From assembly GCA_029881335.1 (NCBI GenBank), contig JAOUMU010000014.1, positions 1 to 39,663 of the forward strand: a stretch of DNA of 39,663 nt, written 5' to 3'. The notes beneath the pieces were generated by a model. It did not search any database and was not told where the DNA came from. It worked only from the letters and a program-made list of their open reading frames with translations. This document shows, piece by piece, positions 1-39,663 of this stretch. The stretch comes from Nitrospinota bacterium. Lineage in GTDB: Bacteria > Nitrospinota_A > UBA7883. Each line of letters starts with the position of its first letter. The stretch's first letter is position 1. The translations under genes and the position numbers were made by a program.

Positions 1-93
1 GCGCCTTTTTCCCTGCGGCCGGCTTTGCGGTAGTGGATTCAGATCTTGGCTAGGCATTCTTTTCGCGAGTTTTTCCCCATATTCCACGCTCCC

Positions 94-150
94 TTCGGTT
101 ACATGAAACATGAGGCGCCGAATCATTTTCGCCCCTTACTTCGGTTACAT
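94..150. repeat. Short direct repeats left of the tRNA gene
   Basis: The 11-mer TTCGGTTACAT occurs at 94-104 and again at 140-150, each followed about 7 bases later by GAGGC. No credible coding region is visible in the first 230 bases. The function is unknown. It may be the remains of an upstream gene end or a leftover from earlier insertions at this tRNA locus. Confidence 0.4.
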
Positions 151-207
151 TTAATTTGAGGCAATTCGGCATCGCGTGAGGCACTGGCGCGTGGAATGCG
201 GTTATGG

Positions 208-213
208 TATATT
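208..213 (+). promoter_or_regulatory. Possible -10 box of the tRNA-Gly promoter
   Basis: TATATT lies 20 bases before the tRNA 5' end, the right distance for a -10 element with a short leader. No good -35 box is seen at the expected spacing, so the call rests on position and the -10 match only. Confidence 0.35.
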
Positions 214-233
214 CACCGGTGCGACTTCGATGG

Positions 234-309
234 GCGGGTGTAGCTCAGTTGGTAGAGCATCAGCTTCCCAAGCTGAGGGTCGCGGGTTCGAATCCCGTCG
301 CCCGCTCCA
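234..309 (+). tRNA. tRNA-Gly (anticodon CCC), insertion target
   Basis: The full cloverleaf can be drawn. The 7-bp acceptor stem GCGGGTG pairs with CGCCCGC with one G-U pair. The D arm is GCTC/GAGC. The anticodon stem TCAGC/GCTGA encloses the loop TTCCCAA, so the anticodon is CCC. The T arm holds TTCGAAT, and CCA is encoded at 307-309. The 3' half from 255 is repeated at 12998, next to an integrase gene. This marks the tRNA as the attachment site of the element to its right. The current 3' end is probably element-derived (see findings), and the tRNA remains foldable. Confidence 0.97.
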
Positions 310-311
310 TT
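255..311 (+). other. attL attachment site (inside tRNA-Gly)
   Basis: Bases 255-282 are identical to 12998-13025, and the next 29 bases match with five differences. The identical part spans the anticodon stem-loop, a symmetrical sequence commonly used as the core site by tyrosine recombinases. Strand exchange presumably happens within it. Confidence 0.85.
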
Positions 312-350
312 TTATCAAATGGTTATCGGTTATCTGATGGCCTAAATTCC

Positions 351-368
351 TGTCGCAAGCTGTCGCAC
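351..368 (+). repeat. Possible integrase arm site, left
   Basis: TGTCGCAAGCTGTCGCAC holds two TGTCGCA units ten bases apart, 40 bases inside attL. Nearly the same double unit occurs at 12931-12950, 48 bases inside attR, in the same orientation. This is the expected placement of arm-type integrase or accessory-factor sites. No experimental support exists in the sequence itself. Confidence 0.45.
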
Positions 369-575
369 GATGGCACACGATGCCATCTTCATGATTTTGC
401 CAAGTCGAATTTATCATTCATTGAGTTTCCTGGTTTTCTCTGCGCAACATCATTCGGTTCATTAATTGTTGTGGCGTCTGGGGCAAGTTCATTGTGGACA
501 ACAGCCACATTTTTCCTCCCTTTTGCATTTGATTTATTTTTAATCAAGTGTTGCTCAGGCTGTTTCGCTTTTTGT

Positions 576-624
576 GCGCGGCTCGCGCTGGGTGAGGGTC
601 GGCCTTCACCCAGCGGAGCCGCGC
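576..624. repeat. Long GC-rich hairpin before the left-end operon
   Basis: The left arm 576-595 (GCGCGGCTCGCGCTGGGTGA) pairs with 606-624 (TCACCCAGCGGAGCCGCGC) with a single bulged base and a loop of about 10 bases. A short CTCTTTA follows on the plus strand, too weak for a classic terminator. It lies 48 bases before the first element gene. It could be a terminator or attenuator insulating that operon from tRNA transcription, a recombination site, or a structured leader. The rest of 310-672 has no convincing gene. Confidence 0.7.
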
Positions 625-672
625 TCTTTATGGCCCATCGCAACTTTGTAAAACAACATGGAGCTAACAAAA

Positions 673-918
673 ATGAGCGCGGAATTTGAGGCTAACGCTG
701 TTTTGTCTGATCTCCGCCGGGATGCCAAGATGCGCCACCGGCGGAGATATTGTCGGTCGCGGCTGGATCGCCATCGCGCTGAGGTCGTAAAGCTCCGCCT
801 TGCAGGGGCTTCGCTTTCCGAGTTACAGCGATGGCTACGCGCCTCCAGGCGCATAAAGGTTTCGCGAACCACCATCTTCAGGTACCTTCGCAAATTGCCG
901 GAGCTGATCAATGGCTAA
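673..918 (+). CDS. Small HTH-like protein, first gene of left-end operon
   Basis: An 81-residue, very basic protein. The C-terminal half (residues about 40-75) reads as a helix-turn-helix: a run LRLAGASLSELQRWL, then RIKVSRTTIFRYLRKL, the pattern of resolvase/transposase-type HTH domains. I chose ATG 673 rather than ATG 658 because GGAG at 660-663 sits 9 bases before it. The gene overlaps the next one by 8 bases, so the two are probably co-translated. A DNA-binding partner, directionality factor or regulator of the neighbouring recombinase is the natural inference; I cannot name a family. Confidence 0.7.
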   Translation: MSAEFEANAVLSDLRRDAKMRHRRRYCRSRLDRHRAEVVKLRLAGASLSELQRWLRASRRIKVSRTTIFRYLRKLPELING

Positions 919-1807
919 ATTTGCGAAGGCTAAAAATCAGGCGGCGAAGGCGGTTCGGGGAAGGCTTGCGCTGGGCCAACCGCGTCACGACAATAAACAA
1001 CATGGCCGCATTCACTCCATCCGCACAGCAGACCACTATGAGCGCCACCTCTCAAATGTCGCGCAGTGGTTGGAAAACACGCGGGCAGGCCATGGCCTTC
1101 CCAAGCTGACGGCGGAGGAGGCAATGCGGTATCTGAACGATAAAGCCGCCATAGCATCCCAATCCGAGGTGGACCAGTGCAGGCAGGCCATGGAATGCCA
1201 CCTTGGCCGGAAGCTTTCGAGAGTCAGGTCGGAGCAATCCCATGTGAGCTCTGGCCGATCCTATAGCTCTGATCAACTGAAGGCGATAAGATACTCGCAA
1301 AGCGAGCGAAACGCCTTTTCCACGCAGATCGCTGATGCGGCTGGACTACGGGCGCATGAGCTTCTGACTATCGCGCCCATTTCGGAAAGACCACCATCAG
1401 AACATAGGAATTGGGACAAAGCTATTTTCGCCGGGCGGGAGGATTGGAAACGGTACACCGTCATCGGGAAAGGCGGGCTCTGCCGCGAGGTGCGGCTACC
1501 TTCAAACGTCGCCTCCCGACTTGAAGAGCGGCGATTGGCCATGCCGGAGTCACGGCGCGATCGTGGCGTTAACTACCTTTCCCGTTACGATTTGCCAGGA
1601 GGAAACTCATGGAGTAAAAGCTTTGGCGAGGCGAGCCTGCGCGTACTGGGCTTTTCCAACGGCGCGCACGGTTGCCGTCATTCATTCGCGCAAAGAGCCA
1701 TGGAGACATATCAATCCCGGGGATATTCATATTGCGACTCGCTTGCGTCAGTCGCGCAGGAGTTGGGCCATTTCCATCCTAAAGTCACGGAGGTGTATTT
1801 GCGATGA
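911..1807 (+). CDS. Tyrosine recombinase (second integrase of the element)
   Basis: A 298-residue site-specific recombinase with a full set of catalytic residues. R147 lies in AGLRAHEL, the beta-hairpin lysine is near K187 (IGKGG), H253 and R256 lie in HGCRHSF, H287 in ELGHF, and nucleophile Y296 in EVYLR. The protein stops two residues after the tyrosine, so the usual C-terminal tail is missing. The N-terminal 130 residues would be the core-binding domain. It overlaps the upstream HTH gene by 8 bases and the downstream gene by ATGA, forming a tightly coupled unit. It lies near the left end, far from the integrase beside attR, so it may serve another reaction (resolution, inversion, or integration of a different module). 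Recombinase call is firm; role unknown. Confidence 0.88.
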   Translation: MAKFAKAKNQAAKAVRGRLALGQPRHDNKQHGRIHSIRTADHYERHLSNVAQWLENTRAGHGLPKLTAEEAMRYLNDKAAIASQSEVDQCRQAMECHLGRKLSRVRSEQSHVSSGRSYSSDQLKAIRYSQSERNAFSTQIADAAGLRAHELLTIAPISERPPSEHRNWDKAIFAGREDWKRYTVIGKGGLCREVRLPSNVASRLEERRLAMPESRRDRGVNYLSRYDLPGGNSWSKSFGEASLRVLGFSNGAHGCRHSFAQRAMETYQSRGYSYCDSLASVAQELGHFHPKVTEVYLR

Positions 1808-2037
1808 TTGCGCAGGATTTGTCGGGTTTTTCTAAAATGGAGTTGGAGCACATGGTTCTCTCTTGTCAGGCCATGCTGGAGGAGTATCGCCAGATTATCG
1901 AATATCGAACAGAGCGGCTGGGAGTTGCGTTAAAGGAGGCGGAAAGATATCGGCATGAGGCTAAGCGGGCTCGCGAACAGCTTGCCGGAGCCAGGGCCAG
2001 GTTCAAAAGAAAGCTACGCAGGTCAGGGACTGAATGA
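1804..2037 (+). CDS. Small coiled-coil protein coupled to the recombinase
   Basis: A 77-residue protein that starts in the ATGA overlap with the recombinase stop. From about residue 12 to the end it looks like one long charged helix with heptad-like spacing (for example LEEYRQIIEYRTERLGVALKEA), ending in a strongly basic segment rich in Lys and Arg. That suggests a coiled-coil dimer with a nucleic-acid-binding tail. No family is recognised. Overlap with the recombinase implies a joint function, such as an accessory or architectural factor. Confidence 0.7.
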   Translation: MIAQDLSGFSKMELEHMVLSCQAMLEEYRQIIEYRTERLGVALKEAERYRHEAKRAREQLAGARARFKRKLRRSGTE

Positions 2038-2041
2038 ATAT

Positions 2042-2149
2042 ATGAATATGAGGCGGCGCGACGTCCATAACGGCATAGGGCCGGAATCGCGATCAGGTGG
2101 GAATCACCGGTTCATTGAATTTCGTAAACGAAAGGAGACAAAATATTGA
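2042..2149 (+). CDS. Possible 35-residue micro-ORF
   Basis: Begins 4 bases after the coiled-coil gene and encodes a short, Arg-rich peptide (starts MNMRRRD). No clear ribosome site precedes it. Its stop overlaps the possible TTG start at 2146, continuing the pattern of overlapping frames in this operon. That pattern is the only support, and it may be chance. Confidence 0.25.
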   Translation: MNMRRRDVHNGIGPESRSGGNHRFIEFRKRKETKY

Positions 2150-2274
2150 GGCCAGTTGCGGCCGCGCTAGGTCATGCGAAAACGCAACACGGGGTCGTCC
2201 GTATAAACGACTGGCGAGAACAGTCCGAGCCATCCGCCGGCAATCGGCGGATAACAGGGGCGAACAGGCTATAG
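2146..2274 (+). CDS. Possible 42-residue micro-ORF (TTG start)
   Basis: A good Shine-Dalgarno, AAAGGAG at 2131-2137, lies 8 bases before TTG 2146. The TTG overlaps the stop of the preceding micro-ORF. The peptide starts MRPVAAALGHAKTQHG and has no recognisable domain. The ribosome site and overlap make it more plausible than a random frame, but nothing else supports it. Confidence 0.3.
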   Translation: MRPVAAALGHAKTQHGVVRINDWREQSEPSAGNRRITGANRL

Positions 2275-2757
2275 CCGCTCAGCTGGGCTTCCCGGCGAGT
2301 AACGATCTTACGATCATAATAGAGAGAGGTGCGCCCCCTTGCTGAATTCCATTGGATACATATTAGGTATGAGTGTCGCCTATTTGTCGGCGTGCATTAT
2401 AATATTCTTATGTGCGGAAGGTATGGCCAATACTGCGATTATGAAGAAATTCGGCTCCGGTTCGCCACATCAAAGTCAATTTAGCAAAAGGCAAGATACA
2501 ACATCTCGCCACTGACACCCAACCCTTGCTGTTTAAGGGGAAGAATTGCTCAGGACTCAACAAAAGCAGACTTTCGCCTTTCTTTCCGCTCGCCCTCGCT
2601 TAACGTGCTCTGTGGCTCTGAAAACCTGCCTGTAAAGCACGCTTCGCTCTGAAGGCCTTGCAGGCGGAACTTCTCCGCCATCTACGAACACTGCGAGGGA
2701 CGAGACGGAAGCAAGCTAAGAGGTCAGACCTTCTCACAATAAATAGAAAAGAATTTG
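2275..2757. other. Gene-poor stretch before the toxin-antitoxin pair
   Basis: No convincing gene over 60 codons. A 48-residue frame at 2369-2515 begins MSVAYLSACIIIFLCAEG, which is hydrophobic enough to be a short membrane or leader peptide, but has no good ribosome site. A small hairpin, GGCGGA/TCCGCC, is at 2663-2679. The stretch probably contains decayed sequence or the terminator of the left-end operon. Confidence 0.4.
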
Positions 2758-2786
2758 TTGACTGCTGCACCGATACACGGTACAGT
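2758..2786 (+). promoter_or_regulatory. Promoter of the higBA-vsr unit, probably leaderless
   Basis: TTGACT (2758-2763) and TACAGT (2781-2786) are separated by exactly 17 bases, close to the sigma-70 consensus. Transcription would start at about 2792-2794, at or next to the toxin ATG, so the mRNA would have little or no leader, and no Shine-Dalgarno precedes the ATG. ACCG-N5-CGGT (2770-2782) between the boxes is a small inverted repeat where an antitoxin could bind. Confidence 0.65.
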
Positions 2787-2791
2787 TAGCC

Positions 2792-3070
2792 ATGATACGA
2801 ACCTTTAAGCATCGCGGCCTCAAAAGGCTCTATGAGAGGGGCGATCAAGGTCAGGTGAGCAGCGAACACCTGAGCCGGATCGAAGATATCATCGCCCGGC
2901 TGGATATCGCCGTTGCTCCATCGGACCTGGACTTGCCAGGATATGGATTACATCCGCTTAAAGGAAAATTGAAAGGGTTCTGGGCCGTCAAGGTCTCCGG
3001 TAACTGGAGAATTATCTTCCGGTTCAAAGACGGTGACGCATTCGACGTGAACCTGATTGATTATCACTAG
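2792..3070 (+). CDS. higB: HigB-like toxin (RelE superfamily mRNA interferase)
   Basis: 92 residues, the usual length for the HigB plasmid-maintenance toxin family (RelE-like fold). Typical features are MIRTFKHRGLKRLYERGD at the start, LHPLKGKLKGFWAVKVSGNWRI in the middle and the C-terminal FRFKDGDAFDVNLIDYH. Family members cleave ribosome-bound mRNA and are neutralised by the partner encoded next door. The gene is followed 15 bases later by the antitoxin gene, in the toxin-first order typical of higBA. On an integrative island it probably stabilises the element or takes part in abortive infection. Confidence 0.93.
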   Translation: MIRTFKHRGLKRLYERGDQGQVSSEHLSRIEDIIARLDIAVAPSDLDLPGYGLHPLKGKLKGFWAVKVSGNWRIIFRFKDGDAFDVNLIDYH

Positions 3071-3085
3071 AAAGGAGTTTTAAAA

Positions 3086-3373
3086 GTGCCGATGAAAAAC
3101 CCGCCGCATCCGGGCCGCTCCATAAAGGACGCCTGTCTGGGACCGCTGAACATGACGGTCACGGAAGGGGCGAAAGCCCTTGGCGTGGCCCGCCACACTC
3201 TTTCCCGCGTCATTAATGGCAAAGCCGGGATTTCACCCGATATGGCTATCCGGCTGGAAAAGGCTTTCGGTGGCACAGCGGACAGCTGGATACGTATGCA
3301 AGCCGCCTACGACCTCGCCCAAGCCAGGCAACATGAAAACAGGATCAACGTAAAACGCTATGCAATGGTCTGA
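3086..3373 (+). CDS. higA: HigA-like antitoxin (XRE-type HTH)
   Basis: 95 residues with the HigA signature: [16 protein letters not shown], then an XRE helix-turn-helix ([26 protein letters not shown]) and [23 protein letters not shown]. HigA binds HigB and represses the shared promoter. I chose GTG 3086 because AGGAG at 3073-3077 is 8 bases upstream; ATG 3092 is the alternative. Its end meets the start of vsr (stop 3373, vsr ATG 3375, or an overlap if vsr starts at 3360). The toxin-antitoxin pair is therefore probably co-transcribed with vsr. Confidence 0.93.
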
Positions 3374-3374
3374 T

Positions 3375-3776
3375 ATGGACCATATAAGCCAAAAAGAAAG
3401 AAGCGCCTTGATGTCAAAGATCAAGGGGAAAAACACAACTCCGGAAATAAAAATACGACTATATTTATGGGGCAAGGGTTTACGTTATAGGCTTCACAGA
3501 AAAAACCTACCAGGAACCCCTGATATTACTTTCCCTTCCCAAAATAAAGTTATCTTTGTTCATGGATGTTTTTGGCATGGCCATAAATGTAGAAAGAGTA
3601 AACTTCCTAAAACGAGAACCGATTTTTGGAAAGAGAAAATAATGAGAAACAAAAAGCGAGATACGGCGAACAGGAGGGCGTTAAAGAAGCTTGGTGTGGA
3701 AAGCTTCGTCATATGGGAATGCCAGGTAGAACACGAAAAGGCCTTGAAAAGGTTGATGAGTTTTTTGGCCGATTAG
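3375..3776 (+). CDS. vsr: Very short patch repair endonuclease (Vsr)
   Basis: 133 residues. Vsr nicks 5' of the T in T:G mismatches arising from deamination of 5-methylcytosine. Catalytic and zinc positions line up with E. coli Vsr with an offset of one: D50 in LPGTPDI, H63 and H68 in HGCFWHGHKC, and C72 and C116 as metal ligands. The N-terminal KIKGKNTTPE matches the family start. ATG 3375 gives the normal Vsr N-terminus; ATG 3360 would add five residues and overlap higA. It precedes a C5-methyltransferase gene by 69 bases, the classic dcm-vsr partnership, so it most likely repairs that enzyme's methylation sites. Confidence 0.95.
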   Translation: MDHISQKERSALMSKIKGKNTTPEIKIRLYLWGKGLRYRLHRKNLPGTPDITFPSQNKVIFVHGCFWHGHKCRKSKLPKTRTDFWKEKIMRNKKRDTANRRALKKLGVESFVIWECQVEHEKALKRLMSFLAD

Positions 3777-3786
3777 ACGAAAAAGA

Positions 3787-3804
3787 CTGTTTACATGTAA
3801 ACAG
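3787..3804. promoter_or_regulatory. 18-bp perfect palindrome, probable operator of the methyltransferase gene
   Basis: CTGTTTACATGTAAACAG is a perfect 9+9 dyad. It overlaps the -35 box of the predicted dcm promoter. The Dcm protein has an N-terminal ribbon-helix-helix-like segment, a fold that binds such dyads as a dimer, so autorepression is the simplest reading. Confidence 0.7.
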
Positions 3805-3818
3805 CCATGCCGTACAGT
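3790..3818 (+). promoter_or_regulatory. Promoter of the methyltransferase gene
   Basis: TTTACA (3790-3795) and TACAGT (3813-3818) are separated by 17 bases; the -10 hexamer is the same as in the higBA promoter. Transcription would start near 3825, downstream of ATG 3807. This supports ATG 3846 as the real start, with a G-rich ribosome site (GGGGGA, about 3832-3837) before it. Confidence 0.6.
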
Positions 3819-3845
3819 AAAGCAGAACATCGGGGGAACAACATT

Positions 3846-5246
3846 ATGCCGCAATCAGCGAATAAAACAATATCCAATAGGACCGTGGCGATTAGGCAAT
3901 GTCAGGCGGAGCGAAGAAAGCGCCTGCAAATTAAGACTTTAACCATAGAAGTAGATAAAGAAATCCATGGGAAGATCAAGAAACTCGCTAACCACAAACA
4001 AATTACCATACAAGGCTTGTTATCCAACGCTTTAAAATCGATGGTGGACCCGGACATGAATGGCCAGTTTTTACGTCCTTGGAGTATTTTCGAAAAATTT
4101 CTGGATGAAAAAGAATGCGATAGGACGCACGTCAGCTTGTTCTCTGGTTGCGGCGGAATCGATCTCGGTTTTAGGCAAGCTGGTTTTAAGACCGTTTTTG
4201 CGAACGATATAGACGAAGACGCCTGTATGACGTATCGCGCGAATCTTGGCGAGATCGTCGAGGGGGATGTGAGGAACGTCAGTCTTCCTAAAATTACAGA
4301 TAAGCTGGACGTCCTTTCAGCCGGATTCCCTTGTCAGCCCTTTTCGAACGCAGGCTCTAGGAAGGGATTGGAAGACGACCGAGGAACGCTGTATGAAGCG
4401 GCCTTGGACGCGGTCAATACGCTTAAGCCTAGAGCGGTCGTCTTCGAAAACGTAAGAGGTCTTTTGTCGTTCAAGAACGGCAAGAAACTTTTGGTGGAAG
4501 AAATTTGCTCGAATCTAGACGACCTCGGATATGACGTTATCTTCAGCTTGATCGATGCGTCCAAGCATAACGTACCTCAAAGACGTTTGAGAGTTCTCAT
4601 AGTCGGCATGGAAAGGACGAAGAAAACTGGCAACTTCTCTTTTCCGCATCCTATCGAAAGGGACGACCTTTCCCTAAGACACACGATTTTAGATATTCCC
4701 CCTGACTCCCTGAACCAAACAGAGCTTATGCAGCTTAATCCGCAAGCTCTTCATATCGGTTCCATGGTCCCGGAAGGTGGGTCGTGGAAGAACATTCCAT
4801 ACGACAAGTTGCCATCGAGACTGAAGAAAATAGCAGACAACATGGAAAAGTATAGGTGGCCGAACTTCTATCGCCGTTACCACCGCGATGAAGTGGCCGG
4901 AACGATAACGGCTGCATTCAAACCAGAGAACGCGGGGGTTTGGCACCCCACGGAGAAGCGCATCTTCTCGGTCAGAGAGATCGCCAGAATTCAAAGCTTC
5001 CCCGATTGGTTCAACTTCGATGGCAGAACCGTGAAGTCGAAGTATCAGCAAATCGGCAACGCTGTTCCGCCGCGTTTGGCATACGAAGTAGCGGTACAGG
5101 TCGGGAAGGCTCTCGATGGCGAGAATCTTCGAAGTGGAAGCGAATATCTGACGTTCGATCAATTCGTTGAGACTGGAAAGCCGCTCCGGGTGTGCGACCG
5201 AGACGTGGTTTACTCAAATGGCGGCGGGGCCGCCAAAAAGAGATAA
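3846..5246 (+). CDS. DNA (cytosine-5)-methyltransferase with N-terminal RHH-like domain
   Basis: 466 residues. All main C5-methyltransferase motifs are present: motif I VSLFSGCGGIDLGF (about 96-109), motif IV with catalytic C163 in FPCQPFSNAG, motif VI FENVRG (200-205), motif VIII QRRLRVL, and motif X QIGNAVPPRL (402-411). It methylates cytosine at an unknown target. Residues 29-67 (KTLTIEVDKEIHGKIKKL followed by ITIQGLLSNALKSMV) look like a ribbon-helix-helix: a strand and two helices. Some C5 enzymes such as M.EcoRII and M.SsoII carry DNA-binding N-terminal extensions that repress their own genes; an 18-bp palindrome in the promoter here fits that idea. ATG 3846 is preferred over 3807 on promoter and ribosome-site grounds. 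First enzyme of a run of five same-strand genes with short gaps. Confidence 0.95.
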   Translation: MPQSANKTISNRTVAIRQCQAERRKRLQIKTLTIEVDKEIHGKIKKLANHKQITIQGLLSNALKSMVDPDMNGQFLRPWSIFEKFLDEKECDRTHVSLFSGCGGIDLGFRQAGFKTVFANDIDEDACMTYRANLGEIVEGDVRNVSLPKITDKLDVLSAGFPCQPFSNAGSRKGLEDDRGTLYEAALDAVNTLKPRAVVFENVRGLLSFKNGKKLLVEEICSNLDDLGYDVIFSLIDASKHNVPQRRLRVLIVGMERTKKTGNFSFPHPIERDDLSLRHTILDIPPDSLNQTELMQLNPQALHIGSMVPEGGSWKNIPYDKLPSRLKKIADNMEKYRWPNFYRRYHRDEVAGTITAAFKPENAGVWHPTEKRIFSVREIARIQSFPDWFNFDGRTVKSKYQQIGNAVPPRLAYEVAVQVGKALDGENLRSGSEYLTFDQFVETGKPLRVCDRDVVYSNGGGAAKKR

Positions 5247-5251
5247 ACATA

Positions 5252-6106
5252 ATGGAAAGACATGACATGTATCTAAACCCCAAGCTCGTCGAATCATCCT
5301 TTAAGAGACTCGCTCCGGTTGCCAATACGGGTAAGAAGCCGCTGGAAAGAACCTCGGCTCTTATGTATTTCTTGGCATTTGATGCGGCTACTAAGAGGCT
5401 AGATTGCTGCCCTCTAGACCTGAATCCCAGAACATCGAATGGAAAGACCCACAGAGATGCGATGGCGTTGGAATTTGTAAAGCTCGTCCGGTTGAAGAAC
5501 GGGGCCGACCTTGGAATCCGTCAAGTTTCCGTTCTCGGTAAGATCGAGAGGGGCGGTAATTCGCCAGAGAAGCGAATATCGTCGAATTTTTTCACCGTGC
5601 CTGTAAAGAAAGCCTCGGAGTCCGCGAAGTCGTATAACTACCCGAACCGTCCATCGCCGCTGCTGAAGATGGGTCTTGCAGCTACTGGTCTAAAGTGGGG
5701 AGTGGACTATCACGACAGCTGGCGTAACAATTTGCCAAAGTTGCTCACTGAAATGAAGGGGAATACGCAATTCACCGATCTAGCTATATTCGCGTTCAGA
5801 AACGATTCCCTGCCTGAAGCGGAGAACGCCAGGGAAGCTTTGTCAGAAGCCTTGAAGAAAAGATATAGCGAAGACTTTGCGATGTTCTGGTCCGGTCGGA
5901 TGGAGGCCGAGAAGGTGTTCTTCAAGCATGGAGACGATCCATTCCGCTCCTCTTATCAAGATTCGCTAACCGAATCCATGTTTTCGGCCATCGTTGGCAC
6001 CAGCGATAGAGAGCCGTTGAAGTCGATGGACAAAGAGTCTTTAATCGACAGGATCGTCTATCTCGAGGGTTTGCTCGATGCCCACGACATAGAGTTCCAA
6101 CCGTAA
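5252..6106 (+). CDS. Unrecognised protein in the modification cassette
   Basis: 284 residues, soluble, no signal peptide or membrane segment. I recognise no family. The N-terminal third (LERTSALMYFLAFDAATKRL, then SNGKTHRDAMALEFVKLVRL) precedes a segment with several Lys/Arg-rich loops; the C-terminus ends with a short coiled-coil-like helix (LIDRIVYLEGLLDAHDIEF). It starts 5 bases after the methyltransferase gene and is followed 27 bases later by the ParB-like gene, so it is a core member of the cassette. ATG 5267 is an alternative start. A restriction endonuclease cognate to the methyltransferase, or a specificity/adaptor subunit, are both possible from position alone. Confidence 0.8.
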   Translation: MERHDMYLNPKLVESSFKRLAPVANTGKKPLERTSALMYFLAFDAATKRLDCCPLDLNPRTSNGKTHRDAMALEFVKLVRLKNGADLGIRQVSVLGKIERGGNSPEKRISSNFFTVPVKKASESAKSYNYPNRPSPLLKMGLAATGLKWGVDYHDSWRNNLPKLLTEMKGNTQFTDLAIFAFRNDSLPEAENAREALSEALKKRYSEDFAMFWSGRMEAEKVFFKHGDDPFRSSYQDSLTESMFSAIVGTSDREPLKSMDKESLIDRIVYLEGLLDAHDIEFQP

Positions 6107-6133
6107 CCAGCTAAACTATATCGGAGAGTCGAC

Positions 6134-7261
6134 ATGACCACTCAGCCATCGTTCCTATTGGACGCCCCAGAAAAACCGAAGATTCGGCAAAGGCTTTACA
6201 ACGGTAGGAAGCTGATGGTTTGGGACGGGAAGATAAAAATCTCCTCCGTCCAGGGTTGGGTGCACAATCCAAGGATCGAACTCGCGAGAAAAACTCTACA
6301 AGAGAAGATTGGAAATCGGCCCCTAACCCAAGACGAAGTCTTCGAATTGATGAAGACCGATCCCGAGGTCAAGCTGAAGGAGTTGCGGGATGACATAATA
6401 AAGAATGGCTTGCGGGAGCCCTTGACTCTTTCCTGCTCGGGTAAGCTCCTTGATGGCAACCGCCGGTTTTTTGCGTTGAGGTTCGCGCTTGAAACGATGC
6501 CATCGACCGATGCCAACAGGCAAGACCTGGAAACCGTCGAAGCATATGTTCTTACCGAGGATGCTTCTGAAGAGGACGAACAAAACGTTTTAGTAGAAGA
6601 GAACTTCTCTGCCTCCCTGAAGATAGAATGGCCGGAATACGTGAAGGCAACGATGGTGGTCGAAGCGAACGAAGAAGGCCTGACCATCGACGAAATATCG
6701 AATAAATACAGTTGGGCGAAGTCGAAGATCAAACAGACCCTCAAGATTCACGAGATCATCACCGAATTCATTACGTTCGCCACGGCGAATCCCGATCCGG
6801 AGGACGAATATGGAGGCGGCTTTGGCATGACGGAGCAGGACGCGGAGAGCGAGGCGGCAAAGAACTACCAGTTCTTCAACGAAGCGCAGAAGTCCTTCTT
6901 TGAGCAACTTAGGACGGACATCGACTTCAAGATTCAGTTCTTTAAGTGGATACAGGAAGGCAAGTTCTCCAGCTTCCAAGAGGTCCGCGTGGCATACAAT
7001 GCATGGAAGCATCCGGAAGCCAAGGCGGCCCTTCTTCAACCAGAGCCTACGGCGGCGAAGTCCGCGAAGGCCATACTAGACTATAACGCAAGGGTCGTGA
7101 AGAACAAGGACGAGGCCGTAGGTAGGATAGACAGCTTCGTCAAGTTCCTGAAGGAGTTAACGGCGGAACAGATCAACTTGATACCGGGAACTTCTCTGGA
7201 GCAACTTAAGGAATCCATGAAGCTCGTTGTCAAAATGGGCGAAGCGGCGGCGCAAAAGTGA
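6134..7261 (+). CDS. ParB-like protein (ParB box plus HTH) in the cassette
   Basis: 375 residues. Residues about 81-119 form a ParB/Srx-type box: LKELRDDIIKNGLREPL then LLDGNRRFFALRFAL, where D107-G-N-R-R takes the place of the GERR motif that binds CTP in ParB. Next comes LVEENFSASLKIEW (about 153-166), equivalent to the ParB ENIQR region, then a helix-turn-helix (about 181-205, GLTIDEISNKYSWAKSKIKQTL). The C-terminal 150 residues have no recognised domain. GGAG 7 bases before ATG supports the start. ParB-fold proteins act as CTP-dependent DNA clamps or nucleases; here one sits between a methyltransferase and a helicase, suggesting DNA loading or target recognition rather than chromosome segregation (no ParA is present). 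Confidence 0.85.
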   Translation: MTTQPSFLLDAPEKPKIRQRLYNGRKLMVWDGKIKISSVQGWVHNPRIELARKTLQEKIGNRPLTQDEVFELMKTDPEVKLKELRDDIIKNGLREPLTLSCSGKLLDGNRRFFALRFALETMPSTDANRQDLETVEAYVLTEDASEEDEQNVLVEENFSASLKIEWPEYVKATMVVEANEEGLTIDEISNKYSWAKSKIKQTLKIHEIITEFITFATANPDPEDEYGGGFGMTEQDAESEAAKNYQFFNEAQKSFFEQLRTDIDFKIQFFKWIQEGKFSSFQEVRVAYNAWKHPEAKAALLQPEPTAAKSAKAILDYNARVVKNKDEAVGRIDSFVKFLKELTAEQINLIPGTSLEQLKESMKLVVKMGEAAAQK

Positions 7262-7262
7262 T

Positions 7263-8936
7263 ATGAAACTATGCGTGGAATCCAATGAAGTGAGAATAGA
7301 ATGCTCCGGTATGGAGCTGTTGAAATTGAAGACAGCCCTCAACAACCGATTGGGTGGCATGTTAAAAGCCGAAAAATCCGCTCTCGTGTTTCCATTGAGC
7401 TCCCTGTCTTTGGTCCAAGACCTAATCGAAGGTGGAGAAAAGTCCCCAGAGATAGCCGAAACTCTACGTATGTATGAGCTACATGCGGAGGCCAGAAGAT
7501 GTGCTTTGCGGATAGTGGCGTCCGAAACGGTCGAAAACGTATCGGAGGAATGGTTGCAACGTTTGGACCCCGCTCAATCGTATGCCGTCTCCGCGATGAC
7601 GGTTCCGAATTTGCTCGGACTGTGCCTGTTCGACGAACAGGGAAGCGGCAAGACGGTCATGACGATAGCGGCGTTCAATGCATTGAAGGACGCAAATGTC
7701 GTGGACGCCATGATCGTTGTGTGCCCGAAAACCATGATGAGCGAATGGCCGAAGGACATCGAAAAGTTCCTACCCGGCAAATACGAGGTGGCGGTCGCGG
7801 AAGGCGATAGACGGGAAAAGTTTCTAACGGCCCTTAAGGACTTCGCCGTCCTAGTCACCAACTACGAGGGCGTGGAATCCATGCAAGTGGCGCTTACCGC
7901 CACGGCCTCGCAGAGAAGATACCTGCTCGTGGTGGACGAATCCTACTACGTTAAGAACACGGAATCCCTGCGTTCCGATGCGGCCAAACGCCTACGGGCC
8001 AATTGCGCCCGCTGCTACGTTCTTTGCGGCACCCCGGCCCCCAATTCACCCTACGACCTCGTGAACCAATTTAATCTCGCCGATAAAGGTTTCACTTTCG
8101 CCGGTTTTAAAAAGTCCAAGGACCTAGACGGGGATCGCGACAAAATCTCGGACCTCATAGATACGAGAGGCACGCTCATAAGGAGGATGAAGACCGAGAT
8201 TCTCGAAGATATCCCCGACAAGAATTTCCATATCGTTGGCATACCGCTTACAGGTCGCCAAGCCTTTTTATACGAAAAAGCCAGATCGGAGTTGGAACTT
8301 GAGCTTAAGGCATTGGACAACATCTCCTTCAGAAGGAAGCTGGCGACTTATTTCCAACGCCGTGCAGTTCTCTTGCAAATCTGCTCGAACCCCTCCGCAA
8401 TCGATCCTACGATAACGGATGTTCCGGTTAAATACGAATATCTCGATGCCCTCATGGCCAATCTTATCAGCAAAGGCCGAAAGGTTATACTGTGGTCGTT
8501 TTATAAGAACAGTCTAGACGACTTGGCGGCCCGATACGCCGAATACAATCCGGTTCGCATAGATGGGTCCGTGGACGTGGCCACGAGAAGAGTGGCGGTC
8601 AGACTTTTCCAAGAGAATCCGGAAAGGATGGTGTTCATCGGAAATCCGGCCGCCGCAGGAGCGGGAGTGACGCTCCACGCCGCCTACGATGCGGTGTATG
8701 TATCCTATTCGAACCAAGCTGCCCACTACTTACAGTCCCTCGATAGAATCCACAGGCGTGGACAAACGGCCAAGGAAGTGAATTACTACCTACTCGTCTG
8801 CCAAGACACCATCGAGGAGACTGAAGTCGTTAGACTAAGGGGCAAGGAGCTACAACAACACTCCATCCTAGGAGACCATATCTCATGGCCAGCCTCATTG
8901 GACGAAGCTTTGAAGGAATTGTGCGGACACGATTGA
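7263..8936 (+). CDS. SNF2-family DNA helicase/translocase
   Basis: 557 residues from ATG 7263, one base after the ParB-like stop (ATG 7227 would overlap by 35 bases). Superfamily 2 motifs are clear: Walker A DEQGSGKT (124-131), Walker B DESY (225-228, in place of the usual DExH), motif III CGTPAP (255-260), and motif VI QSLDRIHRRGQ (491-501). The roughly 110 residues before Walker A have no named domain. SNF2 enzymes move along double-stranded DNA using ATP and are motors in several restriction and defence systems. There is no fused nuclease, so cleavage would come from the next gene or the unrecognised partner. Confidence 0.93.
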   Translation: MKLCVESNEVRIECSGMELLKLKTALNNRLGGMLKAEKSALVFPLSSLSLVQDLIEGGEKSPEIAETLRMYELHAEARRCALRIVASETVENVSEEWLQRLDPAQSYAVSAMTVPNLLGLCLFDEQGSGKTVMTIAAFNALKDANVVDAMIVVCPKTMMSEWPKDIEKFLPGKYEVAVAEGDRREKFLTALKDFAVLVTNYEGVESMQVALTATASQRRYLLVVDESYYVKNTESLRSDAAKRLRANCARCYVLCGTPAPNSPYDLVNQFNLADKGFTFAGFKKSKDLDGDRDKISDLIDTRGTLIRRMKTEILEDIPDKNFHIVGIPLTGRQAFLYEKARSELELELKALDNISFRRKLATYFQRRAVLLQICSNPSAIDPTITDVPVKYEYLDALMANLISKGRKVILWSFYKNSLDDLAARYAEYNPVRIDGSVDVATRRVAVRLFQENPERMVFIGNPAAAGAGVTLHAAYDAVYVSYSNQAAHYLQSLDRIHRRGQTAKEVNYYLLVCQDTIEETEVVRLRGKELQQHSILGDHISWPASLDEALKELCGHD

Positions 8937-8945
8937 TAGGCGGTC

Positions 8946-10175
8946 ATGAATAGATACTTATGGATACTGTCCGCGGAATCGATGCTGCACCTTAAAGGCT
9001 CGGGAGGGGTTTCCGCTGCCTATATTCTTCCGAAGGCGCATGTCCCGAAAAATCCATCGGACCTCGCGGGAAGCCGTGTATGGATGGTCTTACGCGGCTT
9101 TCGAGGAGATGTTCTCTTCGCCTCTATCTATGTGGATGTGATAGAACGGTTTGAAGACGGATTGAACCAGGGAGACCTCCTCTTGACTGTGGACCCCGCA
9201 AGGTCCTATAGGTGTGCTTCCTCCTATACCTCCGCCGTTTCCTCCTTCCACTGCGAAAAGACTTCACTTCTTCCTATGGGCATGAGCGAAGCCAACGATT
9301 CCTTGTACGAGGAACTGACCGAGCAAGCGGGAGCGAAGGTACAGGTCAAGCTACAAATGCCGCCGAAGTCTATGTTAGGCGATATACTCGTTCCTTCTTC
9401 GAAAGGATCTAACAGAGCATTGTCGGAAAGGATTCTGGCCGCGACTACGCGTAGATTATCGCTAGAGGAGGTATGGGCGAGCGGCCAGAATCCAAAATTG
9501 CCGCCTTTCGCCAACTTCGCATATCGGCGGTTTGTATCGATGCGCGGCGAAGAGGCGGCGAGAGAGATGCTGACTTTCTTCATTGAGGCGGACCCGATGA
9601 TTCATAAGTTTATCCAACCGTCAGTCAAGGGGAGGCCTGCCGCCCAGCGTTCTTCCAGGCCGGTGGTAGATGTGAATCTAAGACCGGTGGATCCCGACAA
9701 GATATATGCCAGAAGGTTCATAGCGCGGAGTCGGGATCTATTCGACATCGCCGATGCGATGGATAAGACTGAACACGCGGAGAAGCGGCATCAGGACATG
9801 CTACGGGATATAGCGACTAGGCTCAAGAAGCTGGACTTCGAGCCGCTTCAATCCTCTTCCATAGACCTCTTAGTGGAGACAAATCGGGGATACGCGATGT
9901 TCGAATTAAAGACGACAACACCCAAGAACATTCTAGGACAAGCGGCCAAGGGGGTGTTCCAATTAGGTTGCTACAAAGCGGCCCTTGCGGATCAAGGCTA
10001 TCAGGACAATAAAATAAGCCTTATCATTGAAACAACTCTCTTTTTAGAGATCGATTCATATGTTTCTCAGATTGTCGAATCCTTTGGAGTGACCCCTCTA
10101 TTTTATGATGGTAAAAAACCATGGCCACGTAGAGTAGATGGGTTAATGGAAGTTATCAACGATGGTCCTTATTGA
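8946..10175 (+). CDS. PD-(D/E)XK nuclease-like protein, last gene of the cassette
   Basis: 409 residues, starting 9 bases after the helicase gene. The C-terminal third has a PD-(D/E)XK-like pattern: SIDLLV with D307, FELKT with E320 and K322, and a helix with Q332 (GQAAKGVFQLGCY). Such domains cut DNA using a metal ion. The N-terminal 230 residues (starts MNRYLWILSAESMLHLKG) are unrecognised and may recognise a substrate or partner. Charged residues between 240 and 300 suggest a linker and helix. It is the likely effector of the cassette, by inference from position. The nuclease call rests on motif spacing only. Confidence 0.75.
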   Translation: MNRYLWILSAESMLHLKGSGGVSAAYILPKAHVPKNPSDLAGSRVWMVLRGFRGDVLFASIYVDVIERFEDGLNQGDLLLTVDPARSYRCASSYTSAVSSFHCEKTSLLPMGMSEANDSLYEELTEQAGAKVQVKLQMPPKSMLGDILVPSSKGSNRALSERILAATTRRLSLEEVWASGQNPKLPPFANFAYRRFVSMRGEEAAREMLTFFIEADPMIHKFIQPSVKGRPAAQRSSRPVVDVNLRPVDPDKIYARRFIARSRDLFDIADAMDKTEHAEKRHQDMLRDIATRLKKLDFEPLQSSSIDLLVETNRGYAMFELKTTTPKNILGQAAKGVFQLGCYKAALADQGYQDNKISLIIETTLFLEIDSYVSQIVESFGVTPLFYDGKKPWPRRVDGLMEVINDGPY

Positions 10176-10347
10176 AAGGGACAAGGGAGGCAAATCATCT
10201 TCAGGCGATAGCCTTATAGTTGATGATACATTTCATAAAACTCATGGATATGAAGATAGTCTTGTTCAAACATGAAAAAATACAATAGCATGCCTGGCAA
10301 AAATAGCTGAAGCTGAAAAAGCAAAAATCAAAGCAAAGGCTGGAAAC
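10176..10347. other. Short AT-rich gap after the cassette, possible gene relic
   Basis: A 37-codon frame (10163-10276) overlaps the end of the nuclease gene and a further frame begins around 10272, but neither has a ribosome site or recognisable product. The stretch separates genes pointing toward each other (the cassette and the XRE gene). No clear intrinsic terminator is visible. Confidence 0.35.
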
Positions 10348-11484
10348 TCAAGTCACGCCATATCGATCAACAGCATTCTTGACAAGAAATGGATAATATT
10401 TGGTATCGGCCTCTATTTGCCTGGCTAGACTGGATAGCTTGGAAAGGCGCCCTCTCTGAAGGAGAACTTCTGCTGATCTGTAGCGCAATGAATTTGTTGC
10501 CTCGGTGATAGACAGCTCCCAATGGCCCGCTGATGCTGAGCTATCCTTCCCCACGTTTTTCATCAGTTGCACGAGAGCCAGGATGGAGTGGTCATCCAAG
10601 GTGAGCAAAATACATTCGGCTGGTTGGGAGCTAAATTCTATTCGAAGGGCTCCCGAAATCTCCTGGCCGATATAAATATCCAGGTTTATCCCCTCTTCAT
10701 TAAAGGAAAACATCTTACCGGTAAGGACCTCATCCTGCCTGATTACCACGTTCGTGGGCGTATCAAGAAGCCGAGTGGGATTAAAAGAAAACGGCTCACC
10801 GTGTTCCTTTCGTACAGCGCCCAGTTGCCCCCGGCGGGCGACCCAGAAAACCCATGGCGTCAGCTTGTCAACAATCCTATCAAGAGGATACTCCTTATAT
10901 TCCCCTTCTTCCACAAGCGCCAATAACGACCTGACCAAGTAGTCAGGGTGGATCGGTTCACCTTTCCTGATCTGTGCCATTATCCAGGAGGGTCTATCCT
11001 GGATATCCAAATCATAGCCACTGCCCGGCGCCAAATTGGATTCAAGATAGCCTTTCAGCTTTTTGGATAATTTCGCCTCGTTAAGAAGGAGATCAATCGC
11101 CTCTGCAGTTCGAATCATAAAGTCAGGAGTCGCAACACTTGAAATGCTCCAGGCCTGCTGGGTCAGCGATAGAAGGAAGTTTATCTCCTCTTTGAATTGA
11201 ATGCCTTTTGCGCGAAGAATATCCAACCCATCTTTCAGCAAAAGGTTGGTTGGCTCAATCTGCTGATCCCATGGCTGGCCTTCCCCGGTGAGCAACCATT
11301 TCTTGTTGATCGTAGGGAATGTTGCCCGAATCCTATCAGCCAGATTTTGTGAAATAGCCCTGGTTCCATTCTCCACCTGGGATAAATATGGTTGGCTCAT
11401 TCCTAGCTTTTCCGCCAGAGCAGTAATGCTCAATTCGTAAAACTGCCTGATATATTTAATCCTATCCGAGGGAGTCAAATCCAT
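10348..11484 (-). CDS. XRE-family transcriptional regulator with long C-terminal domain
   Basis: 378 residues. Residues about 6-55 form a lambda-repressor-type HTH: DRIKYIRQFYELSITALAEKLGMSQPYLSQVENGTRAIS, written here in part. It continues with LADRIRATFPTINKKWLLTGEG, typical of the family. The remaining 300 residues are unrecognised and lack an HExxH protease motif or a visible LexA-type cleavage site. ATG 11484 is preferred over longer upstream starts because it begins just before the HTH and has AAAGG upstream. It is divergent from the integrase gene, with a perfect 17-4-17 inverted repeat between them, so it probably represses integrase and its own gene, like a phage repressor. Confidence 0.85.
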   Translation of the reverse strand: MDLTPSDRIKYIRQFYELSITALAEKLGMSQPYLSQVENGTRAISQNLADRIRATFPTINKKWLLTGEGQPWDQQIEPTNLLLKDGLDILRAKGIQFKEEINFLLSLTQQAWSISSVATPDFMIRTAEAIDLLLNEAKLSKKLKGYLESNLAPGSGYDLDIQDRPSWIMAQIRKGEPIHPDYLVRSLLALVEEGEYKEYPLDRIVDKLTPWVFWVARRGQLGAVRKEHGEPFSFNPTRLLDTPTNVVIRQDEVLTGKMFSFNEEGINLDIYIGQEISGALRIEFSSQPAECILLTLDDHSILALVQLMKNVGKDSSASAGHWELSITEATNSLRYRSAEVLLQRGRLSKLSSLARQIEADTKYYPFLVKNAVDRYGVT

Positions 11485-11560
11485 TTTTGTGCCTTTGGTG
11501 CAAGGGAAATACCCATTATAAATCCACCCAAGAAAACGAAGCAAGGAATGCATTGCTAAA

Positions 11561-11598
11561 ATTGCTTCCCATTGCAATTGCTTGCAATGGGAAGCAAT
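11561..11598. promoter_or_regulatory. Perfect 17-4-17 inverted repeat, probable XRE operator
   Basis: ATTGCTTCCCATTGCAA (11561-11577) and its exact reverse complement (11582-11598) flank the 4-base spacer TTGC. The dyad lies between divergent xre and integrase genes. Each arm contains a TTGC...GCAA sub-dyad, so two repressor dimers could bind side by side. Confidence 0.75.
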
Positions 11599-11610
11599 GT
11601 ATGCAATAAT
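11582..11610 (+). promoter_or_regulatory. Possible integrase promoter inside the operator
   Basis: TTGCAA (11582-11587) and AATAAT (11605-11610) are 17 bases apart. The -35 box is part of the right arm of the inverted repeat, so occupancy of the operator would block it. The integrase start at 11760 would leave a leader of about 140 bases. Confidence 0.45.
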
Positions 11611-11672
11611 CGGAGTGGTGGTGACAACAGCGGGGTTTGGAAATGACATTTGATCCAGGTGATCAAAAGCAC

Positions 11673-11694
11673 GGTGGTCAATTGGGTGACCACC
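11673..11694. repeat. 8-6-8 inverted repeat in the integrase leader
   Basis: GGTGGTCA (11673-11680) and TGACCACC (11687-11694) are perfect inverted arms. A smaller dyad, TGATC/GATCA, lies just before at 11651-11665. They may be protein sites or a leader hairpin controlling integrase expression. Confidence 0.5.
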
Positions 11695-11759
11695 AGAGCG
11701 GTGAAAAGCAGGCCCAAGCGAATGTAGCGGTTGGCCTGGCGCCATGGAGGGGGAAAGGA

Positions 11760-12977
11760 ATGAGGATAGTTGTTTATACAGCAAGGGGGCATGAAAAATG
11801 CCCCTCTTGCAATACAAAATATGGGCAGTCGCTTGCATGCAAAAAGTGCAAGCAAGAACCGCGAAAAGTCTACTTGGCTTTAACTTTTGAAGGCCAGAAT
11901 CGCGAATTTATAAGAAGTGACTTGGATGGCGATCCTTTATCGCTCGAGAAAGCCAAGCGCTTGAAAGCGAGAATTGAACAGGATGCCTCACTTTGCAGCA
12001 CCGATAAAGTTGCAAAAAAAAAGATCCTGCAGAAATATATTCCTAGGAATCGCGAAAGGATGCTTTTCAGCAATGTCCGGCTTGAATATATAAAACATCT
12101 GGAGAAAAAAAAGGCGTCACTAAAACATCGCGAAAACATCGAAAGCATTCTGAGGTGTCATCTCTCGTACTTTGACACAAATGATCTTGGTGATATTACT
12201 CCTGGAGCAGTTGAGGACTGGTGTTACTTGAAGACCGATATTTCGGGGTCATATATTGTCAAGTGTATAAACGTCTTGAGAAGAGTGTTAAAATACGCGG
12301 CACTTCGTGAATACATTCAATCGGTTCCGGAACTCCCTGTTTGGAAAACCACTGAAATTAAAAGACATGGTATCAACGCAGGCCAGCAAGGCGAAATTCT
12401 GGCCTTTATTCCGGATGAACACAAGCCTATTTTCTTGTTTTTGATCCTCATGGGATGGCGTATTGCAGAGGTGCGCGCGCTTAAAGTCCGCGACATTCAG
12501 GGAGATTCCATTTTCCTGAATGGATCATTTGACCGAGAAGAATATAAAGAATACCCAAAAGTGAAAGGAAAGAAAGGGGCGGAGTACCCGAAAGAAAGGG
12601 TTACTAATATCATAGCTCAGGCCCTGGGCAATGGCCGAATTTATGGCCCTGATGATTACGTTTTCACTTTCACTTATCGAGGAAAACGACACCATTACAA
12701 GCACCGATATATGTCGGATATTTATTATGAGGCCAGAGAGAAAGCTGGATATCCGCATGTTACATTGAACGAATTCGGCAGACATGCCATGTCATATCAG
12801 TTGTTCTTGGCTGGCGCCAGCCTCGAGGAACGGGCGGCAATACTAAATAATGAGTCAGGTACAGTCCAGGAGCATTATACGACTGTCACAAAACAAATTC
12901 GCAGCCGAGTTTTCAACTTGCTTGATGGATCGTCGCAAACTGTCGCAAACCCTAAAAAGAGGAGAAAAAGACCTTGA
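11760..12977 (+). CDS. int: Integrase of the island (tyrosine recombinase, zinc-finger N-terminus)
   Basis: 405 residues from ATG 11760, chosen because GGAGG (11746-11750) is 9 bases upstream; an in-frame ATG at 11637 has no such support. The N-terminus carries a CxxC...CxxC pair (C14, C17, C27, C30), likely binding zinc. The catalytic domain shows R234 in GWRIAEV, lysines around 268-272, R341 in EFGRHAM and nucleophile Y373 in QEHYTTV. The two catalytic histidine positions are replaced (E338 or N337 before R341; N around 363-364 before the tyrosine). The gene lies 20 bases from attR, the normal place for an integrase that uses a tRNA site. It ends in a Lys/Arg-rich tail. Confidence 0.92.
   Translation: MRIVVYTARGHEKCPSCNTKYGQSLACKKCKQEPRKVYLALTFEGQNREFIRSDLDGDPLSLEKAKRLKARIEQDASLCSTDKVAKKKILQKYIPRNRERMLFSNVRLEYIKHLEKKKASLKHRENIESILRCHLSYFDTNDLGDITPGAVEDWCYLKTDISGSYIVKCINVLRRVLKYAALREYIQSVPELPVWKTTEIKRHGINAGQQGEILAFIPDEHKPIFLFLILMGWRIAEVRALKVRDIQGDSIFLNGSFDREEYKEYPKVKGKKGAEYPKERVTNIIAQALGNGRIYGPDDYVFTFTYRGKRHHYKHRYMSDIYYEAREKAGYPHVTLNEFGRHAMSYQLFLAGASLEERAAILNNESGTVQEHYTTVTKQIRSRVFNLLDGSSQTVANPKKRRKRP
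12931..12950 (+). repeat. Possible integrase arm site, right
   Basis: CGTCGCAAACTGTCGCAAAC, within the 3' end of the integrase gene, contains the same double unit (GTCGCAA-N-CTGTCGCA) as 351-368 near attL, with one mismatch over 15 bases. Confidence 0.45.
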
Positions 12978-12997
12978 GTTACAATGTGTTAAAAACC

Positions 12998-13054
12998 GAG
13001 CATCAGCTTCCCAAGCTGAGGGTCGAGGGTTCGAGCCCCTTCACCCGCTCCATT
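12998..13054 (+). other. attR attachment site (displaced tRNA-Gly 3' half)
   Basis: Repeats the tRNA-Gly 3' half including the anticodon arm, T arm, acceptor strand and CCA. It differs from the tRNA copy at five positions, all after the 28-bp identical core. The 5' half of a tRNA is absent, so it is not a functional gene. Confidence 0.88.
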
Positions 13055-13171
13055 ATTTCACTATCCGCCATATTCCTTGCGACATTGCCGCCTGAAGGAT
13101 CTTTCTTATATCTCGTGATCCGCGGCAACCCTCTATCCCCCTTCTCCGCCGCAGGATTTACCGGCGTCTTT

Positions 13172-13837
13172 CTACAGGTTTCTGGCGTCCCCGGTCATCG
13201 GCACGAACCGCACCAGCGTCACGGTTTCATACTCCACCACTCCCATCCTCTTTTCCCCCAGAACAAGGTTCTGGATCATCTCCACTCCCACCGGAGCGAT
13301 GATCCTCCCTCCCTCTTCCAGTTGATCCTCCAGCGCCTTGGGGATTATTCTGGCGGTGGCGGCGGTGATGATCTTCTGGTAAGGCGCCTGCGCCGCCCAT
13401 CCATGGGTTCCATCTGCGTGAATCACTTCCACGTTATCATACCCAAGCTCTCTAAGTTTGATTTGCGCGGCCGTGGCCAGGTCCTCGATTATTTCCACCG
13501 TGTATACTTTCGCGGCCAGATGGGAGAGCACCGCGGCCTGATATCCGCATCCGGCGCCGATTTCCAGGACCTTTTCCTCCGGGCCTATGGCCAGCTTTTG
13601 CGCCATCAGCGCCACGATATATGGTTGGCTGATAGTTTGGCCATGGCCGATTGAAAGGGGATAGTCGTCATACGCCACCCCAGCATCTTCCGGAGGGATG
13701 AACCTTTCCCGGGGGACTGTTTCCATGGCGTGAAGAACCCGAGGATCGCGGATGTCCCTTCCCTTCAGGTTCCACTCGATCATGTTCCGTTTGGCGCGGT
13801 ATAGATCCTCCGTCTTCCTTGCTACGGTTCTTGTCAT
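13172..13837 (-). CDS. pcm: Protein-L-isoaspartate O-methyltransferase
   Basis: 221 residues from ATG 13837 (GGAG 9 bases upstream; an in-frame GTG at 13852 is the alternative). The enzyme uses S-adenosylmethionine to methylate isoaspartyl residues in aged proteins and start their repair. Family marks: VPRERFIPP, the substrate-side IGHGQTISQPYIVALM, the SAM loop VLEIGAGCGYQAAVLS, and VIHADGTHGW. Length is normal. It is the first chromosomal gene right of attR, and its upstream neighbour is a small gene that may share its transcript. Confidence 0.95.
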   Translation of the reverse strand: MTRTVARKTEDLYRAKRNMIEWNLKGRDIRDPRVLHAMETVPRERFIPPEDAGVAYDDYPLSIGHGQTISQPYIVALMAQKLAIGPEEKVLEIGAGCGYQAAVLSHLAAKVYTVEIIEDLATAAQIKLRELGYDNVEVIHADGTHGWAAQAPYQKIITAATARIIPKALEDQLEEGGRIIAPVGVEMIQNLVLGEKRMGVVEYETVTLVRFVPMTGDARNL

Positions 13838-13927
13838 AAGCGTGGTCTCCACATTACGGTCGGCACACCGGGAGGGCGCAAAGAGCGGACCGGCGACTTT
13901 GGCGCGCTCTGGAGTCGCTGGGGAAAA

Positions 13928-14326
13928 TCAGAAACTGAGGCCGTGCTTACGCAGCCACTCCTCCTCGTTAAACCTGGTGGATTCGAATTCCCGAAACTCG
14001 ATCTCTCTGGGAGACTCCTTCCTGCCATCCACGTAGTGGGACAGGTCGGTGATTTCCGGCTCGGCGCCCCGCTTGCGCTCCATGAAATTCAGGTCGAACA
14101 TTTCTTCACCGCCCATGTCCTCTCTGGCGCTGGTAATTTTCACTCCCAGCGATTCAGCCAGGTTCCTCACCTTCAGCATGAGCACCATAAAGGAGCGGGA
14201 ATAGCTTTCGTCTTCCTCCGCCAGTTTCTTTATGGCCTGACGCACCTCGGGCGATTTTGTGATGGCGTCCACAATCGCCCTCGACAGGAACTCCATGTTG
14301 TCGTCGCGCTGCTTATCGTCAGCCAT
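13928..14326 (-). CDS. Small charged protein of unknown function
   Basis: 132 residues, highly charged, no signal peptide or membrane segment. It begins MADDKQRDDNMEFLSRAIVDAITKSPEV and ends in a helix-rich region, EIEFREFESTRFNEEEWLRKHGLSF. I recognise no domain. Nearby GC and codon use match the chromosome, a -35/-10 pair sits just upstream (14364-14392), and the frame is not overlapped by a better one, so it is likely real. It may be co-transcribed with pcm, 90 bases downstream. Confidence 0.75.
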   Translation of the reverse strand: MADDKQRDDNMEFLSRAIVDAITKSPEVRQAIKKLAEEDESYSRSFMVLMLKVRNLAESLGVKITSAREDMGGEEMFDLNFMERKRGAEPEITDLSHYVDGRKESPREIEFREFESTRFNEEEWLRKHGLSF

Positions 14327-14363
14327 GGGCCTTCTCCGATCTATCCTCGTTTTCCCTATATAA

Positions 14364-14392
14364 TTTTAAGCACACACAGCCCTTCCCGTCAA
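14364..14392 (-). promoter_or_regulatory. Promoter of the small gene (and perhaps pcm)
   Basis: On the minus strand TTGACG (14392-14387) and TTAAAA (14369-14364) are 17 bases apart, leaving about 35 bases before the ATG at 14326. Confidence 0.5.
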
Positions 14393-14405
14393 GGCTGACG
14401 CCCAT

Positions 14406-15302
14406 TTACTTCACCATCTCACGCAATGCAGCCAGGTTTTTAATATCTTCGCGCCCTTCCGGTCCTTTTGGCGTCTCCAACACCATGGGAGTGTTCACAA
14501 AACGTTTGTCGTTCACCAGCAAGGCAAACCCAGTCTCCCCGATATGCCCCTTGCCGATATGCTCATGGCGGTCCACCCGGGAGCCTTGCGGTTTTTTGGA
14601 GTCATTCATGTGAAACAGCTTTATCTTGTCCAGCCCTATTTCATCATCGAAATTTTTAAAGGTGGCGTTGTACCCTTTCTTGTCCAACAGGTCATAGCCG
14701 GCGGCGAATATGTGGCATGTATCCACGCAGACTCCCAGCCTCGCTTCATCGCCAGCCAGTTCCATTATCCGGGCCAACTGGCCGAAAGTATGGCCCAGGC
14801 CGGTTCCCTGGCCTGCGGTGGTCTCCAGAGTCAGAATGGCTTGAGAGGCCGGGCGGCGGGCCATGGCCCATTCCAGCGATTCCGCGACCCTTCTGATCCC
14901 CTCATCCTCCCCAGAACCCACATGCGAACCTGGATGGAACACAAGATATGGAACGCCCAGCAGGTCGGCCCGGTCGATCTCATCCACGAGGGCTTCCCGC
15001 GATTTTTTCAGCAGTTCCGGGTCTGGTGAGGCAAGATTTATCAGATAGCTGACGTGGGAGGCGACCGTGGTAACCTTGCGGCTGGCCGACTCTTCCCGGA
15101 ATCTGGCCGCCGTCTGCGGATCGATGGGCGGGCCGCTCCACCGAGTGTTGTTCTTTGTGAATATCTGAACCGCCAGGGCGCCGATCTTCTCGCCTCGCTC
15201 CGGGGCCTTATCCACGCCACCGGCTGTGGAGACATGCGCTCCCCATGGCCGGGCGCCTGTATTCACTTTTTTAACCTCTCTTTTTTTGGGATTTGTTTTC
15301 AT
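14406..15302 (-). CDS. nfo: Endonuclease IV (AP endonuclease)
   Basis: 298 residues, the usual size. The enzyme cuts the backbone at abasic sites in base-excision repair and removes damaged 3' ends. Conserved metal-binding stretches: GAHVSTAGGVDKA, VFHPGSHVG, LETTAGQG, VDTCHIFAAGYD, HMNDSKKPQGSRVDRHEHIGKG and VLETPKG, spanning the three-zinc TIM-barrel site. The N-terminal 15 residues are an extra Lys-rich stretch. It follows the peroxiredoxin gene, from which it is separated by a strong terminator, so it may depend on read-through or a weak promoter in the short gap. Confidence 0.96.
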   Translation of the reverse strand: MKTNPKKREVKKVNTGARPWGAHVSTAGGVDKAPERGEKIGALAVQIFTKNNTRWSGPPIDPQTAARFREESASRKVTTVASHVSYLINLASPDPELLKKSREALVDEIDRADLLGVPYLVFHPGSHVGSGEDEGIRRVAESLEWAMARRPASQAILTLETTAGQGTGLGHTFGQLARIMELAGDEARLGVCVDTCHIFAAGYDLLDKKGYNATFKNFDDEIGLDKIKLFHMNDSKKPQGSRVDRHEHIGKGHIGETGFALLVNDKRFVNTPMVLETPKGPEGREDIKNLAALREMVK

Positions 15303-15331
15303 TGGGGAATTTTATTCCATGGCTGGGGTAA

Positions 15332-15367
15332 GAAAAAGGCCCGCGGCAGGGGGGTGCGCCGCGGGCC
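15332..15367 (-). terminator. Intrinsic terminator after the peroxiredoxin gene
   Basis: On the minus strand a perfect 10-bp GC stem (GGCCCGCGGC / GCCGCGGGCC, arms 15338-15347 and 15358-15367) with a 10-base loop is followed by TTTTTC. Confidence 0.93.
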
Positions 15368-15385
15368 TGGATTAGCCTTGTTAAT

Positions 15386-15970
15386 TCAGGCTATTTTCTT
15401 GAAGAATTCCTGCGATCCACTTGGGTCCGGCTTCATTGTGTCGGCGCCAGGCTTCCAGTCGGCGGGGCACACTTCGCCGGTCTCGTCGGTCTGCTGGATC
15501 GCGGCCAGCACCCGTAGCACCTCTTCCACATTGCGGCCTATGCCCAGGTCGTGGATCAGCTTGAAGCGGATGTTTCCTTCCGGGCCGATGATAAAAAGAC
15601 CACGCAGCGTCATACCGCCGGGGAGAAGGACATCATAATCCGCGCCCACCTGCTTGGTGATATCGGCCAGCAGGGGATAGGATATGTCGCCCAGCCCACC
15701 CTTGTTGCGGGGAGTGTTTATCCACGCCAGGTGGGAAAACTTGCTGTCTACGGAGCTTCCGACCAACTCCGCGCCAAGCTTCTTGAAATCCTCGATCCTG
15801 TCGGAAAAGGCGGTGATTTCCGTGGGACAAACGAAAGTGAAATCGAGCGGATAGAAAAAGAGAACCAGCCATTTCCCCTTGTAGTCGGCGAGGCTGATTT
15901 CCTTGAATTGCTTGTTTACTACAGCTTCCCCTTTAAAATCCGGGGCCTTCGACTGAACCTGTGCGCTCAT
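15386..15970 (-). CDS. Typical 2-Cys peroxiredoxin (AhpC/Prx)
   Basis: 194 residues. It reduces hydrogen and organic peroxides. Peroxidatic C48 lies in [10 protein letters not shown] and resolving C168 in [11 protein letters not shown], giving the typical 2-Cys arrangement with a disulfide between subunits. The C-terminal segment after the resolving cysteine is full length. AGGAG before the ATG supports the start. No reductase gene (ahpF or thioredoxin reductase) is adjacent. It has its own strong promoter with a dyad at the start site and its own terminator, so it is a single-gene unit. Confidence 0.97.
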
Positions 15971-16011
15971 TATATAGCTCTCCTGTTGGAAATTATCAAA
16001 ACATTCCTATA

Positions 16012-16060
16012 ACAGTTCCAAACTGTGGATTCATTATACCAAGAACGTTTCCAAATGCAA
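16012..16060 (-). promoter_or_regulatory. Peroxiredoxin promoter with start-site dyad
   Basis: On the minus strand TTGCAT (16060-16055) and a perfect TATAAT (16038-16033) are 16 bases apart. ACAGTT-CCA-AACTGT (16012-16026), a perfect 6-3-6 dyad, covers the likely start site and is a candidate operator for a stress regulator. Its identity cannot be told from sequence alone. Confidence 0.65.
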
Positions 16061-16123
16061 GACAATTCAATTTTATTACGGCTTTTTCCAAGGGAGCGGA
16101 ATAAAGAGCAGATTGCTTATTCT

Positions 16124-16996
16124 TCAATCAGTTACTAGCGATTCGCCGCAGAGGCTGGCCAAGCCGCAGTCATCACACCTCTGGGAGTCCACCCTGCTGG
16201 AGCAGTATCCCAGCTTCCCGTAGGAGCATATGGCGAAGTCGTAACGGACCGGATCTGCTGGGTCGAGCCTTTTCAGGTATCGGGTCAGCTCCACGGCGGC
16301 CTTCCAGTCGTTGGATTTTCGCCCAAGCATCCCCAGAAATCTGCTGATCCTCCCCACATGGGTGTCCAGGGGGATCACCAGCCGGGAGGTGTCCACTGCG
16401 CCGGACCATGGCCCAGGGTCCACCCCATCCTTTCTGACCATCCAGCGCATGTATAGCATCCACCGCTTGGAGGCGCCCCCATCGGCAGGATCCGTGACCA
16501 GCGTGGGGAAGGCGCCGCTTCCCTCTCCTGCTCGCCGCAACAGCCGGGCCAGGCCGGAAACCCCGGGAAGCACGGTTTCCCCCGATCCATCGCCGTCATG
16601 GGCGACGAAAGCGGCCTGGATAGATCCGTAATCCAGCAATATTTTCCCCACTCCCCGCGTAAGGGCTGTCAGATCCTCGCGGCTGTGGAAACGGTATTTA
16701 AATCCCTTCATCCAGGTTCTGTTGGCGCTTGCCTGAAATGAGGAGCAGAATTTGGCGGGGCTTTTCCCCATGGTCGCCAGGACGGCGGAGACGCTTCTCT
16801 GAATCAGGTCAGCCCGGCCATACGCGAACATGGCGGCAAAGATGGCGGCCGTCTCCAGGTCCCTGGGGTCCTTGTACTGACGAATGGCGGCCAGGGGGTC
16901 CGGCTCCAGAAATGAGAGGTCGAACCTGGCGTAGAGCCCGTCCAGGTGGGGCTTTAACCGGGCGGGATCAGTGATCCTCGTTGGCTTGGAGGCCAT
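16124..16996 (-). CDS. TIGR02757/DUF2400-type protein
   Basis: 290 residues from ATG 16996 (ATG 17029 would add 11). Recognised by the family pattern: a start with LDGLYARFD and DPLAAIRQYKDPRDLETAAIFAAMFAYGRADLI, the middle LYMRWMVRKDGVDPGPW, and IPLDTHVGRISRFLG. The C-terminus holds a Cys-rich end (CSYGKLGYC...CDDCGLASLC) that looks like an iron-sulfur or zinc site. The arrangement recalls helix-hairpin-helix DNA glycosylases, and a role in DNA repair is only a guess. The biochemical function is not known to me. Confidence 0.88.
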   Translation of the reverse strand: MASKPTRITDPARLKPHLDGLYARFDLSFLEPDPLAAIRQYKDPRDLETAAIFAAMFAYGRADLIQRSVSAVLATMGKSPAKFCSSFQASANRTWMKGFKYRFHSREDLTALTRGVGKILLDYGSIQAAFVAHDGDGSGETVLPGVSGLARLLRRAGEGSGAFPTLVTDPADGGASKRWMLYMRWMVRKDGVDPGPWSGAVDTSRLVIPLDTHVGRISRFLGMLGRKSNDWKAAVELTRYLKRLDPADPVRYDFAICSYGKLGYCSSRVDSQRCDDCGLASLCGESLVTD

Positions 16997-17099
16997 AGGT
17001 TTGCTGACAACGCGGATCGGGAGAAACATTTCGCGGCCCCCACCCGCCCAAGCTTGTTGGTATGGCCATGAACGGATCAGGAACCATAGCGGCGGGAAA

Positions 17100-17116
17100 G
17101 GTCATTTAAAATGACC
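17100..17116 (-). terminator. Possible terminator of the Lys-rich protein gene
   Basis: GGTCATT and AATGACC arms with a 3-base loop, followed on the minus strand by TTTCCC. The stem is only 7 bp and the T run short. Confidence 0.45.
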
Positions 17117-17129
17117 CTTCCACGCAATG

Positions 17130-17426
17130 TCATTCGGCCTGTTTTTCAGCCGTTGCAACCAGGGCGCTGTCGCCATCGGCTTTCTTTTTGGCGGCCTTTT
17201 CGCTGGCGGTCTGGATCTTCTTCAGACGGTTGGCCTCCTGGGCGTCACGCTTGGCCCCAATGGCATTGCTCAGTTTCAGCCGCCTCTGAGCCCTTTTCAC
17301 TTTCTTTTTCGCGTCACGCAGCTTGGCGTTGGCTTTTTTGTCCGAACCCTCACCAGTGGCCGCCTTGGCGCCTTCAAGTTTCTTTTTCGCTTCGGCAATT
17401 TTCGCTTGCATATCTTTTTTAGCCAT
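17130..17426 (-). CDS. Small Lys/Ala-rich basic protein
   Basis: 98 residues, almost entirely Lys, Ala, Arg, Glu and Asp, starting MAKKDMQAKIAEAKKKLEGAK. It is predicted as a long charged helix with no hydrophobic core. Composition recalls histone-H1-like or nucleoid-associated tails, but low-complexity sequence makes family claims unsafe. It has a clear stop and a likely terminator on the minus strand and runs divergently from the FmdB-type gene. Function unknown; DNA or RNA binding would be a guess. Confidence 0.65.
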   Translation of the reverse strand: MAKKDMQAKIAEAKKKLEGAKAATGEGSDKKANAKLRDAKKKVKRAQRRLKLSNAIGAKRDAQEANRLKKIQTASEKAAKKKADGDSALVATAEKQAE

Positions 17427-17487
17427 TTTCCTTCCGATTCCATAATATTGGGCGTGGCGCGCCCTGAACCATTAATGTGCTCTAAAT

Positions 17488-17556
17488 TGGAATCGTTGAT
17501 TATGGCTCATCTTTGCCCAAAATGGAATCGTTTTCGTTTATAATGTCCAATATAAT
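17488..17556 (+). promoter_or_regulatory. Promoter region of the FmdB-type gene, with direct repeats
   Basis: Two TATAAT hexamers (17539-17544 and 17551-17556) precede the gene, without good -35 boxes at the right distance. TGGAATCGTT is repeated at 17488-17497 and 17523-17532, 35 bases apart, suggesting an activator site for one of the divergent genes. Confidence 0.4.
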
Positions 17557-17574
17557 TTGGTGGAGTTGAAAGTC

Positions 17575-17814
17575 ATGCCCATATATGAATACCAGTGCGC
17601 CGGATGCGGAGCCGGCTTCGAAGTGATGCATCTTAGCGCTGAGTCCTATGAATCTATTGAGTGCCCCAAATGCAAAAGCAAAAAGATAAGCCGCGAGATG
17701 TCCACCTTCGCCGTATCCGCTCTTGCTCCGGGAGCGGCGCCTATCTGCGAAATGACCGGCGGATGCGCCTCCCCCAATATCCCTGGATGCGCTTCCGGGG
17801 CCTGCGGACTTTAG
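17575..17814 (+). CDS. FmdB-family zinc-ribbon protein
   Basis: 79 residues from ATG 17575 (GGTGGAG 9 bases upstream). It begins MPIYEYQCAGCGAGFEVMH, the FmdB (putative regulatory) zinc-ribbon signature, with CxxC pairs C-A-G-C and C-P-K-C forming a single zinc site. The tail is Cys/Gly/Ala-rich. Family members occur beside amidase, formamidase or small regulatory genes, but their function is not established. It is followed 2 bases later by a small acidic protein gene, so the two are co-transcribed. Confidence 0.9.
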   Translation: MPIYEYQCAGCGAGFEVMHLSAESYESIECPKCKSKKISREMSTFAVSALAPGAAPICEMTGGCASPNIPGCASGACGL

Positions 17815-17816
17815 AT

Positions 17817-18155
17817 ATGAGCGAATTGCAATCGGTTAACGCCCAGCTGAGGGTGGAGGCTATCAAGGCGCTTCTGCGCAACCACCCCTCCATACTGGCG
17901 CAAATGCTGGATGGAGAGGGAACAACCGTCAACCTGAACTCCACACCGGAGAGCATGGACCTGTTCGATCCGGAAGAGATCCTGGTGCGGGTGGCGTGGG
18001 ACATATGGAACGGCGCCGGGGAGACGGAATTTCACTCCGTTCTGCATACCCTTTCCATCGAGGATTTCGACGCCTTCATGGACGCCATGGTCATCTTCAA
18101 GAAACTGCGTATGAAAATCCACCATCTGTACGCCAGCGGCTCGGAAGACGACTAG
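17817..18155 (+). CDS. Small acidic protein coupled to the FmdB-type gene
   Basis: 112 residues, acidic, from ATG 17817, two bases after the FmdB-type stop. It starts MSELQSVNAQLRVEAIKALLRNHPSILAQMLDG and contains a predicted helical C-terminal half (LSIEDFDAFMDAMVIFKKLRM). No family is recognised. The tight spacing implies shared expression with the zinc ribbon protein. A good GC profile and absence of a competing frame make it a likely real gene. Confidence 0.8.
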   Translation: MSELQSVNAQLRVEAIKALLRNHPSILAQMLDGEGTTVNLNSTPESMDLFDPEEILVRVAWDIWNGAGETEFHSVLHTLSIEDFDAFMDAMVIFKKLRMKIHHLYASGSEDD

Positions 18156-18185
18156 GGACCCAAATCCCGGCTTCGTATCTCCCGA

Positions 18186-19025
18186 TCAGTCTCCATCGAT
18201 AAAAGTAACAACTCGATCCACCGTCACGGAGTCATCCAGTATCCTTCCATGCCCAAGGCCCGCGGTGCGCGCCAGTCTGGCGTTTTTCATTTGTCGGGCC
18301 AGTTTCTCTGAGTGTCTCATGGCCGTCACCTTGTCATCCTCATCGTGGACTATCAGCGTATGACAGTCGACCCTTCCCGCAATAGTTTCGGGGCTGACAT
18401 CATGCAGGGTCCTGCCATGCTCCCTTTCTATCCTGCCTATCATTTCTTCATACATCGGCGGATGTATACCGATCGCTTTTCCATACTCATATATGCCTGT
18501 GTGCAGATCATACAGGGGAGCTATTAGCGCGAGCCTGGTTTTTTTGCAGCCTGCTTTCAGAATGTTCAACGCAGCGGCGGCGCCCATGGAGTGAGCCACA
18601 ATGCCCGCCACATCCCCGGCATGGCCCGCCACCTTTCTTATCGATTCCACAAACTCGAAAAAGTTCGTCTCCCTCCCGTCAGACTCGCCATGCCCCAGGC
18701 TGTCGAATGCCACAACTGTGTATCCGGCGCTCACTAATGGCCCCACGAATGTGGACATCCTCTGGGAGCGGCTGCCCCAGCCATGCGCCAGGATCACCGC
18801 GCGGCCCTTGCCCCACTTCCAGACTTTGACTCGTTTGCCCATAGCCTCCACCCATGACTGCCGGGCCGTGGAAAACAGCTCGTCGTTTTCATTATGGCGT
18901 GTAGAGCTCCTGGCGCCGAAAAATCCCTTCGCCACCAGCTTCATTGAGGTCTCTGGCGCAATGGCCCACATCCCCCTGGTGGTCATCGATACACATGATA
19001 TTATTATTCGCTCACGCGCCGTCAT
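18186..19025 (-). CDS. Alpha/beta hydrolase
   Basis: 279 residues. The hydrolase core is seen in VILAHGWGSRSQRM (oxyanion region), the nucleophile elbow IVAHSMGAA (A-H-S-M-G, Ala in place of the first Gly), an acid in LIVHDEDDKV and a histidine in TAGLGHGRILDD. Substrate unknown; the small C-terminal cap could accept an ester or peptide. It overlaps the preceding TetR-type gene by 14 bases, so the regulator very probably controls it. Overlap makes the start (MTARERIIIS, ATG 19025) uncertain; ATG 18989 is an alternative. Confidence 0.88.
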   Translation of the reverse strand: MTARERIIISCVSMTTRGMWAIAPETSMKLVAKGFFGARSSTRHNENDELFSTARQSWVEAMGKRVKVWKWGKGRAVILAHGWGSRSQRMSTFVGPLVSAGYTVVAFDSLGHGESDGRETNFFEFVESIRKVAGHAGDVAGIVAHSMGAAAALNILKAGCKKTRLALIAPLYDLHTGIYEYGKAIGIHPPMYEEMIGRIEREHGRTLHDVSPETIAGRVDCHTLIVHDEDDKVTAMRHSEKLARQMKNARLARTAGLGHGRILDDSVTVDRVVTFIDGD

Positions 19026-19626
19026 CCTCTTTCTCCTCTATTCCCGTGGAACACTGCATCAACAATCTTTCCAGAGCCCTCTTTTGTCTTTGGCCTGCTT
19101 TTCTGTCGCCCAACAGCCTTTTATAATGGGCGTACCCAAGCATGAGGGAGTAAATCTCGTATGCGAACTGGGCGCCGTCAACATTTCTCTGGAAGTCACC
19201 GGCTTCGGCGGCCAGCCTGGCGGACTTGGCCAAAAAACCGATCCATTCCTTCTGCGTCTTCCACAAATAATCACGCACCACCCCCGGCTTGTCGTCACAG
19301 TCCACCGAGGCCGCCAGGAATACGCAGCCGCCAGCGGCGTCATCTTCCCACTTCACCCAATTGGCCACGAGAGCCCTTATCCTGGGAATACCCCTTTTCC
19401 TTCTCAGCGATGGGCTTATGACATCGATAAAAAAGCGCTCTCTTGCATACTCCAGCACCGCCAGTTGCAGTTTCTCCTTGGAGCGGTAATGCGCGAACAA
19501 TCCGCTTTTGGACATTCGCACCTCCGTGGCCAGCTCACCGAAAGAGAGCCCCGCCAGGCCCACCATGCTTGCCATATCCATGGCGGCTTTTGCGATATCC
19601 GCTCTTGTTTTTTCTCCTTTGTCCAT
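19012..19626 (-). CDS. TetR-family regulator
   Basis: 204 residues from ATG 19626 (a longer start at 19662 is possible). N-terminal HTH: RADIAKAAMDMASMVGLAGLSFGELATEVRMSKSGLFAHYRSKEKLQLAVLEYARE, given here only by its marks (GLSFGELA, MSKSGLFAHY). The C-terminal 130 residues are the variable ligand-binding part, with hydrophobic helices. Overlap with the hydrolase gene downstream suggests it regulates that gene, most likely as a repressor lifted by a small hydrophobic ligand. Confidence 0.9.
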   Translation of the reverse strand: MDKGEKTRADIAKAAMDMASMVGLAGLSFGELATEVRMSKSGLFAHYRSKEKLQLAVLEYARERFFIDVISPSLRRKRGIPRIRALVANWVKWEDDAAGGCVFLAASVDCDDKPGVVRDYLWKTQKEWIGFLAKSARLAAEAGDFQRNVDGAQFAYEIYSLMLGYAHYKRLLGDRKAGQRQKRALERLLMQCSTGIEEKEDDGA

Positions 19627-19920
19627 GACTTGATAATAGCACGGCCGTTCGTGCCGGTCCATTGGCGATTATTTGAGCATTTCCAATACAATCGTTTTTC
19701 CCGGCCTGGCGCCTTTCCAAAAAGTGAACAGTGGCCCTGCGACCATTAATAAGCAATAGACCCATGGGGCGTGACAGGGGCCTGATCAGGGACTTTCAAG
19801 ATCAGCCTTCCCCGGGATGCGCAGAAAGGATATCCACCACGCTAATGCCGCCCCGGATTGCAGTAGTGTCGCTATAGCTATAATTTATGCCGAGAGTATG
19901 GGTGAGACTTTCTAAGGGGG
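19627..19920. other. Intergenic region between nuoN and the TetR gene
   Basis: No convincing gene. Short frames here are antisense fragments. It contains part of the sequence upstream of the TetR gene and leads into the tandem repeat at 19921-20006. Confidence 0.4.
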
Positions 19921-20006
19921 GCGTGGACCCTCTGGAGGGCGCAAACCCTCTGGAGGGCGCAAACCCTCTGGAGGGCGCAAACCCTCTGGAGGGCGTGGAC
20001 CCTCTG
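19921..20006. repeat. 18-bp tandem repeat, about 4.4 copies, beyond nuoN
   Basis: The unit is ACCCTCTGGAGGGCGCAA, with three identical copies (19927-19980), a fourth ending in GCGTGG, and a partial fifth. Each unit holds a CCCTC-TG-GAGGG dyad, so the array can form several hairpins. It ends 19 bases before the nuoN stop codon. It could stabilise the 3' end of the operon mRNA or act as a terminator-like structure; copy number probably varies between strains. Confidence 0.95.
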
Positions 20007-20024
20007 TATGATATTAACCGGCGG

Positions 20025-21478
20025 TCAGGGAGCGAATCCCGATGCCGCAGCCATGGCCAGGTATCCGCCGGGAGTGATCCCCACCAGTACGGAGCCGTAT
20101 ATGGCCACCAGGATGGCAACCACCATTGGGGTGGAGAAAGCGTCTTTCGGCAGAGATTCCCCCTTCTCCGTCCGCATGTACATCACCACCATCACACGCA
20201 AGTAGTAGAACACAGCCACCACAGAGTTTAGCGCCGCCAGTACAGCGAGCCAAACATAACCCTGGTCCAGGGCCGCGGTGAAGAGGTAGTACTTGCCCCA
20301 GAAGCCGGCGGTGGGGGGGATGCCCGCCAGGGAGAAGAGAAGCGCCACCATGGCAAGGCCCAGCAACGGATGGCGATATCCCAGGCCGGTGAAGTCTTCC
20401 ACGTTGGAGCATTCCTCACCTGCGCGGCCCACGATAGTGACGATGGCGAAGGCGCCGATATTCATGAAAGTGTATATCAGCAGATAGAAAAGGGCCGCCG
20501 AAACGCCCATTTTCCCTCCGGCGGTAAAGCCGACCAGAAGATAACCGGCATGGGCTATGGAGGAGTAGGCGAGCATTCTTTTAATATTGGTCTGGTTCAG
20601 GGCGATCAGGTTGGCCACGGTCATGGTGATCAGTGCGAGTATCCACACGATAATCCACCACTGATAATGCAGGGAGATCAACGCTTCCGAGAAAACCCGC
20701 ATGAACGCGGCGAAAGCCGCGGCTTTGGGCCCGGAAGACATGAACGCGGTCACCGGTGTAGGGGCGCCCTGATACACATCCGGCGTCCACATATGGAAAG
20801 GGACGGCGGAGATCTTGAACGCGAAACCGACAAGGAGCAGCCCTCCACCCAGGATAACCAGGTGGATATTGTCCTTGCTCTTGCCGATCACCTGGGCGAT
20901 ATCCCTCAGGCCGGTCTCCCCGGTGGCGCCGTAAATCATCGACATGCCGTATAGCATGAACGCCGACGACAGGGCGCCAAGGATGAAGTACTTCATCGAG
21001 GCCTCGTTGCTGGCCAGCCTTCTGCGAGTATATCCCGCCAGGGCGTAAAGGGAGATCGACATCGTCTCCAGCCCCAGGAATATGGTGATCAGGTCCGCCC
21101 CGGACACCATGAAAAACATGCCGATGGTGGCGAAAAGCAAGAGGGCGTAATACTCGCCGCCGTCGATCCCCTCGTCCTTGATATAGTTCACCGATACCAG
21201 AATCGTCATCCCGGCGCCCAGCAGACACACAAGCTTCACAAACCCGGAGAAATTGTCCACCACATACATTCCGGAGAAGGTGGTCAGGGGAGCGCCAAGC
21301 GACCCGATGACCAGATATCCCGCCACTCCCACCGCGGCCAGTGCTATGTAGGCCAGGTGGTCTTTCCCCTTGTTGGTGGAGAAAACCTCCAGCATGAGGA
21401 TGATCATTGCCGCCACGGCCAGCGTCATCTCCGGGGCGACGGCGCCCAGGTTGATCTCAGGCATAGGTATCCTGTCCA

Positions 21479-21479
<1 letters not shown>
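20025..21479 (-). CDS. nuoN: Complex I subunit N (antiporter-like membrane subunit)
   Basis: 484 residues, about 14 membrane helices. One of the three antiporter-like proton-pumping subunits of NADH:quinone oxidoreductase. Marks: the TM7/8 region KISAVPFHMWTPDVYQGAPTPVTAFMSSG and the downstream helix with LAYSSIAHAGYLLVGF. It is the last gene of the operon. Its ATG overlaps the nuoM stop (TAATG), so translation is coupled. Confidence 0.97.
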
Positions 21480-23161
<1,682 letters not shown>

Positions 23162-23163
23162 TC

Positions 23164-25161
23164 CTACTCCCCGCTCAAGAACATTATCCAGGCCCATACC
23201 AGGACCAGGCAACCGGCAGCCATCACGGTGGCGTAGTTTCGCACCAGCCCCGTCTGGGTCCGGCGGAAAAGACCGCCCAGACCCATGGCCCAGTTGGCGA
23301 CTCCGTTCACCGTTCCATCCACGATCTTCACGTCGAAGAACTTCCATAGCGCTTTTCGGGAAAACGCCACGATCGGGTTGGTGAAAATATAATCGTATAT
23401 CTCGTCCACGTAATATTTGTTCTGTACGGTGACGTATATCGTATGAATGAAACCTTCCTTCCGGGCCAGCTCTTCGGCCGCATCAGGCCGCGACTTATAG
23501 AAGTAATGCGCGGTGAATATCCCCAGGGAGGCCACAGCCACGGAGAACACCATGAATCCAAGCTCCATTTCCCAGCTTATATGATGCCCCCCTTCCACCG
23601 CCTCGCCGTGGCCACCAGCCGCCATCGGATTCAGCACAGGGGAGAGGAAGTCCGAAAGCAGGTGGGGCAAATGCGCCACGGCCGTTGGCAGACCCAAAAA
23701 GCCACCCACTGCAGCCAGAAAAGCAAGGATCATAAGAGGGATCGTCATCACGAATGGCGACTCGTGCACATGGTCGCGCACATGATGATCCTCGGCGCGA
23801 AGCTCGCCGGAAAATGTCATGTAGTAGAGCCGGAACATATAGAACGCCGTCACGAACGCCGCGATGGTGGCTAGCAGCCAGAAGAAGATATGCCCAGGTG
23901 TGGGGCCCATAAAAGCGCTCAGCAGGATCTCGTCCTTGGAGAAAAACCCGGAGAAGACCGGGATGCCCGCAATGGCCAGCGTCGATATCAAGAAGGTCCA
24001 GTGGGTGTGGGGCATTTTCTTTCCCAGTCCGCCCATCTGTCGCATATCCTGCTCACCGCTCATCCCGTGGATCACGGAGCCGGAGCCCAAAAAGAGACAT
24101 GCCTTGAAAAACGCATGGGTCATCACATGGAACACCGCCGCCACATAAGCGCCCACTCCGCAGGCCAGGAACATGTAGCCCAGCTGCGATACGGTGGAAT
24201 AGGCCAGCACTCTTTTGATGTCGTTCTGGAACAGTCCCATGGTGGCCGCGAATATGGCCGTAACCGCCCCCACCGCCGCCACTACTATCATCGTGACGGG
24301 CGCCATGTTGAACAGCACGTTGCACCGCGCCACCATATACACCCCGGCGGTCACCATGGTGGCGGCGTGGATCAACGCGGAGACCGGTGTGGGGCCCTCC
24401 ATGGCGTCCGGCAGCCAGGTGAACAGCGGAATTTGCGCCGATTTGCCCGTGGCGCCCAGGAAGAGGAACAGCGTGATGAGCGTCACCACCGTAAGACCAC
24501 CCCATCGGGTGTGCCGCATAAGCTCCTCGGAGTGGGGCGCGGCGGCGAACACCGTGGTGTAGTCGATCGAACCGAGGGTCCAGAATATCCACATTATGGC
24601 CAGCAGAAACCCGAAGTCCCCGATGCGGTTCATGATGAAGGCCTTCTTTCCCGCGTCGGCGGCCGAATCTTTCTTATAGTAATAGCCGATGAGCAGGTAT
24701 GAGCAAAGACCCACTCCCTCCCAGCCGATGAACATCAAAAGGAAGTTGTTCCCCATCACCAGAAGCAGCATGGAGAACATGAACAGGTTCAGGTAGCAAA
24801 AGAACCTGGGGTACGCGTCTTCATCCCCCATGTATCCCACGGAGTATACGTGGATCAGAAATCCAACTCCGGTGACGATCAGCATGAAAAGCCCGGAGAG
24901 GGGATCGATCTGGATGCCAGCCTCCGCCGTGAAAGACCCGGCCTGGATCCATGTGAAGAGGACTTTTTCAAACACCCTCTCTGAGGGCGCCATGGATACC
25001 AGGTTGGCAAACGCCAGCAGAGCTATTGCCAATGAGAGACCGGTGGTCCCCAGGGCCCATAAGGTGGTCCACACCTTCCCCATCCGATAGCCGAACAGCC
25101 CGCTCATCAACGCGCCAACGAGCGGCAGAATCGGAACCAGCCAGATGTTATCCAGACCCAT
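23164..25161 (-). CDS. nuoL: Complex I subunit L (largest antiporter-like subunit)
   Basis: 665 residues, about 16 membrane helices. Marks: LLMFIGWEGVGLCSYLLIGYYY near the front, IPLFTWLPDAMEGPTPVSALIHAATMVTAGVYM, and VLAYSTVSQLGYMFLA. The C-terminal part contains the long lateral helix that runs along the membrane arm and a final hydrophobic anchor. Start MGLDNIWLVPILP is clear, preceded by the nuoK stop 14 bases away. No sign of truncation. Confidence 0.97.
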   Translation of the reverse strand: MGLDNIWLVPILPLVGALMSGLFGYRMGKVWTTLWALGTTGLSLAIALLAFANLVSMAPSERVFEKVLFTWIQAGSFTAEAGIQIDPLSGLFMLIVTGVGFLIHVYSVGYMGDEDAYPRFFCYLNLFMFSMLLLVMGNNFLLMFIGWEGVGLCSYLLIGYYYKKDSAADAGKKAFIMNRIGDFGFLLAIMWIFWTLGSIDYTTVFAAAPHSEELMRHTRWGGLTVVTLITLFLFLGATGKSAQIPLFTWLPDAMEGPTPVSALIHAATMVTAGVYMVARCNVLFNMAPVTMIVVAAVGAVTAIFAATMGLFQNDIKRVLAYSTVSQLGYMFLACGVGAYVAAVFHVMTHAFFKACLFLGSGSVIHGMSGEQDMRQMGGLGKKMPHTHWTFLISTLAIAGIPVFSGFFSKDEILLSAFMGPTPGHIFFWLLATIAAFVTAFYMFRLYYMTFSGELRAEDHHVRDHVHESPFVMTIPLMILAFLAAVGGFLGLPTAVAHLPHLLSDFLSPVLNPMAAGGHGEAVEGGHHISWEMELGFMVFSVAVASLGIFTAHYFYKSRPDAAEELARKEGFIHTIYVTVQNKYYVDEIYDYIFTNPIVAFSRKALWKFFDVKIVDGTVNGVANWAMGLGGLFRRTQTGLVRNYATVMAAGCLVLVWAWIMFLSGE

Positions 25162-25175
25162 TATCTATTCGCCCC

Positions 25176-25475
25176 CTATCCTTTCATCGAATTCACTTCG
25201 TCCACGTCCACCGTCTCCCGGTTGCGGAACATGGCCAGCACCACAGCCAGCCCCACGGCCGCCTCCGCCGCCGCCACCGCGATCACCATGAATACGAAGA
25301 GGTGGCCCGTCATATCGTGCCGGTAGTTGGCAAAGGTAATGAAGCTCAGGTTCGCGGCGTTGAGCATCAGCTCTATGCACATCATCACCACTATCATATT
25401 CCTGCGGATCAGCACACCCACCGCGCCTATGACGAAAAGCGCCGCGGAGAGTATCAGGTAATAATTCATCATCAT
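25176..25475 (-). CDS. nuoK: Complex I subunit K
   Basis: 99 residues, three membrane helices. It carries the two conserved membrane glutamates of the proton pathway, one in MMCIELMLNAANLSF and the other in AAAEAAVGLAV. The first two methionines (MMMNYY) leave the exact start open. It follows nuoJ after 7 bases and precedes nuoL, the usual order. Confidence 0.96.
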   Translation of the reverse strand: MMMNYYLILSAALFVIGAVGVLIRRNMIVVMMCIELMLNAANLSFITFANYRHDMTGHLFVFMVIAVAAAEAAVGLAVVLAMFRNRETVDVDEVNSMKG

Positions 25476-25482
25476 GGCGCGC

Positions 25483-25980
25483 CTACCTCATCCTTATCTT
25501 CACAAGGGCCACCGCCCCCACCAGCGCGGCCAGCAGGAGCACCGAGGTTATCTCAAATGGCAGGATGTATCTGGTGAACAGCAGCCTGCCAACCTCCGCC
25601 GTGGTCCCGAAACGGTCGCTGGCCAGCACAGCCGGGCTTGACGGCATACTGGTCAACCCCACGGCGGCAACCAGCACCACAAACGCCATCGCCCCGCCGA
25701 ACATCTGCGCGTAACCCTTGGTGTGGGACTCCATCCCTTCCTTCTCCCGCAGGTTCAGCAGCATTATCACAAAGAGGAACAGGACCATAATCGCTCCGGC
25801 GTATACCAGTATCTGCAGGATGGCGATCAGGTGCGCGCTCTGAATGGCGAACAGCACCGCCAGGCAGAACATAACTCCCACCAGGCTCATGGCCGAGGTC
25901 ACCGGCTTTCTGGCCAGGACCATGACGACGCTCAAGAACACCGAAATCCCGCCTGCCACTATGAATACCGCCATCTCCAT
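25483..25980 (-). CDS. nuoJ: Complex I subunit J
   Basis: 165 residues from ATG 25980; the longer frame to 26049 overlaps nuoI and is not the start. Five hydrophobic helices, with the conserved helix 3 stretch ILQILVYAGAIMVLFLFVIMLLN that undergoes the pi-bulge change in the enzyme cycle. Part of the E-channel of the membrane arm. Family length is normal. Confidence 0.96.
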   Translation of the reverse strand: MEMAVFIVAGGISVFLSVVMVLARKPVTSAMSLVGVMFCLAVLFAIQSAHLIAILQILVYAGAIMVLFLFVIMLLNLREKEGMESHTKGYAQMFGGAMAFVVLVAAVGLTSMPSSPAVLASDRFGTTAEVGRLLFTRYILPFEITSVLLLAALVGAVALVKIRMR

Positions 25981-25984
25981 AGCT

Positions 25985-26560
25985 TTACCTGTACCTTTCC
26001 TCTGAAAAATACTTGTTCCTGATGGTGTCGAGCCTTCTTTGCAGCTCACGCCGGGGAACCAGCAGGCTCTCCTTGTCGTAAATCATTTTCGATCTGTCAT
26101 ATTCACATAAGCCCTGAAACCTGTCGCTCATCACTATCGCCTCTTTCGGGCATACTTCCTCGCAGAAACCGCAATATATGCACCGGGTTCCATCCAGGGT
26201 ATAGCTCACCGGGAAGCGCTCCCCGTTATCGCGTTCCCCGCCGATTATCGATATACACGACGGAGGGCAGGCCGCCTCGCACAGCCCGCAAGCCACGCAA
26301 GCCTCCAGCCCGTCATCCCGGCGCACCAGCACAGGCTTCCCCCGATAAGCAGGCGGGATCTCCGGATACTCCTCCGGATAGAACAGCGTCATCACCCGGC
26401 GCTTGCTTTTCCCAGCCAATATCTCTTCGAAAAAGCCGAGCATATTCACAGCCGAATGCCTTACCGCCACCCACATCCCATGAAGCATGTAGGGAATATA
26501 CATACGCTCCAGGAACGTCATGGTCACGTTCCGGTCGACTTTTTTAATGTTTATCGCCAC
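25985..26560 (-). CDS. nuoI: Complex I subunit I (two 4Fe-4S clusters)
   Basis: 191 residues. Two ferredoxin motifs, CVACGLCEAACPPSC and CIYCGFCEEVCPKEA, bind clusters N6a and N6b, which pass electrons toward N2. The N-terminal amphipathic helix attaches to the membrane (MTFLERMYIPYMLHGMW). It lies 10 bases downstream of nuoH. No irregularities. Confidence 0.97.
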   Translation of the reverse strand: MAINIKKVDRNVTMTFLERMYIPYMLHGMWVAVRHSAVNMLGFFEEILAGKSKRRVMTLFYPEEYPEIPPAYRGKPVLVRRDDGLEACVACGLCEAACPPSCISIIGGERDNGERFPVSYTLDGTRCIYCGFCEEVCPKEAIVMSDRFQGLCEYDRSKMIYDKESLLVPRRELQRRLDTIRNKYFSEERYR

Positions 26561-26570
26561 TTCTATCTCC

Positions 26571-27695
26571 TCACGGGGTCGGCATTACGCCGGTGAGTAT
26601 CCCGACACCCACCAGGAATATCCAGCACAGCGACAGGGGAAGGATCATCTTCCACCCGAGTTTCATTATCTGGTCATAGCGAAACCGCGGCATGGTCCAT
26701 CGGATCGTCATCTGCAGCACCAGCAGGATGACAAGCTTCGTGATGAACACCCCAACGCCGATCAACATCACCACCACTCCGCCCCAGTCCGGGCCAAAGA
26801 TATCGCCCAGGGCGGTGAGCAGGAATTTTTGTGTTAAAAAGGGAATATGGTGCCCCCCCAAAAACAGCGCAACGCACATGCCGGAGATGCTCACCATCTC
26901 TATGAACTCGGCGGTCCAGAACATCACGAACTTCATTCCGGAATATTCAGTGAAATACCCGGCCACCAGTTCCGACTCCGCCTCCGGCGCGTCGAAGGGC
27001 ACCCTCTTATTTTCCGCCACGGCGCAGGCCAGGAAGAGTACGAACGCAGGGAAATGCCATATGATCCCCCAGTGCCAGAAGTTTTCCTGCTTGGCCACTA
27101 TATCCACCAGGCTCAGGCTCTGATAATACATGATGAGCCCGATTACGGTGAGCCCCATGGTCACCTCGTAGGAGAACATCTGCGCCGACGCCCGAAGCCC
27201 CCCCAACAGCGACCAGTTATTGTTGGACGACCAGCCCGCGATAACGACGCCATATGTGGCCAGGCTGCTGATCGCGAAGACGTAGAGCAACCCCACATCC
27301 AGGTCCGCGATAACAAGGTTCACATCCAGGCCCCACAGCGTGTATTGCCCGCCGAAGGGGATCACCGCGAACACCACCAGCGCCGGGATCACCGCAAGAG
27401 CGGGCGCCAGTGTGTGCAGCCCTCTCTCCGCTCCCCGGGGGATGAAGTCCTCCTTGAATATCAGCTTTATGGCGTCCGCCAGCGAGTGCAAAAGCCCGAT
27501 AACCGTAAAACCGAAAACACCGGCGCGGTTTGCGCCCACCCGGTCCTGCATCACGGCAGACTGCTTCCGCTCCACCCACGCCAGCATAGGCGCGAAAAAG
27601 CCAATGGTCAGGCCGAAGATGAAACCTATCTTCACCATGGTGACGATAAACTCAATGACCATCGGGTTTTTTATCAGGGCTATCACTGTCTCCAT
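26571..27695 (-). CDS. nuoH: Complex I subunit H
   Basis: 374 residues from ATG 27695, in a TGATG overlap with the nuoD stop. Eight membrane helices; it forms part of the quinone chamber and the link to the membrane arm. Marks: FAPMLAWVERKQSAVMQDRVGANRAG near the front, a segment with EAESELVAGYFTEYSGM, and the MTIRWTMPRFRYDQIMKLGWK tail. The conserved acidic residues in these loops are present. Confidence 0.97.
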   Translation of the reverse strand: METVIALIKNPMVIEFIVTMVKIGFIFGLTIGFFAPMLAWVERKQSAVMQDRVGANRAGVFGFTVIGLLHSLADAIKLIFKEDFIPRGAERGLHTLAPALAVIPALVVFAVIPFGGQYTLWGLDVNLVIADLDVGLLYVFAISSLATYGVVIAGWSSNNNWSLLGGLRASAQMFSYEVTMGLTVIGLIMYYQSLSLVDIVAKQENFWHWGIIWHFPAFVLFLACAVAENKRVPFDAPEAESELVAGYFTEYSGMKFVMFWTAEFIEMVSISGMCVALFLGGHHIPFLTQKFLLTALGDIFGPDWGGVVVMLIGVGVFITKLVILLVLQMTIRWTMPRFRYDQIMKLGWKMILPLSLCWIFLVGVGILTGVMPTP

Positions 27696-28909
27696 CAACG
27701 GTCGCACTCCCCGCCGATCAGGTTGATCATGTCAAAAGTGGGGATCAGGTCCGCCAGCAACGACCCTTTCACCAGAAGCGGCAACGCGGAGGTGAGCGCG
27801 AAACTGGGCGGCCTCACCCGGCATTTCCACGGTTTTCCGCCGCCGTTGGACACCAGGTAGTATCCCAGCTCGCCGTTGGCGCCTTCCACCGCCTGGTACG
27901 CCTCACCCACCGGGATGGAGGGACCCTCGATCACCTGCTTGAAGTGGAATATCAGCGGCTCCATTCTGGTGGAGGAATCGTCCTTGGAAGGCATGCGCCA
28001 TCGCGCGTCGTCCACGTTGATCGGCCCCTCCGGCATCTGCGCCAGGCACTGTTCCACGATGCTCATCGATTGCTTTATCTCCTCCATCCGCACCAGGTAC
28101 CGGTCGAAGTTATCGCCGGTGGTCCCCACGGGGATGTCGAAATTCATCCTGTCGTACACAAGGTATGGCTGGGCGCGCCGCACATCGTATGGCACGCCGG
28201 TGGCCCGCAGGCAGGGGCCCGTGAAACCCCACGCGATGGCGTCCTTTTGCGATATGCCGCCTGTATCACGCATCCTGTCCAGGAAGATGCGGTTCTTGGT
28301 GAGCATGATGTCGAAATCGTCCCACAGCTTCCTGTTCTTTGCGAAGACGCGCTTCACATTTTCCCGAAATCCATCCGGCAGGTCGTTGGTCAGCCCGCCG
28401 ATGCGCACATAGTTGTGGGTCAGCCTGGCGCCGCAGACCGACTCGATCAGATCCCACAAAAGCTCGCGAGCCTCTATGAAGTATATGAACGCCGTCAGTG
28501 CGCCCAGCTCCAGGGCTCCGGCGCCCACGTTGGTGTAGTGTCCGCTCATCCGGGCCATTTCGCTGATCATGGTCCGCAGGTACTGGCATCGCTCCGGGAC
28601 CTCTATGCCGATCAGTTTCTCCGCCGCCATGGCGTAGCCCACGTTGTTCAAAACGCTGGCGGTGTAGTCCAGCCTGTCTGTGTATGGGAAGACCCCGTTC
28701 CACTTCTGCGCCTCGCACTCCTTTTCAAAAGCTCGGTGCAGGTAGCCGATTTCCACATCGATATCCTCGATGGTCTCCCCGTCCAGGGTCAGGAAAAACT
28801 TAACCGTACCATGGGTGGCCGGGTGGCTTGGCCCCATGTTTATGGTCATGGTCTCGGTGCGGCTCGCCTCGTGGAAGTCGTAGCCCTTTTCCCTGTTTTC
28901 TTCCTTCAT
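27695..28909 (-). CDS. nuoD: Complex I subunit D (49 kDa type)
   Basis: 404 residues. Hydrogenase-like subunit forming the quinone site with NuoB. Marks: MGPSHPATHGTVKF at the front with the quinone-binding histidine, YLHRAFEK, YTDRLDYTASVLNNVGYA, and the C-terminal PSFALTSALPLLVKGSLLADLIPTFDMINLIGGECDR, listed here by its ends. The start (MKEENREKG) is likely; it is separate from nuoC, not fused. Coupled to nuoH by overlap. Confidence 0.97.
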   Translation of the reverse strand: MKEENREKGYDFHEASRTETMTINMGPSHPATHGTVKFFLTLDGETIEDIDVEIGYLHRAFEKECEAQKWNGVFPYTDRLDYTASVLNNVGYAMAAEKLIGIEVPERCQYLRTMISEMARMSGHYTNVGAGALELGALTAFIYFIEARELLWDLIESVCGARLTHNYVRIGGLTNDLPDGFRENVKRVFAKNRKLWDDFDIMLTKNRIFLDRMRDTGGISQKDAIAWGFTGPCLRATGVPYDVRRAQPYLVYDRMNFDIPVGTTGDNFDRYLVRMEEIKQSMSIVEQCLAQMPEGPINVDDARWRMPSKDDSSTRMEPLIFHFKQVIEGPSIPVGEAYQAVEGANGELGYYLVSNGGGKPWKCRVRPPSFALTSALPLLVKGSLLADLIPTFDMINLIGGECDR

Positions 28910-28918
28910 CCCCTTAGC

Positions 28919-29482
28919 CTAGTTCACCGGCCCGATCAAGGGCTGGCGTTTCATCTTTCCGTAATCCTTGCGCAACGGATGGCCCACAAAATCCTCGTAC
29001 AACAATATCCTTTTCAGGTTCGGATGGCCACGGAACATAACACCGTAAAGGTCCCACGCCTCCCGTTCGAACCAGTCCGCCCCCACCCATATCCCGGTGA
29101 CAGAGTCCACATAAGGGCTATCCTCCGGCAACGGGACCTTCACCCGGATCCGGTGGTTTTTCTCCACGGAGTAAAGGTGGTACACCACCTCGAATCGCGC
29201 ATTCATCGGCTTGAGGTACGGATGCACCTCCTCCGCCCCCAGGTAGTCCACCACCGTCAGGTCCATCATCATGTCAAACTTCAGGCTTTTGTCATCGCGT
29301 AGGAACTCCATCACCTTCAGGACATCCTCCGCGTGCGCCACCAGCGTGTCATCACCATGCTGGCTATGAGTGTGTATCATCACCCCCATCGGCCCCAGCA
29401 CCGCCTTGGTCCTGGCCAACACCTCCGAATCGGAGGCGCCCTGCCCTCTCCTCTTTTCTTCGTTCATCTCCATGGCGCCCAT
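28919..29482 (-). CDS. nuoC: Complex I subunit C (30 kDa type)
   Basis: 187 residues from ATG 29482, which overlaps the nuoB stop (TGATG); internal ATGs at 29473 and 29467 are alternatives. Marks: MDLTVVDYLGAEE, the family signature WFEREAWDLYGVMFRGHPNLKRILLYEDFVGHPLRKDY, cited by its ends. The protein links the hydrophilic arm subunits near the quinone site. It precedes nuoD, 9 bases apart. Confidence 0.96.
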   Translation of the reverse strand: MGAMEMNEEKRRGQGASDSEVLARTKAVLGPMGVMIHTHSQHGDDTLVAHAEDVLKVMEFLRDDKSLKFDMMMDLTVVDYLGAEEVHPYLKPMNARFEVVYHLYSVEKNHRIRVKVPLPEDSPYVDSVTGIWVGADWFEREAWDLYGVMFRGHPNLKRILLYEDFVGHPLRKDYGKMKRQPLIGPVN

Positions 29483-30045
29483 CAGCCTATTATTTTCCTG
29501 TCGTCCGCCTCGCCCAGGGGCGATACACCGCGTGTCATATTTATATTCGGCTCGCGCGCCACCTTCTGCTGCAGCATTATCAGTCCGTCTAGCACCATCT
29601 CCGGCCGGGGGGGGCAGCCGGGCACATACACATCCACCGGCACCAGCGTATCGATCCCCTGCACGGTGGCGTAGTTGTTGTACATCCCGCCGGAAACCGT
29701 GCAGCTGCCATAAGCGAACACCCATTTGGGCTCGGCCATCTGGTTGTACACCTTCACCAATATGGGCGCCTGCTTGTGGCTGATAGTCCCCACCACCATC
29801 ATCAGGTCCGCCTGCCGGGGGGAGAACCTGGGCAACGCCGCGCCGAACCGATCGATATCATACCGGGGGCCGGCAACGCTCATGAACTCCATGCCACAGC
29901 ACGCCGTGATGAAGGGGTATAGGAAAAAGCTGTATTGGCGTCCCCAGCTCACTAGCCTGGATAGCTGGGTGATTATCACAGAATCGGAGAGCGCCGCTAT
30001 CTCGCCTGGGGTCACTTCTTCTGTCGGTCGCTCTTTGTGCGCCAT
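29482..30045 (-). CDS. nuoB: Complex I subunit B (20 kDa type, cluster N2)
   Basis: 187 residues from ATG 30045, chosen because GGGAG lies 8 bases upstream; ATG 30060 would overlap nuoA. Ligands of the N2 cluster: the adjacent cysteines in ITACCGMEF, then GSCTVSGG and GCPPRPE. N2 hands electrons to quinone. Length is normal, and the protein sits between nuoA and nuoC as usual. Confidence 0.97.
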   Translation of the reverse strand: MAHKERPTEEVTPGEIAALSDSVIITQLSRLVSWGRQYSFFLYPFITACCGMEFMSVAGPRYDIDRFGAALPRFSPRQADLMMVVGTISHKQAPILVKVYNQMAEPKWVFAYGSCTVSGGMYNNYATVQGIDTLVPVDVYVPGCPPRPEMVLDGLIMLQQKVAREPNINMTRGVSPLGEADDRKIIG

Positions 30046-30050
30046 TTCGT

Positions 30051-30407
30051 CTACTCCCATTCCAGCGCCCCCTTCTTCCACACATACACCAGCCCCACCG
30101 TCAGGATGGCAATGAAGATCATCATCTCCACGAAACCGAACAGCCCCAGGGGCTGGAAAACCACCGCCCATGGAAACAGGAACACAGCCTCAATATCGAA
30201 AATGATAAACATCATCGCCACCAGGTAGAACCGGACGGAAAACCTCCGTTTCGGCGACACTATCTGGTTCTCGCCGCATTCGAAAGGCTCCATCTTCTCC
30301 CGGAACCTCAGCTTGGGGCCCAACAGCTCTGAAAGACCCAGCATGGCCAGAGCCACACCTGCGCCGACAGCGAACATCAGCAGTATGGGAATATACTGGT
30401 TCATCAT
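30051..30407 (-). CDS. nuoA: Complex I subunit A
   Basis: 118 residues from ATG 30407 (MMNQYIPILL; the second ATG at 30404 is also possible). Three membrane helices and the conserved loop EPFECGENQ, which contains the cysteine that moves between enzyme states. A GGGG-rich ribosome site lies upstream. First of the membrane-arm genes, 75 bases downstream of nuoG, the largest gap in the operon. Confidence 0.97.
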   Translation of the reverse strand: MMNQYIPILLMFAVGAGVALAMLGLSELLGPKLRFREKMEPFECGENQIVSPKRRFSVRFYLVAMMFIIFDIEAVFLFPWAVVFQPLGLFGFVEMMIFIAILTVGLVYVWKKGALEWE

Positions 30408-30482
30408 TCTGTCACCCCTTTGGCAAACGGAGCATAAAGGCGCCCCTGGCAAAGTCTAGCATCTTCCTGGTTTTTGCGCATG

Positions 30483-32972
30483 TCAGGCCCTCCTTATCCG
30501 CGCCGCGGTGGCGCCATGTCCACGCTCCACCAGGCTCATCGCCGGAGCGTTCTCAAATCCCTTCGCCATATATACCACCCCTTTGGGCGGCCGACCATTC
30601 ACCCGCGCCACCGCCCGCACAGAACCGAGCGCCGATTCCACATTCACATCGTCGCCGTCGGCGATGCCCCCTTCCGCCGCGTCCTGGGAGCTGATCTCCA
30701 CGAATGCCGCAGGCTCTATCGTATTGAGCGCCGCGCTGGCCCTGGAAAGCGAATCAAGATGGAAAAGAGAGTTTCCCGTCAACATCAGCATCGGGAAATC
30801 CTCGCTTCGCGCGTCTTTGGTTTTCCCCTTGTCGAACTTGAAAACGGGAGGCGCATCGCTAGGATAAGAGACAAACACGTCTCCCGAGACCAGGTTAGCC
30901 GTCGTCAATTCCTTGTATCCCTTCACGGAGGCGGCTATCTCCTCGGTGATCCGTGCGGTGGAGCTATAGGTCCTCACCAGCCCGAACCGCTTCCCCAACT
31001 CCTGGAATATTTCCCATTCCGGTTTAGAATCGGTGGTGGGAGTCACCACTCTGGAAAAGCCCTGGGGCCTCCCTTCGTTGTTTGTATACGTCCCATCCTT
31101 CTCCACGCTCACGCAGGCGGGCAGGACAATGTGGGCCATATCGGATGTCGGGGTGCTGAAAGAATCCACCACCGCCAGGTACTCCGCCTTTCCCATCGCA
31201 TTCATCGTCGCGGGACCATTGGGGAAATGGGTGGCCGGATCCGCGCCCACCACCAGAAGGCCTTTCACCTTGCCCGATTCCAGAGCGGTGAATATATCCT
31301 CCTCCCTCGCGAACAGGGGGTCGAGTTCCAGGCCCCACATGGCGGCGTAATGGGCCGCCGCGTCCGGGTCTTCCACTCCGGCGTATCCCGGGAAGTTGGC
31401 CGGGGAGAGGCCCATGTCGTTGGTCCCCTGGGTGTTGGCGTATTCCCGATACAAAAGCGTCCATCCATTCAGCTTGGCGGCCAGGGCCATTAGCGCCGCC
31501 ATGATGTTTTCCGAGTTCGGATGGTCGTGAATTTCCTTGCCTATGAAGATAAGGGGCGAACCATGACCGGCCAGCGCGATGGCCATTTTCGCCACAGCGT
31601 CTTTATCCTCCCGCGGATCCGCCAGTGCCGCCGCCAGCTCCACCTCGGCGCCGTAGTCGTATAGAATCCTGGCCATGGGATGCGGCATGAAACCTACGTT
31701 CCTGCTATTGGCCACATACAGGCTGGTTCCCTTGTCGCGCATCACCACCCTGGCCATATTTGCGATCACAGGATTTTCATTCTCCATGTCGCAACCAAAG
31801 GAGAGGAAGCAGCCGGCCTTTTCCATCATGGAATATGGGATCACCGGCGCCGACGCGCCATATGTTTTAAAGAGCCCACTGTTGAGCTTTCTATTGCGCA
31901 TGTTCGACAATGTGTCGATCCTGTTCACTCCCAGCCCCGCGCGGAACACCTTCTGCAATATATAGGCGTCCTCGTTGGTCAACCGCTCGCCTGCGATCAC
32001 AGCCACGCTATCCGGCCCGTTCTTCTCCACTATAGCCCGGAATTTACCCGCCACCTCGTCCAGAGCCGCATCCCAGGCCATCTTTCTGGGTCCGCCGCCG
32101 GGGCGGGATTCGGGCGACGCCAACCGATCCTTGCTCTGGTATGCCTGCAGGCCGAACCTGCCCCTGGCGCACAGGTTTCCGTCGTTCACCCCCACGCCAT
32201 CCACGGAGGAGATTCGGGCCACCATGTTATTTTTCGTCTCCACCGAAAGGGAGCATCCCACGGCGCAATGAGAGCATATGGACCTGACTCGCCCCACTTC
32301 CCAACTGCGCGCCGGAAGCACCACCCCGGAATTTAGCGCCCCAACGGGGCAAACGGATACGCACTGGCCACAGAAATCGCAATCTAGCGGCTCACCGTTC
32401 TGAGTGTTTATCTTCGCCTTTATCCCTGTGCCGTCTATTTTGTAAGCGGAGACCCCCTGGATCTCGTGGCATATCCTCACACACCGCTCGCACATGACGC
32501 AAAGGTTGCGGTCGTACCGGATAACGCCCCAGTCCGCCACTTTCTGCTTTTCATGCTCGGTGGTGAAGAATAATTGATCCGCCACGTTGAACTCCATGGT
32601 GCGGTTCTGCAGGGAGCATTCTCCGCTCCGCTCGCACACGGGGCAGTCCAAGGGGTGATTCACCAGGATAAAACGGATCATCTGCTGTCGATATCGCCGG
32701 ATCAGGTCTGTGTCCGTGCGAACCTGCATGCCATCAACCACGGGAGTGACGCAGCTCATCACGGGGCCGGAGTTGCCCTCCACTTCCACGGAGCATACCC
32801 GACAGGAGCCGATGGGGTTCAGTTTTTTCAGGTAGCAAAGGGTGGGGATATGCACACCATTTGCGGTGGCCACTTCCAGGATGGTGTCCCCGCCTCGGGC
32901 TTCCACATTTTTGCCGTCGAGGACCAGTTTCACTCTGGCGTTCTTTCCCGTGGCCGCAGTCGACTTTGCCAT
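30483..32972 (-). CDS. nuoG: Complex I subunit G (Fe-S/molybdopterin-type)
   Basis: 829 residues from ATG 32972 (GGGGAG 6 bases upstream). A 2Fe-2S ferredoxin domain (C46, C57, C60, C74) is followed by cluster N5 ligands (H106, C110, C113, C119), two 4Fe-4S motifs (C158-C168 and C198-C208) and the N7-type site (C233, C236, C240, C268). A long molybdopterin oxidoreductase-like domain completes it. Presence of N7 ligands and a long C-terminus is the form seen in many bacteria and in SfrA of Geobacter. It starts two bases after the NuoF-like stop and would receive electrons directly from it. Confidence 0.95.
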   Translation of the reverse strand: MAKSTAATGKNARVKLVLDGKNVEARGGDTILEVATANGVHIPTLCYLKKLNPIGSCRVCSVEVEGNSGPVMSCVTPVVDGMQVRTDTDLIRRYRQQMIRFILVNHPLDCPVCERSGECSLQNRTMEFNVADQLFFTTEHEKQKVADWGVIRYDRNLCVMCERCVRICHEIQGVSAYKIDGTGIKAKINTQNGEPLDCDFCGQCVSVCPVGALNSGVVLPARSWEVGRVRSICSHCAVGCSLSVETKNNMVARISSVDGVGVNDGNLCARGRFGLQAYQSKDRLASPESRPGGGPRKMAWDAALDEVAGKFRAIVEKNGPDSVAVIAGERLTNEDAYILQKVFRAGLGVNRIDTLSNMRNRKLNSGLFKTYGASAPVIPYSMMEKAGCFLSFGCDMENENPVIANMARVVMRDKGTSLYVANSRNVGFMPHPMARILYDYGAEVELAAALADPREDKDAVAKMAIALAGHGSPLIFIGKEIHDHPNSENIMAALMALAAKLNGWTLLYREYANTQGTNDMGLSPANFPGYAGVEDPDAAAHYAAMWGLELDPLFAREEDIFTALESGKVKGLLVVGADPATHFPNGPATMNAMGKAEYLAVVDSFSTPTSDMAHIVLPACVSVEKDGTYTNNEGRPQGFSRVVTPTTDSKPEWEIFQELGKRFGLVRTYSSTARITEEIAASVKGYKELTTANLVSGDVFVSYPSDAPPVFKFDKGKTKDARSEDFPMLMLTGNSLFHLDSLSRASAALNTIEPAAFVEISSQDAAEGGIADGDDVNVESALGSVRAVARVNGRPPKGVVYMAKGFENAPAMSLVERGHGATAARIRRA

Positions 32973-32974
32973 GG

Positions 32975-34948
32975 TCAGCTCCCCGCCCCGTTGGCCACGC
33001 AGGCCATCCCCACGATGTAACACCTCATGCAACGCGACGCTTCTTCCATGGCCTGCTGCTGGGTGTATCCCAATTCCACTTCCGAAAAGCTGTTATGCTT
33101 CAGGTCCGGATCACATATAGGCATCGGCTGCCGCTCCCACCCTTTCGGGTAGTTGGGGATCGCTTCGTTTTTATTGTATGCTCCGATCCTCTTTATAACT
33201 CTTTCCATTATCTGGTCGTCGGAAAGGCGCACCTCCTCGCCCCGCAGGAACTGCCCGATGCTCTGGGCCGCCAGCCGGGCCTGGCCCACGGCGTCCACCA
33301 AAGTGGCGGGGCCTGTCATGCAGTCCCCCCCGGCGAAGACATCCTTCACTTCCTGGCTTTGCAAGGTGACCTCATCCACCACCGGGTTGTCCCACTTGGT
33401 GATCTTTATATTCGGGTCTTCTTTCAGGTAGAAGATATCGCAATCCTGCCCTATGGCGGACATGATGCAATCCGCCTCTATGACATGCTCCGAGCCCTTC
33501 ACGGGCACTGGCCTTCTTCGCCCGGAGTCGTCCGGCTCGCCCAGTTCCATCTTTTGGCTCTCCAGCCCCGTCACCTTGCCGTCTTGGGCAACGATCCTTG
33601 TAGGGGCCTCCAGGAACATATACTCGACGCCTTCCTCCAGCGACTCGGCGTACTCGTGCGGATCGCAGGGCAGCTCCTTGGCCGTGCGGCGATATACCAC
33701 GGTGACCTTGCTGCCCAGTCGGCGAAAGGTGCGGGCGCAGTCCATGGCTGTGTTTCCACCGCCCACCACCAGCGCGTGCTTGCGCTTGGGGATATCCCCC
33801 TCCTTGAGTTTTATCTGGCGGAGTATTTCGATCCCACCGTACAGTCCGTCGTAGCCCTTATCCTCACCCTCGACCCGCATCGCCTTTGACAGGTCGCCCC
33901 CGGTGCCAAGGAAAAACGCCTTGTAACCCTGGCCCCGAAGGCTCTTGAAGGTCTCGTCCTTGCCGAACTGGACGCCGAATTTGAACTCTACTCCCAGACT
34001 TTCCACATAGCGCCATTCCCGCTCCAGGATCTCGTTTGGCACCCGATATTGCGGGATGCCGCTGAAAACGGCCCCGCCGGCGCCTTTCAGCTTTTCGAAT
34101 ATGGTGACCCGGAAACCTTGCAGCGCCAGGTAGTAGGCGCAGGAGATCCCGGCCGGCCCGCCGCCGATGATGGCCACCTTTTCCTGGCGGGTGTGTTTAG
34201 TTGGGTTTGACGGCGGCTGTACATCGTGCTGGTCCTCCCAGTCCCAGGCGAACCTTTTGAGCTTGCAGATGGCAAGCGAAGTTTCCACATTGCTTCTTCG
34301 GCAGCTGTTTTCGCAGGGATGAAAGCACGCCCGGCCCAAGGAGTTGGCCATGGGGCTGGCCTGGCGGATGGTCCGCAACGAGCCTAGCGGGTCCTCTTCC
34401 TTGATCTGCTCTATATACAGCGGGATGTCCATCCCGGTGGGGCAGGCGGAGGTGCAAGGCGCGGTCATCTTGTATGGATAGTGGAGGTTCGGCCTTTTTT
34501 TGCCACCGGAGATATAGGCCTGGTACTCCTCCTTGAAGAATCCCAGGGTGTCCGCTATGGGGCCTGGTCCGAGTTGACCGATGCCGCATTTGGAGTTGTC
34601 CGTGACGGTTTTGCATAGGACCTCCAGGCGGGTGAGGTCTTCTTCGCTCCCCTTCCCCTCCAGAATCTTGAGGAGCAGATCCTCCATGACCTTGGTGCCC
34701 ACCCTGCAAGGGAAGCATTTGGCGCAGGAGCACTCCTGTAGCGCCTTGGCGTAGCTGTAGGCCATCTCGACGATATCGTAAGGCTCTTTGAGCACCACCA
34801 CACCGCCCCAGCCGATGAACGCCGTCATATCCCTTTTGCCATCAAAGGACTCTGGCAGCTTTACTCCGGGACAATCATCCCATGAGTCGGCTTTCTTGCC
34901 TCGGTTGTCTATAGTGGTTCCCAGCCAGGAACTAAATAAAAGCTTCAT
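32975..34948 (-). CDS. NuoF C-terminal / GltD-type fusion (SfrB-like), electron entry of complex I
   Basis: 657 residues. Residues about 46-140 match only the C-terminal part of NuoF: GGVVVL, the N3-type cluster CAKCFPC (C75, C78, C81) and C121 in SKCGIGQ. The Rossmann domain that binds FMN and NADH in normal NuoF is absent. Residues about 160-230 carry Cys motifs (C165, C169, C208, C212, C216) like GltD. FAD site IGGGPAGISC (261-270) and a second dinucleotide site VVGGGNTAMDC with VVYRR follow, typical of NAD(P)H-dependent glutamate synthase small subunits. The last 20 residues hold CMRC. Overall form matches SfrB of the Geobacter NADPH oxidoreductase. It opens the nuo operon; no nuoE is present. 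NADPH rather than NADH may be the donor, by inference. Confidence 0.92.
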   Translation of the reverse strand: MKLLFSSWLGTTIDNRGKKADSWDDCPGVKLPESFDGKRDMTAFIGWGGVVVLKEPYDIVEMAYSYAKALQECSCAKCFPCRVGTKVMEDLLLKILEGKGSEEDLTRLEVLCKTVTDNSKCGIGQLGPGPIADTLGFFKEEYQAYISGGKKRPNLHYPYKMTAPCTSACPTGMDIPLYIEQIKEEDPLGSLRTIRQASPMANSLGRACFHPCENSCRRSNVETSLAICKLKRFAWDWEDQHDVQPPSNPTKHTRQEKVAIIGGGPAGISCAYYLALQGFRVTIFEKLKGAGGAVFSGIPQYRVPNEILEREWRYVESLGVEFKFGVQFGKDETFKSLRGQGYKAFFLGTGGDLSKAMRVEGEDKGYDGLYGGIEILRQIKLKEGDIPKRKHALVVGGGNTAMDCARTFRRLGSKVTVVYRRTAKELPCDPHEYAESLEEGVEYMFLEAPTRIVAQDGKVTGLESQKMELGEPDDSGRRRPVPVKGSEHVIEADCIMSAIGQDCDIFYLKEDPNIKITKWDNPVVDEVTLQSQEVKDVFAGGDCMTGPATLVDAVGQARLAAQSIGQFLRGEEVRLSDDQIMERVIKRIGAYNKNEAIPNYPKGWERQPMPICDPDLKHNSFSEVELGYTQQQAMEEASRCMRCYIVGMACVANGAGS

Positions 34949-35054
34949 AACAAAAACGCAGTACTACCCCGTTGGTTTATGCTTTTTTGCGAAAATTTTC
35001 TTTTACTCTGAAAAGCCGCACCCTCCCCTAAACACTTCTTGGCACGAGAGATGG

Positions 35055-35083
35055 ATTATCTAAAATCGAAGCCACGAAATCAA
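35055..35083 (-). promoter_or_regulatory. Promoter of the complex I operon
   Basis: On the minus strand TTGATT (35083-35078) and GATAAT (35060-35055) are 17 bases apart. The leader to ATG 34948 is about 100 bases and contains a possible hairpin (CTTTT/AAAAG). No strong ribosome site precedes the ATG. Confidence 0.6.
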
Positions 35084-35133
35084 GGACTAAATTCCCTGAT
35101 CTGGGAAATTCTTTTTCCTCGCCGGCGACAGGG

Positions 35134-36535
<1,402 letters not shown>

Positions 36536-36561
36536 GGTCTATCTCCTTGCTTGACGCGTAA

Positions 36562-36870
36562 TTACTTGATGGATACGATCTTTACAGTGGTGATCATCTG
36601 GCGGCTCCCCTTTTTGGTGCGCGAATCCTTGCGCTTGCGCCCCTTGAAGGTGATCACTTTCGGGCCCTGGGCCTGAGCCAATATGGTGGCGGTCACTTTT
36701 GTGTCCTCCACAGCGGGCGCTCCGATCTTGACTTCAGATCCGTCACCGGACATTAACACAGGCCCCAGATCCACCTGGGAGCCCACTTCACCGTCCATCC
36801 TCTGGAGGTCTATGATATCACCTTCGGCCACCTTGAATTGCTTTCCACCGGCCGCGAATATAGCGAACAT
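36562..36870 (-). CDS. rplU: Ribosomal protein L21
   Basis: 102 residues, the normal size. FAIFAAGGKQFKVAEGDIIDLQRM at the front and the RNA-binding C-terminal GPKVITFKGRKRKDSRTKKGSRQ. It binds 23S rRNA in the 50S subunit. First gene of the rplU-rpmA-(obgE) unit, with a near-consensus promoter 46 bases upstream. Confidence 0.98.
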   Translation of the reverse strand: MFAIFAAGGKQFKVAEGDIIDLQRMDGEVGSQVDLGPVLMSGDGSEVKIGAPAVEDTKVTATILAQAQGPKVITFKGRKRKDSRTKKGSRQMITTVKIVSIK

Positions 36871-36915
36871 TACGTAAAAATCTCCACCTGTATTGGTTCT
36901 TTAAAAGAATAGCGG

Positions 36916-36944
36916 ATTATATCCAAGGAAAGGAAGAATGGCAA
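36916..36944 (-). promoter_or_regulatory. Strong promoter of rplU-rpmA
   Basis: On the minus strand TTGCCA (36944-36939) and a perfect TATAAT (36921-36916) are 17 bases apart. The leader is about 40 bases. Confidence 0.8.
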
Positions 36945-37447
36945 GAGGTTTTATATCCAGGAGGAGGACCACTTGCAGGCCGGCATACATTGGCCATAAT
37001 TTCAAAGCTTTATCAACTGTCCTCACTTTTTGATTCCTAAGGTGTTGTCACTTTTCCGGGCCTGCTGGCCGCTGGATTTATCTAAACCGGGTTCATTTAA
37101 CATGGGTGGCAGTGCAGCCAGGACAGGATTGACACGAGACTTTGAATCCTTTCCAGACCTTGAGTGGAGAAAACGCGCACAGCAGGAATGTCGCTAATTG
37201 TTACGGCAAACGCATCACATGGGATCAGTATCAAATACAATTATTGTTGGTATTTGAGAAATATGATAAATATGCCCTCTGATTATATTTTTGTGTTGAT
37301 TATTGGCGTTGAATGAAGTAACTTCTTCTATAGCGGGTTGAATCCATGGGATTTGGCTCTTGTGAAGAGTCTGACCGTACATTGTCATATTAACCAGACG
37401 CGACTGGGAGTGAGCCGGCGCAAGACAACCAAGAGGGGAGACAAAGA
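36945..37447. other. Intergenic region without visible genes
   Basis: About 500 bases, AT-rich in the second half, between the divergent rplU promoter and the secreted protein gene. No frame looks coding. TTGATT at 37297 with TAACTT 17 bases on is a weak candidate promoter for the downstream gene, and a GAAGTAACTTC dyad overlaps it. Confidence 0.35.
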
Positions 37448-38059
37448 ATGATCCAGAAAATAAGCATATTCATCCTATTTCCACTAATCACGCCTGCCGT
37501 ATCCGCACAGGCAGGCTCGATGGGAAGGGGGCTGCCGATTGCAAAAGACGAAGACGGGATTTACAAGTTTAAATTACTGAATCCAGCGACGAATAAATTC
37601 TACTATAATTCTGGAAATGAATGGTATGTAGCCCCTGCTATCACGTTTCCGACGGTCAAGCTACGCCAGTCACCTTCTGAGGACACCATGTATGAAACCA
37701 CCCTGATAACTGGATTGGGGGGAGGAATTTCATTTAATCAAATGTACATTGATCATGGCGAGAAGGAAGTGGCTGACATGCTTAAATCCAATGTCAGCAT
37801 CAATTTGTATGTCATTGTTAATTCGATTGAAAAGGCGGACAAAACCACAGAATTGTCAACAGCCCTGGGAGCTTCTGTTGGTATTCTCGATAATAGAGTC
37901 ATGCTTGGCCTGGGTTATGAACTGGGAAAGATCGAGCCTGTAAACGGGAAGGAAGTAAATCGTTTGTTTTTTTCGATCGGGTTTGGCACATACTTTCTAA
38001 AACCCGCCATAGCCAAATCCGAATCCGCCGAGCAGAGCATGAACGATTCGCAGAAGTGA
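37448..38059 (+). CDS. Secreted, possibly outer-membrane protein of unknown function
   Basis: 203 residues. The N-terminus is a signal peptide (MIQKISIFILFPLITPAVSAQA, cleavage probably after SAQA or VSA). The mature part has alternating hydrophobic strands and ends in short aromatic segments such as LFFSIGFGTYFL, which suggests a small beta-barrel or an autotransporter-like shape. No named family. GGGGAG before ATG supports the start. Stands alone between opposite-strand genes. Function unknown. Confidence 0.75.
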   Translation: MIQKISIFILFPLITPAVSAQAGSMGRGLPIAKDEDGIYKFKLLNPATNKFYYNSGNEWYVAPAITFPTVKLRQSPSEDTMYETTLITGLGGGISFNQMYIDHGEKEVADMLKSNVSINLYVIVNSIEKADKTTELSTALGASVGILDNRVMLGLGYELGKIEPVNGKEVNRLFFSIGFGTYFLKPAIAKSESAEQSMNDSQK

Positions 38060-38074
38060 AAAGCGCCTCCTAGA

Positions 38075-38104
38075 TAAAAACGGCCGGCCATCGCCTGACC
38101 GGCC
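38075..38104 (-). terminator. Terminator of the sigma/Spy operon
   Basis: GGCCGG (38082-38087) and CCGGCC (38099-38104) with an 11-base loop; on the minus strand it is followed by GTTTTTA. Lies downstream of the Spy-like gene and just past the secreted-protein gene, so it may serve both strands. Confidence 0.75.
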
Positions 38105-38129
38105 TTGAGAGTCATGGAAAGTTGACCTG

Positions 38130-38687
38130 CTAATTTCCCAGGCCTGGGCCGCCGCCTGGGCCGTCGCCTGGGCCGCCGCCTGGGCCGCCAGGCCGCATGC
38201 CACGTTGGCCACTGCGTTGACCTTGCCGCTTGTCACCCATCATGCTATGGTTCGCCATTCGCTCCGCGGCGATCTTCTTCTGCTCCGGTGTCAGGATCGC
38301 GGAAACAGCCACCATCGTGTTCAGTTTGTCCCGCTCCATATCGGCCTTGGTTTTCACGATCTTCTCGATGATCCTCTCCAGCGCCGCCTGGTCCGGTTTA
38401 TCTTTCGCCAATTCGTCTGTCAAATCGAGCATAGCCTTTTGGATGTTCGCCTTCTGGTCGATTGTCGCCCTTCGTTTGGTCTGGTGAATCTCCCGCATTT
38501 TCGCCACCTGCTCGTCGGTCAGTCCCAGCTCCTGGGCCATCCGGGCGCCTTTTGCGCCCTGCCCGCCGCCGGAACCTCTCATCGCGCTTCCACCCTGGCC
38601 GCCGGGGCCGCCGCCGGGAAATCCCTGCGCCAGCGCCACGGCGGGAATCATTACGGCGGTAAGAACCGCCAATATCAATTTACGCAT
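38130..38687 (-). CDS. Spy/CpxP-like periplasmic stress protein
   Basis: 185 residues from ATG 38687 (GGAGG 5 bases upstream; 4 residues longer if at 38699). Signal peptide MRKLILAVLTAVMIPAVALAQ. Two LTxxQ-type motifs, LGLTDEQVAKM and ILTPEQKKIAA, define the Spy/CpxP/ZraP family of periplasmic chaperones or metal-responsive sensors. The C-terminus and the region after the signal peptide are Gly/Pro/Arg-rich low-complexity stretches. Starts 8 bases within the end of the anti-sigma-type gene, so it is coupled to it and probably a target of the sigma factor. Confidence 0.88.
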   Translation of the reverse strand: MRKLILAVLTAVMIPAVALAQGFPGGGPGGQGGSAMRGSGGGQGAKGARMAQELGLTDEQVAKMREIHQTKRRATIDQKANIQKAMLDLTDELAKDKPDQAALERIIEKIVKTKADMERDKLNTMVAVSAILTPEQKKIAAERMANHSMMGDKRQGQRSGQRGMRPGGPGGGPGDGPGGGPGLGN

Positions 38688-39108
38688 TGTTGCCTCCATT
38701 CATCCGGAATATCTGTTCCAGATTATTGTTAATGAATCCTGCCTCATCCTCTTCCATTCGGTACTCGGCCGAGTCTTTTATGGATTCGAATCCGTAAACC
38801 TTCTCCAGTGTCTCTTCCAGGAGAAGGTCGACTTCCATCAAGGCCACGCTCTCCTGGCCCACGGGAGCGGGGGGCGTGGATACCGAGCCCGGGGCCAGCC
38901 ACACCGTCAGCAGAATAGCTGCGGCGCATGCGGCCATCGCCATGGCCGGCCGGAAAATCCGTCTCCGCCAAAATCCTGCCCTTCGAGTCATCCAGGCGGT
39001 TCCCGTCGAGACGGTTCCATCCGCTTCCACCGCCGCCATTACTTTTCCTTTCAGCGATTCGGGCGCCGGGAGCCTTTGCGCGGATTGCAGAATCTCGTCC
39101 AGTTTCAT
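38680..39108 (-). CDS. Probable anti-sigma factor with one membrane helix
   Basis: 142 residues from ATG 39108, in an ATGA overlap with the sigma gene. A cytoplasmic N-terminus (about 60 residues, starts MKLDEILQSAQRL) is followed by one transmembrane helix (AMAMAACAAAILLTVWLAPG) and a periplasmic C-terminus that is acidic. The layout and position are those of an ECF anti-sigma factor. The zinc-binding HxxxCxxC motif is not seen, so it is not a ZAS-type protein. Senses an envelope signal, by inference. Confidence 0.8.
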   Translation of the reverse strand: MKLDEILQSAQRLPAPESLKGKVMAAVEADGTVSTGTAWMTRRAGFWRRRIFRPAMAMAACAAAILLTVWLAPGSVSTPPAPVGQESVALMEVDLLLEETLEKVYGFESIKDSAEYRMEEDEAGFINNNLEQIFRMNGGNNA

Positions 39109-39659
39109 GATTGCTCCTCCATTTCCCTGGCCATCACGGCCAGTTGATCGCGGGCCCGGGCCAGCCTGGAACGCACAGTCCCCACCGGCCAACTCGTGGC
39201 CTCTGCGATCTCGTCATAGCTAAGGCCCTCTATCTCCCGCAGGATGAAGACCAGCCTTCTATCATCCTCCAGCCGATCCAGCAGCCGGGCCAGAATTCGC
39301 TCCGCGTCCCGCGCCATGGCCGCCCGCTCCGGGGCATGGTCGTTGGCCGGGTCGCCAGGCTCCCATCCCCCCGGCTCCGGCAGGCTCACATACCGCCCGG
39401 CGCTTCGCCTCCAGTTGAGGGTTGTGTTAACCGTTATCCGGTAGAGCCAGGTGGAAAACGCAGATTTCCCTTCAAAGGCGGGGAGCTTGCGCCATGCCAT
39501 CAGGAACACCTCCTGGGCCAGATCCTCCGCGCTGTCATGCCGATAGGTCATTCGGAACGCCACGCTCCATACAAAGTTCTGGTATTTATCGAACAGCTTT
39601 TCAAAAGCCATGGTGTCGCCCCTAGCGGCCATCTGCACCATCAAACGCTCATCATCCAT
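39105..39659 (-). CDS. ECF RNA polymerase sigma factor
   Basis: 184 residues. Region 2 is seen in FEKLFDKYQNFVWSVAFRMTYRHDSAEDLAQEVFLMAWRKL, cited by its marks (DLAQEVFL), and region 4 in LSYDEIAEATSWPVGTVRSRLARAR. Directs RNA polymerase to promoters of a small envelope-stress regulon that probably includes this operon. ATG 39659 is four bases from the window end, so an earlier start cannot be excluded. Downstream genes overlap and are controlled together. Confidence 0.93.
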   Translation of the reverse strand: MDDERLMVQMAARGDTMAFEKLFDKYQNFVWSVAFRMTYRHDSAEDLAQEVFLMAWRKLPAFEGKSAFSTWLYRITVNTTLNWRRSAGRYVSLPEPGGWEPGDPANDHAPERAAMARDAERILARLLDRLEDDRRLVFILREIEGLSYDEIAEATSWPVGTVRSRLARARDQLAVMAREMEEQS

Positions 39660-39663
39660 CGCC

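What the first reader, a model, noticed from the sequence alone, without database searches (positions are those of the whole stretch)
32975..34948. Complex I operon without nuoE and with a SfrB-like fusion replacing NuoF
The first gene keeps only the C-terminal 4Fe-4S part of NuoF and continues as a GltD-type flavoprotein. No NuoE gene and no FMN/NADH Rossmann domain are in the operon. Together with the N7-type NuoG it looks like a SfrAB-type NADPH oxidoreductase module attached to an otherwise complete Nuo core. This implies a different electron donor (NADPH, or reverse flow from quinol to NADP) and perhaps bifurcation.
Basis: partly seen in the sequence, partly recalled or inferred. Interest (0 to 1): 0.82.

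Follow-up and report, generated by a model that had tools for sequence, protein, structure and literature searches.

The report
Complex I with swapped NADPH input module
In this uncultured Nitrospinota bacterium the respiratory proton pump complex I has lost the part that normally oxidises NADH and carries instead a flavin protein built to handle NADPH, an arrangement that recurs in several bacterial phyla and, among close relatives, has been exchanged in place together with the docking half of the neighbouring subunit.

Summary
Window 32975-34948(-) encodes 657 aa: the C-terminal N3 [4Fe-4S] domain of NuoF, then a two-cluster GltD/NfnL-type FAD and NADP(H) flavoprotein (SfrB architecture). 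It is followed by nuoG and nuoABCDHIJKLMN. The genome has no other NuoE/NuoF candidate except HoxEF of a [NiFe]-hydrogenase.

The fusion is the electron-input subunit of complex I. (a) The operon is conserved in 17 of 24 Nitrospinota genomes. (b) Five order-mates carry a HydB/BfuB-like FMN NuoF at the same site (obg-X-nuoG), and only these five have a stand-alone nuoE. (c) The complex I core interleaves both types, while the NuoG N-terminal Fe-S domain segregates strictly with the input subunit. The exchange therefore included half of nuoG (breakpoint near residue 230-250). (d) The same architecture occurs in Campylobacterota and Thermodesulfobacteriota: 45 of 72 full-length homologues lie in complex I operons.

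Donor NADPH is inferred: SfrB homology, invariant Arg-Arg, NADP(H)-binding structural neighbours, PntAB and Rnf/Nqr absent. Reverse flow to NADP+ is plausible but untested. Bifurcation inside this complex is not supported. No held paper describes this variant, but only open-licence papers were searchable. New variant of a known kind.

The parts
32975..34948 (-). SfrB-like fusion, 657 aa: electron-input flavoprotein in place of NuoE+NuoF
34517..34765 (-). N3 [4Fe-4S] domain (residues 62-144; Cys75, 78, 81, 121), the NuoG-docking part of NuoF
   Evidence: PF10589 E 3.5e-22; Cys conservation
34226..34465 (-). Fer4_20 domain (residues 162-241; Cys165, 169 and Cys208, 212, 216), two [4Fe-4S] clusters
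   Evidence: PF14691; Cys invariant in 72 of 72
33278..34180 (-). FAD and NADP(H) Rossmann domains (residues 257-557; GxGxxG 262-267, GxGxxA 396-401, Arg420-Arg421)
   Evidence: PF07992; NfnL, StnC and NfnA as nearest solved structures
33014..33133 (-). C-terminal RCMRCY segment (residues 606-645), homologous to the N-terminal CxxC segment of NfnL: circularly permuted ligands Cys640, 643 of a Fer4_20 cluster
30483..32972 (-). NuoG, 829 aa from ATG at 32972; Fe-S clusters N1b, N4 region (8 Cys), N5, N7
32268..32972 (-). N-terminal Fe-S domain of NuoG (about residues 1-235), exchanged together with the input subunit
30051..30407 (-). NuoA
29482..30060 (-). NuoB (start uncertain)
28919..29480 (-). 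NuoC (start uncertain)
27695..28909 (-). NuoD
26571..27707 (-). NuoH
25985..26560 (-). NuoI (N6a/N6b)
25483..25980 (-). NuoJ (start uncertain)
25176..25475 (-). NuoK
23164..25161 (-). NuoL
21479..23165 (-). NuoM (start uncertain)
20025..21479 (-). NuoN
35134..36192 (-). obg, conserved upstream neighbour that marks the site (obg - input gene - nuoG) in both module types

Best explanation
The 657-aa protein is the electron-input subunit of a 13-subunit respiratory complex I. Its N3 domain docks on the N-terminal Fe-S domain of NuoG where NuoF normally sits, and its NfnL/GltD-type part oxidises NADPH, or reduces NADP+ when the pump runs backwards. Proposed path: NADPH - FAD - two [4Fe-4S] - N3 - N1b - N4 - N5 (NuoG) - N6a/b (NuoI) - N2 (NuoB) - quinone, coupled to ion pumping by NuoH-N. 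Shown here: domain anatomy, ligand residues, operon, absence of another NuoEF, exchange with NuoF+NuoE at the same locus, co-segregation with the NuoG N-terminus. Inferred: NADP(H) specificity, cluster path, physical assembly, direction.
For: Anatomy and cluster ligands. AF2 model pLDDT 86, nearest solved folds NfnABC-A, StnC and NfnL, the last solved with NADP(H) bound. Conserved operon in class. Same obg-X-nuoG site holds a BfuB/HydB-like FMN NuoF in G004, G006, G007, G009, G010; exactly these five have a stand-alone NuoE, next to atpE, and no fusion genome has one. G012, G018 and G021 (92-98% complete) have no N3 domain other than the fusion's. Core tree forces at least 4 label changes, E-type as one clade rejected p-AU 3e-89; NuoG N-terminus separates types on a 2.64 branch, C-terminus follows the core; identity profile locates the breakpoint. 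Arg420-421 in 72 of 72, GxGxx(A/S). PntB absent in 23 of 24 and NqrB/RnfD in 24 of 24 genomes. SfrB2 is assigned as beta subunit of the purified NADP-dependent formate dehydrogenase of Moorella (PMC13040438).
Against: No expression, purification or activity data; nicotinamide specificity rests on homology and motif. The window genome is a 92% complete MAG in 199 contigs. Electron input from a ferredoxin or flavodoxin directly into NuoG is not excluded.
Confidence: 0.76

Rival explanations
1. The fusion and NuoG form a soluble SfrAB-like NADPH oxidoreductase that is merely co-transcribed with a headless 11-subunit complex I.
For: SfrAB without nuo genes exists in Geobacterales and others (Geomonas L072, Desulfuromusa L071); 11-subunit complex I is common (PMC11238625).
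Against: The NuoG C-terminal domain follows the complex I core and is interchangeable between genomes whose input subunit is an FMN NuoF; the gene order is kept in many phyla with the fusion between nuoD and nuoG; no free-standing NuoF or NuoE is left to serve complex I.
Confidence: 0.1
2. An electron-bifurcating complex I: NADPH oxidation split between quinone and ferredoxin, or confurcation.
For: The FAD domain is NfnL-like and keeps the Arg (R302) that aligns with NfnL R201; order-mates use a BfuB-like NuoF in the same slot, the type proposed to confurcate in Geobacter Nuo-Bfu (PMC9304861).
Against: No NfnS and no BfuB/BfuC in the operon; a separate NfnAB-like pair exists in the genome (C44); StnC, with the same fold and the same Arg, is reported not to bifurcate (PMC10482914).
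Confidence: 0.07
3. The input subunit works with NADH, or with both nicotinamides, so that the swap changes structure but not donor.
For: The organism has no other visible NADH:quinone pump (no Nqr/Rnf), and flavoproteins of this group can show mixed use (general knowledge).
Against: Invariant Arg-Arg after the second Rossmann beta-strand, GxGxx(A/S) motif, NADP(H)-bound NfnL as a close structural match, NADPH use reported for SfrAB and the SfrB2-containing formate dehydrogenase.
Confidence: 0.12

Closest known systems
SfrAB (NADPH:Fe(III)/NADPH oxidoreductase, Geobacter)
   Same: SfrB: same domain order (N3 domain, Fer4_20, FAD/NADPH domains, C-terminal CxxCY); full-length 40-43% identity to Geobacterales homologues; next to a NuoG-like partner
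   Different: SfrAB is a stand-alone pair without nuo genes; here the partner is the NuoG of a full complex I operon. The Geobacterales members shown have Gly for the third N3 Cys, the window protein has Cys
Canonical 14-subunit complex I (NuoA-N)
   Same: NuoA, B, C, D, G, H-N all present; N7 motif in NuoG
   Different: NuoE absent; FMN/NADH domain of NuoF absent; 13 genes
Nuo-Bfu (Geobacter and others, PMC9304861)
   Same: Complex I with an exchanged input module; the E-type order-mates carry a BfuB-like NuoF in the same slot
   Different: The window complex lacks BfuB and BfuC; single NADPH-type flavin
StnABC / Nfn-Bfu (NfnABC)
   Same: GltD-like FAD/NADPH domain feeding a NuoG-like Fe-S chain; best structural match
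   Different: Soluble bifurcating transhydrogenases with BfuBC; GltD is fused into NuoG, not to the N3 domain of NuoF
NADP-dependent formate dehydrogenase of Moorella (SfrB2-SfrA2-FdhF3, PMC13040438)
   Same: SfrB-type subunit as NADP(H) input on a NuoG/FdhF-like partner
   Different: Soluble formate dehydrogenase, no membrane arm
Epsilonproteobacterial Nuo (NuoXY in place of NuoEF; PMC6682613) and Nitrospina NUO-2 (PMC3578206)
   Same: Complex I with a non-canonical or altered input end
   Different: Proposed flavodoxin or ferredoxin partners; the window protein has complete FAD/NADP(H) domains

Membership tests
Respiratory complex I (14-subunit type) | NuoBCD, NuoI and membrane subunits NuoAHJKLMN | tested here: met
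Respiratory complex I (14-subunit type) | NuoG with N1b, N4, N5 (and N7) ligands | tested here: met
Respiratory complex I (14-subunit type) | NuoF with FMN/NADH domain (PF01512) | tested here: not met
Respiratory complex I (14-subunit type) | NuoE (PF01257) | tested here: not met
   only HoxE in the genome
SfrB family | N3 domain + Fer4_20 + FAD/NADP domains + C-terminal CxxCY in one chain | tested here: met
SfrB family | Adjacent NuoG-like partner (SfrA) | tested here: met
SfrB family | NADPH (not NADH) oxidation | not testable with these tools
   motif support only
SfrAB complex | Soluble two-subunit enzyme encoded outside complex I | tested here: not met
   embedded in nuo operon; solubility itself not testable
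Bfu (HydABC-type bifurcating) family | BfuB (FMN, B2-B5 clusters) and BfuC | tested here: not met
NfnAB | NfnS partner with [2Fe-2S] (PF10418) | tested here: not met
   none in the operon; a separate NfnAB-like pair on C44
11-subunit complex I | No NuoG and no input module | tested here: not met
   NuoG and fusion in the operon

The most novel reading that the evidence does not exclude
A dedicated NADP(H)-linked complex I that in these sulfur-oxidising, putatively autotrophic Nitrospinota runs mainly in reverse: quinol electrons are lifted by the proton motive force to NADP+, and the separate NfnAB then bifurcates NADPH to ferredoxin and NADH for the reverse TCA cycle. This would fill the 'yet unknown ferredoxin-reducing' gap noted for non-Nitrospinia Nitrospinota (PMC10839748). 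Input modules (NADPH-type, or FMN/Bfu-type NuoF with nuoE) are exchanged between lineages as a unit that includes the N-terminal half of NuoG.
Probability: 0.3. Interest if true: 0.85.

Novelty: new variant of a known kind. Interest (0 to 1): 0.72.

Why it matters
Complex I is textbook NADH dehydrogenase. A widespread form with an NADPH-type input would change predicted electron flow, NADPH balance and ATP yield in several phyla where annotation calls it 'NADH-quinone oxidoreductase' (Nitrospinota, Campylobacterota, Thermodesulfobacteriota). The Nitrospinota order gives a natural experiment: the same core with two interchangeable heads, and a recombination point inside nuoG that delimits the transferable input module. 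This bears directly on how complex I acquired its N-module and on how autotrophs with high-potential donors obtain NADPH.

Tried and rejected
Separate NuoEF elsewhere: only HoxEF; the 442-aa PF01512 protein on C148 is RnfC/PduS-like in a microcompartment locus. Assembly artefact: rejected, same fusion and order in 17 genomes and in named MAGs. Order-mates thought to have ordinary NuoEF: corrected, their gene is a HydB/BfuB-like NuoF and nuoE lies elsewhere. Several translations failed on wrong frames. The Sulfurimonas denitrificans genome paper (10.1128/AEM.01844-07) is not held. A two-chain fusion-NuoG model could not be run. R302, the residue aligned with NfnL R201, is present but does not discriminate, because StnC has it too.

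Full report
What is there. The ORF at 32975-34948(-) encodes 657 aa. Pfam gives NADH_4Fe-4S at 62-144, Fer4_20 at 162-241 and Pyr_redox_2 at 257-557; the FMN/NADH domain of NuoF (PF01512) is absent, and the NuoF model of NCBIfam is matched only at its last 114 positions. It is followed by NuoG (829 aa, ATG at 32972) and by A, B, C, D, H, I, J, K, L, M, N, ending at 20025. The upstream gene is obg. There is no nuoE.

Genome. The window is one contig of a 3.09 Mb MAG, 91.85% complete. The MAG code NC_54_26 is placed in class UBA7883 by PMC10839748; I take the window to be of that phylum and probably that class. Searches for the N3 domain, NuoE and the FMN domain in the own genome find only a fused HoxEF beside HoxU- and HoxY-like genes, and an RnfC/PduS-like protein in a microcompartment locus.

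Conservation. 17 of the 24 nearest genomes encode the fusion at 62-92% identity (the own copy excepted); wherever the contig is long enough it precedes nuoG and nuoABCDHIJKLMN. G012, G018 and G021 (92-98% complete) have the fusion and no other N3 domain.

A module exchange in place. In five order-mates (G004, G006, G007, G009, G010) the same site holds a 604-633 aa protein instead. The G007 copy, checked in detail, has an N-terminal region with a Cys pattern like the [2Fe-2S] domain of HydB (read by eye), the FMN domain, N3 and two C-terminal [4Fe-4S] motifs. That is HydB/BfuB-like, as in the Nuo-Bfu proposed for Geobacter (PMC9304861). These five, and no fusion-bearing genome, have a stand-alone NuoE of 170-202 aa, which lies next to atpE; the atpE-ffh region of the window genome and of G001 and G008 shows no nuoE. 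(G003 has a 145-aa NuoE-like protein, but in a formate-dehydrogenase-type cluster.) The core (A-D, H-K, M, N; 2710 columns) interleaves the two types: at least four changes are forced by well-supported branches, and one clade for the FMN type is rejected (p-AU 3e-89). The NuoG N-terminal 225 residues separate the types on a branch of 2.64 changes per site, whereas the C-terminal domain again interleaves them. Window by window, the window NuoG is 52-73% identical to fusion-type NuoG of another order but 22-51% to FMN-type NuoG of its own order over residues 41-240; from about 240 onward its identity to the two types within the order is similar and it falls for the other order. The exchanged unit is therefore input subunit plus NuoG N-terminus, with nuoE gained or lost in step. 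This is the strongest evidence here that the fusion works with NuoG inside complex I. The tree searches were of the quick kind.

Wider distribution. Of 72 full-length homologues, 45 lie in complex I operons; the loci include Nitrospinota, 22 of Campylobacterota (plus one partial locus), Thermodesulfobacteriota, and MAGs labelled Deltaproteobacteria or Bacteroidales. In the non-Nitrospinota loci the usual place is between nuoD and nuoG. Free forms beside a NuoG-like gene (SfrAB) are found in Geobacterales and relatives. The label changes 6-8 times on the tree, so recruitment or loss was repeated. Two rows counted as free (L037, L038) are only contig ends.

Mechanism. Cys75, 78, 81 and 121 can bind N3. 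Cys165, 169, 640, 643 and Cys208, 212, 216 can bind the two Fer4_20 clusters; assignment to individual clusters is inferred. The C-terminal segment is homologous to the N-terminal segment of NfnL, a circular permutation. FAD and NADP(H) motifs and Arg420-421 are invariant or nearly so. AF2 gives pLDDT 86; the nearest solved structures are subunit A of NfnABC, StnC and NfnL. In StnC this FAD passes electrons from NADPH to the cluster chain and does not bifurcate (PMC10482914). In Moorella, SfrB2 is assigned as the beta subunit of the purified NADP-dependent formate dehydrogenase (PMC13040438). I infer NADPH - FAD - 2 x [4Fe-4S] - N3 - N1b - N4 - N5 - N6 - N2 - quinone. PntB is missing from 23 of 24 genomes and NqrB/RnfD from all 24, so this complex is a candidate link between the NADP and quinone pools. 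DsrA-like genes above the curated cut-off are found in 18 of 24 genomes, the own included, and PMC10839748 describes reverse-DSR sulfur oxidation and rTCA autotrophy in these classes. A separate NfnAB-like pair on C44 could turn NADPH into reduced ferredoxin and NADH. Reverse operation is a hypothesis.

Known or new. None of the held papers found in ten searches describes a SfrB-like subunit in complex I; PMC10839748 treats the NUO-1 of Nitrospinota as canonical, and Campylobacterota papers speak of NuoXY or NuoEF. Subscription papers, including the Sulfurimonas denitrificans genome paper, could not be read, so prior mention is possible. I file it as a new variant of complex I, built from two known parts.

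Noticed in passing
L039, L040, L043 (for example L040:13406-14878 and 15150-16907): In some fusion-type Nitrospinota (G013, G015, G022) canonical NuoL is replaced by two divergent NuoL/Mrp-like antiporters between nuoK and nuoM (490 and 585 aa in L040), that is one extra pump-type subunit.
   Followed up: partly
L048, L049, L050: In other phyla a full-length NuoF-type protein (with FMN domain) is fused to the GltD-type part (1013-1042 aa) beside nuoE and nuoG; in L050 it precedes nuoABCD-nuoG.
   Followed up: no
alignment of 72 SfrB-like proteins (not in the window protein): The third N3 cysteine is Gly in 31 of 72 homologues, including about half of those in complex I operons and the Geobacterales SfrB examples; the cluster may have another ligand or be altered there.
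   Followed up: partly
G000 contig C148, L141:1153-5829: Microcompartment locus: two BMC-domain proteins, an aldehyde dehydrogenase-like ORF and an RnfC/PduS-like protein in a Nitrospinota MAG.
   Followed up: partly
G000 contig C44, L154:2211-5372: NfnAB-like pair whose small subunit carries an N-terminal HEAT-repeat extension.
   Followed up: partly
window 3360-10175 (+): Vsr-like endonuclease, C5-cytosine methylase, SNF2 helicase and several ORFs without Pfam or PADLOC match: probable restriction or phage-defence island.
   Followed up: partly
window 19915-19998: Short tandem repeat (about CGCCCTCCAGAGGGTTTG, four to five copies) just downstream of nuoN.
   Followed up: no
L144 (G023): More distant same-phylum genome: a broken, 39% identical GltD-type fragment directly upstream of nuoABCDH without nuoG between them; may be a decayed or rearranged form.
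   Followed up: no
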